Origin: Marchantia polymorpha subsp. ruderalis
Taxonomy: Eukaryota > Streptophyta > Marchantiopsida > Marchantiales > Marchantiaceae
Direction of reading: 5' to 3'
Assembly: GCA_037833965.1 (NCBI GenBank)
Contig: AP031358.1
Span: forward strand, 23,258,001 to 23,322,000
DNA: 64,000 nt
Shown: one piece after another, positions 1 through 64,000 of the stretch
How positions within the stretch are numbered: position 1 is the stretch's first letter
Layout of the letters: each line of letters opens with the position of its first letter
Translations under genes and position numbers: made by a program
Notes under the pieces: model-generated
Seen by the model: the letters and a program-made list of their open reading frames with translations, nothing else
Databases searched by the model: none
Told to the model about the DNA's origin: nothing

Positions 1-1937
1 GTGAAGATTATTCTCGAATTTCAGCCGCCGACGAACCTGCGTGAGTTGAGGGCCTTCCTTGGCCATGTAGGCTATTACAGAAGGTTCATAAATATGTACG
101 CCATCTTGGCAGCCGATCTGACGAAGCTGCTTAAGAAGGAAGAACCCTATGTGTGGGGCAAGGAGCAACAGCTAGCCTTTGAAACACTCAAAGCTAAACT
201 GACGACTGCTCCGATCTGAGAAGTCCGGATTGGAATAGACCCTTCCATGTCTATGTAGACACGTCGGCATTTGCAATCGGAGTGGTTCTCAGTCAGAAGG
301 ACGACAACAAGAAGGACTACCCGATTTACTTCGCGAGCCGTCAGTTGTCAGTAGCAGAGAAGAAGTACACAACAACTGAGAGGGAGGCGTTGGGAATGGT
401 GTACTCCTATAAGAAGTTCAGACATTATTTGATCTGCTATGAGTTCGTGTTTCATGTGGATCATTACGCATTACAGCACCTAGTGAAGAAGGCGGATCTG
501 TCCGTACGAATTGCTAGGTGGGAACTACTGCTGCAGGAATTCACCTACACTGTGCAGACTAGGAAGGGCGTTCACCATGAGAACGCGGACTACCTCTCCA
601 GACTATGGACCGAACCCATAGAAGAGGAAGTAGTGGATGATTTTCCCGACGAACAACTTTTTCAGTTGTCCGCAAGCCATGAGTCCAGGTATGCGGACCT
701 GTACAGGTTTCTGCTCACACTCCAATGTCCAGAAGGATTGGATGCGGAGCAGCGCACAGTCTTCGTGCATAAAGTGGGACCTTACCAGCTCCAACAGGGG
801 GTCTTATTCAAGAAAATGGCAGATGAGAGGCTGTGCAGATGCTTAGAGGAGTCCGAAGTTCCGCGAGTCGTTAAAGCCATGCACACAGAAGACGCTGGTG
901 GTCATTACGCCACCAGGAATACGGTGACCAAAATTGTGAATGCAGGATACTGGTGGCCGACGATGTTCAAAGATGTACACGACTACGTTCGCAAATGCGA
1001 TAGCTGCCAGAGGACGGGAAGGCCGACTCCGACCACGAGATGGCCTCTGACACCGATCATGCCCTTGGCACCCTTTGAAAAATGGGGGATCGACTTCGTG
1101 GGACCAATACAACCTGTCACTAAAGGCACGCGCAGGCGCTACATATTGGTAGCAACGGACTATGCGACCAAGATGGTAGAGGCAGAGGCCACAAGGCACG
1201 ACGACGCAGCAGCAGTAGCAAGGTTCCTATTCGAATCAATCATCACCCGCTACGGGTGTCCACTAGAAATAGTCAGTGACAGGGGAACGCACTTTTTGAA
1301 TCAGGTGATAGAAAGTTTGACGCGGCACTTCCAGATTAAGCATCGGAAGACTACTCCATACAATCCCAAGGCGAATGGTCTGACAGAGAAATCCAATGGA
1401 TTGCTCTGCAAAATACTCCTCAATGTAACTGTGAACCATGCTCACGACTGGGACACCAAGTTACCAGCCGCCTTATGGGCATACAGAACTGCAGAGAAAG
1501 TCACGACCAGGCAAACACCTTACTTTCTGGTTTATGGGCAGCATCCGATCTTACCTATCGAATTCGAGATACCCACAAAGAGGACCTTAGATCAAAGAAG
1601 GCTGGATGCGGAAGAAAGTCAGGCCTATCGACTGCAAGAAGTCATGGCACTGGAAGAAAGACGTCAAGAGGCCGAAGATCGAACAAAGCAACTACAGCTC
1701 AAGCGGAAGGAGAAGTACGATCGGAGACTCAAACCAGTACTACTTGAGAAGGGCGACTTGGCTCTACTCTATGATAGCAGACATGCTAGATTTCCAAGCA
1801 AGCTACACTTGAGATGGATGGGACCATACAAGGTGATCGAAGTTTTCCCCAATGGCTCGATCCAGCTCGCAGAATTGACAGGGGAATGGCTAGGCACCCG
1901 CGTGAACGGGTAGCGTCTGAAGAAATACCACGTGTAA
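1..1937 (+). pseudogene. Gypsy pol, 3' part: end of RT, RNase H, integrase (family A)
   Basis: This is the end of a Ty3/gypsy Pol polyprotein; the window starts inside it. Codons from base 1 match the RT thumb/connection region (FLGHVGYYRRF). A one-base deletion near 216 breaks the frame, and RNase H resumes from about 240 (VDTSAFAIG, TTEREAL). The integrase zinc finger has H-H-C-C spacing at about 880-1010. The catalytic triad is visible: Asp at 1091-1093 (GIDFVGP), Asp at 1278-1280 (SDRGTHF) and Glu at 1386-1388 (NGLTEKSNG). A TAG at 1911-1913 replaces a Trp that is present in the related copy at 46617-48029, and the ancestral frame would run to the TAA at 1935-1937. A polypurine tract and LTR follow directly. 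The frameshift and the stop mark it as dead. Confidence 0.93.
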
Positions 1938-1961
1938 ATGTTCGCGTGGGCGCTCACAATT

Positions 1962-1974
1962 GAGGAGGGGGGCA
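1962..1974 (+). other. Polypurine tract of family A gypsy element
   Basis: A purine run (GAGGAGGGGGGCA) sits between the end of pol and the TGTGGTAACACAC start of the 3' LTR. This is where plus-strand priming is expected in an LTR retrotransposon. The same arrangement occurs on the minus strand at 46580-46597. Together they prove that the TGTGGTA sequence is the LTR 5' edge. Confidence 0.85.
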
Positions 1975-3000
1975 TGTGGTAACACACTTTTTTTTTGTGC
2001 AAAATTTCAACAATTTTAGAAAACAAGTACCGAAGCAGTGTCTGTAGTTAGAAAAGGGTACGTTAAATAGAGTGGATTGAGGAGATCATCACGAGGTCAT
2101 GAAGAATCGCGAAGTTGGATGTACCAGCGCCAAATGTCTTCGGCGCCTTCGGCAAAAGCTCCTTTTCTGAGGTGTCTCTACTCACGCGCTTCCAGCGTCT
2201 AAGGAAGCTACGCTTCCGGCGCAGACACCTCCGGAGGAGATTTTGCTAAAGACGTCAAAAGAACGGCAAAGACCTCTGAAGGCTTCCGACCATGAGTGCG
2301 CCTTCGGCGATGCGCCGCTAGCGCGGAAGGGGAAACCTTCATAACGATCTGAATACACGGTATTTCCAGTTGGTTGAAGTTGCATTGGGAAGAGCTCGGG
2401 ACGCTCGTCCTAACTAGCCCAAGAGCGCCGGAGATGGATCCGAGACGAAGAAGTTATGAGCATCGGAAAACTCGTAGCCGGACATGCGCCGTTCGCGCTA
2501 GGGTTCACCGTCGGAAAGTACTCCCGTACGCCTTCGGCGATGCGCCTTCGGCGGAAACACGCGCTCATGGGAGGAAATCAACTCAGAGGCGGAAGCGCCT
2601 TTGGCGGCTGCGCAACGGAGGAAAAGTGCCGGCCGGATGTACGCCTCCGACATGGCGCGGATAGGCGGATGCGCTGGCATGATTTGCGCCGGCGGATATG
2701 CGCCGTCAGCAATAGACGGGGCAGAACGGACAAAACAAGTGGTACGAATACGCGCCGGCGTAATTCGCACCGACTTGATGTGCGCCTCCAGCGAGGCGCC
2801 GACGGAGAAGGAATATGCCAACATAGCCGACGCATACACTGCGGCGAACTCGAGTCCGGAAGACGGTGGCGGCGGGAGGATTCAACATTCACGCATGCGA
2901 ATGCGCGCAGTGCGGAGACGTGAATTCGAGCATGCGAGGGCGAACCGTTAGGCCGTATAGCCGGCTGCGTAATTGTAACCAGTAAGAACGTTGGACGATC

Positions 3001-3381
3001 TTGAATTCGGAGAAGAAAAGACTGCTCTCCAGTCTCATTCTCTCATTCTTGATTTTGCGATTTCCAGCTTCCAAGATTACGCGCAAGGGCGGAGAGACCT
3101 GCAGTGAGAGGAGAGAGTGCGGAGACGAGTTGCGCAAGGATCTTGACAGACCTTGGAGAGAATTTGCGAGTAGCGAACTTGAGCGCGAGAAAAGAGAGAA
3201 TGACTGCAGCCCTCCGGCGTCTGGGTTGCGCAGCCGGTCGGAAGATTGGCAAGGTAGAGATAGAGAGCGAGGCAGTCCGGCGCGCAGGAGGCGCAGTCCG
3301 GCGCGCAGGAGGCGCAGCACCGGATCTGCAGAGTGCAGTAGCGTAGTTTGGTTTCGTGCAGGTGTTGCGAGTAGTAGATAG
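3001..3381 (+). pseudogene. Remnant of the LTR-encoded ORF (N- and C-terminal pieces fused)
   Basis: The first part matches the region before the start of the U3 ORF in the LTR at 9173-13830 (NSEKKRLLSSLILSFL). The last part matches the C-terminus of the full-length ORF at 15279-18416 (RSTGSAECS, VWFRAGV). The whole middle, about 2.5-3 kb in intact copies, is missing. It is therefore a deletion relic, not a gene. A duplicated SPARRRR unit is visible near 3280-3315. Confidence 0.8.
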
Positions 3382-3413
3382 GATAGCGTAGTGTTAGTTA
3401 GGACCTTAGAGGG

Positions 3414-3419
3414 TATAAA
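3414..3419 (+). promoter_or_regulatory. TATA box of LTR promoter
   Basis: TATAAA follows a conserved GGACCTTAGAGGG stretch. The same element occurs at the same place in every family A LTR in the window (10106-10111 minus, 18449-18455 plus, 34630-34635 minus, 42198-42204 minus). It lies downstream of the ORF remnant, so the ORF is in U3. Confidence 0.7.
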
Positions 3420-4330
3420 GTAGATCAAGGCGTTTTGCCTTGGGACTCTTCCAGTTTCGGAAGTGCAGATCAGGAACTCACTTTCTTGGCGTGTTTGTGC
3501 ATTTGGTCCTGGCACCACGTAGAGAAGCTGCAGCATAGCGAAGTTACCGTATGTTGTAGTTGAAGGCCTTCGGCTGAATGTTCAGAGCTAGTACCCGGTT
3601 AGAGACTTGAGTAGTGCGGATCTGCACCTGCGGGTGATTTCTGATGCTCAGAGCCGGCTGCGAGTTAGAGACTTGAACAGTTCCCCCTTACTCCTTCGAG
3701 TGACATATCCTGATTGTACTCCTACGGGAAGTTTCCCCTGAATGCCAAAGTGAAGTTTTATTACTTCGTGTAAGCCTTGGTTTGCAATTCAGGTTGTGTG
3801 TGTGTGTTACTAGATTGTGTCTCAGTTAAGTTCTCAGTCGGGCCTGTACTCCCTGCGTTTGGTGTGAGTCGAGGGTGACGTCCACGGCGTATGAAGGGGC
3901 TTCGTTCCGAAGTGGGAAGTCCAGTCCGGGTTCCCTACGCTAGTTCCTGGCGGAAGGGCAGTAAAAGCCGGAGTGGGAGTCACTACCTGCAGAACCTCTG
4001 AGTGAACTTTTGAGACACTTTCCCCTTGAAATCCGAAGCGGAGGTCCTGACCGACCTCCGAGTTGTGCTTTTGCCAGTTTCAGGTGTGTGTGTGTGTTGA
4101 GTGACTACGCTGCACTGTGCATCCTCCGAGCATCCTCCGAGTCGAGCATCCTCCGAGTGGCCTCCGAGTCGAGCACTGCAGTATTTCTGGGAGTGACAGT
4201 CGCCTGAGAATTCAAACTCTACAAAAGTCTGTTAAATGTGACACTTTTTACTCTGTGTGTTGCCTCTGTCCCTGTGGGTTCGATCTTTTTACCACCATAC
4301 TGCAGTTTTAGCCTTTGGTGGGTTATTACA

Positions 4331-4924
4331 TAATATGCCAGCAACAGTCCTTGCCAGCTGAAGCTGATCCGCAGCTTCAACCAGGTGCTTTCGATGTGGA
4401 TCCAGTAGCTTCCCTTGGAAGCCAGCTAAATATTTAATCTAGCCTTTCTCACCTCTTTATCACTTATTTTCACACAGACCGTGAAATTTAATCATAGAAA
4501 TATAAATTTTATCTATCAAATAAATAAATAAATAAATCTATATAGATTCCCAAATATGAAGTTAAAAACTTCTGAAACATATTATATTTTTTTGGAGCTT
4601 AAGATGGCAAAAAAAAGTCACTTGAAAAGATGATTGGAAAATCATATAGCAGGAAAAAAATACATAGATGGTAAGAAGACAAAAGAGAAAATTATATTCA
4701 AGAATTATTAATTCAAAAGGGATTGCTCTATGCTGAAATTGAAAGGGTTTTGGAAAAACCATCAAGTATATTTAACAAGTGGAAATTTAATTCTTTTTTA
4801 TTAATCTAATCATATTAAAAAAATAAAAATAAAATTTAAAGGTTTTAGTAAAATTTTAATCTGCATAAAATTTTGAAGTGATTAAAACTCGTTCATTTCA
4901 ATATTTTGATCAAATTAGTTCTAT
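4331..4924. other. Host flank between the LTR and the inverted repeat
   Basis: This stretch is mostly AT-rich, non-repetitive DNA with a short TAAA run (4520-4540). I see no gene. The first 100 bases are different: 4339-4437 is an open frame on the + strand ending in TAA with unbiased codon use (LPAEADPQLQPGAFDVDP). It could be the last exon of a host gene cut by the gypsy insertion, but it is too short to judge. Confidence 0.4.
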
Positions 4925-7900
4925 CTTTTGAAATTTGTGCACTTCCTTCGCTGATCTTTCCTATTATACACCGACTGATGAGTTACAGCTGGTCCCGGTC
5001 AACCAGTTGTACCTCAGTCGTGTTCTGAGTGAATTTGTTGTGAAAATTACTTGAAGGGTGAAATTATTTTAACGGAGAACTCTTTGGGGAATTTCGAATG
5101 CGAGTATGGGTAATTTTTGTGCTTCCGATCACAATTTGGTTCCTGATACTTAACTCTTGTCGATCGGAGAAACTCGCCCTGGAGATCTGGGATATTTGAT
5201 CTTTGTAGGAGGTTCGCTGTCATGGTTCTATTTATGAGCTGATTCTGAGTCCTCTGACATTCCAGGAGGGACATGCCCGCTTGGTTGTGCATCTAAAAAT
5301 TGGACAGCCTCAGTTCTTGGCCTGACGTTTGACACTCATGCGAGAGCTTCACTGATTTCAAACGCGGAAACGCGAGTGTACACATTTTATTTGCTTCAGC
5401 TCGATGAACATGTAGAAGAACACGTTCAGCTTCGCCGAGTCTCATAGGACGGGTACAGCCCCGAATGTTCCGATTACATAGTTCAATAAACTATCCCCTT
5501 AGTTTTCGTAGATTCCTTCCTTCGGCAACTTCAAGGACCCACTTCGTATATTCTCATGGATCTCGGTGCTGAGTTCCGAATTACAGCAGTGTTGGAACTT
5601 TAGCTAGAGCCCATTAAAAACCTGTCATGTCGTGATGCAACGATGTATTCTAAAATTCTCAATATTTCAGGAATGGTGATTAGTCTTCAAGCTTTAGCTC
5701 CGAATCTGCATGATCTCCCTCTTATTTACGTAGAGGAACGTGTGCAGATCAACTGGACATAGAGTTCACAGTCTAGTAGAAGTGAAGGCTCAGTCGTCTT
5801 CGACCAAAGTCCACAAAGGGTCTCACGTAGATTAGTTTCATTTACTAAAATTCTGTTTGGAAGGGAAGGAACCTGAGAGACAGCAGTTTCAGGAGAATCA
5901 GATGACATCCTCGTCTCTACATCTTGACGAATAGAGTTACTATTGTAGGACAACTTCAGGAAAGGAGGACAATAATGTCTGATAGAGCCATGTAACATCT
6001 GCTATTATGACTGATGATGAGTCTGATGATAAAACATTGGCGAACTGTACATCTGGCAATTCATGCAAAGTGGAAAGTACCTCCCCTCGGGCCAGAGTGA
6101 GTTTACTTCGAGTTTTCCTTTTCTTTCCATCCGCTTGTACCAACGTGTTTGAAAGCCATGCTGCTCATTCATATCCGGATTTAGCCATTATTGATGCCGA
6201 CCCAAACCGTGTCAAACTAGAATCATCCATTTTATTGAGCCACTGTAACAAATAAACAACCTTTGCAATAACGAGTGCAAGATCATGATTCGTGTGCATG
6301 ACCTTTACGTCGGAACCAGTTTCTAATCTGCGTTCTGAACGGCTCTGTGTGCAGCATGGATATCATAAAGTACGAGGTGTGGGTCCTTGAACCTATTATC
6401 ACCCCACGGGAGATTCTGTGACAGTTGTGTTCTAAAGATATATGAAGATGGGAGAGGTTTGCGTTTGAGATTCGGTGAAACTCCAATTGCATCCTGTGAA
6501 GGTGTCTGGAGTCCCGCACTTCTGCCCAGACCTTCGACGTTCGGTGAAAGTCAACCTTTTCCACCAGGAAGTCCAGGCCTGCCACATCTACAGTTCTGGG
6601 ACATTACGAAGCCTCATTTCATACGAAATTTCCTCCTCTTATCCTTTTGGAGGAACTATAATCGGCCAAGAAATCAATGCACTCCCTTGAATTTCATCAT
6701 TTTACTGGAATTCTGATCAAACTATAGTTGACTTCTAATGAAGCTAGAAAGTATTCTAGAAGCTAGATTTCTTTCTGCTTCAAGAGCTTCAGGACAGCAC
6801 AGGTTTGTATTTCATTCTGCTTCAAGCACCTTTACAAGCTTAAACTTCAGAAGCTCAGAAATATAATAGCACCTTCCTGCTCAAGAATTTGACAAATTTT
6901 GTTGGATATTGAGCAGGTAGTACGAGCTGCAGCGTACAGGGATTCTGAGCTTCACCACGAAAAGCCAGTGGAGAGTTCTGGTTGTGAAAACATGAAGGAG
7001 CTGAAGATAGCCAGATAATATTTATAGACGAAAGTTGCCAATTTTCACATCTACTTGTGACATCAAATCACCTTCCGAAAAACAAACTTGCATCCTAAAA
7101 GCAGAAAAAAAAAACTGCTTATTTAGAAGCCCAACCGATTTCCATAACCATAGAAATCTGGACTTAGCTGCCCCTCGATAATGGCGATCTCTGAATGAAA
7201 CAAATGCATCTTAGCCTTGTTCCCAATACTCCATGGCCAACTGAAAGAGCTAATGAGTGAAGAGGGACACATGTGGAAACTGGTAGATTCGACCAACTGT
7301 AGATTTTCGTGGCATCCTGTATCCTGTACCATGCACGAGCCGTATAGTCGCAGACGTGGGATTCGTACAAAATTAAGTGTACTTTGAGAGATACAGTGGC
7401 ATATATCGTTGCCTTGCGACTGTCGATCCATGCAAGCCCTGAGCTATAAAAGCTGATGAGCTTTGTTCTCTTATCACCGTCTCGGGTCCAGCTGCAAGAG
7501 CGAACACAGCTCTCGAAAAAGTCACAGCTTCGGAGGTAGTGTAGTGTCCATCCTTCAGTGTTCCAATCAAAATTCGACGACATATCCTGACATAGGGTCA
7601 CAACTTTGAGGTTCAAAGCTTCACCAAGAACTCATCCTGCACAAGAGGATCCTCCAAAAGAGGTACATCCTCCAGAATGCCGTTGCTCTTAGCTGATGCT
7701 AGTTTCAATTCTCCATCATTGCCACTTGCACTGCCCATTCCGAGGAAATTTGTATGGATTGAAAATATGATGAATTTTCACGACATCAAAACATGAGCAC
7801 GATGAACTTTCAGGACCAATGTCATCATGACCAAGGAGCTTCCTGTATGAATGACTTCCGTGAGATTATTTTTCTTTCCTGTTCTGCTTATAATGTAGGA

Positions 7901-8240
7901 ATACCGAGTTGGCTAAACTTGTGTCATCATTGCTGGTCTGAAATGCAGAACATATTGGACATACACATTCTTTAGCAGCGATCTTGCATCGATTTTGTAA
8001 GTAGCAGATCCTGAAATGGCCCTCGCTCCTGGAGCCGCTCCAGTCAATCCAATACCTCTGGCTTACCAGACCACTGACGATGGCTCTACAGTTCCTGATT
8101 GGCTCAACAAAGGGGACAATGCTTGGCAGCTGGCGGCGTCCACCTTTGTAGGCCTGCAATGTATTCCGGGGCTGATGATTCTGTACAGGAGTATAGTGAA
8201 GAAGAAATGGGCCATCAATTCGGCGTTCATGTCCCTCTAC
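4925..8240 (+). repeat. Left arm of an inverted duplication (AMT2 upstream region plus partial exon 1)
   Basis: This arm matches the reverse complement of about 57408-60710 almost end to end. Markers found in both arms include the CACCGACTGATGAGTTACAG block (left near 4970), the stretch around the MHN-AGMSLLECQRTQNQL reading, and the AMT2 start. In the 225 coding bases shared by the AMT2 copies I count about 14 differences, roughly 94% identity; the upstream part looks somewhat more diverged. The two AMT2 copies therefore point at each other, with the retrotransposon nest between them. Short ORFs within the arm occur on both strands and do not look selected. Confidence 0.85.
8016..8240 (+). 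pseudogene. AMT2-type ammonium transporter, 5' fragment of exon 1
   Basis: These 75 codons match the N-terminus of the complete AMT2 gene at 57632 ([38 protein letters not shown]), covering the N-terminal extracellular stretch and the first membrane helix. The frame is open and the start is the same. After the Tyr codon ending at 8240 the sequence switches abruptly to TGTCGTGCGAAT, the outer end of element M. One change, Gly to Arg in LILY(G/R)SIVKKK, falls in the first transmembrane helix region. No further AMT2 exon on the + strand is found in the window, so this copy cannot make a transporter. Confidence 0.92.
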
Positions 8241-8770
8241 TGTCGTGCGAATACATATCGCCATACACTCTAGATCGTTGACATGCTACTCACATACACA
8301 TACACACACACATACACACATATAAGGCGCGAGAGAGTACACACTCAAATGTCACAACTGAAATAAACGGGAGATTCCTCACTGGAATTCCCGTCGGTCA
8401 ATTACCCTGCTGGCAACAAACCGTCACCGTCACAAACATGAGTCAAGCCTAACCCACTCCACACTCGGAGAATCCAGGTCGACGCAAAGGGGGAAAGTCA
8501 CTCTACGCTCCCAACGCTTCCAGGCTCGACTCGAAGAACTAACGTTCTTCGAGCCGTCCCCGACTATATACCCCTCGTGACCCGAACCCTAACTTCACGT
8601 CTAAATATAGTAAGTGTCAAAACTTCGTGAGCCGACTCGTAACTACATGACAGCTGTCGTGCGAATACATATCGCCATACACTCTACATCGCTGACATGC
8701 TACTCACATACACATACGCACACACATACACACATATAAGGCGCGAGAGAGTACACACTCAAATGTCACA
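8241..8770 (-). repeat. 3' LTR of element M
   Basis: On the minus strand it starts TGTGACATTTGAG next to a purine-rich tract and ends at the AMT2 junction with ...CGCACGACA. A TATATA motif lies at 8565-8570. A 119 bp segment is present twice, at 8241-8359 and 8655-8773, so the LTR boundaries are less certain than for family A. A shorter terminal repeat with a spacer is an alternative reading. The 5' LTR is absent, so the LTR pair cannot be compared. Confidence 0.6.
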
Positions 8771-8790
8771 ACTCGCCCCCCTAGCTGGCG
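8771..8790 (-). other. Probable polypurine tract of element M
   Basis: Read on the minus strand, this is CGCCAGCTAGGGGGGCGAGT immediately before the LTR start. Its position between the pol stop (8942-8944) and the LTR fits a plus-strand primer, although it is shorter and less pure than usual. Confidence 0.5.
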
Positions 8791-8941
8791 GTCAGGTCCC
8801 TCTGACTCCCAGGTAGCCCTATCTACAACTACATGCTATACACCTTCGTGGGTGCGCGAACCAGTAGGCCGGGTGCTATGTCGCTCCATCGTTAGTCGCC
8901 TATCTGCAATTCATAACATGTGAAGATCAAGTCATCTACCC

Positions 8942-9172
8942 CTATGAAGTACATCGAGGACAAACCCATCTTCCAGCCGGAATAACATAGATAGGCGGAG
9001 TCAGGCACAACATGTGCCATCCCCTAGAACACCTATCACACACCAACATACGGGCCGCCTGACCAGCTGACCCACACAGCATGCACCTCAAGCCAGCACG
9101 TACTACCGCTAAGCTTGGGTCCATAGTGCCATCTACGTTTGGGAGGTGGCATGGCGCACAATTGCGCACATG
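8942..9172 (-). pseudogene. PHD finger at the C-terminus of element M Pol
   Basis: The minus-strand frame from 9172 to the TAG at 8942-8944 encodes a textbook C4HC3 PHD finger: C-M-L-C, then C-D-R-C, then W-H-M-L-C, a PP-I-IPAG-W loop and a final C-P-R-C. All eight zinc ligands and the Trp before the last Cys pair are present. If the solo LTR at 9173-13830 and one ACATG copy are removed, the frame joins without a shift to the integrase C-terminus at 13831-14034. The finger is therefore the natural end of Pol, in the place where chromoviruses carry a chromodomain. PHD fingers in general read the histone H3 tail; a role in targeting integration is inference. Confidence 0.88.
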
Positions 9173-10105
9173 TGTAATAACCCACCAAAGGCTAAAACTG
9201 CAGTATGGTGGTAAAAAGATCGAACCCACAGGGACAGAGGCAACACACAGAGTAAAAAGTGTCACGTTTAACAGACTTTTGTAGAGTTTGAATTCTCAGG
9301 CGACTGTCACTCCCAGAAATACTGCAGTGCTCGACTCGGAGGCCACTCGGAGGATATTCGACTCGGAGGTCACTCGGAGGATGCTCGGAGGATGCACAGT
9401 GCAGCGTAAGTCACTCAACACACACACACACACACACACCTTAAACTGGAAAAGCACAGCTCGGAGGTCGGTCAGGACCTCCGCTTAGGATTTCAGGGGG
9501 AAAGTATCTCAAAAGTTCACTAAGAGGCTCTGCAGGTAGTGACTCCCACTCCGGCTTTTACAGCCCTTCCGCCAGGAACTAGCGTAGGGAACCCGGACTG
9601 GACTTCCCACTTCGGAACGAAGCCCCTCATACGCCGTGGACGTCACCCTTGACTCACACCAAGCGCAGAGAGTACAGGCCCGACTGAGAACTCAACTGAG
9701 ACACAATCCAGTAACACACACACACACAACCTGAATTGGAAACCAAGGTTTACACAAAGTAACAAAACTTCACTTTGGCATTCAGGGGTTACTTCCCGTA
9801 GGAGTACAATCAGGATATGTCACTCGAAGGAATAAGGGGGAACTGTTCAAGTATCTAACTCGCAACCGGCTCTGAGCATCAGAAATCACCCGCAGGTGCA
9901 GATCCGCACTACTCAAGTCTCTAACCGGTGTACTAGCTCTGAACATTCAGCCGAGGGCCTTCAGCTACAACATGCGGTAACTTCACTATGCTGCAGCTTC
10001 TCTACATGGTGCCAGGACCAAATGCACAAAACACGCCGAGAAAGTGAGTTCCTGATCTGCACTTCCGAAACTGGAAGAGTCCCAAGGCAAAACGCCTCGA
10101 ACTAC

Positions 10106-10111
10106 TTTATA
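10106..10111 (-). promoter_or_regulatory. TATA box of solo LTR promoter
   Basis: The minus strand reads GAGGGTATAAAGTAG, matching the TATA region of the other family A LTRs. It lies just downstream of the end of the U3 ORF copy. Confidence 0.65.
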
Positions 10112-10155
10112 CCCTCTAAGGTCCTAACTAACACTACGCTCCACTATCTGTTACT

Positions 10156-12729
10156 CTAAACTCCTGCACGAAACCAAACTACACTACTGCACTCTGCAGA
10201 TCCGGTGCTGCGCCTCCTGCGCGCCGGACTGCCTCGCACTTTCTCTCTACCCTGCCAATCTTCCGACCGGCTGCGCAACCCCAGTCGCCGAAGGACGGCA
10301 GTCACTTCCGACTCTAAGTGCGCCATAGTATCGCGCGCACCCGACAAGAAGGCTTCTAATTTCCTCGCTACTCGCCGCCAACTCCGATTGTCACCCTCCG
10401 TCAATGCCGCCGCCCGAAGCTCAAACTCCCTGAGTGTGATCTTCTCTTGGGCCGCCACTTCCCAATGGGCGTATCCTCTTAGACAGTGAGTCACCCGCGT
10501 CACCAACTCTTCTCGCGTCCGGCTGCTGCCTTCCACCTCTGCTAGCTGCATCTGCGCGCTGCGTCCTCAATTCCGCGCACTCGGATTGCAAGTTGCGCAA
10601 CAACTCCTCATCCTCCTTGCGCGTGCTTTGACTTTCTTCTAATGCGCGCGTCTGGCGCGCAAGCTCCTCTGTTAGAACGCGGTTTTGTCTCCGCTCTTCC
10701 TGCAATTCCGACTCGATCTTTGCCCGTATTAGCTCGGCATCCGCCTGGGCTTTCGTCGCCACATCCTCCCGCTGTTGTTGCAGGGTTTGGTGTAGCCTCT
10801 GCGTGATCGCCAGGTGCTGTCGGAGGGCAGTATACCTATCCTGCAATGTTTGGCACCTAGAGGCCCAAGTGGCCACCTTGCTCCTCGTCTTGCTCTTGAC
10901 AATCTCCACATAAGACTGCGGTTTTCTGGAACTCGAGTACTTTGATGTCTTGCAATCCAAATATCGCAGGAGTGGCACTATCTGCTCGCACAATACCCCT
11001 GTTGGCGTCTTCTGCACAGAGTCCGCTTCCTGCTCTTCCGAACTCGTCTCATCCTCTGTTTCGAGGATTTCGGTCGCCACAGAATCTCTTGGCGACTCCC
11101 TGGAACTGTGGCGCGCGGCAGCTTCCGCCGCGACTGCCGCTCCACTCCCTGCTAAAATATCCAAAGCAGTGGGGGATCCCACTGCCTGAGCCCCTGTTCC
11201 GGCTTGATCTTCGGTTCTCGAAGGGGTCGGCGCCGCAGTTACTTTTGTCACCCTTGCACCGCCCGCTTCTACTGCCTGCTCTTCCGGCGCGATCTGCGCT
11301 GAGGGTGTCTTCGCCAGAGGTGTGTCCGCCGAAGGCGCCCGCACAATGGTCACCGGCCTTGTCCGATTCGCAGTCGGCGAATCTGGCCGACTCTCAGTTG
11401 ACCGACTCGCAGTCGGCCGACTAGTAGTTGTCCGACTGGCGGTCGGATCTACCTTGCACGTCTTCACTCCACTTGGCCTGCTTGCTGGAGGTGTTTTCCC
11501 GGAAGCGCCTTCTGCCGAAGACGACCCTCTGAGGGTTGTTGGCTCGTCAGCCAAACTCCCTTCTGCTTCCGGCCTGCTATCCGGTTCAACGCGCTGCTCA
11601 GTTGGCCGTACTTCAGTTGGCCGACTTTCAGTCGCCCGACTCGCAGTCGGCCGACTGTCAGTTCGCTTGTCTTCTTCTGGAGGCATCGGTGCCTTCTGCG
11701 CAGAGGTGTTCGCCGACCTCCCCAGAATCTGCGCGATTATCTCTTCCTGCGTGGGCAGGATACTCCGCCGGACCGGAGTACGCCCGGTCTCCTCAGTACT
11801 AGTTGGCAACACCGCTTTGCGTGCCCTTTGTTTCGGCCGGCTGTGAGGCTCGTTGGTTGGCCGACTTCGAGTCGGCGCAGCGGGAGCTTCCGCCTGCCTG
11901 TCTTCAGGTCTCTCATCCCATTTCCGCTTCCGCGGCGCGCGCTCACTTCGACGCTCTTCTGCTGCTCTTGCTGGAGCCGGAGCTGGAGTTGGAGTTGGAC
12001 TAGCAGGTGCTTCGTCCGGATCTGTGTCCACTTCGGCCTCCCGCAAGTATCTACCTGGATAACTCCGGGTCAGCAGCGGAAACCGTTCTTGGGATGCTTG
12101 GCAACTTTGAAAAGATCATTGTAGGAGATTTCTTCCTCCTTGGACACCTTCACGCTCTCGGCCTCGAAGAGGAGAAACCCTTCCTCGCCTGCACACCTTC
12201 CTAACACCTGCGCCCAGTCACTAATGTCCCACCTCTCGGGATGTGGGCGGAATCCGCGCGAGGGCTTGTTTTTCTCCTGCAAATACTCGCGCACCATCTC
12301 CGGACATGTCCAGTTCCATCCCCACAGGAGGAAATCAAGCTTCAGCCTTGTTAACACATCTTGGAATGCGCGCAGACCGATCTGCGGCACTCTGAGTGGA
12401 GACACTCGCAGCTGGGGGACCTTCGACATCTTCCTTGCGTTTCCTGCACACACACAGACGTTCTCCCTTCCGCTCGATCTCTCACAATCGCCGCTGCGCG
12501 TCGGCCGCTCAGACACTGACTGAAATCGCTCTCTCTTCTCTTGCGCGCTCAACTTCGCTGCTCGCAAACTCTCTGCAAGGTCCGTCAAGGTCCTCGCGCA
12601 ACGTGTCTCCGCACTCTCTCTTCTCACTGCAGGTCTCTCCGCCCTTGCGCTTAGTCTCTGAAGCTGAAAACTCACAATCAAGAATGAGAGAATGAGACTG
12701 GAGAGCAGTCTTTTCTTCTCCGAATTCAA
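10156..12729 (-). pseudogene. LTR-encoded ORF, diverged copy with deletion and frameshift
   Basis: The N-terminal part (12729-12070) carries the conserved domain: LRAFQDVLTRLKLDFLLWGW, then DWAQVLGRCAG and a KVSKEEE stretch. The match breaks near 12070 and resumes at about 12046 with the EVDTDPDE stretch. About 90 residues present in the intact copy (from the DYKDRFRRTL region to the NCLTAAEL region) are missing. The downstream frame (12046-10421) has a Pro/Ser/Thr-rich linker with an SRPTASR-type repeat encoded near 11380-11665, then a coiled coil. A further frame change near 10500 leads to the conserved C-terminal end (RSTGSAECS, VWFRAGV). It is a pseudogene of a separate subfamily. Confidence 0.82.
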
Positions 12730-13830
12730 GATCGCCCAACGTTCTCATTGGTTCCAATCAAACTTGATTACGCAGCCGGCTATACGGCCTCACGGTTCTC
12801 CCTCGCATGCTCGAATTCACGACTCCGCACTGCGCGCATTCGCATGCGTGGACGTTGAATTCTCCCGCCGCCATCGTCTTCCGGACTCGAGTTCGCCATC
12901 GTCTTCCGGACTCGAGTTCGCCGCAGTGGAGCGTATGCGTCGACTAGGTTGTCTTTTCCTAACCTGACCATCGCCGGAGGCGTATTGCCGCTGGCGTATT
13001 CTTTCTCCGTCGGCGCCTCGCTGGAGGCGCACATCAAGTCAGCGTGAATTACACCGGCGCGTATTCGTACCACTTCTTTTCTCCGTTCTGCCCCGCCTAT
13101 CGCCGACGGCGCATATCCCGCCGGCGCGAATTATGCCAGCGCACCCGCCTATCCGCGCCACGTCGGAGGCGTACATCCGGCCGGCGCTTCTCTTCCGTTG
13201 CGCAGCCGTCAAAGGCGCTTCCGCCTCTGAGTTGATCTCCTCTCATGAGCGCGTGGTTCCGCCAAAGGCGCATCGCCGAAGGCGTACGGGAGTCCTTTCC
13301 GACGGTGAACCCTAGCGCGAATAGCGCATGTCCGGATGCGAGTTTTCCGACGCTCATAACTTCTTCGTCCCTGATCCATCTCCAGCGCTCTTGGGCTTGT
13401 TAGAACAAGCGTCCCGAGCTCTTTTCAATGAAACCTTAACCAACTAGAACTACTGTGAATCCTGATCGTTATGAAGGTTTCCCTCCCGCGCTAGCGGCGC
13501 ATTGCCGAAGGCGCACTCATGGTCGGAAGCCTTCAGAGGTCCTTACTGGCTTCTGATGTCTTCAGCGACATCTCCTCCGGAGGTGTCTGTGCCGGAAGCG
13601 TACCTTCCCTAAGCGCTGGAAGCGCGTGGGTAGAGACACCTCAGTAAAGGAGATCTTGCCGAAGGCGTTTGGCGCTGGTACGTCCAACTTCGCGATTCTT
13701 CGTGACCTCGTGACAATCTCCTCAATCCACTTTATTTATCGTACCAATTCCTAACTACATACATTGCTTCGGTACTTCTTTTCTAAAATTGTTTAAATTC
13801 TGCAAAAAAAACAAAAAGTGTGTTACCACA

Positions 13831-14034
13831 ACATGATCCTTCCAAACAACGCCGTCACGACCCTCCAACAAGAGAGCTCCAGAAGGTAACACCTCCCGCA
13901 CCCGCAAGATTGTGCGTCCCGCCGTCACATCCAATGTCGTCGGTGCAGTCTGCTGTAGATAGACGTAGTCTCCCACATGGAAACTACGAATTGACGGTCG
14001 ATAACCTCCTCCCTGAATGGTTGCATACTGCAAC
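13831..14034 (-). pseudogene. Element M Pol: integrase C-terminal (SH3-like) segment
   Basis: This short open segment lies between two solo LTR insertions. It encodes the typical gypsy integrase C-terminus (FHVGDYVYLQQ, then a VLPSGALLLEGRDG strand pattern). Its upstream side joins in frame to the integrase core at 19424 once the LTR at 14035-19423 and one GCAAC copy are removed. Its downstream side joins to the PHD finger piece. This small region therefore connects three separated parts of one polyprotein. Confidence 0.88.
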
Positions 14035-14499
14035 TGTGGTACCCCACTTTTGGCAATTTTGAGGAAATTAAAACATTTTTGGAAAACTGTACCCTTGCAG
14101 CATTGTAAATAGCCTTCGGTACATCAAAACAGAGTGAATCCGGAAGATCGCGGGGATTCTCGAGGGATCTTGTAGAATCTGGGATTTGGGGTGCAGCAGT
14201 AAGGTCAGGCACCACCCTCCCTGCGAGCTCCGCAGTTAGGATCTCTACGGCGCAAGGCGCAAAACCCGCCTTCGGAGGTTGCGTCCGCGGCTGTAGGGAA
14301 ACCCCCGTAATTAGGTAACCCTCGGGCGCCTTGACCAAGTTAGGGTCCCGTTGGAAAGAGCTCAACGCGCTGATTCTAACGAGCCCAAGAACGCTTGGAA
14401 CGGACGAGGACTTAGGGAGTTATCGCTACTGGAAGAAACGGAGGCGGTCGCCTCCGGCGGAAGGATTTCGCCACCGGCGCGAATTCCGCCTACGCGGAA

Positions 14500-15020
14500 G
14501 GGGGATTCAAGTTTTGTCCTATGCGCGGACGAAGGCGTTCGCCTCTGCACAGGCGAAGTAGGGTTAGGGAAGGCGCGAAGTCCGCCTACGCACAGGCGCG
14601 GCCTGTGCACAGGCACTTCGGCGTTGGCGGAAAATCCGCCTTGGGCCCTAGAAATGCGCCTTGTGAGGTAGAAAGTGTACGGCGCCTTCCGCGCCAGCGC
14701 AGCGCCGCGTACGTCGGAAGAGCCGCCAGAGTAATCCAATAGGTACGGACCGTGCGGACGGCACGGGTGGATGCGCTCTTGGACGGACGGAGTTGCGGCG
14801 GCGGGAGCGCCGACGGAGAGACAAGGAACGGACAGACTGGACGGAGACGGCTGACCACGGTCAACGCCTTCCGCGCCAGCGCAGCGCCGCGGACGGAATT
14901 CGCCTGTGCACAGGTGAACGCCTGTGCACAGGAGGATGTTCAAGTTCAGCGCCGGCGGAGAATCCGCCGATGCCCCTGCCTGCGCACAGGCAGGAGTTGA
15001 ATTTTTGTCCGACATGCGGA
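14500..15020 (+). repeat. Palindrome-rich leader upstream of the U3 ORF
   Basis: Short inverted motifs of the type GCCTGTGCACAGGC, plus GCCGAAGGC-like quasi-palindromes, occur many times here (for example around 14593, 14903 and 14920). Equivalent leaders occur in the LTRs ending at 33601, 38903 and 46579, where some centres change to ACGCGT. Antisense open frames across this stretch are a by-product of GC-rich repeats. Confidence 0.7.
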
Positions 15021-15278
15021 CACACGCGTCAAGGCAGAAGGAGATTGGCCGAGGGGCGGTACGAACAAGTGTACCGCGCAAGGCGGAAAACTCGCCTTCG
15101 GCGCTACGCCCCCATGTCCGGAGGGTGACACGCTCGCGGAGTTCAAATCCGCCAATTCGAGCGTGAGAGTTTAATCGACGACGGCGGAGCGTGAAGCCGC
15201 GCGTGAGAGCGAAGACCGTTCCAGCGTACAGCCGGCGCGGCCATCAAGTGAGACGTTCTTCACGACCAAGAGCCGACC

Positions 15279-18200
15279 ATGACCTTCGACCGGGCGGCGG
15301 AGAACGTCCCATTCTTGAATTCGCGATTCCAATCTCTTGTGCGCGCTGCGCGCATCCATCTGCTGGCTGCGGACCATTCTCGACGCCGCCACACAGGAGA
15401 TTTCTTGTTGATTGAGGAAGGAGTGAGTGCGCGTGATTTGGAATTGAGAGCGATTAGAGTTTGCCGAGAGAGAAAGAAACGCGGACAGTGCGGAAGTAGA
15501 ATGAGCGGGCGAGCGAACCCCAGGAACGCAATGACGAGACCGAGCAGATTGCGGATGGTGCCACTTCGCCTGCCGCAGAACGGGCTGCGCGCTTTCGAAG
15601 AGCGCTTAATAGCAAGAAAGCTCGATTTCTTGCTATGGGGATGGAATTACATCTGCGCGAATATGGTGCGCGAGTGGCTAGAGCCACAGGGACCACCCTC
15701 GCGCGGATTGCGTCCGCATGTTGATCGGTGGACAGTCCAAGATTGGGCGCAGGCGTTGGGAAGATGTGCTGGCATGCCAGGGCATCTCCTTTTCGACAGT
15801 GAGAGCATCAAGGTGACCAAACAAGAAGAGGCGCAATTTGTGGAGCTGTTCAAGACCGGGAGGTCAACCAAGAATGGGTACAGGACCCGTGATTACAAGG
15901 ATCGATTTCGCCGGACTTTGTCCGCGGCGCTGATGCAATTACTGCAGCCGCACCGTGCCTGCTACATCACATTGTGGCAGGTCTCTTTTGTGGAGTGCGT
16001 CATCGAGGGAACTCCCATTCACTGGGCGAGCATCCTGCACAGGGTGATGCGACAGCACGCGTTTGAGGAGAAGGGGGGAACTCTAAACCATCTTTCTCCT
16101 TTCCTCATCAATTTTTATCGACAGCGGAATTGTTTGACAGCGGCGGAGCTTGAACATTTTCCGCCATTGTCCATCGACCATCCCGGGAAGTATGTGCGGA
16201 AGAACGAGGTCGATACTGACGCAGAGGAGTCACCGACTTCTACCCCATCAAGACGGAGGGACGAAGGGAGACACACTCCTGCAGCGCGAGTGCCGCGGAA
16301 GCGGCGATGGAGGGAAGAGTCCGAAGAGGAGCAGCATCAAGAACCCTCTGCTCCCATTCGACCGCGGCCGCTGTGCGAGCCATACAGCCGGCCGAAACAG
16401 AAGGCACGCAGACTGGTGTTACCAGCTGACAGTGCAGACACGGCGACAATTGCGACGGAGATAGGAAGTGCGTCGCCAGAGAGGCGAGAGGAAGCGCGGA
16501 CGACCGCAGGAGCAACGGGCCACGCTGCAACCTCGTCGGGAGAGAGGCCGCCTACGGGCCAAGGGCCTCCGGAGTTACCACGTGCGATGCGGACAGAGGT
16601 TCCGTTTGCGCACAGGCGAACCTCCGCGGACGGACGAGCCTCCGCGGACCGGAGAACACAAGTGGACGTGGATTTACGCTTACGCGTGGGAAGGAGCAGT
16701 CCGCCGGTGCACAGGCGCTCGCCTGTGCACAGGTCACCTGTGCACAGAACACCTCCGCACGTGCCGCCTGTGCACAGGCAAGAATCACCCCCGTTCCAAC
16801 GTAGGAAGGGGAAGGAGCCGGCGGAAGAACCGCCTACGAGACACCGGCCCTCGGGGCCAGACCCTCCGGCGCACCACGCGCCGCAATTTGCGCCTTCGGC
16901 GCCAGGGCCTTCGAGCAGAGGAGATACGAGCAGAGAGCGTGCGGAGGCCGCACCATCGGCGGGAAGTCCGCCGATAGATGCGCCTTCGGCGGTAGGGCCT
17001 ATAGGCCAAGGAACATCGGGCGTGCGGCCCCCGGCCATGTCGCCTTCGGCGATAGATGTCCGCGGCGCTACGCCTGCGGCGGACAAGGCGCCGGCAAATG
17101 CGCCTGCGCACGGGCCGGGCACAGCCCCCACGGACCGATCGAGGGAGCAGCAGACGGAGGAGCGGAGTGACTGTCCGCGGGATGAAATCTCGATACGCGA
17201 TGCGCAATCCAACCCCGCGCAGCCACCCTCCGCTCAATCGCCTTCGGCGACGGACGACGGCGACAGAGAGAATGCGGTAGGCAATCAACCAGCGAGCGAC
17301 GGGGATGCCGCTCGGATACATTCGCCTTCCGCCTTAGACATTTTGGCGACGAGCAGCGAGGCTGCAGCCGTGCCTTCGCAGGCAGCACGCGTCGAGGACG
17401 TGCAGCCCCACTCGGGGCAGTCGCCGACACAATCAATGGCGACTGAAATTCTCCACTCGGATGATGACGACGGAGGCTCCACGGAAGAAATGTCAGGAGC
17501 AGAAGACACCGAGGAGGAGGAGGAGGAAATTGTTGGAGCGCCGGCGGCGGCGCTCTCTGAGCAGGTGATTCCGTTGCTGCGGTACTTGGATTGCAAGGTC
17601 GATAAATACGCCGACCCACTCCAGCCGGGATCTTACATCGAATTAGTGCGCAGGCGGACTCGCACTAAAGTCCACACCAGCAAGCTATTAGCTAGAGTAG
17701 ACCAGGAGTTGAGGGACTTGAAGGAGAAGCATGAGTGCTTGTGGGGACAGTACAAGCTTAATCAGAAATTCTACAAGCACTCCGAGAAGATGAAGGATGA
17801 GAAGCTGGGTGAGCTCACCAAGGAGCAGGTGAAGGTCAAGGAAGCACTCAACTCTGAGCAGGCCCAGAATCGGATTTTGTCAGAGGAGCTCGTGCGACAG
17901 ACGCGGTTGTTGGAACAATGTCAGCTCGCACGGCAGGCGGATGAAGAATTAATCCGCAGTTTGCAGTCAGAGTGTGGCGAATTGAGAGCGCAACGTGCTG
18001 AAGCCGAATCGCAATTAGTGACGATTGAAGAGGATCGCAGGAAGGAGGCGGATCGCACGAAGGTGGAGACGGCGAGGCGAGTCGCCCACTGTCTCAAGGG
18101 CTACGCCCACTGGGAAGTGAAGGCGCAGGAGAAACTCACACTGCGTGAGTTTGAATTGCGCGCAGCCGGGTTGTTGTCAGGCGACAGTAGGAGTCGGCGG

Positions 18201-18416
18201 AAGGTAGCGAAGAAGCTCGAGGCCTTTCTGTCGAAGGCACAGGATACCATGTCCGCCCTCGAGGGGGAGGTGTCCGCGGCGTTGCAGCGGTTGGGACTGC
18301 GTAGTCGAGCGGAAGAGTGGCAGGGTAGGGAGTTAGTGCGCGGCAGTCGGCCGCGCAGGAGACGTAGTACAGGTTCCGCGGAGTGTAGTGTAGCGTGGTT
18401 CCGTGCAGGCGTGTAG
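15279..18416 (+). CDS. LTR-encoded ORF protein, intact (1045 aa, unknown function)
   Basis: A single open frame lies wholly inside the U3 of a solo LTR. The start ATG (MTFDR) is shared by the copies starting at 32347, 37722 and 45366. Residues about 93-305 form the conserved domain (LPQNGLRAFEERLI, KLDFLLWGWNYIC, DRWTVQDWAQALGRCAG, RHACYITLW-like and IHWASILHRVMRQHAFEEKG stretches). Residues about 320-725 are a Pro/Ser/Ala-rich, repeat-driven linker. An acidic run (DDDD, then EEEEEE) is at about 727-750, and a heptad-like coiled coil covers about 800-1005, ending in a basic tail. There is no zinc knuckle, protease or RT motif. I do not recognise the family for certain; the N-terminal domain should be compared with the 'putative plant transposon protein' and plant mobile domain families. 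Whether it is expressed is unknown. Confidence 0.8.
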   Translation: MTFDRAAENVPFLNSRFQSLVRAARIHLLAADHSRRRHTGDFLLIEEGVSARDLELRAIRVCRERKKRGQCGSRMSGRANPRNAMTRPSRLRMVPLRLPQNGLRAFEERLIARKLDFLLWGWNYICANMVREWLEPQGPPSRGLRPHVDRWTVQDWAQALGRCAGMPGHLLFDSESIKVTKQEEAQFVELFKTGRSTKNGYRTRDYKDRFRRTLSAALMQLLQPHRACYITLWQVSFVECVIEGTPIHWASILHRVMRQHAFEEKGGTLNHLSPFLINFYRQRNCLTAAELEHFPPLSIDHPGKYVRKNEVDTDAEESPTSTPSRRRDEGRHTPAARVPRKRRWREESEEEQHQEPSAPIRPRPLCEPYSRPKQKARRLVLPADSADTATIATEIGSASPERREEARTTAGATGHAATSSGERPPTGQGPPELPRAMRTEVPFAHRRTSADGRASADRRTQVDVDLRLRVGRSSPPVHRRSPVHRSPVHRTPPHVPPVHRQESPPFQRRKGKEPAEEPPTRHRPSGPDPPAHHAPQFAPSAPGPSSRGDTSRERAEAAPSAGSPPIDAPSAVGPIGQGTSGVRPPAMSPSAIDVRGATPAADKAPANAPAHGPGTAPTDRSREQQTEERSDCPRDEISIRDAQSNPAQPPSAQSPSATDDGDRENAVGNQPASDGDAARIHSPSALDILATSSEAAAVPSQAARVEDVQPHSGQSPTQSMATEILHSDDDDGGSTEEMSGAEDTEEEEEEIVGAPAAALSEQVIPLLRYLDCKVDKYADPLQPGSYIELVRRRTRTKVHTSKLLARVDQELRDLKEKHECLWGQYKLNQKFYKHSEKMKDEKLGELTKEQVKVKEALNSEQAQNRILSEELVRQTRLLEQCQLARQADEELIRSLQSECGELRAQRAEAESQLVTIEEDRRKEADRTKVETARRVAHCLKGYAHWEVKAQEKLTLREFELRAAGLLSGDSRSRRKVAKKLEAFLSKAQDTMSALEGEVSAALQRLGLRSRAEEWQGRELVRGSRPRRRRSTGSAECSVAWFRAGV

Positions 18417-18448
18417 CGTAGTGTAGTGTAGTGCTAGGACTTAGAAGG

Positions 18449-18455
18449 TATAAAA
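18449..18455 (+). promoter_or_regulatory. TATA box of family A LTR, downstream of the ORF
   Basis: TATAAAA sits 32 bp after the ORF stop, followed by a GGCGTTTTGCC inverted motif. A transcript of the element should start just 3' of this, so the ORF is upstream of the retroelement start site and needs its own promoter or read-through. Confidence 0.7.
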
Positions 18456-18774
18456 TAGTTCCAGGCGTTTTGCCTGGGGTTCTTTCCCAAACTCAGAAGT
18501 ATAGATCAGGAACCCATTTCCTTTGCGTGTTTGTGTCCTTGAGTTCTGTCACCACGCATGAGGAGTTACAACTTAGCGTTCCGCATTTTGTAGCTGAAGG
18601 CCTTCGGCCGAATGTTCAGAGCTAGTACATTGGTTAGAGACTTGAGTAGTTCGGATCTGCACCTGCGGGTGACTGCCGATGCTCAGAGCCAGTGACTAGT
18701 TAGATACTTGAACAGTTTCGCCCCTACACCTTCGAGTGTTTCTTTCTGATTGTACTCCTTTGGGATTTTTCCCC

Positions 18775-19345
18775 TGAATGCCAAAGTGAAGTTTTGCTAC
18801 TTCGTGTAAGCCTTGGTTGTAAATTCAGGTTACGCTGCAGCAGGTGCCTTGAGGGCAACCCCTGTAGTATTTCTGGGAATGACAAGTGCCTGAGAATTCA
18901 AACTCTTCAATAGACTGTTGTTGTGTTACTGGAATGTTTCACAGTGAGTCCTTCAGTGCGGACCTGTGTTCTCTGCGCGTTTTGTGAGTTGAGAGTGTTG
19001 TTCACCGCGTCTGAGTGACTTCGATCCGAAGTAGGTAGTCCAAACCGGGTTTCCTACACTAGCAGCAAGCTAGTGGAAGCGTTGTAAAAGCCGGAGTTGG
19101 AAGTCACTGCCCGCAGCTTTGCCGAGTGTGCTCGTGAGAGACTTTCCCCCTGAAATCTTGAAGTAGAGGTCCTAACGGATCTCTGGGTTGTGTTTCTGTA
19201 GTTTCAGGTGTGTGTGTGTGTGTGTTACGCTGCACTGTGCGACCTCCGAGTGCGCTCCGAGTGGACACTTGCAGTATTTCTGGGAGTGACAGTTGCCTGA
19301 GAATTCAAACTCCTCAATAGTCTGTTAAAACGTGACACTTTGTAC
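18775..19345 (+). repeat. Degenerate tandem duplication in R/U5
   Basis: The segment around TATTTCTGGGAATGACAAG, followed by CCTGAGAATTCAAACTC, at about 18868-18910 recurs at about 19273-19315, roughly 400 bp later. Both are preceded by a CCCCTGAA...TTCAGG stretch and a TTACGCTGCA motif. A (GT)n run occurs only in the second unit (19208-19226). All family A and B LTRs in the window share this doubled R/U5. Confidence 0.65.
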
Positions 19346-19423
19346 CCTGTGTGTTCCTCTGTCCCTGTGGGTTCGACCTTTCTACCACTATATTGCAGTT
19401 TTAGCCTTTAGTGGGTTATTACA

Positions 19424-20809
19424 GCAACGTATCTCTATGTTGAGCAATCGCAAGATTCTCAAACGCTGCAGGCATAACTCTCCGAAAGAGCTCTGCACGT
19501 TGAGAACCTACTCTCACCCACATATTCGGGTCATCAAGGTTCACCATCTCGCTAGACTCACGGAGAATCGATGTTGGCAAGTCTGGATCTCGGCCGTACA
19601 ATAGAAAATATGGTGAGAAGGAAGCCAAGGATGCCTGCCGACTGAACCAATATCCCATGGCCAACCACGGTAACTGGATATCCCAGTCCCCAAGATGACC
19701 GTTCTGCAGGCTATACTTGCGCAACGCCCTCTTCACCGTCTGTACAACACTTTCAGCTAAACCATCCGCCTCTAGATGATCTCGCGACGTGGTCCGATGA
19801 TCAATCAGTGCCTTGTCGCACAAGACCTGAAACTCCGTTCCCTGATTGGTCAACACCTCAGCTGGTGCACCATAGTGACTAAGCACTCTATCAAGAAAAG
19901 CATACGCTACTCCCTCACTTGCCTTGTCAGGTAATGCCACCAACTCAATCCACTTGGAGAAATGCTCCACCATCACCAACACATACCGATGATGTTGTAC
20001 AGTCAAAGGTAGTGGTCCAGCAAAGTCCAAACTCCAACGGTAACCCAACCCCATGATGATTAATGGATGTAACACTGGTGTCGGGGCATTGAATGATGCC
20101 CTCATTCGATCACAAACCATGCAACGTGATACCAACTGCTATACCTGAGTATGCATACCACGCCATCAATACTGACCAAGGAGTAAGCTGTATGTACGCT
20201 TCACTCCAAAATGTCCCAACTCCTCATGAGCATGCCTCACAATGCGTGCTCTCTGGGCTGGATGTGGTACTACTCGTACCCTACCGTCCTTCCATACTCG
20301 GAGAACATGTGATCCCTCCAATCGGTACCTCTTGGCCCGTTGGAGAACACGATCTCGCTCCTTGGCACCCACTGTGCCTGGCACCATGCTGGTCCATAGG
20401 AACTCCAACACCAATGCATCATTGTGTACATCACGCTGATTCACACCACCATCCTCAACCTCAGGATCTGGAGATCGACCATCTACTCTCTGACTAGAGT
20501 AAGATGTCAGATGATCCTCTCTGCTGGAGTTTCCACGTAACCAACACATGAAGGCAGATGCATGCCAACCAGGCAGCATCTCCTCGTCAACCTCACCATG
20601 CCATCTAGCTCCAGTGTCATCCTCTTGGCTAGTGCATGGGTTTCGACTCAAACCATCGGCATCTAGGTTCGCAACTCCAGGTCTATGCATCACCTGAAAG
20701 TCGTACACCTGTAAGATGAGAGCCCACCGTGCAAGCTTCCCTGTAAGCTTGTCGGACTCCATCAACCACTTGAGCGGTTGATGATCAGTTTCAAGGGTGA
20801 ACTGCGTAC
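19424..20809 (-). pseudogene. Element M Pol: RNase H end and integrase core
   Basis: The minus-strand frame starts in RNase H (ETDHQPLKWL type, near 20780) and continues with GKLARWALILQ and the LDADGLSRN linker. The integrase zinc finger (H-x3-H, then C-MVC) is split by a TGA at about 20163-20165 where a Trp is expected (GQY-W-RGMH). The first catalytic Asp is present (WSLDFAGP, about 20025-20027). The second is changed to Asn (LTNQGTEF, 19845-19847). A Glu is present in the DGLAES motif. The segment stops at the GCAAC duplication of the solo LTR. The stop and the Asp-to-Asn change make this integrase inactive. Confidence 0.9.
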
Positions 20810-21580
20810 TGTAAGACCAGATATTGCATGTGTGAAATAAAACTAGAATTAGCCAAGGAATTAATCATGGTTAGGATAGTTATGACTAAATCTAGCTAGT
20901 TATGACTAAGTCTAGCTAGTTTAGCTATAATGTCTATACTTGGCGGAATAACTAGAGAAGTTCTAGAAGATTTGAGTGAGCACTTCTATTTTGTCTTGTA
21001 CAAAAGTCTAGATTCCAAGAGAAAAGACTTTTGAACTTCATGTTTAGTTTTGATTGGTTTGACTAAAGTAAGGAGTATTCCATTGGTTAGACTAAGTCTT
21101 ATGTTGACTTAGTGGAAAGTGGAAGTTCTAGAAGTTGGAAAGGCACAAATGGCATGTCGCCACCTCAATCTAGGGATTAGTAAACATCTAGAAGGTTTAG
21201 GGGGCCAATGGCATGTTGCCACATATTGATAACTAGTCAACCTTACTATGGTTTATCTTCGTAAAAGTAAGTTAGATAGAAATTACCATTTGTTACTATG
21301 GTAAATTCTCAAGTAGTATATATAGAGAGGTAGGGAAGAGCCTCTCAAGCAAGTTTGGAGAGTTCATATGTAGAGACTTGTTTCATATATGAAAGAGTGA
21401 CGAATTTTCAGTACCTTGGAGTGTCGATGAGTGTATGAGTTGGAGTGATACCTTGAGAGATTGTGTGAGAGGGTGTTTAGGTTATGAGTATGATGCGGAA
21501 TCCTAGTCTTCTAGAATCATGATGAGCTACCGAAAAGCCATCTGAGGTAAACCTTAGTGACAGTCAGCCCGGAGGTTGCA
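20810..21580 (+). repeat. 5' LTR of the gag-only element
   Basis: 771 bp, TG...CA. A TATATATA motif near 21317-21324 is the likely promoter. The stretch from about 20995 to 21580 is repeated, apparently without differences apart from one base at the edge, at 24170-24755. Confidence 0.9.
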
Positions 21581-21584
21581 TTTT

Positions 21585-21601
21585 TGGTTCCGTTGCCGGG
21601 A
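21585..21601 (+). other. Primer binding site, tRNA-Asp-like
   Basis: Four bases after the 5' LTR is TGGTTCCGTTGCCGGGA. It closely resembles the complement of the 3' end of plant tRNA-Asp used by several plant gypsy groups (TGGCGCCGTTGCCGGGGA), with a few mismatches. The remaining leader, 21602-22258, contains no ORF I can support. Confidence 0.6.
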
Positions 21602-22258
21602 CCTCAATCTAGAAGGCGGAATGTTTAGGATTCGATTTCTAGCTCAAGAGAAAGTATCCATGATGGATCACTTGGTGTTAACATTGGGGAATGAAAGAGC
21701 GGAGAGTGTGCTTGAGAGCAAAATTCCCTTTGTTTATCCCATAGTCTCATATGATAGCCTAGAATTGATTTTGTATGTTTTGTTCACGTAAACATGTCTT
21801 TTTGAGAGAAAATTGATCTTAGACACCGAAAAAGTATTTTTGAAGGTATTCTTCAAAGTTTTTATTGATTGTAGATTGGAAGATAGAGAACGTTCACGTT
21901 TTTGTTTCAGGTCTAGATCATGTGTTAACAGAAAGATATGAGAGTTAGAAGTTGAGTGGGTTTTCACGGGTATCAAAAGTTTGCTCTTTGGAAAGTTTGT
22001 ACAGAGTTGATTACTTTTTCCGTATTTCAAGTTAGGCTTTGAAACTTTGTACGAGTGTGTATTTGAAGATTACCTACGTGTGAGTCAAAATTTTACAGAG
22101 AGATCACGTCTAGAGACAAAGTTATGATGATTTGAAGTTCAGGGGGTACAAAATCAGGATAAGATAGCAAAAGTTTTGGGTTTCTTTATTTGAAGTTTTG
22201 GCCTAGAAGATAACGTTTTTGGGAGAGACCTTTTGAATGGTTTCCACCTTATGGAAAA

Positions 22259-22702
22259 ATGAGTGATCAAGGGGGCTGGAAGATTAGGTTATCCAAAGTA
22301 CCTCAAGGTTTGGATGTTATAGTGTCTCTAGACTCCAATACAAGAGAATTCAAGGTGGAGTTTGAAGAAAGAGTAGTTAGTCAATCCCCAAGAGTGAAAC
22401 GTGAGACTTGCTTTTATTGTGGAGAGGAGGGACATAAGGTTGTCAATTGTTCACTGCGGAACAAGGATAGAAGATTGAGGAGCAAGAGAACCTTGGGAGA
22501 TTTGAAACTTCACTTGGGACCATCATCGCCACATGAATTCCAAAGTGCAACCTTTTGTGACAATTGCGGAGTGATTGGACTACTAGCGGGACACGAATGC
22601 AGCGGAGTGAAGGCACTTCTGGAATCACTTGTGGAAGGGTTTGACGGCAAGCTAAGTGCTGAAACAGAGAAAGTGACCTCAGCGGGCTCAAGCTCCAACT
22701 GA
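22259..22702 (+). CDS. Small zinc-knuckle ORF upstream of gag (147 aa)
   Basis: This open frame carries a clear CCHC zinc knuckle (CFYCGEEGHKVVNC, about residues 51-64), followed by a basic stretch (RNKDRRLRSKR) and a second Cys/His cluster (CDNCGVIGLLAGHEC). It is in a different frame from the main gag ORF, which starts 212 bases downstream. Zinc knuckles of this kind bind nucleic acid in Gag proteins. A separate zinc-knuckle protein before Gag is unusual. It could be an extra ORF or a piece of a longer protein separated by a frameshift. Confidence 0.65.
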   Translation: MSDQGGWKIRLSKVPQGLDVIVSLDSNTREFKVEFEERVVSQSPRVKRETCFYCGEEGHKVVNCSLRNKDRRLRSKRTLGDLKLHLGPSSPHEFQSATFCDNCGVIGLLAGHECSGVKALLESLVEGFDGKLSAETEKVTSAGSSSN

Positions 22703-22914
22703 AGATGAAGATCATCATTCGAATGATGGAGAAGATGATGATGAGGGTAAGACTCATCGTATGCCTAGGAGAGGAGAGAGCTTTGGCTATCTTGGAACAA
22801 CCAATTCCTTTTGTGTTTCCTTTGATGAATTACTCAAGGATGGAGTTAGTGTTGTTTATATTGTATTAAGAAGCCCCATAAATTTCCAATAGAATAGAGA
22901 AAAAAAAAAATTAG

Positions 22915-24186
22915 TTGGAAATGGGGAAGCTTCCGGTGTTTTATGGGAGGGAAAATGAGGATGTAGAAGCCTTTGTTAGGGACTTCAAGAGGGCTTGCAT
23001 AGGAAACAATGAAAGGAAGAAGGTTGAGTGGGCTATGCTTTTGCCGGATTTCTTGAAGGATTCTGCTCTCAAATGGTACCAGGAGTACAAGAGAGAACAT
23101 GTGGAGGAGGACACTTGGGAGACATTGACGGAGAGCCTCATCGAAAACTTTCTTCCCAATGAAAGTTATGAAAAGCTGATGTGTGAGGTCACCTTCTTGA
23201 AACAAGGAGAGAACGAGAAGGTGAGGACCTATGTGGAGAGAACTGAGAAGTTAGAGTCGAGGTTCCACGTGGTGTTGAGGAAAGGTGGAGACGAAGTGGA
23301 TGCTACAATGGTGGGGATACGAGCAATGCTCATGAAGAACTTCGTCGGAGGTTTGAGACCCGAGATTCGAAGTAAGGTGAGATATGAGAAGCCTTCTTCT
23401 AAAGCTGAAGCCATTCGAATTGCTATTAGAATGGAGGAAAGCTTAGAAGATGATGATTCTAGCTTGGTGGCTAGAGAAGTAACTCCACCGATTGTAGGAA
23501 GATCCATGTGTTCAAATCTTGCTAGTTCATCCACAATGGTGAATCCTAATGTAGATTTGCAAAATGAGTTGAAATCTATTACGGAAACTCTAGCAGACCT
23601 CAAGATCAATGTAGTACAGTTGTGGGAGAAGAGGAATCAGAATGTAGGAGGAAGTTCTAGAGGGTATGGAAATTATCCTCCAAGAGGAAATCCACCTCCA
23701 CGAAACTTTGCAGTTTCTTGTTTTACTTGTGGCGGTCCTCATTTTCAGCGAAATTGTCCTAACCCTCGACAACATGATGGAGTTCGGCACAACAACAATG
23801 CACCGGCCACACAACAAGCCAAGGATAAGGGAGTAGCATCCATTGATGTATTTCCTCATCAATGCACCTTTGAGAAAGGAGAGAGCTCAAAGTCGAAGGT
23901 GGATATCCTTGCACATGAGAAGAAACGTGCTCGATTTGCAGATGAGTCAATTTCCATGGAAGACATGCCAAGTCGGAGTACACGATCAAGTGGAGTTGGT
24001 CAACCAAGAGTACCAAGAAAGAAGTTGGGCATGAATGACTTTTCCATTTCATCTTCTCAAGCTAAGTATGACGTGGTGGAAGATGTAGGAAGTCAGAAGG
24101 CCAATATCACAGTTGGCCAACTCATTGCTTTAAATCCAGCCATACGGAAGGAGTTGAGAGGAGGTTTGTCTTCTACAAAAGTCTAG
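22915..24186 (+). CDS. Gag protein of the gag-only element (423 aa)
   Basis: Residues about 1-150 match the plant retrotransposon Gag domain (LPVFYGRENEDVEAFVRDF, ALKWYQEY, LIENFLP, then RTYVERTEKLESRF). A short CCHC knuckle (CFTCGGPHFQRNC) lies at about residues 268-280, after a Pro/Arg-rich stretch. The tail is basic and Ser-rich. The last codons and the TAG run into the truncated 3' LTR (TACAAAAGTCTAG), so the natural C-terminus, and any protease that followed, has been lost. The frame is free of stops. The protein would form virus-like particles with help from another element's Pol. Confidence 0.85.
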   Translation: MEMGKLPVFYGRENEDVEAFVRDFKRACIGNNERKKVEWAMLLPDFLKDSALKWYQEYKREHVEEDTWETLTESLIENFLPNESYEKLMCEVTFLKQGENEKVRTYVERTEKLESRFHVVLRKGGDEVDATMVGIRAMLMKNFVGGLRPEIRSKVRYEKPSSKAEAIRIAIRMEESLEDDDSSLVAREVTPPIVGRSMCSNLASSSTMVNPNVDLQNELKSITETLADLKINVVQLWEKRNQNVGGSSRGYGNYPPRGNPPPRNFAVSCFTCGGPHFQRNCPNPRQHDGVRHNNNAPATQQAKDKGVASIDVFPHQCTFEKGESSKSKVDILAHEKKRARFADESISMEDMPSRSTRSSGVGQPRVPRKKLGMNDFSISSSQAKYDVVEDVGSQKANITVGQLIALNPAIRKELRGGLSSTKV

Positions 24187-24755
24187 ATTCCAAGAGAAAA
24201 GACTTTTGAACTTCATGTTTAGTTTTGATTGGTTTGACTAAAGTAAGGAGTATTCCATTGGTTAGACTAAGTCTTATGTTGACTTAGTGGAAAGTGGAAG
24301 TTCTAGAAGTTGGAAAGGCACAAATGGCATGTCGCCACCTCAATCTAGGGATTAGTAAACATCTAGAAGGTTTAGGGGGCCAATGGCATGTTGCCACATA
24401 TTGATAACTAGTCAACCTTACTATGGTTTATCTTCGTAAAAGTAAGTTAGATAGAAATTACCATTTGTTACTATGGTAAATTCTCAAGTAGTATATATAG
24501 AGAGGTAGGGAAGAGCCTCTCAAGCAAGTTTGGAGAGTTCATATGTAGAGACTTGTTTCATATATGAAAGAGTGACGAATTTTCAGTACCTTGGAGTGTC
24601 GATGAGTGTATGAGTTGGAGTGATACCTTGAGAGATTGTGTGAGAGGGTGTTTAGGTTATGAGTATGATGCGGAATCCTAGTCTTCTAGAATCATGATGA
24701 GCTACCGAAAAGCCATCTGAGGTAAACCTTAGTGACAGTCAGCCCGGAGGTTGCA
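24170..24755 (+). repeat. 3' LTR of the gag-only element, 5'-truncated
   Basis: It matches 20995-21580 with no difference I can see apart from one base at the left edge (TCTTCTACAAAAGTC against TCTTGTACAAAAGTC). The first about 185 bp of the LTR, and with it the polypurine tract, are missing and replaced by gag sequence. Confidence 0.88.
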
Positions 24756-26065
24756 GTACCAAACAAGTAACACCTGAAGTGCGCCACAGCCCACACCGCT
24801 GCCAAGCACTCTCCCTCGTACGAACTATACCGCGACTCCGCTGCATTGTTCGAACGACTAGCGTACGCAACCACAAACTCCTTGCCCTCATCATCACGCT
24901 GCGTCAACACCGCTCCAAGTCCCAACATACTCCAATCAGTGTGCAATTGGTATGGACGACCTCTGATAGGTCTCCTCAACATGGGAGCGGCCACCAACCT
25001 GGCCTTGAGCTCAACAAAAGCTCTCTCCTGCTCATCTCCCCATTGCCACTCCTGATCTGACTTCAGCAACTGGTTCAAAGGCTTGGCTATAGCACTGAAC
25101 CCCTTCACATACCTCCGGTAGTAGTTCGCTAAACCCATAAATGCACGAACTCTACTCACATCCGTGGGACGAGGGATGCGTGCAATAGCCTCCACCTTTG
25201 CTTGCTGAACTCCTAAACCACCTGGGTATATCACATGACCCAAGTACTCAACCTTCTCCTGGAAGAACTTACACTTCCCAGGATGTAACCTCAAACCATG
25301 AGCCTTCAATCGCTCAAACACAATCTGCAAGTGTATCTGGTGTTGCTCCACAGTGTCACTAAACACCAAGATATCATCAATGTAACATCTGACAAAATCC
25401 AGCCCCGCCAGGATTTTGTCCATAACCCTCTGAAACTCAGCAGTTGCATTCTTCAACCCAAAGGGTAAGAATCGCCACTAATACAAACAATCCTTGCCGT
25501 GGGAGTTGACGCCCCAAAACGCTGTCTTGGTTTTGTCCTCCTCCCGAATTGGCAACTGATGGTATCCTGCCCGAAGATCCAAAGTACTAAAAATCCTCGC
25601 ATGTCCCACCACATCGAAGATCTCCTCAGGTGTAGGCATGGCATACTTATCGGACTTCGTCTGCCGATTGATAGGACGGTAGTCTCCACACATGCGCCTA
25701 TCCGTGTAGTTGCCATGTACATCCTTCTTCACCGGCATGACAGTGGCTGACGCATACTCACCATGCAATAACTCCACTAGTCCAGCCTCCAGTAGGTCCA
25801 ACATCCTACTCCGAATCAAATCTCTCTCCATCTCACTGTATCGATAAGGACGACGGAAGATTGGCGTATCACTAGCCAATTCTATCCGTATACCGGGTCC
25901 AATCAACGCCCCCAACTCCTTCATACTGAAGGCAAAACAACTCCTATAGTCTCGTAGGAATTGTGTCAATTGTCGCCTCTCTCCTCCTGTGATCTGGGAA
26001 TCAATCAATGGCTCCCATTCCTCCTCCATAGGCACACTAGAGGGAGGCGACACTGTCAATCGTTG
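24756..26065 (-). pseudogene. Element M Pol: reverse transcriptase and RNase H
   Basis: The minus-strand frame continues directly from the DNMT frame after a TAG at 26066-26068. RT motifs are RRPYRYSEMERDLI, the MCGDYRPIN block, STLDLRAGYHQLPI, then (after a TAG at 25478-25480 and WRFLPFGLKNA) the catalytic box CYIDDILVF with YIDD at 25373-25384. The thumb (VRAFMGLANYYRRYVKGFS) and RNase H start (HTDWSMLGLGAVL, YASRSNNAAESRYS) follow. The gag-only element at 20810-24755 cuts it in RNase H. All parts share one frame, so only the two stops separate methyltransferase, RT and RNase H. Confidence 0.93.
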
Positions 26066-27760
26066 CTACGCTACACCCTGCAAAGAAGGGTTCTCTGTAC
26101 CCTTCTTCGTAGCCGCCCCCACCTGAGAATCCTCTCCAACTGCATGGGCTGCAACTCTGGCAAATCCTTTCGTCACGTCCCATAAACTCCAAGGATGACA
26201 AATATCTCGCCTATCGCCCCCAGCCATCCACGTCAAGCAATTCAGGTCCATAGCCTGACCCAAAACCTGACGACGCGACGCCTCGGAAACTGAAGAAGCC
26301 GCGGTCACACCAGTAAGAAACCCCATCGCACGCTCTCTCTCATCAGCGTTGGGCTCCACCAACTGATGTAGGGTACTGTCCCATAGTAGTCCAGGTCCCC
26401 CATCACGATATGCATGTGATGCCGGATAACTGACAGATTTAGGTAAAGCCATCCGAGGCTGACCTACGCGGTTCACCAACGCCATAGGTGACCTGTCAGC
26501 AACTCTCACTACTTGAGAGTGCCGGGAAACATCCAAGATACTGTCAACGGTGAGTGTAGAATCACGCTGCACCAAATCATAGGCATGACGCAATATCTCA
26601 CGTGGCAAAAGGTTGGTCCACCACAAACGTGCACGATGAGCCCGGGATCCAACCTTCGCAGCATCCAACAGTACTGCTGATCCAATCCATGCTCGGACTT
26701 GATGGACACTCGCCATCAACTGGGCCCGAGTGTCACCCAACAATGGTACGTTCTCCAGAATGTATGCTGGAGAACGTGTCTGCTGCACTTGGAGATGACG
26801 TAACACTCGCATCATCTCCCAAAACATCCGAGATCTGGGATCATGCAACCCTGTCCCATGTCCAGCGCGTGTGTGTCCCTGACATGGCCAACCCGCAATC
26901 ACCATATCAACATGGCCAACGCGGTCAAGGTCTGGCGCCCCCAGCAACAAAATGTCTGAAGGCAACGCCTTCTGGAATCCTCGAACAGCTGATCGTGGCA
27001 ACAACGAAGGAAAACGCCGCATCAACTGTGCAACATGCCGTGAAGAGACTCGATGTGCAGTCTCGTCCTTCTCCACATACAAGTATCTCCGTACGAGAAT
27101 GCCTGACTGCAACACTGCAGCCAAACCTATGCTGATTCCACCAAAAAGATCCAGCAAACAAACACCCTCTGAGGAATACTCCCATGCAATAGGTGTAGTA
27201 ACCAATGGAGACAATGCGCTAGACCCACTAACTAGCCGATCAGCTGAAGCCATGTTTGGCTCTGCTGGTAAAGAGGCTTCACTCCAAGCCTTTTTCACCA
27301 ACCTATCAGCCTCTAACTGTAGTGCCTGGCACGAACTCCACAGTGGAACATCTAAGGGTGAAGTCACCGCCGCTGTGAAACTCACAACCTCCTCCACATC
27401 CTCGTAGACTGAGGTATCGTCGGCAGACATGTTCCCTTCCAACAACTCATCAGGCCATGTAAGCACTCCGCTAAAACCCGCAACAGATGCCAAGACCGCT
27501 GATGAAGATCCAAGAGGTCGATCCCGAGAAATAAATCTCACTAGCAGCTCGCTCAGACGTCCATCTCCGGACTGCCAACCAGGACGATATGCGGCAGTCT
27601 CCGTCCAATAGTCCATCCAAAAGCCCATCGGGTATAACACCACTCCCCCAACAAGCACATCATATGACTCTCCTGATGTAACCACAGCACGAACTCCAAA
27701 CTGCGAGCTATCATGAGGGTGATCATGCCTCAACTGCACCGCTATGCTCTCCCTGGTCAT
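26066..27760 (-). CDS. Element M Pol: protease tail and DNMT3-like cytosine-5 DNA methyltransferase domain
   Basis: A 564-codon open frame. Residues 1-85 are the end of a gypsy retropepsin (ESYDVLVGGVVLYPMGF, AAYRPGW). Residues about 198-512 are a C5-cytosine methyltransferase with motifs in the normal order: I (LLDLFGGISIG, 202-211, SAM binding), IV (AGWPCQGHTRAG, with the catalytic Cys at 293, bases 26882-26884), VI (ENV, 336-338), VIII (SRAHRARLWWTNL), a motif IX-like NADERERAMGF, and X (RRQVLGQAMDL). The spacing and the AHRAR-WW-NL block resemble DNMT3/DRM enzymes more than DNMT1, but motif IV has PCQ, not PCN. There is no stop inside the domain. The frame ends in TAG and RT continues in the same frame. 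Methylation activity is predicted, not shown. Confidence 0.9.
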   Translation of the reverse strand: MTRESIAVQLRHDHPHDSSQFGVRAVVTSGESYDVLVGGVVLYPMGFWMDYWTETAAYRPGWQSGDGRLSELLVRFISRDRPLGSSSAVLASVAGFSGVLTWPDELLEGNMSADDTSVYEDVEEVVSFTAAVTSPLDVPLWSSCQALQLEADRLVKKAWSEASLPAEPNMASADRLVSGSSALSPLVTTPIAWEYSSEGVCLLDLFGGISIGLAAVLQSGILVRRYLYVEKDETAHRVSSRHVAQLMRRFPSLLPRSAVRGFQKALPSDILLLGAPDLDRVGHVDMVIAGWPCQGHTRAGHGTGLHDPRSRMFWEMMRVLRHLQVQQTRSPAYILENVPLLGDTRAQLMASVHQVRAWIGSAVLLDAAKVGSRAHRARLWWTNLLPREILRHAYDLVQRDSTLTVDSILDVSRHSQVVRVADRSPMALVNRVGQPRMALPKSVSYPASHAYRDGGPGLLWDSTLHQLVEPNADERERAMGFLTGVTAASSVSEASRRQVLGQAMDLNCLTWMAGGDRRDICHPWSLWDVTKGFARVAAHAVGEDSQVGAATKKGTENPSLQGVA

Positions 27761-27960
27761 AAAGTAAGACCTGTTGCTGGCGCCACCCAGGGATGTTTGG
27801 GCAAGGTTCCAACTCTGACCTTCGAATGCCTAAACTAATGCATGCAGCCTTGCCCAACATCAAGGGCTATGCACCAGAATCCAACAAATCTCTGGCTAGG
27901 ACATACACGTGTCCAGTAGAACTCACTAACCGAAATAGACCACTTTGGTTGTCCACCATA
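27761..27960 (-). pseudogene. Element M Pol: retropepsin-like protease N-terminal part, frameshifted
   Basis: In a neighbouring minus-strand frame the aspartic protease active site DSGA is encoded at 27870-27881 (LLDSGA), followed by a TAG and then PLMLGKAACISLGI. Near 27800 the sequence changes frame into the one that leads to ESYDVLVGG and the methyltransferase. This shows that the methyltransferase lies between protease and RT. Upstream, at about 27965, the sequence changes to family A LTR, so gag and the 5' LTR of element M are lost. Confidence 0.75.
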
Positions 27961-27965
27961 CAATA

Positions 27966-28540
27966 CAGACAATCTGCTCCTCCGTTAGGTCCTGCGTGAG
28001 GGCTGCGTCTGGCCTGCGCGTAGGCGCAAGTACCGGCGCCTGGTCCGCCGCAGGCGCAGCGCCGACGGCGTCTATCGCCGAAGGCGACAGAGCCGGAGGC
28101 CGCTCGCCCGATGTCCTGGCCCCGAAGGTCCTACCGCCGAAGGCACATCTGCCGGCGGATTACCCACCGAAGATGCGGTCTCCGCACGCTCCCTGCTCAA
28201 AACTCGATGGCCCAAAGGCCCTGGCGCTGAAGGCGCAAATCGCGGCGCGTTATACGCCGGAGGGTCTGGTCCCGAAGGCCCTTGACCCGAAGGCGGATCC
28301 TCCGCCGGCTCCTTCCCCTTCCTACGTTGTATCGGGGGTGACTCCTGTAATAACCCACTAAAGGCTAAAACTGCAATATAGTGGTAGAAAGGTCGAACCC
28401 ACAGGGACAGAGGAACACACAGGGTACAAAGTGTCACGTTTTAACAGACTATTGAGGAGTTTGAATTCTCAGGCAACTGTCACTCCCAGAAATACTGCAA
28501 GTGTCCACTCGGAGCGCACTCGGAGGTCGCACAGTGCAGC

Positions 28541-28571
<31 letters not shown>

Positions 28572-31500
28572 CTGAAACTACAGAAACACAACCCAGAGAT
28601 CCGTCAGGACCTCTACTTCAGGATTTCAGGGGGAAAGTCTCTCGCGGGCACACTCGGCGAAGCTGCGGGTAGTGACTTCCAACTCCGGCTTTTACAACAC
28701 TTCCACTAGCTTGCTGCTAGTGTAGGAAACCCGGTTTGGACTGCCTACTTCGGATCGAAGTCACTCATACGCGGTGAACAACACTCTCAACTCACAAAAC
28801 GCGCAGAGAACACAGGTCCGCACTGAAGGACTCACTGAGAAACATTCCAGTAACACAACAACAGTCTATTGAAGAGTTTGAATTCTCAGGCACTTGTCAT
28901 TCCCAGAAATACTACAGGGGTTACCCTCAAGGCACCTGCTGCAGCGTAGCCTGAATTTACAACCAAGACTTACACGAAGTAGCAAAACTTCACTTTGGCA
29001 TTCAGGGGAAAAATCCCAAAGGAGTACAATCAGAAAGAAACACTCGAAGGTGTAGGGGCGAAACTGTTCAAGTATCTAACTAGTCACTGGCTCTGAGCAT
29101 CGGCAGTCACCCGCAGGTGCAGTTCCGAACTACTCAAGTCTCTAACCAATGTACTAGCTCTGAACATTCGGCCGAAGGCCTTCAGTTACAAAATGCGGAA
29201 CGCTAAGTTGTAACTCCTCGTGCGTGGTGACAGAACTTAAGGACACAAACACGCAAAGGAAATGGGTTCCTGATCTGCACTTCTGATGGGAAAGAACCCC
29301 AGGCAAAACGCCTGGAACTATTTTATACCTTCTAAGTCCTACTAGCACTACACTGCACTACGCTACACGCCTGCACGGAACCACGCTACACTACACTGCA
29401 CTGCCATGGTGCGAGCCGCAACAGATCCTACACCTGAGGAGTCGGCGGCTGCCTTCCCCTCTAACTTACAACCTAAATCTAACCCTAACCCTAAATCTGA
29501 ATCCTGAGCCTACTGTACAGAGCCGCCAGCGCCTTCCCACCCAAGATCTGAGGCTGAAAATTTGCAGGCATGCGTGGCCGGCCGAGATCAACGGCCCCAC
29601 AAAATTTCAGATCCATCCGACCGTCCATCGCAAAGATATGGGCCCCGCAAGATCTCGGAACCTAGGTCAAAATTCCTTCTCTAAAATCCGAGGACTGTGG
29701 GTCCCACGCGTCCTACACGCCAGCCGCCTACTCGCAGGCCGCCTTGGGCCGAAGGCCCCTCTAACTGTTAACGCCGAAGGCCTCACGCCTAACCATGACA
29801 GCCGCTTTCGACGCTCATAACTCATTGATGACTGATCCGTTTCAAGAGATCTTGGTCTCGTTGGAACCAGCTCGTCTAGTTCTTTCCAACGAGACCCGAA
29901 TCAAGTCAAACCGCTGAGAATTGAGAAAGTTATGTCGGTTTTACTCTTCCGCCGAAGGCGTTCGCCTATCCACAGTCCGTCCGCGGCGATGACCTGGCCG
30001 TCCGCGGCGCTGAGCTGTCCGTCCGCTGCGCTGACCTGTCCGTCCGCGGCGTTGTCCTGGCCGTCCGCGGCGCTGCGCTGGCGCAGAAGGCGCCGTACAC
30101 TTTCTACCTCACAAGGCGCATTTCTAGGGCCCAAGGCGGATTTCCCGCCGACGCCGAAGCGCCTGTGCACAGGCGAACGCCTGTGCGCAGGCGAACTTCC
30201 TTCGTCCGCGCATAGGACAAAACTTTCTTCGCCTGTGCACAGGCGGAAAGCTGAGTATCTTGCGACCTTCATAACTCCCGGAATTCTCCTCCGTTTGTGG
30301 CGTTCTTGGGCTCGTTAGAATCAGCGCGTCGAGCTCTTTCCAACGAGACCCTAACCAAGTCAAGGCGTTGCGAATTGAGAAAGTTATGAGGGATTCACTC
30401 TTCCGCCGAATGCACTCTCCCGCATCGCCAAAGGCGTTGACCCGAAGGCGTTGACCGAAGGCGTCTACCGCCCAAGGCGCATCTTCCGGCGGTTCTTCCG
30501 CCGAAGGAGTACCGCCAAAGTCGCTCTACCGCCGAAGGCCCCCCATCAGTAACTTCCGACACTCATAACTCAGTGTGCTCTCATCCGTTTCACAAGTTCT
30601 TGGGCTCGTTAGAACCAGCGCGTCGAGCTCTTTCCAACAAGACCCGAAGCAACTCAAAGCGTTACGAATTGAGAAAGTTATGAGTGATCTACCGCCGAAG
30701 GTGCTCGAAGCGGATCCTGCAGCATGAACCGCCCGTTCCGTCCCAAGCGTCCCACTGTGGCCTAAGCCCAAAACCCCTTGACTGTCCTCGATCCTCTTTT
30801 TATTATGGTTTCGCGTACCGATTACTATTTACAGCTGCTGCCGCGGTACTTACTATTCAAAAATGTTTTAGTTCCGACAAAAAACAAAAAGTGGGTTACC
30901 ACAACTCCTGCCTACTCGTAGGCGGCCGCCTGTGCGTAGGCGAACTTTCTCTTCATACGCGTAGGCAAAGGTCCACGTTCGCTTGAGGTCGCCTTTCCGC
31001 TGAAACTCGCCTGTGCGTAGGCGGAACACTCGTCCGCGTCGCACGTGATAACTCCGGAGGCCCTTGGCCCGAAGGCCGCCTCTCGTCCGTCGGAGTTGTA
31101 GCGTGGTCCGCCGTCCCTGCGGACGTCCGCGCTCTCTCGATCCTCTCCGGCGACGCACTTCCCTTCTCCGTGGCGATCGTCGCCGTGTCCGCGCTGCTGG
31201 CTGGTAACACAAGCCTGCGCGCCTTCTGCTTCGGCCGGCTGCACACTTCGTGTAGTGGCTGCTGTCGTATGGGAGCAGTGGGTTCTCGATGCTGCTCCTT
31301 CTCTGACTCCTCTCTCCATCGACGCTTCCGCGGCACTCTTGCTACGGGTGTGCTTCTTCCCTCGTCCCGCCGTGTCGGCGGAGTAGAAGCAGGTGAGTCC
31401 TCTGCATTGGTGTCGACCTCATTATCCCGCACATACTTCCCGGGATGGTCGACGGACAATGGCGGAAAGCGAGCGAGCTCCGCCGCGGTCAAACAATTCC

Positions 31501-32347
31501 TCTGCCGATAGAAATTGATCAAGAAAGGGGAGAGGTGATTGAGAGTTCCCCCCTTCTCCTCGAATGCGTGTTGTCGCATCACTCGGTGCAGGATGCTCGC
31601 CCAGTGAATTGGAGCTCCCTCCAAGATGAGCTCCACAAAAGAAACCTGCCACAAGGTGATGTAGGAGGTGCGGTGTGGCTGCAGCAATTGCAGCAGCGCT
31701 GCCGCTAATGTTCGGCGGAAGCGATCTTTGTAGTAGCGGGTCTTGTACCCATTCTTGGTAGACCTCTCCCGTTTGAACAATTCCACAAATTGCGCCTCGT
31801 CCTGCTTCGACACCTTGACGCTCTCACTATCAAAGAGGAGGTACCCTTCGATGCCGTCACACCTCCCCAATGCCTGCGCCCAATCTTGGACGGTCCACCG
31901 ATCGACATGCGGACGCAATCCACGCGTAGGTGGTCGCTGTGGTTCCAGCCATTCGCGCACCATGTCCACACAAATGTAATTCCATCCCCACAGCAAGAAA
32001 TCAAGCTTTCTTGCAATCAGCCGCTCCTCGTAGGCACGCAACCCGTTCTGTGGAAGGCGGAGTGGCAGCATCCGCAATTTGTTCATCTTCGACATTGCGT
32101 TCTTGAAATTAGCTTGCTTGCTAACTCTCTCTCTGCTCCGCTCGAGCTCCTTGCTCCCTCTGCAAACTCTAATCTCACTCAATTCCAAATCGCGCGCACT
32201 CAATTCTCTCTCAATCAACAAGTAATCCTCCGCGTGGCGATGTCTGGAATGTTTAGCAGCTAGCAGGTGGACGCGCGCAGCTCGCACTAGAAAATGGAAT
32301 CGCGAATTCAAGAATGGGGCGCCCTCCGTCTTCCGGTCGCAGGTCAT
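27966..32347 (-). pseudogene. LTR-encoded ORF, split and truncated copy
   Basis: The N-terminal 464 codons (32347 down to about 30904) are open from the shared MTFDR-type start (here MTCDRKTEG) and contain the whole conserved domain: LPQNGLRAYEERLI, DWAQALGRCDGIEG and IHWASILHRVMRQHAFEEKG. The linker is interrupted by the family B LTR at 28344-30903 and continues at 28343-27966 (QRRKGKEPAEDP), where the copy is cut off. The conserved domain is uninterrupted, but the acidic patch and coiled coil are missing. Confidence 0.82.
28344..30903 (-). mobile_element. Solo LTR of family B (no ORF), inserted in a family A LTR
   Basis: On the + strand it begins TGTAATAACCCACTAAAGGC and ends GTGGGTTACCACA, 2560 bp, with TSD ACTCC (28339-28343 and 30904-30908). 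Its R/U5 half (28344 to about 29400) closely matches family A, including the TATA box at 29321-29327 on the minus strand. Its U3 half is different: no ORF, about 360 bp of unrelated sequence, then three copies of the 100 bp module (about 29812, 30262, 30560) separated by GCCGAAGGC-type and CTGTGCACAG-type repeats. Confidence 0.92.
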
Positions 32348-33601
32348 GGTCGGCTCTTGGTCGTGAGGGTCGAATCACTTGATGGCCGCGCCGGCTCTAC
32401 GCTAAAACGGTCTCCACTCTCACGCGCGGCTTCACGCTCCGCCGACGCCGATTTAACTCACACACTCGAATTGGCAAATTTGAACTCCGCTAGCGTACTA
32501 CGCAGCGGACATGGGTGCGCAGCGCCGCAGGCGGATTTCTCGCCTTGCGCGCTACACTCGTTCGTATCACTCTTCGGCCAATCCCCCTCCGCCGAAGGCG
32601 TTCGTCCGCGCATTGGACAAAAGTTGAACTCCCTTCTGCGTAGGCGGAATCCCCGGCGGAATCTTCGCCGGCGCGGAACTTCATCTGCCTGTGCGTAGGC
32701 GCTTGCCTACGCGTAGGCGAATTCCGTCCTCGCTGCTGCGCTGGTGCCGAAGGCGTTGACCGCGGTCAATAGGCTCCGTCCAGTCTGTCCATTTCTCGCC
32801 TCTCCGTCGGCGCTCTTGTCGCCGTAACTCCGTCCGACCGAAGGCGCATTCATCCGTTCCGTCCGTACAGTCCGTACGGTCCGTACGGATTTTACCACTC
32901 CGGTGGGTCCTCGCCCGTCCGCGCTGCTGCGCTGGCGCGGAAGGCGCCGTACAATTTCTAACCCCGAAGGCGCATTTCTAGGGCCGAAGGCGGGTTTCCC
33001 GCCGACGCCGAAACTCGCCTGAGCGTAGGCGAACTTCACTCGTCCGCCTGGGCAGAGGTTTCCTCGCCTACGCATAGGCGACATTTGCGGCGGACATCGC
33101 GCCTACGTCAAACCCTATTTCGCCTACGCGTAGGCGAACTGCCTTCGTCCGCGCATAGGACAAACTTTCCTCGCCTACTCGTAGGCGAGAAGCTGAGTAT
33201 CTTGCAACCTTTATAACTCCCGGAGTCCTCATCCGTTCGTGGCGTTCTTGAGCTCGTTAGAACCAGCGCGTTGAGCTCTTTCCAACGAGACCCTAACCAA
33301 GTCAAGGCGTTTGGGAATTGACCAAATTCTGAAGGATTCCTCTAGTGCCGAAGGCGTAGCACCGAAGGCGGATTTCGCGCCTTGCGCCAAAGGGGTTATT
33401 CCTTCAGAGCCCGCATGTAGGGTGGTGTCCGTCCCCGACGTTGCACCCAACTCCTGGATTCTACGAGTTCTCTCGAGAATCTCTGCGATCTTCCGATTTC
33501 ACTCTGTTTTGATGCACCAAAGGCTATTTACACTGCTGCCGCGGTAAAATTTTCCAAAAATGTTTTAATTTCCTCAAAAATACCAAAAGTGGGGTACCAC
33601 A

Positions 33602-33653
33602 CCTCAGCAAAGGAGATCTTGCCGAAGGCGCCGAAGGCGTTTGGCGCTGGTAC
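33602..33653 (-). repeat. Fragment of an older family A LTR, part 1
   Basis: 52 bp matching 13645-13685 of the solo LTR at 9173-13830 (CAAAGGAGATCTTGCCGAAG). It continues at 38904-39053 after the inserted LTR at 33654-38903. Confidence 0.75.
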
Positions 33654-33847
33654 TGTAATAGCCCACTAAAGGCTAAAACTGCAATATAGTGGTAGAAAGG
33701 TCGAACCCACAGGGACAGAGGAACACACAGGGTACAAAGTGTCACGTTTAACAGACTATTGAGGAGTTTGAATTCTCAGGCGACTGTCACTCCCAGAAAT
33801 ACTGCAAGTGTCCACTCGGAGCGCACTCGGAGGTCGCACAGTGCAGC

Positions 33848-33882
<35 letters not shown>

Positions 33883-36800
33883 GATAAGAAACACAACCCA
33901 GAGATCCGTTAGGACCTCTACTCAAGATTTCAGGGGGAAGGTCTCTCAAGAGTACACTCAGCGAAGCTGCGGGTAGTGACTCCCAACTCCGGCTTTTACA
34001 ACACTTCCACTAGCTTGCTGCTAGCGTAGGAAACCCGGTTTGGACTGCCTACTTCGGATCAAAGTCACTCATACGCGATGAACAACACTCTCATCTCACA
34101 AAACGCGCAGAGAACACAGGTCCGCACAGAAGGACTCACTGAGAAACATTCCAGTAACACACCATAACAGTCTATTGAAAAGTTTGAATTCTTAGGCACT
34201 TGTCATTCCCAGAAATACTACAGGGGTTACCCCAAAGGCACCTGCTGCAACGTAACCTGAATTTACAACCAAGGCTTACACGAAGTAGCAAAACTTCACT
34301 TTGGCATTCAGGGGAAAAATCCCGAAGGAGTACAATCAGGAACAAACACTCGAAGGTGTAGGGGCAAAACTATTCAAGTATCTAACTAGTCACTGGCTCT
34401 GAGCATCAGCAATCACCCGAAGGTGTAGATCCGAACTACTCAAGTCTCTAACCAATGTACTAGCTCTAAACATTCGGCCGAAGGCCTTCAGCTACACAAT
34501 GCGGATCGCTAAGGTGTAGCTCCTCGTGCGTGGTGACAGATCTAAAGACACAAACACGCAGAGAAAATGAGTTCATGATCTGCACTTCTGATGTTGGGAA
34601 AGATCCCAAGGCAAGACGCCTTGAACTACTTTATACCTTCTAAGTCCTAACTAGCACTACACTGCACTACACTATGCGCCGGCACGGAACCACGCTACAC
34701 TACACACCGCAGAACCTGTGCTTTGCCTCCTGCGCGACGGACTGCCGCGCACTAACTCCCTACCCTGCCAGTCTTCTGCTCGATTGCGCAGTCCCAAACG
34801 CTGCAACGCCGCGGACACCTCCGCCTCGAGGGTGGACATGGTATCCCGCGCCTTCGACAGAAAAGAGTCTAACTTCTTCGCCACCTTCCGCCGACTCCTA
34901 CTATCAACTGACAACAACCCGGTTGCACGAAGCTCCAACTCACGCAGGGTGAGTTTCTCCTGCGCTGCCACTTCCCAGTGGGCATAGCCCTTGAGACAGT
35001 GGGCGACACGCCTCGCTATCTCCTCCTTCGTGCGATCTGCCTCTCTCCTGTGATCATCTTCAATTACTACCAACTGCGATTCGGCCTCCGCACGCTGCGC
35101 TCTCAATTCCCCGCACTCCGACTGCAGCCTGCGGATTAAATCCTCATCCGCCTGTCGTGCGAGTTGACACTCCGCTAACAACCGCGTCTGTCGCACGAGC
35201 TCCTCTGACAGGATCTGATTCTGAGTTTTCTCAGAAATCAATTCCTCCGTGGTCTTCACCACATCCCTGGTGAGCTCGTCCAGTCTCGCCTTCTTCAATG
35301 TGTCGTAGTGGGTGTGCGTCTTCCGCACGAGATTATACTGTCCCCACAAACAGTCATGCTTCTCCCGCAATTCCTTCAGCTCCCGGTCCACCCTAGCTAG
35401 TAGCTTGCTGGTGTGGACTTTAGTGCGAGTCCGCCTGCGCACTAACTCGATGTAGGATTCCGGCTGGAGTGGATCGGCGTATTTATCAAATTTGCGATCC
35501 AAGTACTTCAGCAACGGTATTACCTACTTAGAGAGCTCCGCCGCCGGCGCTCCAACAATTTCCTCCTCCTCCTCCTCGGTATCTCCTGACCCCGACATTG
35601 CCTCTGTCGTCATCATCCGAGGGAAGGATTTCGGTTGCCATTGATTGCGTTGGCGACTGACCCGAGTGGGGCTGCGAGTTGTCTACGGTTGCTGCCGCCG
35701 CAGGCACTCCTGCAGCTTCGCTGCTCCCCGCTAAAATGTCCAAGACGGTGAGTGAATGTGGCCGTGCTACATCCCTATCATCCGCCTGTCGATCATCGAC
35801 TGTGTCCTCTTCGCCTCCGACGTCCGCCGCCGAAGGCGATCGAGCAGAATGTGCCTGCGCGGGGTGTAATTGCGCATCGCGCACCCGAATTTCGTCCCGC
35901 GGATAGACAATCCGCTCCTCCGTTAGGTCCTGCTTCCTCGATCGGTCCTGCGCAAGGGCTGCGCCTGGCCTATGCGTAGGCGCACATACCAGCGCCTTGT
36001 CCGCCGCAGGGGCAGCGCCGAAGGCGACAGAGCTGGAGGCCGCTCGCCCGATGTCCCTGGCCCCGAAGGCCCTACCGCCGAAGGCGCATCTACCGGCGGA
36101 TTACCCGCCGAAGGGGCGGTCTCCGCACGCTCCCTACTCAAAACTCGCTGACCCGAAGGTCCTGGCGCCGAAGGCGCAAATCGCGGCGCGTTGTACGCCG
36201 GAGGGTCTGGTCCCGAAGGCCCTTGACCTGAAGGCGGATCTTCCGCCGGCTCCTTCCCCTTCCTACGTTGAACCGAGGGTGAATCCTGCCTGTGCGTAGG
36301 CGACCTGTGCGTAGGTGAACTTTCTCTGCCTACGCGTAGGCGGAGGTCCACGTCCGCTTGAGGTTGCCTTTCCGCTGAAGCTTGCCTGTGCACAGGCGGA
36401 ACACTCGTCCGCATCGCACGTGGTAACTCCGGAGGCCCTTGGCCCGAAGGCCGCCTCTCGTCCGTCGGAGGTGCAGCGTGGTCCGTCGCTCCTGCAGACG
36501 TCCGTGCTCCCTCGTTTCTCTCCGGCGACTCACTTCCTTTCTCCGTGGCGATCGTCGCCGTGTCCGCGCTGCTGGCTGGTAACACAAGCCTGCGCGCCTT
36601 CTGCTTCAGCCGGCTGCACACTTTGTGCAGTGGCCGCTGTCGTATGGGAGTAGTGGGTTCTCGATGCTGCTCCTCCTCAGACTCCTCTCTCCATCGACGC
36701 TTCCGCGGCACTCTTGCTACGGTTGTGTTTCTTCCCTCGTCCCTCCGCGTCGGTGGAGTAGAAGCTGGTGAATCCTCCGCATCGGTGTCGACCTCGTTAT

Positions 36801-38903
36801 CCCGCACATACTTCCCGGGATGGTCGACGGACAATGGCGGAAAACGAGCGAGCCCCGCCGCGGTCAAACAATTTCTCTGCCGATAGAAATTGATCAAGAA
36901 AGGGGAGAGGTGATTGAGAGTTCCCCCCTTCTCCTCGAATGCGTGTTGTCGCATCACTCGGTGCAGGATGCTCGCCCAGTGAATTGGAGCTCCCTCGATG
37001 ATGAGCTCCACAAAAGAAACCTGCCACAAGGTGATGTAGCAGGCGCGGTGTGGCTGCAGTAATTGCAGCAGCGCCGCCGCTAAAGTTCGGCGGAAGCGAT
37101 CTTTGTAGTCGCGGGTCTTGTACCCATTCTTGGTAGACCTCTCCCGCTTGAACAATTCCACAAATTGCGCCTCGTCTTGCTTCGACACCTTGACGCTCTC
37201 ACTATCAAAGAGAAGGTGCCCTTCGATGCCGGCACACCTCTTCAATGCCTGCGCCCAATCTTGGACGGTCCACCGATCGACATGCGGACGCAATCCGCGC
37301 GAAGGTGGTCGCTCTGGCTCCAGCCACTCGCGCACCATATCCACACAGATGTAATTCAATCCCCAAAGCAAGAAATCAAGCTTTCTTGCAATCAGCCGTT
37401 CTTCGTAGGCACGCAACCCGTTCTGTGGAAGCCGGAGCAGCAGCATCCGCAATCTGCTCAGCTTCGACATTGCGTTCTTGAAATTCACTTGCTCGCTAGT
37501 TCTCTCTCTGCTCCGCTCGAGCTCCTTGCTCCCTCTGCAAACTCTAATCTCACTCAATTCCAAATCGCGCGCACTCAATTCTCTCTCAATCAACAAGTAA
37601 TCTTCCGCACGGCGATGTCTGGAATGCTTAGCAGCTAGCAGATGGACGCGCGCAGCTCGCACTAGAAAATGGAATCGCGAATTCAAGAATGGGGCGCCCT
37701 CCGTCTCCCGGTCGAAGGTCATGGTCGGCTCTTGGTCGTGAGGGTCGAATCACTTGATGGCCGCGCCGGCTCTACGCTAAAACGGTCTCCACTCTCACGC
37801 GCGGCTTTATGCTCCGCCGACGCCGATTTAACTAACACGCTCAAATTGGCAAATTTGAACTCCGCTAGCGTACTACGCCGCGGACATGGGTGCGCAGCGC
37901 CGAAGGCGGATTTTCTGCCTTGCGCGGTACACTCGTTCGTACCGCTCCTCGGCCAATCCCCCTCTGCCGAAGGCGATCGTCCGCTCATCGGACAAAAGTT
38001 GATCTCCCGCCTGTGCGTAGGCGCTTGCCTGCGCGTAGGCGAATTCCGTCCGCGCTGCTGCGCGGAAGGCGTTGACCGCGGTCAACAGACTCCGTCCAGA
38101 CTGTCCGTTTCTTGTCTCTCCGTCGGCGCTCTCGCCGCCGCAACTCCGTCCGACCGAAAGCGCATCCATCCGTCCCGTCCGTACAGTCCGTACGGTCCGT
38201 ACGGATTTTACTACTCCGGTGGTTCCTCGCCCGTCCGCGCTGTTGCGCTGGCGCGGAAGGCGCCGTACAATTTCTACCCCCGAAGGCGCATTTCTAGGGC
38301 CGAAGGCGGATTTCCCGCCGACGCCGAAGCGCCTGTGCGTAGGCGGACTTCGCTCGTCCGCCTGGGCAGAGGTTTCCTCGCCTGTGCGTAGGAGACATTC
38401 GCGCCTACGTCAAAACCCTATTTTGCCTACGCGTAGGCGAACTGCCTTCGTCCGCGCATAGGACAAAACTTTCCTCGCCTGCGCGCAGGCGGAAAGCTGA
38501 GTATCTTGCGACCTTCGTAACTCCCGGCGTCCTCATCCGTTTGTGGCGTTCTTGGGCTCGTTGGAATCAGCGCATCGAGCTCTTTTCAACAAGACCCTAA
38601 CCAAGTCAAGGCGTTTGGGAATTGACCAAAGTCTGAAGAATTCCTCTAGCGCCAAAGGCGCAGCGCCGAAGGCGGATTTCGCGCCTTGCGCCGAAGGGGT
38701 CATACCCAGAGCCCGCAGGAAGGGTGGTGTCCGTCCCCAACGTTGCACCCCACTCCTGGATTCTACGAGTTCTCTCGAGAATCTCTGCGATCTGCCGATT
38801 TCACTTTGTTTTGGTGCACCGAAGGTTATTTACACTGTTGCAGCGGTACAGTTTTCCAAAAATGTTTTAATTTCCTCAAAAATACCAAAAGTGGGGTGCC
38901 ACA
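33654..38903 (-). mobile_element. Solo LTR of family A, 5.25 kb
   Basis: On the + strand it starts TGTAATAGCCCACTAAAGGC and ends GTGGGGTGCCACA, 5250 bp. It is flanked by TSD GGTAC (33649-33653 and 38904-38908) and inserted in an older LTR fragment. A CA microsatellite (33850-33880), a TATA box (34630-34635 minus), the U3 ORF (pseudogene) and one 100 bp module (about 38512-38620) are all in the same order as in the solo LTR at 14035. Confidence 0.93.
34672..37722 (-). pseudogene. LTR-encoded ORF, near full-length copy with frameshifts and one stop
   Basis: It starts at 37722 (MTFDRETEG) and is open for about 580 codons through the conserved domain and much of the linker. A frameshift near 35990 and a compensating one before 35528 shift the middle (the MRDAQ-type start near 35884 is in another frame). 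A TAG at 35524-35526 replaces a Gln codon seen in the other copies (SEQVIPLL). The coiled coil and C-terminus (35514-34672) return to the original frame and end with the shared AWFRAG tail. The damage lies in the linker and just before the coiled coil; the conserved domain is clean. Confidence 0.87.
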
Positions 38904-39053
38904 GGTACGTCCAACTCCGCGATTCTTCGTGACCCGCGATCTCCTCAATCCACTCTATTTAACGTACCATTTCCTAACTACAGACACTGCTTAGGTACTT
39001 CTTTTCTAAAATTGTTTAAATTCTGCAAAAAAAACAAAAAGTGTGTTACCACA
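38904..39053 (-). repeat. Fragment of an older family A LTR, part 2
   Basis: It ends with GTGTGTTACCACA at 39053, the 5' edge of a family A LTR on the minus strand, and abuts the RT of gypsy element G2. It joins 33602-33653 once the LTR at 33654-38903 is removed. The matching far end and TSD (GGTTT expected) are not in the window. Confidence 0.75.
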
Positions 39054-41219
39054 GGTTTCTCCTATGGTTTTGGTCAAGAAGAAGAATGGGAAACTTAGAG
39101 TGTGTGTGGATTATAGGAAGCTGAATGCCTGTACTGAGAAGGATCACTTTCCTTTACCTTTTATCACGCTGCTTTTGGAGGAAGTTGGAGGTCATGCGAG
39201 GTACACGTTCATGAATGGATATGTTAGCTACAATCAGATTTCTATAGCTGTGCAGGATGTTCATAAGACAGCCTTCACAACTCCGTGGGGAACTTTTGTA
39301 TGGGTTGTTATGCCTTTCGGATTGTGCAATGCACCAGCCACATTCCAAAGGTTGGTGATGTATATTTTCACGGATCTGTTATACAAGTCTATGACAGTTT
39401 TTGTGGACGACTTTAGCACTCAGTCAAGTGCTGGTGAGCATCTGCAGTGTGTTAGAGAAGCTCTCATTAGATGTAGAAGAATGCAGCTAGCTCTGAATCC
39501 TGAGCAGACCTTCCTAGGTGTTCAAAGAGGAGTTCTTTCGGGTTATGTTGCGAGTGAGAAGGGAAGAGAACCGGATCATGATAAGATTGTAGTCATTGAA
39601 GGATTGGCAACTCCCACGAATGCCAAGGGTGTAGCCAAGTTATTGGGACATGTAGGGTGGTATAGAGAGTTGATTCCTGACTTTGCCAAGATTGTAGTGC
39701 CTATTACTCAATTGTTGAGGAAGGAGAATAGGTTCGAGTGGACAGATGCCTGTCAGGAAGCCTTTGAAGAGTTGAAGTCCAGGTTGAGTACTTATCAGGT
39801 GTTGAGGCCTCCTGACTGGAGCATGCCTTTTCACGTTTTCTGTGATGCAAGTAGTGTAGCAGTGGGTAGTGCGTTGTGTCACTCTACAGGGGAGAATGGG
39901 AAGGACCTGCCAATCGCTTATGCCAGTAGGTAGTTGAATCCAGCGGAGAGCAACTATTCTACGACCGAGAGGGAGTGCTTGGCCATGGTTTTTTCAGTCA
40001 AGAAGTTTAGACATTATCTGATCTGTAATCCAGTCGTTTTTTTTCGTTGATCATATGGCAATCAAATATCTGGTGAACAAGGCGGAGCTTAGTGGAAGAT
40101 TGGCCAGGTGGGTTTTATTGCTGGAGGAATTTGACTACACCGTGGAGTATAAACCTGGTCGCATGCACTTGCAGGCCGATCATCTATCTAGGTTGTCGGA
40201 GGATGTAGGGACCAGTCCATTAGATGATAGACTGATAGATGATAGTCTTTTTGTAGTAACAGCTCAGCCACAGTGGTACGCTGGAATAGTAGAGTTTTTG
40301 ACAACTCAGCAGTTGTCAGGTGATTGGACTAAGGAGGAAAGGAGGAAGGTGAGAGTCAACAGTAGACATTTTGCAGTGATTGGCCACAGATTGTTTAGAA
40401 GGGGAGCTGATGGTTTTCTGAGAAGGTGTGTGTCAGAAGTGGAGGTTCCCGCAATTTTAGAGGCTTGCCACGACAGTGCTTGTGGAGGACATTTCTCTGG
40501 CCAACTTACAGGTCAGAAAATACTTAGAGCGGGATACTTCTGGCCTAGGTTGTTTAGGGACTCTCATGAATATGTGAAGCGCTGTGATGCCTGTGAGAGG
40601 TATGCTAGGAATGACCTTCGAATGGAGATGCCTCTACATGTTTCATTGCCACTTGTATCTTTTGAAAAATGGGAAATTGATTATATCGGTGAGATTCATC
40701 CTCATTTGTCAAGAGGCATGGCTTACATCATAGTTGCAACAGAATACTTGACAAAGTGGGCGGAAGCAAAAGCGGTGAAGACAAATACGGCTGCTCATGC
40801 TGCCACATTCATGTACGAAAACATCATTTGAAGGTTTGGATGTCCCAAGATTCTGGTTAGTGATAGGGGCAACCACTTCTTGAATGAGATGTTTCAAGAA
40901 TTAACAGATAGGTTTGAGATAGATCACAGAAAAACGACTCCTTACCATCCGCAGACAAATGGTCAGACAGAGCGAGTCAATGGGACTCTGGTGAGCATTC
41001 TTTGCAAAACGGTGGTTGACTCAAAAAGAGATTGGGACACCAAGCTGACAACAGCATTGTGGGGTTATCGGACAACTTTCAAGGTGACGACCCAGGCCAT
41101 GCCGTTTTCGTTAGTGTATGGATTTGAGGCCACTCTTCCCATCGAATTCGAGTCGGAATCACTCCGAGTTGCAGTGCAGTCACGGCTTACAAACAGTCAG
41201 TCATCAAGGAATAGGCTAA
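39054..41219 (+). pseudogene. Gypsy element G2 pol: RT, RNase H and integrase (first part)
   Basis: It starts mid-RT at SPMVLVKKKNGKLRVCVDYR. The RT box is FVDDF (39400-39411) where YVDD or YIDD is usual. RNase H follows (HVFCDASSVAVGS). TAG at 39931-39933 replaces the Gln of the usual ASRQL motif. A T-run at about 40037-40045 gives a frameshift, then the frame runs MAIKYLVNKAEL through the integrase zinc finger (CHDSACGGHF, CDACERY) and catalytic residues in EIDYIGE, VSDRGNHF and NGQTERVNG. TGA at 40829-40831 stands for an Arg. The frame is cut at GCTAA (41215-41219) and resumes at 52049. This family differs clearly from families A and M. Confidence 0.92.
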
Positions 41220-41415
41220 TGTAATAACCCACTAAAGGCTAAAACTGCAATATAGTGGTAGAAAGGTCGAACCCACAGGGACAAAGGAACACACAGGGTA
41301 CAAAGTGTCACGTTTAACAGACTATTGAGGAGTTTGAATTCTCAGGCGACTGTCACTCCCAGAAATACTGCAAGTGTCCACTCGGAGCGCACTCGGAGGT
41401 CGCACAGTGCAGCGT

Positions 41416-41446
<31 letters not shown>

Positions 41447-42197
41447 CTGAAACTACAGAAACACAACCCAGAGATCCGTTAGGACCTCTACTCAAGATTT
41501 CAAGGGGAAAGTCTCTCAAGGGTACACTCAGCGAAGCTGCGGGCAGTGACTTCCAACTCCGGCTTTTACAACACTTCCACTAGCTTGCTGCTAGCGTAGG
41601 AAACCCGATTTGGACTGCCTACTTCGGATCGAAGTCACTCAGACGCGGTGAACAACACTCTCAACTCACAAAACGCGCAGAGAACACAGGTCCGCACTGA
41701 AGGACTCACTGAGAAACATTCCAGTAACACAATAACAGTCTATGGGAGAGTTTGAATTCTTAGGCACTTGTCATTCCCAGAAATACTACAGGGGTTACCC
41801 TCAAGGCACCTGCTGCAGCGTAACCTGAATTTACAACCAAGGCTTACACGAAGTAACAAAACTTCACCTTGGCATTCAGGGGAAAAATCCCGAAGGAGTA
41901 CAATCAGAAACAAACACTCGAAGGTGTAGGGGCGAAACTATTCAAGTATCTAACTAGTCACTGGCTCTGAGCATCGGCAGTCACCCGTAGGTGCAGATCC
42001 GAACTACTCAAGTCTCTAACCAATGTACTAGCTCTGAACATTCGGCCGAAGGCCTTCAGCTACAAAATGCGGAACGCTAAGTTGTAACTCCTCTTGCGTG
42101 GTGACAGAACTTAAGGACACAAACACGCAGAGAAAATGGGTTCCTGATCTGCACTTCTGATGTTGGGAAAGATCCCCAGGCAAAACGCCTGGAACTA

Positions 42198-42204
42198 TTT
42201 TATA
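42198..42204 (-). promoter_or_regulatory. TATA box of family A 3' LTR
   Basis: The minus strand reads AAGGTATAAAATAGTTCC, 37 bp past the stop of the U3 ORF, as in the solo LTR at 14035-19423. Confidence 0.65.
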
Positions 42205-42240
42205 CCTTCTAAGTCCTAACTAGCACTACACTGCACTACG

Positions 42241-45200
42241 CTACACGCCTGCACGGAACCAGGCTACACTACACTCCGTGGAACCGGTGCTACGTCTCAT
42301 GCGCGACGGATTGCCGCGCACTAACTCCCTACCCTGCCAGTCTTCCGCTCGACTGCGCAGCCCCAACCGCTGCAACGCCGCGGACACCTCCACCTCGAGG
42401 GTGGACATGGTATCCCGCGCCTTCGACAGAAAAGCGTCGAGCTTCTTCGCTACCTTCCGCCGACTCCTGCTGTCGCCTGCCAACAACCCGGCTGTGCGAA
42501 GTTCAAACTCACGCAGTGTGAGTTTCTCCTGCGCCTCCACTTCCCAGTGGGCGTAGCCCTTGAGACAGTGGGCGACACGCCTCGCCGTCTCCTCCTTCGT
42601 GCGATCTGCCTCTCGCCTGCGATCCTCTTCAATTACCACGAACTGCGATTCGGCCTCCGCACACTGCGCTCTCAATTCACCACACTCTGACTGTAGCCTG
42701 CGGATTAAATCCTCATCCGCCTGCCGTGCGAGCTGACACTCCGCCAACAACCGTGTCTGTCGCACGAGCTCCTCTGACAGAATCTGATTCTGAGTTTTCT
42801 CAGACATCAAATCCTGCGTGGTCTGCACCACATCCCTGGTGAGCTCTTCCAATCTCTCCTTCCGCATCCTGTCGAGGGCGTGCGATTTCCTCTCAAGGTT
42901 GTACTGCCCCCATAAACAGGCATGCTTCTCCCTCAATTCCTTCAACTCCTGGTCCACCCTAGCTAGTAGCTTGCTAGTGTGGACTTTAGTGCGAGTCCGC
43001 CTGCGCACTAATTCGATGTAAGATCCCGGCTGGAGTGGATCGGCGTATTTATCGAATTTGCGATCCAAGTACTTCAGCAACGGTATCACCTGCTCAGAGA
43101 GCGCCGCCGCCGGCGCTCCAACAATTTCCTCCTCCTCCTCCTCGGTATCCCCTGCTCCCGACATTGCTTCGGTGGAGCCTCCGTCGTCATCATCCGAGTT
43201 GAGGATTTCAGTCGCCATTGATTGCGTTGGCGACTGTCCCGAGTGGGGCTGCACGTCGTCGACGTGTGCTGCCTCCGAAGGCACCGCTGCAGCCTCGCTG
43301 CTCTTCGCCAAAATGTCTAAGGCGGTGGGCGAATGTGGCCGTGCTACATCCCCGTCGCCCGCTTGTCGGTCTTCAATCGTATCCCCTCTGCCGCCGACGT
43401 CCGCCGCCGAAGGCGATAGAGCGGAGGGTGTCTGCGCGGGGTTTGATTGCGCATCGCGCACCGAAATTTCGTCCCGCGGACAGTCAATCCGCTCCTCCGT
43501 CAGGTGCTGCTCCCTCGATCAGTCCTGCGCGGGGGCTGTGCCTGGCCTGTGCGCAGGCGCAAATGCCGGCGCCTTGTCCGCCGCAGGCGCAGCGCCGAAG
43601 GCGTCTATCGCCAAAGGCGACATAGTCGGGGGCCGCTCGCCCGATGTCCCTTGGCCCGTAGGCCCTACCGCCGAAGGCGCTTCTACTGGCGGATTACCCG
43701 CCGATGGTGCGGCCTCCGCACGTTCCCTGCTCGCATCTCCTCGGCCCGAAGGCCCTGGCGCCGAAGGCGCAAATCGCGGCGCGTTGTGCGCCGGAGGGTC
43801 TGGCCCCGAAGGCCTGTGTCCCGTAGGCGGATCTTCCGCCGGCTCCTTCTCCTTCCTACGTTGGAACGGGGGTGATTCCTGCCTGTGCACAGGCGGCACG
43901 TGTGGAGGTGACCTGTGCACAGGCGAGCGCCTGTGCACAGGCGGACTGCTTCTTCCCACGCGTAGGCGTAGGTCCACGTCCGCTTGTGGTCGCCGATCCG
44001 TCGAGGCTCGCCCGTCCGTCGAGGCTCGCTTGTGCGCAGGCGGAACACCTGTCCGCAACGCACGTGGTAACTCCGGAGGCCCTTGGCCCGTAGGCGGCCT
44101 CTCGTCCGTCGAAGGTGTAGCGGGGTCCGTTGCTCCTGCAGACGTCCGCGCTCCCTCGTTCTTCTCCGGCGACGCACTTCCTTTCTCTGTGGCAATCGTC
44201 GCCGTGTCCGCGTTGCTGGCTGGTAACACCAGCCTGTGCGCCTTCTGCTTCGGCCGGCTGTACGATTCGTACAACGGCCGCGGTCGAATGGGAGCAGTGG
44301 GTTCTTGATGCTGCTCCTCTTCGGACGCTTCTCTCCATCGCCGCTTCCGCGGCACTCTTGCTGCAGGAGTATTTCTCCCTTCGTCCCTCCGCCTTGACGG
44401 AGTAGAAGTCGGCGACTCCTCTGCATCAGTGTCGACCTCATTCTCCCGCACATACCTCCCGGGTGGGTCGATGGACAACGGCGGAAAACGAGCAAGCTCC
44501 GCCGCGGTCAAACAATTTCGCTGTCGATAAAAATTGATGAGGAAAGGAGAGAGATGATTTAAAGTTCCCCCCTTCTCCTCAAAAGCGTGCTGTCGCATCA
44601 CTCTGTGCAGGATGCTCGCCCAGTGAATTGGAGTTCCCTCGATGATGCACTCCACAAAAGAGACCTGCCACAATGTGATGTAGCAGGCGCGGTGTGGCTG
44701 CAGTAATTGCAGCAGCGCCATAGCCAAAGTTCGGCGGAATCGATCCTTGTAATCGCGGGTCTTGTACCCATTCTTGGTAGACTTCCCCCGCTTGAACAGC
44801 TCCACAAATTGCGCCTCTTCCTGCTTGGACACCTTGACGCTCTCACTATCGAAGAGGAGGTGCCGTGGGATGCCGGCACATCTCCCCAATGCCTGCGCCC
44901 AATCTTGGACCGTCCATCGATCAACATGCGGACGCAATCCGCGCGAAGGTGGACCCTGTGGCTCTAGCCACTCGCGCACCATATCCACACATATGTAGTT
45001 CCATCCCCATAGCAAGAAATCGAGCTTTCTTGCTATCAGGCGCTCCTCGAAAGCGCGCAGCCCGTTCTGTGGTAGTCGGAGCGGCAGCATCCGCAATCGG
45101 CCCAGTCTCGTCATTGCGTTCTTGGAGTTCGCCTGCTCGCTAATTCTTCTCCCGCTCCGCTCGAGCTCCTTTCTTCCTCGGCAAACTCTAATCTCCCTCA

Positions 45201-45366
45201 ATTCCAAATCACGCGCACTCACTTCTCCCTCAATCACCAAGAAATCCTCTGCGCGGCGATGTCGAGAATGCTTAGCAGCTAGCAGATGGACGCGCGCAGC
45301 TCGCACTAGAGAATGGAATCGCGAATTCAAGAATGGGACGCTCTCCGCCTCCCGGTCGAAGGTCAT
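42241..45366 (-). pseudogene. LTR-encoded ORF, full length with one premature stop
   Basis: One continuous frame from MTFDREAES (45366) to the AWFRAGV end (stop at 42241-42243), 1042 codons including the stop, is interrupted only by a TGA at 43516-43518. The intact copy has CGA (Arg) there, so a single C-to-T change explains it. The conserved domain, Pro-rich linker, acidic run (DDDD, EEEEEE) and coiled coil are all present. With this copy, the ORF occurs in a bona fide 3' LTR next to pol. Confidence 0.92.
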
Positions 45367-46579
45367 GGTCGGCTCTTGCTCGTGAAGGACGACTCAATTG
45401 ATGGCCGCGCCGGCTCTACGCTAAAACGGTCTCCGCTCTCACGCGCGGCTTCACGCTCCGCCGTCGCCGATTTAACTCTCACGCTCGAATTGGCGAATTT
45501 GAACTCCGCGAGCGTACTACGCCGCGGACATGGGTGCGCAGCGCCGAAGGCGGATTTTCCGCCTTGCGCGGTACACTCGTTCGTACCGCTCCTCAGCCAA
45601 TCCTCCTCTGCCTCGGCGCGTGTGTCCGCATGTCGGACAAAAGTTCAACTCCCGCCTACGCGCAGGCGGACTCCTCGGCGGATTCTCCGCCGGCGCGGAA
45701 CTTCACCCTCCTGTGCACAGGCGCTCGCCTGTGCGCAGGCGAAGTCCGTCCGCGTCGATGCGCTGGCGCGGAAGGCGTTGACCGCGGTCAACCGACTCCG
45801 CCCAGACTGTCCGTTCCTTGTCTCTCCGTCGGCGCTCTCGCCGCCGCAACTCCGTCCGTCCAAGAGCGCATCCATCCGTCCCGTCCGTACAGTCCGTACG
45901 GTCCGTACGGATTTTACTATTCTGGCGGCCCCTTGCTCGTCCGCGGCGTTGCGCTGGCGCAGAAGGCGCCGTACAATTTCTACCTCCCAAGACGCATTTC
46001 TAGGGCCCCAGGCGGATTTCCCGCCAACGCCGAAGCGCCTGTGCACAGGCGCTTGCCTGTGCGTAGGCGAACTTCGCGCCTACATCAAAACCCTATTTCG
46101 CCTGTGCGCAGGCAAACTTCCTTCGTCCGCGCATAGGACAAAACTACTCCGCCTGTGCACAGGCGAAGAGCTGAGTATCTTACAACCTTCATAACTCCCG
46201 GAGTCCTCATCCGTTGTTGGCGTTCTTGGGCTCGTTGAAATCAGCGCGTCAAGCTCTTTTCAACGAGACCCTAACTAAGTCAAGACGTTTGGGGGTTGAC
46301 CTAAATATGAAGGATTTCCCTACCGCCGCGGACGCAGCGCCGAAGGCGGATTTTGCGCCTTGCGCCGTGGGGATCCTAACTGCAGAGCTCGCAGGGAGGG
46401 TGGTGCCCTTCCTTACCGCTGCACCCAACTCCTAGATTCTACGTGGTCCCTCGAGAATCTCTGCGATCTTCCGAATTCACTCTGTTTTGATGCACCGAAG
46501 GCTATTTACATTGCTGCCGTGGTACAGTTTTCCAAAAATGTTTTAATTTCCTCAAAATTACCAAAAGTGGGGTACCACA

Positions 46580-46597
46580 TGCTCCCCTCTTCAATTG
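46580..46597 (-). other. Polypurine tract of minus-strand family A element
   Basis: The minus strand reads CAATTGAAGAGGGGAGCA directly before TGTGGTACCCC. It matches the tract at 1962-1974 of the element at the window start, including the CAATTGA context. Confidence 0.85.
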
Positions 46598-46616
46598 TGA
46601 GCGCCCACGCGAACAC

Positions 46617-48029
46617 TCACATGTGGTATTTCTTCAACCGCCACCCATTCACTCGGGTGCCTAACAAGTCGCCGGTCAGGTCCGCAAGTTGGATGGATCC
46701 ATTCGAGAAGACTTCGACAACCTTGTAAGGTCCCATCCATCTTAGGTGCAGTTTGTTTGGGAATTTGGCATGCCTGCTGTCGTAGAGCAGTGCCAAATCA
46801 CCCGTCTGCAGGAGTACAGGTTTGATCTTTTTATCGTATCTCTCCTTCCGGCGGAGCTGAATTCTCCTGGTGCGTTCCTCGGCTTCTCGTCTCCTCTCTG
46901 CCAGCAGCATGACCTCCTGTAATCTGTAGAGTTGACTCTCCTCTGCACTCACCCTCTGTAGATCCAACGTTCGTTGGGTGGGTACTTTGAACTCGATCGG
47001 GAGGATCGGATGTTGCCCATACACCAGAAAGTATGGTGTCTGTTTGGTCGTAATTTTCTCAGCTGTCCGGTACGCCCATAGAGCGGCTGCTAACTTCGTA
47101 TCCCAGTCGTGAGCGTGATTTACCGTGACTTTGAGTAGTATTTTACACAACAGACCATTGGACTTCTCCGTCAATCCATTCGCCTTGGGATTGTATGGGG
47201 TAGTCTTCCGGTGCTTGATGTGGAAATACCGTGTCAGATCTTCGATGATCTGGTTCAGAAAATGCGTGCCCCGGTCGCTGACTAGCTCTAAGGGACAACT
47301 GTAGCGCGTGATAATCGACTCGAACAAGAAGGCTACCACTGTGGCGGCATCATCCCTTCTGGTGGCCTTGGCCTCCACCATTTTGGTGGCGTAGTCCGTA
47401 GCTACCAGAATGTAGCGCCTTCATGTGTTCCTAGTCACTGGTTGTATCGGCCCTACAAAGTCAATGCCCCACTTTTCGAAAGGTGCTAGAGGCATGATGG
47501 GAGTCAGGGGCCATCGTGTTGTAGGCGTTGGTCTCCCCGTCCTCTGGCAACTATCGCATTTGCGGATGTAATCGAGAACATCCTTAAACATGGTCGGCCA
47601 CCAATACCCCGCATTTACAATCTTTGTGACCGTGTTCCGGGTGGCATAGTGTCCACCCGCCTCCTCGGTATGCATCGCACTTACCACTCTTGGGACCTCT
47701 GATTCCTCCAGACACCTGCACAAGCGTTCATCTGCCATCTTTTTGAACAAAACACCCTGCTGGAGTTGGTACGGGCCTGCCTTATGAATAAAGACAGTCC
47801 GCTGTTCCAAGTCCATGCCTACGGGACATTGAAGTGTTAGCAGATATCGGTACAGGTCGGCATAGCGGGACTCGTGCCCCGCAGACAACTAAAACAATTC
47901 TTCATCTGGAAAATCGTCCACCAATTCCTCCTCGGTAGGCTGGGTCCATAGTGTGGACAAGTAATCTGCATTTTCGTGATGCACCCCTTTCCTGGTCTGG
48001 ACCGTGTAGGTGAACTCTTGTAGCAACAG
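46617..48029 (-). pseudogene. Gypsy pol, family A: RNase H end and integrase
   Basis: It is a close relative of the pol at 1-1937. RNase H ends with EFTYTVQTRKGVHHENADYL. TAG at 47889-47891 replaces a Gln (DEELF-Q-LSAGHESRY in the relative). The zinc finger (HTEEAGGHYATRN, CDSCQRTG), catalytic Asp in GIDFVGP and SDRGTHF, and Glu in NGLTEKSNG are intact. TGA at 47421-47423 interrupts the RRYILVATDY strand. The C-terminus keeps the Trp (VNGWRLKKYHM) that is a stop in the first copy. At 48029 it breaks off against LTR-C sequence. Confidence 0.92.
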
Positions 48030-48054
48030 CATGTCTTTTTACCCTTATGAGACA
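48030..48054 (+). repeat. 25 bp duplicated tip of LTR-C
   Basis: CATGTCTTTTTACCCTTATG occurs here and again at 48078 inside the LTR-C copy. It is a partial second copy of LTR-C positions about 24-46, placed before the LTR start, probably left by template switching or an aberrant junction. Confidence 0.6.
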
Positions 48055-50370
48055 TGTGAGCACAAAACTGTGCTCACATGTCTTTTTACCCTTATGAGAG
48101 TTAGAAGTTTGGATTTAAGCTCTTGCAAAATTATGCTTGGAGTTTTCTGGAAGTTTCTGCAAGATTAGGAGTTGGTGTGATGGTTAGCGGGCAAGAGGTG
48201 CGGAAGGAGGCCTTCAGGGCAAGGTCTTCGGCGAAGTGCCTTCGGTGAAGTCCCTTCGGGGAAAGGCCTTCGGCGAAAGAGTGAAACTCTCATAACGTTT
48301 TCAATGTGTGACGCCTTGACTCAGTTAGGGTCTTGTTGGAAAGAGCTCGCGACGCTTGTTCTAACGAGACCAAGAACTCTTGAAACAGATAAGGCATCAC
48401 CGAGTTAGGAGCGGCGGAAGTTTCTGATATGGAGGGCCGTCGGCGGCCTGCGCGTAGGTGGCCTGTGCACAGGCAAACGCCTTTGGCGGAAGGGTAAAAT
48501 CGACATAACATTCTCAATTCTTAACGGTTTGCGTTGGTTAGGGTTTCGTTGAAAAGAGCTCGACACGCTCGTTCTAACGAGCCCAAGAACGCTTGGAACG
48601 GATGAGGACTTAGGAAGTTATGACTATCGGAAGATAGGTAGACGTTCGCCTTCGGCGGAAGTAGTTTGCCTCCGGCGGGAATTCCGCCTACGCGGAAGGA
48701 AGACCAATTTTTGTCCGATGCGCGGACGGACGCCTTCGGCGGTTGCAAGCCTTTGGCGAAGCAGTAAAACCGGCATATCTTTTTCAATTCTTAGCGGTTT
48801 GACTTGATTCGGGTTTCGTTGGAAAGAACTTGACAAGCTGGTTCCAACGCGACCAAGATTTCTTGAAACGGATCAGTCATCAATGAGTTATGAGCGTCGA
48901 AAGCGGCTTTCATGGTTAGGCGTGAGGCCTTCGGCGTTAACAGTTAGAGGGGCCTTCGGCTTTAACATATAGAGGGGCCTTTGGCCCAAGGACGGCCTGT
49001 GCACAAGCGGGCGACCTGTGGATAGGCGGACGGCCTGTGCACAGGCGGACGGCCTGTGGATAGGCGGTCTGTGGATAGGCGGACGGCCCGTGCACAGGTG
49101 GGCGGCCTGTGGATAGGCGGATGGCCTGTGGATAGGCGGACGGCCTGTGCACAGGCGGACGGCTGTGGATAGGCGGCCTACGGGTAGGACGCGGACGCCT
49201 GCGGATAGGCGAACGCCTTCGGCGGAAGAGTAAAAACCGTCATAACTTTCTCAATTCTTATTGGTTTGACTTAGTTAGGGGCTCGTTGGAAAGAGCACAA
49301 CACGCTTGTTCCAACGAGCCCAAGAACATTGCAAACGAAGCAGGGATCCGTGAGTTATGGGCGTCGGGGTGACTGTTATAGATAGGCAAAGGTGCAGAAG
49401 AGTGTCTTCGGCGGGGGGATGCCTTCGGCGGTGCGCGGAAGACAATTTTGGACGGCGGATGTTGACGTGATCATAAATAATGACTGTACAGGTGTGGCAG
49501 CGTGGGGCATGAAGTTGCACATGGGAGCCAGGCCGTTGCCCATCATCGCGGGCTGTGGGTGACTCGGCCCTTGAACGTTGGAGAGGAATTTTAGGCCTGG
49601 GGATTGAGATCGTGTGGTGTGCCATTGTGTGGAGCGCTGGTGGGATCGGTAGGAGGATAGAGTGTGGATGTGAGTGATTTTCGCAGGGAACTGGTGAGAA
49701 TTAGGAGGGGAGTGTGGAGTGTTCGAGATAAGAAGAAAGCAACCTATCGTGGGTGGAGAGTTGTATCGTGGAGTGAAATTAGACTGGGATCTGAGATTGA
49801 AGTGTAATCTGAGATTGAAGTGTAATCTGTGAGTGGGATCCGAGATTGAAGTGTAATCTGAGAGTGGGATCTGAGATTGAAGTGTAATCTGAGAGTGGGA
49901 TCTGAGATTGAAGTGTAATCTGTGAGTGGGAGCTGAGATCAGAGTGGAAGACCTGAGAATGGGAGCTGAGAGTGAAGCGAAATCTGAGACTGACAGTCGG
50001 GATCTGAAATTGAAACTGAAAAGGGAGAGTTGAATCTGAGAGAGGAATCTGGTGGAGTCTGAAGGTGGAAGCTGAGAAATCGACACTGAAATCTGAGTAG
50101 GAATTGGGAGTGGAACTCGGAGCTAGGATAGACCACAGCGGCTGTGGTATTGAGAAAGTCACCTAGAGTTGGGTTAGATCTTTATGTAACAAAGAGCTTG
50201 TCTGCTGCTCTTGTGGAGATAACAGACAGCACGTTATTATTTTCAGTTCTAGATATTTTGTCTGTGAAAGAGCAAATGTTTATAATCTCATTGTCTTGAA
50301 TACACTTTGACCACATGGTCGAAATCAGAGAAGTTAGATTATGGGAGCTCGAACCCCCACCTGGACTACA
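48055..50370 (+). repeat. LTR-C copy (G2 family LTR) within the mosaic block
   Basis: It starts TGTGAGCACAAAACTGTGCTC and ends ...CTACA, 2316 bp, and matches the G2 3' LTR at 52413-54562. It contains four spaced copies of the 100 bp module (about 48290, 48510, 48775, 49245), a run of CTGTGCACAG-type and CTGTGGATAGG motifs (48990-49200) and a 31 bp tandem repeat. No ORF in it looks real; the Ser-rich antisense frames follow from the tandem repeat. No TSD is seen at its edges. Confidence 0.8.
49785..49935 (+). repeat. Tandem repeat, ~31 bp unit, in LTR-C
   Basis: Units of the form GGGATCTGAGATTGAAGTGT plus AATCTGAGAGT are repeated about five times with small changes. The same array is in the second LTR-C copy. 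Confidence 0.8.
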
Positions 50371-52048
50371 AACGCTGAATGCGGATTCTCCGCGGATCCG
50401 GATTCTTATGCGGATTCTCCGCCGGTGCGGAACTTCACCCTCCTGTGCACAGGCGCTCGCCTGTGCGTAGGCGAAGTCCGTCCGCGTCGATGCGCTGGCA
50501 CGGAAGGCGTTGACCGCGGTCAACCGACTCCGCCCTGACTGTCCGTTCCTTGTCTCTCCGTCGGCGCTCTCGCCGCCGCAACTCCGTCCGTCCAAGAGCG
50601 CATCCATCCGTCCCGTCCGTACAGTCCGTACGGATTTTACTATTCTGGCGGCCCCTTGCTCGTCCGCGGCATTGCGCTGGCGCAGAAGGCGCCGTACAAT
50701 TTCTACCTCCCAAGGCGCATTTCTAGGGCCCCAGGCGGATTTCCCGCCGACGCCGAAGCGCCTGTGCACATGCGCTTGCCTATGCGTAGGCGAACTTCGC
50801 GCCTACATCAAAACCCTATTTCGCCTGTGCGCAGGCGAACTTCCTTCGTCCGCGCATAGGACAAAACTTCTCCGCCTGTGCACAGGCGAAGAGCTCCTCT
50901 ATATGTTAACGCCGAAGGCCTCTCTCCTAACCATGACAGCCGCTTTCGACGCTCATAACTCAGTGACTCCTTATCCGTTCCAAGAGTTCTTGGTGTCGTT
51001 AGAACGAGCGTCGAGAGCTCTTTCCAACAAGACCCTAACTAAGTCAAACCGTTAATAATTGAGAAAGTTATGACGGTTTTTACTCTTCCGCCGAAGGCGT
51101 TCGCCTATCCGCAGGCGTCCGCGTCCTACCCGCAGGCCGCCTATCCACAGGCCGTCCGTCTATCCACAGGCCGTCCGCGTGCTTGCAGGCGTCCGCGTCC
51201 TTCCACGCTGTTGCGCTGGCGCCGTACAAGTTCCAACCCCGAAGGCGCATTTCTAGGACCGAAGGCGGATTTCCCGCCGACGCCGAAGCGCCTGTGCACA
51301 GGCGAACGCCTGTGCGTAGGCGGACTTCGCGCCTACGTCGAAACCCTATTTCGCCTGTGCGCAGGTGTACTTACTTCGTCCGCGCATAAGACAAAACTTT
51401 CTTCGCCTGTGCGCAGACGGAAAGCTGAGTATCTTGCGACCTTCATAACTCCCGGAGCCCTACTCTGTTTGTGGCGTTCTTGGGCGCATTGGAATCAGCG
51501 CGTCGAGTTCTTTCCAACGAGACCCTAACCAAGTCGAGGCGTTGCGAATTGAGAAAGTTATGAGGGATTCACTCTTCCGCCGAATGCACTCTCCCGCATC
51601 GCCGAAGGCGTTGACCCGAAAGAGCATCTTCCGGCGGTTCTTCCGCTGAAGGCGTACCGCCAAAGTCGCTCTACCTCCGAAGGCCCCCCATCAGTAACTT
51701 CCGACACTCATAACTTAGTGAACTCTCATTTGTTTCACAAGTTCTTGGACTCGTTAGAACTAGCGCGTCGAGTTCTTTCCAACAAGACCCAAAGCAACTC
51801 AAAGCGTTACGAATTGAGAAAGTTATGAGTGATCTACCGCCGAAGGTGCTCGAAGCGGATCCTGCAGCATGAACCGCCCGTTCCGTCCCAAGCGTCCCAC
51901 TGTGGCCTAAGCCCAAAACCCCTTGACTGTCCTCGATCCTCTTTTTACTCTGGTTTCGCGTACCGATTACTATTTACAGCTGCTGCTGCGGTACTTACTA
52001 TTCAAAAATGTTTTAGTTCGGACAAAAAACAAAAAGTGGGTTACCACA
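50371..52048 (-). repeat. Chimeric family A/B LTR U3
   Basis: 50374-50890 closely matches family A U3 (45663-46175). At about 50890-50900 it switches to family B U3, which runs to 52048 and matches 29770-30903, including three 100 bp modules (about 50945, 51445, 51705) and the GGGTTACCACA edge. The U3 ORF, TATA and U5 of this LTR are missing. Confidence 0.8.
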
Positions 52049-52412
52049 GCTAACGACATTAGAAGAGCTTGATGAGAGTAGAAGAATGAGTGCTCAACAT
52101 ATTGAGGCCATTCAACGGAGGAGAAAAATCACCTTTGACAAGAAGAATAAGAAAAGGACGCTGAGGCCAGGTATGATGATGATGCTCTAGGATGGTAGGA
52201 AGCTTGAGTTCCCAGTAAAGTTTGATGCAGTATGGTTAGGGCCTTATCTAATTCGTGAGGTATTTCCAAACAACTCAGTGCAGTTGGAAACGTTGAATGG
52301 AGAAGTTTTCCCCACTCGCACTTCAGGAAGTAGATGCAAGCAGTACCGGATTTGAAGCTGTCTAGCTTGCAGAGCTAGGATTCTGGAATCTTCCCCTGAT
52401 GGTCGCCAATGA
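52049..52412 (+). pseudogene. G2 pol: integrase C-terminus (second part)
   Basis: The frame from 41219 continues in phase after the GCTAA duplication (LEELDESRRMSAQHIEAI, then VKFDAVWLGPYLIREVFP). A TAG near 52188-52190 stands for a Gln before DGRKLEFPV. The typical gypsy C-terminal GPY motif (WLGPYLI) is present. There is no chromodomain. The sequence ends close to the LTR-C start at 52413 with only a weak purine tract. Confidence 0.88.
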
Positions 52413-54562
52413 TGTGAGCACAAAACTGTGCTCGCATGTCTTTTTACCCTTATGAGAGTTGAAATTTTGGATTTAAGCTCTTGCAAAATTATGCTTGGGG
52501 TTTTCTGAAAGTTTCTGCAAGATTAGGAGTTGGTGTGATGGTTAGGGGGCAAGAGGTGCGGAAGGAGGCCTTCGGGGCAAGGTCTTCGGCGTAGTGCCTT
52601 CGGTGAAGTCCCTTCGGAAAAAGGCCTTCGGCGAAGAAGTGAAACTCTCGTTTTCAATGTGTGACGCCTTGACTCAGTTAGGGTCTTGTTGGAAAGAGCT
52701 CGCGACGTTTGTTCCAACAAGACCAAGAACTCTTGAAACGGATAAGGCATCACCGAGTTAGAAGCGGCGGAAGTTTCTGATATGGGGGCCTTCGACGGGT
52801 TGCGCGTAGGCGGCCTGCGCATAGGCAAACGCCTTCGGCGGAAGGGTAAAACCGTGATAACGTTTTCAATTCTTAACGGTTTGCGTTGGTTAGGGTCTCG
52901 TTGGAAAGGGCTCAACACGCTCGTTCTAACGAGCCCAAGAACGCCTGGAACGGAGTTATGACTATCGGAAGATACGTAGACGTTTGCCTTCGCCGCCGGC
53001 GGGAAGTTCGCCTCCGGCGGGAAATCCGCTTTCGGCCCTAGATGTTCGCCTTCGGGGGAAGTGCCTTCGGCGGTTGCAGGCCTTCGGCGAAGCAGTAAAA
53101 CCGACATATCTTTTTCAATTCTTAGCGGTTTGACTTGATTAGAATCTCGTTGGAAAAAACTCGACGCGTTGGTTCCAACGAGACCAAGATCTCTTGAAAC
53201 GGATGAGCCGGCCCAAGGCGGCGTTTGCCTATGCGCATAGGCGGCCTGCGCATAGGCAAACGCTTTCGGCGGAATAGTAAAACCGTTATAACTTTCTCAA
53301 TTCTTATCGGTTTGACTTAGTTAGGGGCTCGTTGGAAAGAGCTCAACACGCTTGTTCCAACAAGCCCAAGAACGTTTCAAACGATGCAGGGATCTGTGAG
53401 TTATGAGCGTCGGGGGTGAATGTTATAGATAGATAGAGGTGGTGAAGAGTGTCTTCGGCGGGGGATGCCTTCGGCGGTGCGCGGAAGAAAATTTCGGACG
53501 GCGGATGTTGACGTGGTCATGAATAAAGACTGTACAGGTGTGGCAGTGGCGGCGGCGTGAAGTCAGGCGTGGGAAATAGGACGGCGGGGCATGAAGTCGC
53601 ACATGGGAGCCAGGCCGTTGCCCATCATCGCGGGAACGGCATTCACGCGGGTTGTGGGTGACTCGGCCCTTGAACGTTGGAGAGGATTATTCGGCCTGCG
53701 AGCTGGGATTGTGTGGTGTGCCATTTTGTGGAGACGCTGGTGGGATCGGTAGGAGGAATAGAGTGTGGATGTGAGTGATTTTCGCAGGGAAGTGGTGAGA
53801 ATTAGGAGGGGAGTGGGGAGAGTTCGAAGTAGGAGGAGGCAAACTCTCGTGGGTGGAGAGTTGTATCTGAGAGTGAAAATAGATTGGGATCTGAGATTGA
53901 AGTGAGAAATCTGTGAGTGGAAACTGAGATTGAAGTGTAATTTGTGAGTCGGATCTGAGATTGAAGTGTAATCTGTGAGTCGGATCTGAGATTGAAGTGT
54001 AATCTGTGAGTCGGATCTGAGATTGAAGTGTATTCTGTGAGTCGGATCTGAGATTGAAGTGTAATCTGTGAGTCGGATCTGAGATTGAAGTGTATTCTGT
54101 GAGTGGGATCTCAGATTAGAGTGGAAGACGTGAGAATGGGAGCTGAGAGTGAAGCGAAATCTAACACTGAAATCTGACAGTCGGGATCTGAATTTGAAAC
54201 TGAAAAGGGAGAGTTGAATCTGAGAGAGGAATCTGGTGGGGTCTGAAAGTGGAAGCTGAGAAATCGACACTAAAATCTGAGTAAGAATTGGGAGTGGAAC
54301 TCGGAGCTAGGATAGATCACAGCGGCTATGGTATTGAGGAAGTCACCCAGAGTTGGGTTAGATCTTTATGTAACAAAGAGCTTGTCTGCTGCTCTTGTGG
54401 AGATAGCAGACAGCAAGTAATTATTTCCAGTTCTGGATAATTTGTCTCTGAAAGAGCATGTGTTTATGATTTCATTGTCTTCAATACACTTTGACCACAT
54501 GGTTGAGATTAGAGAAGTTAGATTATGGGAGCTAGAACCCCCACCTAGACTACAAACGCTGA
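52413..54562 (+). repeat. 3' LTR of gypsy element G2 (LTR-C)
   Basis: It starts TGTGAGCACAAAACTG and ends near CTACAAACGCTGAA; the last 8 bases are shared with the other copy, so the exact end is uncertain. Four 100 bp modules lie at about 52660, 52850, 53100 and 53285. A 31 bp tandem array covers about 53880-54115. Host DNA follows. Confidence 0.8.
53880..54115 (+). repeat. Tandem repeat, ~31 bp unit, in G2 3' LTR
   Basis: About seven units of GTGAGTCGGATCTGAGATTG plus AAGTGTAATCT, with AATCT/ATTCT variants. It is longer and more regular than the array at 49785-49935. Confidence 0.85.
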
Positions 54563-55273
54563 AGGGTGGGGAGTTTAGGCTCACAGACCGTGAAAAAAAA
54601 TTTTATCTTCTTGTGATATCGTATAAAACAGCTCATGAATTGAACTTCAATCTTCTGCCAGCCGGCACATATACATTGAATTCTCACCAGCAAGTAATTT
54701 GCAGAAACTATTATGGTTACTGAGTTACGTCAGTTTTATACCCTCGCTGCTTTCAAGGAAGCATTGAATTTGCAGCTATGTACAGGGACGGGACTCAACG
54801 TGAGATTTTAGAGCTCTACAAACTGTCTCCATCTCGTGATTGGGCTTCAAATACAGAAAGCTGTGTCGAGGGTCCGAAGTGAACCTTACGAGCTCGGGGA
54901 GAAGTTTATGAGAATGCGACGACTACTCTGCCCACAGAATTGGGGAAGGTAGTCCCCACATCTAAGCAGACCCCTAAGCAAGGATCCCACATCCTCCAGC
55001 GTTCTTATTTCACCATGAGTGTAAACGCTGGGCATCTAGCGGATTATAACTCAGTAGCTCCCGGAGGATGTTGAAAGGTTTATTCTGTCAAATCCCGAGA
55101 GAGGTTGAAACTCTCGCAGCTGACAAATGAGGCCTGAACTCGAGAGAGGAAAGATGAATGAGCAATGACGGGCCGCTCATGAATTCTTTGCGGCCTTATT
55201 GACGTTGGGCAAAGAGCTCGAGCTCAAAAATGTCGAAATTTGCATCTCTATGACATGGAAAGGTCGTTGCGGT
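54563..55273. other. Host DNA downstream of AMT2, no gene recognised
   Basis: Unique sequence between the G2 LTR and the AMT2 stop codon. Open frames are short and lack recognisable motifs. It should contain the AMT2 3' UTR (minus strand). Confidence 0.5.
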
Positions 55274-57632
55274 TCAGAGCTCGACCCAATTTTGATCCGT
55301 GGGAACTCGTGCTTTGATGGAAGGCTCGTGCTTCGACGCCTCGAGAGTTCGGGCCTGGAATGAGTAAGCCTCTCCTGAGTGGATTGATGCATTGAATACC
55401 TCTCCATCTCCCCACAAAGCGTATGCTTCTTCGCCATGGGCAGCATCATCTCCCACCGTCAGCTTCTTTTCCGACATCCGAACCGGCACCACGAGCTTAA
55501 TCACTTGACAGACGAGGCTCGTCACGACGATGTTCCATCCGATGATGAAAAGTGCTCCACAGATTTGCTTCAGCAGCTGCAAGCCAGCTTTGAGGCCGTG
55601 GATCCCGTGCTCGTCTCCTGCGTAGATGATTCCTCGCTCACCAGGGATCGACAAAAACAGATTGCAGAGAGTTGGATGAGCGAAGAAAGCAGCCAGACAA
55701 CCTCCCATCGTTCCTGCTACGGCGTGGGTGTGGAACACGCCCAAAGTGTCATCGACGATGTTGAACATCTTCTTCTTGCCCAGAATCATCATGCTGTACC
55801 ATGGCACGCTGCCAGCGAACACTCCCATGATCATGGCAGCCCAGCCCTGAACCAAACCTGCAGTGAGGAACCAGTAATCACAGAGTTCCATCATCCAACC
55901 AGATTAGCATAATCAGATCGTCACGATATAGCTACCGAGTTGCCCAAACTGTAAGTAAATCAACTTATCCCTCAAATTTCCGTAGCAGCTTAGAAAGCTA
56001 ATTAACGAACGAATTGTGCCAATTTATCAGGTGCCTATAAAACCATACTGTCCACTCCACGTACACATCCTCTAAGAGCTTAAAGAGCTTCTGCAGGTCA
56101 TGCTTTTTATCACCATCTGAACTGATGTCGAACACTTGACTTTGCATCGTTCCATCATTATTATCATTTTTTTTGAACAAGGTTAGATATTCTAACATAT
56201 AGTTGGAAGCTGCAGGATCAGAGAAAATGCATTATGAGTCCAAGCAAGCACATCAATACAGTCGTGGGCCTGTGTGGGGTTTATGTAAAACAACAACATT
56301 GTCCTGGTGCTTAGTCCATTGGATCTGTACTCACCGGCAGACGGAGTGATGACGACCAAACCGGTGATCATACCCTGAACGGCACCGATCACGGAGGGCT
56401 TTTTAAAAACAATGACATCAATGCTGGTCCAGATGAGCAAGCTGGTCGCGGCACAGATGTTGGTGTTGAGCACCGCCATCGAAGAGATTACATTTGCAGC
56501 ATAAGGTGCTCCTCCGTTGAACCCGTTCCAGCCCAGCCACAACAGGCCTGCTCCTGCTAAACTCAGCAGCACATTGTTCGGAGGGAAGCTATGGCGGTCC
56601 CTATCCAGTCTAGGACCCACCTGGAAAATGCACAAAGTCGACGTCAATCACTTTAATGGTTTTCTCGAAATGAAATGAAATGTTATGAACTTCTGACTTT
56701 TTCATCTTTAGATATTAAAGGTGCCCTTGAACTAAGATCTTCATCAGTACTAGGCTCACTCACGTGCTGAGACAAAGCTTCAGCTTTCAGACCTTCAAGT
56801 CGGACTAGAATCAGGCATGATATTCCCTGGACGACAAAAAAGTGCTCTAACGAAGATGTGGCAGCTCAATCATGAACCCCCGCTCCCCTGACAAGCTGGA
56901 TAAAAATGCTTGCATTGGATTCAATAGTATCTGAGATGAGATCGTGCGAGAGGCATGAGGTTTCAGGCGTACCCAATATGCAGCCACATAACCGGCCACT
57001 CCAGCTGAGACGTGGATCACATAGCCACCAGCATAATCTATGACGCCCCACTGGAAGAGAAATCCGCCACCCCAAAGGCTGAAGGCCCCGACGGTGTAGG
57101 AGCAGGTGAGCCAGAGGGGAACGAATAGCATCCACGCGAGGAAGTTCATTCGACCCAACAAAGAGCCTGCAATCAAGACCAGAGTGATGGCTGCAAACAC
57201 GAACTGAAAGTAAACCAGGGTCGCCATGGGGTACATGGGAGCGAGCGGAGGAAAATAATCCGTTCCAGTGGCCGGGAGATAAGCTTGTTTCAGCAGGAAT
57301 TTCTGGTCCAGAGCAGGTCCGGCTTTTCCCCACAGAGGGATGAGCTCCTCTCCGAAGGACATTCTAAAGGCCCATGACACCCAGCAGATGAGCACTGCTG
57401 CGAATGCGTAGAGGGACATGAACGCCGAATTGATGGCCCATTTCTTCTTCACTATACTCCCGTACAGAATCATTAGCCCCGGAATACATTGCAAGCCTAC
57501 AAAGGTAGACGCTGTCAGCTGCCAAGCATTGTCTCCTTTGTTGAGCCAATCAGGTACTGCAGAACCATCGCCAGTGGTCTGGTAAGCCAGAGGTACTGGA
57601 TTGACTGGAGCGGGTCCAGGAGCGAGGGCCAT
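55274..57632 (-). CDS. AMT2-type ammonium transporter, three exons, complete
   Basis: Exons on the minus strand: 57632-56973, 56620-56335 and 55857-55274, with GT-AG introns (donors GTACGC and GTGAGT, acceptors TTCCAG and CTGCAG) in phases 0 and 1. They encode 509 residues. Family features are the NKGDN and WQL start, [30 protein letters not shown], the [14 protein letters not shown] signature, the [14 protein letters not shown] block with the pore His, and the cytosolic tail [18 protein letters not shown] that marks plant AMT2 and MEP-like proteins. Length and about eleven membrane segments fit the family. It should move ammonium across the plasma membrane, probably as a trimer. No frame damage is seen. 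A homologous broken copy lies at 8016-8240. Confidence 0.93.
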
Positions 57633-60600
57633 TTCAGGATTTGCTACTTATAGTATCCACGCAACAGAGTTGCTAAAGAATGTGTATGTCCAATTGTTCT
57701 GCATTTCAGACCATCAATGATGACAGAAGTTTAGCAAAATCGGTATTTCGACATTATAAGCAGAACAAAGAAAGAAAAATAATCTTCCTAAAGTCATTCA
57801 TACAGGAAGGTCCCTGGTCATGATGACATTGGTCCTGAAAGTTCATCCTGCTCATGATTTGATGTCGTGAAAATTCACCATATTTTCACTCCATGAAAAT
57901 TGCCTTGGACTGGGCAGTGCAAGTGGCAATGATGGAGAATGGAGACTAGCATCAGCTAAGAGCAACAGATTTATGGAGAATGTACCTCTTTTGGAGGATC
58001 CTCTTGAGCAGGATGAGTTCTTGGTGAAGCTTTGAACCTGAAAGTTGTGACCCTATGTCAGGATATGTCGTCAAATTTTGATTGAAACACTGAAGGATGG
58101 ACACTACACTACCTCCGGAAGCTGTGACTCTTCGAAAGCTGTGTTCGCTCTTGCAGCTGGACCCGAGACGGTGATAAGAGAACAAAGCTCAGCAGCTTTT
58201 ATAGCTCAGGGCTTGCATAGATCGACAGTCGCAAGGCAAGGATATATGCCACTGTATCTCTCAAAGTACACTTAATTTTGTACGAATCCCACGTCTGCGA
58301 CTATACGGCTCGTGCATGGTACAGGATACAGGATGCCACGAAAATCTACAGTTGGTCGAATAAACTAACAGTTTCCTTGTGTGTCTCTCTTCACTCATTA
58401 GCTCTTTCAGGTGGCGATGGAGTTTTGGTAACAAGGTTAAGATCAGTTTGTTTCATTCAGAGATCGCAATTCCGGATTTCCATGGTGATGGAAATCGGTC
58501 GCGCTTCTAAAAAAGCAGTTATTTTCTCTGCTTTTAGGATGCAGGTTTGTTCTTCGGAAGGTGATTTGATGTCACAAGTAGATGTCAAAATTGGCAACTT
58601 TCGTCTATAAATATTATCTGGCTATCTTCAGCTCCTTCATGTTTTCACACCCATAACTCTCCACAGACTTTTCGTGGTGAAGCTCAGAACCCATATACGC
58701 TGCAGCTCGTTCTACCTGCTCAATATCCAAAACATTTGCTAAATTCTTGAGCATGAAGGTGCTATTATATTCTTGATTAAGCTTCTGAAGGTCCTCGAAG
58801 CAGAATGAAATAGAAACCTTTGATGTCTTGAAGCTCTTGAAGCAGAAATAAATCTAGGTTCTAAAATCCTCTCTAGCTTTCTAAGCGTCAACTTGATTTT
58901 GATCAGAAATCTAGTAAAATGAGGAAATTCAAGGGAGTAGATTGATTTCTTGTCCGCTTATTGTTGTTCCAAAGGGATGAGAGGAGGAAATTTCGTATGA
59001 AATGAGGTCTGGACATGTTGCAGAACTGTAGATGTCGCAGGCCTGGATTTCAAGGCGGAAAAGCTTGACTTTCACCGAACTTCGAAGGAGTTGTTTGTGC
59101 GTCGATCGATGGAAGTGTTGTAGCAGAAGTGGGACTCCAGACACCTTCACAGGATGCAAATCGATTTTTGCGGAATCCCAAACGCAATCCTGTCCCATCT
59201 CCACATATCTTTCGACACAACTGTAACAGAATCTCCCGTGGGGTGATAATAGGTTCAAGGACCCTAATTATCATATCCATGCTGCACACAGAGCCGTTCA
59301 AAACGCAGAATAGAAACTGGTTCCGACGTAAAGCTTATGCACACGAATCATGATCTTGCACTCGTTATTGCAAAGGTTGTTTATTTGTTACAGTGGCTCA
59401 ATAAAATGGATGATTCTAGTTTGACACGGTTTGGGTCGGCATCAATGATGGCTAAATCCGGATAAGAATGAGCAGCATGGTTTTCAAGCATTTTTGTACA
59501 AGCGGATGGAAAGAAAAGGAAACCTCGAAGTAATCTCAATCTGGCCCGAGGGGAGGTACTTTCCACTTTGCATGAATTGCCATATGTACAGTTCGCTAAT
59601 GTTTTATCATGAAACTGATCTTCAGTCATAATAGAAGATGTTACATGGCTCTATCAGACATTCATGTCCTCCTTTCCTCAAGTTGTCTTACAAAATTAGC
59701 TCTCTTCGTCAAGATGTAGAGAAGAAGATGTTATCTGATTCTCCTAAATCTGCTGTTTCTCAGGTTCTTTCCCTTCCAAACAAAATCTTAGTAAATGAAA
59801 CTGATTTACGGGTGACCTTTTGTGGACTTTGGTCGAAGACGACTGAGCTTTGACTTCCACTAGACTGTGAACTCTATGTCCAGTTGATCTGCACACGTTC
59901 GTCTACGTAAATAAGAGGGAGATCATGCAGATTCGGAGCTAAAGCTTGAAGATTAATCATCATCCCTGAAATATTGAAAATTTCAGAATATATCGTTCCA
60001 TCACGACATGACAGGTTTTTGAAGGGCTCTAGCTAAAGTTCCAACACTGCTGTAATTCGGATCTCAGCACCGAGATCCATGAGAATATAAGAAGTGGGTC
60101 CTTGAAGTTGCCGAAGGAAGGAATCTACGAGAACTAAGGGGATAGTTTATTATTCGGAACATTCGGGGCTGTACCCGTCCTATGAGACTCGGCGAAGCTA
60201 AACGTGTTCTTCTACATCTTCCTCGAGCTGAAGGAAAGAAAATGTGGACCCTCGCGTTTCCGCATTCGAAATCGGTGAAGCTCTCGCATGAATGTCAAAC
60301 GTCAGGCCAAGAACTGAGGCTGTCCAATTTTTAGATGCACAACCGTGCGGGCATGTCCCTCCTGGAATGTCAGAGGACTCAGAATCAGCTCATAAATAGA
60401 ACCATGACAGCGAGCCTCCACCAAAGATCCCAGATCTCCAGGGCTAGTTTCTCCGATCGACTAGATTTAAGAATCAGGTACCAAATTGTGCCTGGAAGCA
60501 CAAAAATTACCCATACTCGCATTCGAAATTCCCCAAAGAGTTCTCCGTTAAGAAAATCTCACTCTTCAAGTAGTTTTCACAACAAACTCATCCAGAACAC

Positions 60601-60710
60601 GACTGAGGTACAACTGGTTGACCGGTACCAGCTGTAACTCATCAGTCGGTGTATAATAGGAAAGCTCAGCGAAGGAAGTGCACTTCTCTTGACGTTGCTT
60701 GAATATTGTG
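57408..60710 (-). repeat. Right arm of the inverted duplication (AMT2 5' region)
   Basis: It covers the first 225 bases of AMT2 and about 3.1 kb upstream, and matches 4925-8240 in reverse complement. Homology fades near 60700, just past a GTGTATAATAGGAAAG block. Any AMT2 promoter should lie here; a TATAAATA at about 58607-58614 is far upstream and not convincing. Small frames conserved in both arms (for example 59381-59629 and 6007-6255, 82 codons each) show amino-acid changes at a rate expected without selection. Confidence 0.85.
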
Positions 60711-60887
60711 TTTATCGTGTAGACGGAGAATCGAGTTGTTAGCGAGCAATGATGATGAGCGATTCATGTCACAGCTATCCATGAAATGTCTCGAGGTGGG
60801 AATTTACCGATAGTTTGCCGCAAATGAAACCAGCCTGCTACTGAGCATGTCAGCTCCGGATCAATCCGGAGGCACCATCGGCTTCTT

Positions 60888-61288
60888 TTGACCGAAGATG
60901 GAGCAGAGCTGCCGGGAATGGATGTTGATGAAGTGAATAGAATCAGAGATATCATGAAGCTCTTACTTCCAAGAACAGTTGGAATCTTCAATGAGCCAGA
61001 GGAGTGGCATGGCATCCATCAAACAGGTGGATGCTTTGGAAGATGCACTCACGGAAGCCAGGGAATTTACGGAGCTCAAGCGACTTCTGTTCTCATATTT
61101 TTCTGGTGCGATCCTGCAGCGTGCATGCGAAGGATCATTGGCATCGATCGAGATGAGTGCTCCCGTACGACATTCCTAGTGCTGCTGCTGCAGTCGCAGG
61201 GCTAGTTGAAAAGTGCATCCCAGCGGAACAGAGAAAGTCTTGGCTCTTACTGGCTCTCTCTTGGTTTGCCAGCAAGCAGGCTAGTTAA
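60888..61288 (+). pseudogene. Unrecognised broken coding region
   Basis: Three consecutive pieces in different + frames look like protein: DVDEVNRIRDIMKLLLPRTV (60910-61010), then ALEDALTEAREFTELKRLLF with a SYFSGAILQRACEGSLAS stretch (61020-61180), then AVAGLVEKCIPAEQRKSW to a TAA at 61286-61288. Each change of frame could be a small indel. I do not recognise the family. It may be a decayed host gene, or exons whose introns I misread. Confidence 0.35.
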
Positions 61289-64000
61289 GCCACAGACAGG
61301 GCTTCCCTCTCCGTGATGTCCTCTGCATGTTGACAATGTTTCGTTCCCTAGATACAACGAGACATACGATCGACATGCAGTCTCCATTTGGAGGACTAAT
61401 TCTTCCTTCTGGATCTGTGTTGTGACTTGAATTCCCATACCTTTCAACATAACAACATCGCCTTGAGCTCTCTGTTACTTCCACGACTTTTGAGCACCTA
61501 TCGACCTGAAAGAGGATCCTTTCCCAAAGCCTGAGATTCCATACACTGTTTCGATACTGTTGTTGAGGTGCTGCTGATCCAGGTCCTTTCTTCCACTGCT
61601 TTCAATATGCCCTGAATGACTTGTGGCACCTTTGCCAAGAATGCAGAAGAGATTCAAGATGCAGAAATTTTGCAGTGCTGGAAGCAAGGCAATGCCAACA
61701 GGGACCTCTTGTTTAACCACAGAACGGGTACCTAGTGCTGACCTTGGTGCTGTCAAAGATTGTGCGTGCAAGTGAATCTCCTATTGTCATGTAATGGAGC
61801 CTCGCGACGACAAGCCATTCCCCAATTGTTCGATACATTTGAGAGAATCTTTGCGTGCCTCGGGAAATGCTCGCATTTCCACCCCTTGTGAAGCAAATTG
61901 ATCTCATCGTGGAAACTCACTTCAGAATCATGTCAAAGATGTCAGATCTTGAATTCAGGTATAGAGTAAGAACCTGAATTGGTGACGGGATGAAATCCAA
62001 CCCTGCACGTAAATCTTCAAACCAAAGTGAAGATTCTCATGTACTCACTCCTATGACCTCATTATCTTTCGCAATCGGTCGGTGTGTCAGGGCCCAAGCA
62101 ATCAATGGAACAAAATCCGTGCAAGTGCTCATCTAATTTTAGGGTAACCTCCTTCTTTCTAAATGTGACCATCTCGAAAATAAAAAGTTCTTAGAGTGCG
62201 ATCCATTTCTTTATGATGAAAGGCATCACAAGGTTGGAAGTATTTAATTTGAAGGCAGGTTCCTAAATTCAATCCTTCTGCATCTACAACTAACCTGCGC
62301 AACTTACTACCCTTGTGCTGTTTTCTCGCCTTACGTTGGGAAACTTTCTAAGGAGTTCCCAACTTTGAGTATTAACACGGTCGATAAATAGATGCGCATA
62401 TGCTTTGGTCCAGAGCAGAACTACAAGCCCATTTGATTCTTAAATGTCAGCACCGCTGGCGGTTTCGAAGTTAATATTGTTTGGGAATACAAGAGGGCTG
62501 CAAGACGGGTGACTCAGATTTGGCCTTCTCGCATGCTCGCTCGAATCAGCCATATGCACAAGATAAATATTCTCTTTACCAGGAATTGTCCTGAGGATCA
62601 AGGGGGCCCATGTTAAGTAAACAAATACGGATTCAAAACCCAATCAACATATACAAGATAGATATTTAACAGAAACAAAGGACTACAAAACTATCACAAA
62701 TGCAAATATGCTATACATTTTACAATTTATAAAGAAACAAGGTAGAACATTATTTAAACAGCATCCAAACCTCACCAACTGCCTTGATCACTCTTTATAC
62801 AACTATGTAAAGTTTTCATTGCACTAAACTACATTAGATTGCAATAGTGAAAATAAAATAAATTCCCATGTACCTACGTCACTTTCTTCTGAGAATTTTT
62901 TAAACAGTGAAGCCATAATTTCCATATTATTTCAAATCTAGTGGAAAGCCATGCCCACTCTTATACTTTGATAACCTGATAGGTGCCGGCTACACTCACC
63001 CTACATCTGAAAGGATATCACACTCATCTCAAATCCAACAACATGAAAAATCACAGCACAAATGTCAAAGTCATGCTCAACACCAAGAGAAATTATGAGC
63101 CACGTAACCTTTTCGAAATAGTCCAAGAGCAGAAACTCTTCTGGGCATGCTTGTGTCGCTGCAAACGACGAGATTCCGTGCTCCAACAGAATACCAGAAC
63201 CACTGTAAGATGTCAGAGAGGAATGCCGCGAACGTCCAGAACGCTTCTAAAAACTCTGGACCACTGGGGCTTCTGTCTGAGTGTGTTGCCTGCAGTGCAG
63301 AGCCCTACATTGGGTGCCATACCCATGCCCAAACATACCCACGATCATGGGTTTTGGGTGACAATATTTTTCCATGGCAGTGTTTGTCAAGATCCAACCA
63401 AGAATTGGCGTAATTTGAATAGCATGGGTGGGCACAGGTAATGCTATGGGTGGGAATAGGTCGCTGCAGATGGTTATGGTATGGTCTGGGTGCAGATTTG
63501 AAGTAAAATGTTGGCCTCTGCTGCAGTGAGACCGCCGTTCTGCTCGGGCTCATCATCAAGACGAGCTGCACAGGAGCCGTCGCCGGCGAGGTTCGAGTCG
63601 GCCCAACGTACATTCGTCTTCCAGGAGACCATGGCGTTGGAGGTGCACTGGATCTCAATATTTCCAGCAGCGACGAAAACGACGACGAATCGAGAACACA
63701 CTTATGGGAAGAGTCTCGCTGTGATCGCGCAACAGCACAAATATTCAGTCACTCATTTGCGTGGAAATTCTCAGTCTCCAATTGACTCGTCGTACTTTGA
63801 GATCCTGTAAGACCTCGCACCGTCTACGTGGTCTCGATCTGAACGTCCTTTCTCCGAGTGCTCGATCATCTTCCCCGCAGACAAAACTTCCAGTAAAAAC
63901 TTCAAAAAATCTTCGATGTCGGATGCTGCTCCGGATCAAAATGTTGTTCGCAGACTGAAGATCATCAACATTTTTATTCATCGAAGAAGAGCTTTTCTGC
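61289..64000. other. Host DNA without a recognised gene
   Basis: Mixed-composition sequence with an AT-rich stretch at about 62640-62960. Frames such as 63474-63701 (minus; DDEPEQNGGLTAAEANILL) and 63508-63810 (plus) overlap on opposite strands, and neither has a recognisable domain. A first exon of a gene continuing beyond 64000 cannot be excluded. I find no tRNA and no transposon. Confidence 0.4.

What the first reader, a model, noticed from the sequence alone, without database searches (positions are those of the whole stretch)
26066..27760. DNMT3-like DNA methyltransferase inserted between protease and RT of a gypsy retrotransposon
Seen directly: an open frame with retropepsin tail, then cytosine-5 methyltransferase motifs I, IV (catalytic Cys), VI, VIII, IX-like and X, then in the same frame the RT domain. 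Known: cytosine methyltransferases have been reported in LTR retrotransposons of a few eukaryotes, including dinoflagellates and a charophyte alga, as far as I recall. A land-plant copy with this order would be notable. Inference: the element may methylate its own DNA or cDNA, perhaps to hide or to persist as a silenced copy, or to influence its insertion site.
Basis: partly seen in the sequence, partly recalled or inferred. Interest (0 to 1): 0.92.

Follow-up and report, generated by a model that had tools for sequence, protein, structure and literature searches.

The report
Liverwort retrotransposon carrying DNA methyltransferase
A jumping gene present in many copies in what looks like a Marchantia liverwort genome carries its own DNMT3-type DNA methyltransferase as a conserved, selected part; such enzymes in mobile elements were reported before in an alga and dinoflagellates, so a land-plant model could now be used to ask why a transposon would carry the mark that normally silences it.

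The parts
27798..27962 (-). retropepsin piece of element M, out of frame with the MTase ORF in this copy; M is cut off here and its gag was not found in the window
   Evidence: tblastn of P0076/P0012, 82-84%; stops in the MTase frame above 27830
26066..27760 (-). 564-codon frame: PR tail (aa 1-85), linker, DNMT3-type MTase, tail
26219..27175 (-). DNMT3-type cytosine-5 methyltransferase domain (aa 196-514)
26879..26893 (-). motif IV GWPCQ with the catalytic-type Cys293
   Evidence: Cys in 80 of 80 non-gap rows of 87
26060..26068 (-). in-frame UAG ending ORF1, followed by CAACGA (CAACCA in 19 of 20 other copies)
24756..26065 (-). RT-RNase H, same frame as the MTase; extra TAG at 25478-25480 in this copy
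20990..24755 (+). nested LTR element with its own gag, inserted in M's RNase H region (terminal repeats 99.8% identical; left limit approximate)
19425..20813 (-). end of RNase H, integrase zinc finger and rve core of M (with stops)
14035..19423 (-). unrelated element X1 inserted in M, 5-bp target duplication GCAAC
13831..14034 (-). integrase C-terminal part of M
   Evidence: tblastn P0013 aa 456-535
9173..13830 (+). unrelated element X2 inserted in M, 5-bp target duplication ACATG
8942..9172 (-). C-terminal end of M's pol with PHD finger (8951-9085) and stop
   Evidence: Pfam PHD 1.5e-11; 85% to P0013
8654..8773 (-). repeat B1, preceded by a purine-rich tract
8360..8653 (-). repeat A (internal copy); joined to B1 as CGACA-GC-TGTCATG
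8241..8359 (-). repeat B2, 3' end of M (...CACGACA)
   Evidence: 97.5% to B1; flank at 8239 and below matches the paralogous repeat at 57408-60683

Best explanation
The frame is part of a decayed copy of a Ty3/gypsy-type retrotransposon family (M) that stably encodes a DNMT3-type methyltransferase. Shown from sequence: ORF1 is gag-PR-DNMT3 (about 1,360 codons); a UAG in a CAR-YYA context follows; ORF2 in the same frame is RT-RNase H-integrase-PHD (1,042 codons); the ends are A...B-A-B and insertions carry 4-bp duplications. Inferred: most ribosomes stop at UAG and make Gag-PR-DNMT, while a few read through to make the pol fusion, so the methyltransferase is made and packaged at Gag level (about 0.75). 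In the particle it methylates CpG on the element's double-stranded cDNA before integration (about 0.5), and the PHD finger on the integrase reads the H3 tail at the target (about 0.55). The B-A joint, which is the element's two ends joined by GC, serves as template to restore or circularise the ends (about 0.5). The likeliest benefit is that premethylated cDNA enters repressive chromatin quietly, is tolerated by the host and escapes counter-selection (about 0.3). Relatives in Klebsormidium and bryophytes descend from one DNMT-bearing lineage (about 0.65).
For: DNMT3 identity. Stable part. Selection: dN/dS of the MTase 0.21 (CI 0.13-0.35) within 17 copies and 0.12 (0.07-0.18) against 2 subfamily copies, RT 0.24 and 0.08. 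Catalytic residues kept in distant kin: Cys293 in 80 of 80, Asn337 in 83 of 83, Glu336 in 81 of 83 non-gap rows of 87. UAG CAA CCA in 19 of 20 copies matches the type I leaky motif UAG-CAR-YYA (PMC3542737, passages). Proteins ending just behind DNMT recur in kin: 24 of 83 rows end 10-11 aa behind it (23 of these came up in the Klebsormidium-type search) and 11 end 78-84 aa behind it. Co-inheritance: PR/DNMT distance correlation 0.96 over 21 rows, 0 of 5000 permutations; RT or integrase of DNMT-bearing P0054, P0094 and P0095 is 41-48% identical to M against 26-36% to other gypsies in the window. Split repeats. PHD.
Against: No activity was tested. PMC5890265 reports that the K. nitens gypsy DNMT gave no methylation in yeast (called inconclusive there, as DNMT3B also failed). 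CpG o/e of M (0.73) is below that of the X elements (1.03-1.10) but not below three other repeats in the window (0.47, 0.48, 0.68), so there is no special self-methylation scar (copies 0.63-0.90 by region). The window copy has lost 33 residues behind motif X and carries CGA instead of CCA. All 20 copies read were picked for long frames, so k of 20 counts are biased towards intact copies. Readthrough is judged from one inherited context. No K. nitens DNA was seen; its RT piece matches M at only 28.6% over 91 aa, and the place of DNMT3A in the trees is unresolved. No host DNMT3 gene of a plant was compared.
Confidence: 0.7

Rival explanations
1. Independent captures: bryophyte elements and Klebsormidium elements each took up a DNMT3 of their own host, and the shared order and repeats are convergent.
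For: PMC5890265 presents the K. nitens case as its own acquisition; mean MTase identity between the two groups is 35% and PR identity 19% (distances 0.65 and 0.81); DNMT3A placement unresolved.
Against: Same slot (PR-DNMT, protein end, then RT), same split-repeat layout as its Fig. 4c legend describes, and metagenomic elements of the same order.
Confidence: 0.3
2. The DNMT domain is kept for nucleic-acid binding or RNA methylation in the particle, not for DNA methylation.
For: The K. nitens domain gave no methylation in yeast; placement with Gag fits a nucleic-acid-binding role; no special CpG depletion.
Against: Catalytic Cys, ENV and HRxR are nearly invariant over distant members, and sequence and fold are closest to DNMT3A/B/C (DNMT2-type RNA enzymes score 25-27 bits).
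Confidence: 0.2
3. The enzyme acts in trans on the host genome, changing host silencing rather than marking its own cDNA.
For: Copies on all 9 contigs could supply enzyme.
Against: Fusion to gag-PR suggests particle-bound protein; a trans-acting benefit is shared with competing elements (inference). No expression data.
Confidence: 0.15
4. A host methyltransferase gene or retrocopy was inserted by chance into one gypsy copy.
For: None beyond the single window copy.
Against: Same position upstream of 77 of 93 RT copies and in other species, intronless, under selection.
Confidence: 0.01

Closest known systems
KnitGypsy-Dnmt3 of Klebsormidium nitens (PMC5890265)
   Same: Gypsy domain set with DNMT3 in the pol region, DIRS-like A-coding-B-A-B repeats (its Fig. 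4c legend), purifying selection; K. nitens proteins P0107, P0130, P0141 and P0157 are kin of M's DNMT.
   Different: M is in a land plant; mean identity between the two groups in the domain is 35%. A conserved leaky-type UAG behind DNMT, the PHD finger and 4-bp duplications are described here; 'PHD' does not occur in that paper's main text.
SymbioDIRS-Dnmt3 (PMC5890265)
   Same: DNMT3 in a retrotransposon; its domain methylated CG de novo in yeast.
   Different: Tyrosine recombinase, dinoflagellate, different element class; M has a DDE integrase and target duplications.
PAT/Ngaro elements with split direct repeats (PMC4157794, passages)
   Same: A1-B1-A2-B2 repeats; DIRS-group elements carry a putative methyltransferase domain.
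   Different: They are tyrosine-recombinase elements; M has an rve integrase, and its MTase is a DNMT3.
Orchid Ty3/gypsy with an AlkB-type m6A demethylase domain (PMC9289625, abstract and passages)
   Same: Land-plant gypsy with an acquired enzyme acting on a methyl mark.
   Different: RNA demethylase in an additional ORF; unrelated enzyme; angiosperm.
Animal and plant DNMT3 genes (PMC6453930, PMC12344493, passages)
   Same: Catalytic domain family.
   Different: Host genes, some with ADD/PWWP or other domains; M's is element-borne in a gag-PR polyprotein.

Membership tests
DNMT3 family of cytosine-5 methyltransferases | Sequence and fold closest to DNMT3 rather than to DRM, DNMT2 or bacterial enzymes | tested here: met
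DNMT3 family of cytosine-5 methyltransferases | Canonical motif order and catalytic Cys, ENV, HRxR | tested here: met
DNMT3 family of cytosine-5 methyltransferases | Groups with host DNMT3 genes in a tree | tested here: inconclusive
   Only one DNMT3A fragment available, long branch, unresolved
DNMT3 family of cytosine-5 methyltransferases | De novo CpG methylation of DNA | not testable with these tools
   Needs an enzyme assay
DRM methyltransferases | Rearranged motif order (VI-X before I-IV; recalled) | tested here: not met
   Motifs I, IV, VI, VIII, X in canonical order
KnitGypsy-Dnmt3 kind | DNMT3 between PR and RT of a gypsy-type pol | tested here: met
KnitGypsy-Dnmt3 kind | DIRS-like A-coding-B-A-B repeats | tested here: met
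   the K. nitens side is taken from the paper's legend
KnitGypsy-Dnmt3 kind | Common descent of the whole element with the K. nitens one | tested here: inconclusive
   DNMT and PR co-inherited; K. nitens RT piece too short
Ty3/gypsy (Metaviridae-like) elements | Domain order PR, RT, RNase H, DDE integrase | tested here: met
Ty3/gypsy (Metaviridae-like) elements | Identical LTRs at both ends | tested here: not met
   A alone at the 5' end (4 of 4 copies with both ends read, plus L043), B-A-B at the 3' end
DIRS/PAT elements | Tyrosine recombinase, no target duplication | tested here: not met
   rve integrase; 4-bp duplications in 4 of 4

The most novel reading that the evidence does not exclude
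A streptophyte-wide lineage of retrotransposons has kept a gag-linked DNMT3 through algae, liverworts and mosses. It translates the enzyme at Gag level through a leaky stop, methylates its own cDNA inside the particle, and integrates a circle whose joined ends (B-A) are cut by a DDE integrase guided by a PHD histone reader: an element that writes one epigenetic mark and reads another to choose a tolerated, silenced life.
Probability: 0.2. Interest if true: 0.88.

Novelty: new variant of a known kind. Interest (0 to 1): 0.64.

Why it matters
DNA methylation is a main weapon of plants against transposons, so an element that has kept a methyltransferase under purifying selection poses a real puzzle. 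The printed cases that my searches found were algal (charophyte, dinoflagellate). A young, many-copy family in a Marchantia-like liverwort puts the question into a tractable plant. The leaky-stop layout gives a concrete prediction (enzyme packaged with Gag), and the split repeats with a DDE integrase pose a second, separate question about how such an element replicates. It also warns annotators: many DNA_methylase hits in this genome are element copies, not host genes.

Tried and rejected
Plus-strand reading: rejected. Host-gene insertion: rejected. UAG as decay: rejected, conserved. Viral-contig relatives: two scans gave 13 loci; L001, by its ORFs, is a phage-like contig with a bacterial-type C5 MTase, and L002-L013 matched over short stretches only; I did not annotate these but used six ORFs from them as outgroup rows and two. 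CpG depletion as a scar of self-methylation: not special to M. First thought that each copy captures a different host transcript in its 5' leader: weakened, as most leaders share stretches at 76-99% identity, though L035, L038 and L050 have another version. Dating from B1/B2: 1 difference in 1539 positions over 13 copies, 3 of 120 in the window copy; no clock was applied. Placing DNMT3A in the tree: failed (long branch).

Rows dropped before counts: the tree left out 20 of 70 non-redundant rows as shorter than 285 aa; one search put three of these back (P0017, P0023, P0130) and added P0141. The motif census used 87 domain rows, the ORF-end census 83 of 147 rows with a domain, the PR/DNMT test 21 of 22 chosen rows. 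In one search L043 was left out, and the last stretch against the subfamily is unusable.

Full report

THE WHOLE ELEMENT IN THE WINDOW. Mapping M. polymorpha relatives back on the window shows one element, M, on the minus strand, broken by three younger insertions: PR 27962-27798, MTase ORF 27760-26066, RT-RNase H 26065-24756, [nested LTR element], RNase H-integrase 20813-19425, [X1, duplication GCAAC], integrase C-terminus 14034-13831, [X2, duplication ACATG], PHD finger 9172-8942, then a B-A-B repeat end at 8773-8241. Gag and the 5' end were not found in the window by tblastn; one 19-residue gag hit lies in the nested element. This copy is dead: PR frameshift, 33 residues missing behind motif X relative to P0075, a second TAG in RT, stops in the integrase.

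THE FAMILY IN ITS OWN GENOME. The window is part of a 241.5-Mb, 9-contig assembly. The MTase search scored 77 copies (this one included) of 829 candidates, on all 9 contigs; 28 rows list an open frame of 1,324-1,365 codons, 6 of these with a stop inside the match (my count of its rows). PF00145 has 123 matches in this genome; many coincide with these copies, the rest were not checked one by one, and a few that match the start of the profile, such as C6:12459429, may be host genes. A paper on M. polymorpha names five host methyltransferases of the MET, CMT and DRM classes (PMC5784723, passages); I did not test for a host DNMT3. I read 20 copies (L034-L053), all picked for long listed frames. 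In 19 of 20 the gag-PR-DNMT frame ends in UAG followed by CAACCA, and in 14 of 20 this is the only stop in that frame from the MTase start to the end of ORF2. In one copy Pfam finds gag (weak, 0.015), DNA_methylase, RVT_1, RNase H, integrase zinc finger, rve and PHD in this order. A PHD pattern is in 18 of 20. UAG-CAR-YYA is the type I readthrough motif of tobamoviruses (PMC3542737, two passages). The window copy has CAACGA.

ENDS. B, A and a second B close the 3' side in 14 of 20 loci, one with a shortened second B and one diverged; the B1-A joint reads CGACA-GC-TGTCATG in 16 of 20. At the 5' end stands A alone, starting TGTCATG, with no B in front: in 4 of 4 copies with both ends read, 4-bp duplications flank TGTCATG...CACGACA (GCCA, ACCG, CGCT, ACGT), and L043 agrees at its 5' end. 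So the joint B1-A is the element's 3' end, two bases, and the element's 5' end. B1 and B2 differ at 1 of 1539 positions over 13 copies, so these copies look young. This layout is the one that the legend of Fig. 4 in PMC5890265 gives for KnitGypsy-Dnmt3 (read): repeats as in DIRS, domains as in gypsy.

IS THE DOMAIN A STABLE PART? Of 93 RT copies scored (3739 candidates), 77 have a DNMT match within 2.5 kb upstream on the same strand (two of these matches I had added after reading L062 and L063). Of the other 16, 8 were sampled by 150 bases: 3 hold the domain, 2 hold it broken or rearranged, 3 show none; 8 were not sampled. Of 8 A repeats without a scored MTase nearby, 4 have it at or near the predicted place. 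dN/dS of the MTase is 0.21 (0.13-0.35) over 136 pairs of 17 copies and 0.12 (0.07-0.18) over 34 pairs against the 2 subfamily copies; RT gives 0.24 and 0.08. The post-MTase tail between subfamilies is 0.64 (0.31-1.35), near neutral. The figure for the last stretch against the subfamily is unusable, because L052 is not homologous there.

RELATIVES. Three protein searches gave 74, 36 and 64 hits, partly the same: Marchantia, Calypogeia, Riccia, Sphagnum, many metagenomic proteins and, in the third, Klebsormidium nitens. The order PR-DNMT-RT recurs (P0094 in one frame, P0054 DNMT-RT in one frame). Many proteins end shortly behind DNMT: 24 of 83 end 10-11 residues behind it, 23 of them found by the Klebsormidium-type search, and 11 of 83 end 78-84 behind it (window-type kin); some ends may be contig or gene-model ends. 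PR and DNMT distances correlate at 0.96 (0 of 5000 permutations). DNMT-bearing elements are alike outside DNMT too: P0054 and P0094 behind DNMT are 48% and 41% to M's RT against 36% to another gypsy in the window, and P0095 integrase 46% against 26-28%. The K. nitens RT piece matches M's RT region at 28.6% over 91 residues and no other gypsy in the window at E up to 1. In the tree (57 rows) the window sits with Marchantia (100/100), inside a clade with Calypogeia and Sphagnum (13 rows, 100/99); the Klebsormidium-type clade (19 rows, 100/99) is separate; DNMT3A is unresolved. Sphagnum rows fall nearer to Marchantia than Calypogeia does (97/95), which does not follow the host tree.

HOW IT MOST LIKELY WORKS. 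Shown: layout, selection, conserved catalytic residues, conserved UAG context, ends. Inferred: Gag-level synthesis by leaky termination; packaging; methylation of CpG on cDNA before integration; PHD-directed targeting; B-A joint as template or circle joint. Against: K. nitens' domain gave no methylation in yeast, though the authors call that inconclusive; CpG o/e of M (0.73) is not lower than that of three other repeats here (0.47, 0.48, 0.68), only than the X elements (1.03-1.10).

KNOWN OR NEW. PMC5890265 (parts 1-4 of 7 read; term search) describes DNMTs in retrotransposons of dinoflagellates and K. nitens; its main text has no 'PHD', 'moss' or 'Marchantia', and its one 'bryophyte' concerns sequences that cluster with the multi-exonic K. 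nitens Dnmt3. PMC12344493 (passages) cites streptophytes and dinoflagellates. My searches listed no report that I recognised as a land-plant retrotransposon with a DNMT; most subscription papers, and preprints, are not in that library, and I opened seven papers in all (parts of one, passages of six). I therefore file it as a new variant of a known kind: same kind of element, new host group, with a leaky-type UAG, a PHD finger and target duplications newly described.

Noticed in passing
window 9173-13830, 14035-19423, 28345-39053, 41220-46579: A family of about 5-kb elements (X) starting TGTAATAACCCAC and ending in CCACA, with 5-bp target duplications at the two places checked; one copy codes for a 464-aa protein without Pfam match. 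Several copies crowd this window.
   Followed up: partly
window 20990-24755 (+): A short LTR element with 591-bp terminal repeats 99.8% identical and a gag with zinc knuckle but no pol seen, nested in M: recent and probably non-autonomous.
   Followed up: no
L043 (oriented) 755-1180: Repeat A followed by AGTTGTGA and a poly(A) run of more than 100 bases in front of the element's leader; looks like a polyadenylated M RNA end joined in, which would place the poly(A) site just inside B2.
   Followed up: partly
L040 165-605 (-): An AAA-ATPase fragment (Pfam AAA 9.1e-10), PEX1-like from memory, antisense in the region upstream of gag; either flank or captured host sequence.
   Followed up: partly
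L034-L053, oriented 4001-9091: Copies differ patchily: 0.9-4.2% per 200 bases in the PR-DNMT half, 0.5-1.5% in the RT-integrase half, which suggests recombination between element types.
   Followed up: partly
L044 (oriented) 9092-9867: A B-A'-B-A-B array instead of B-A-B, as if one more round of end copying had happened.
   Followed up: no
tree: Sphagnum (moss) DNMTs fall nearer to Marchantia than those of the liverwort Calypogeia do: old paralogous lineages or horizontal transfer among bryophytes.
   Followed up: no
G000 C3:16769297-16792350; C4:3273967 and C4:3329811: Four RT copies within 23 kb on C3, and two RT matches with the same score and stop count 56 kb apart on C4 (probable segmental duplication).
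   Followed up: no
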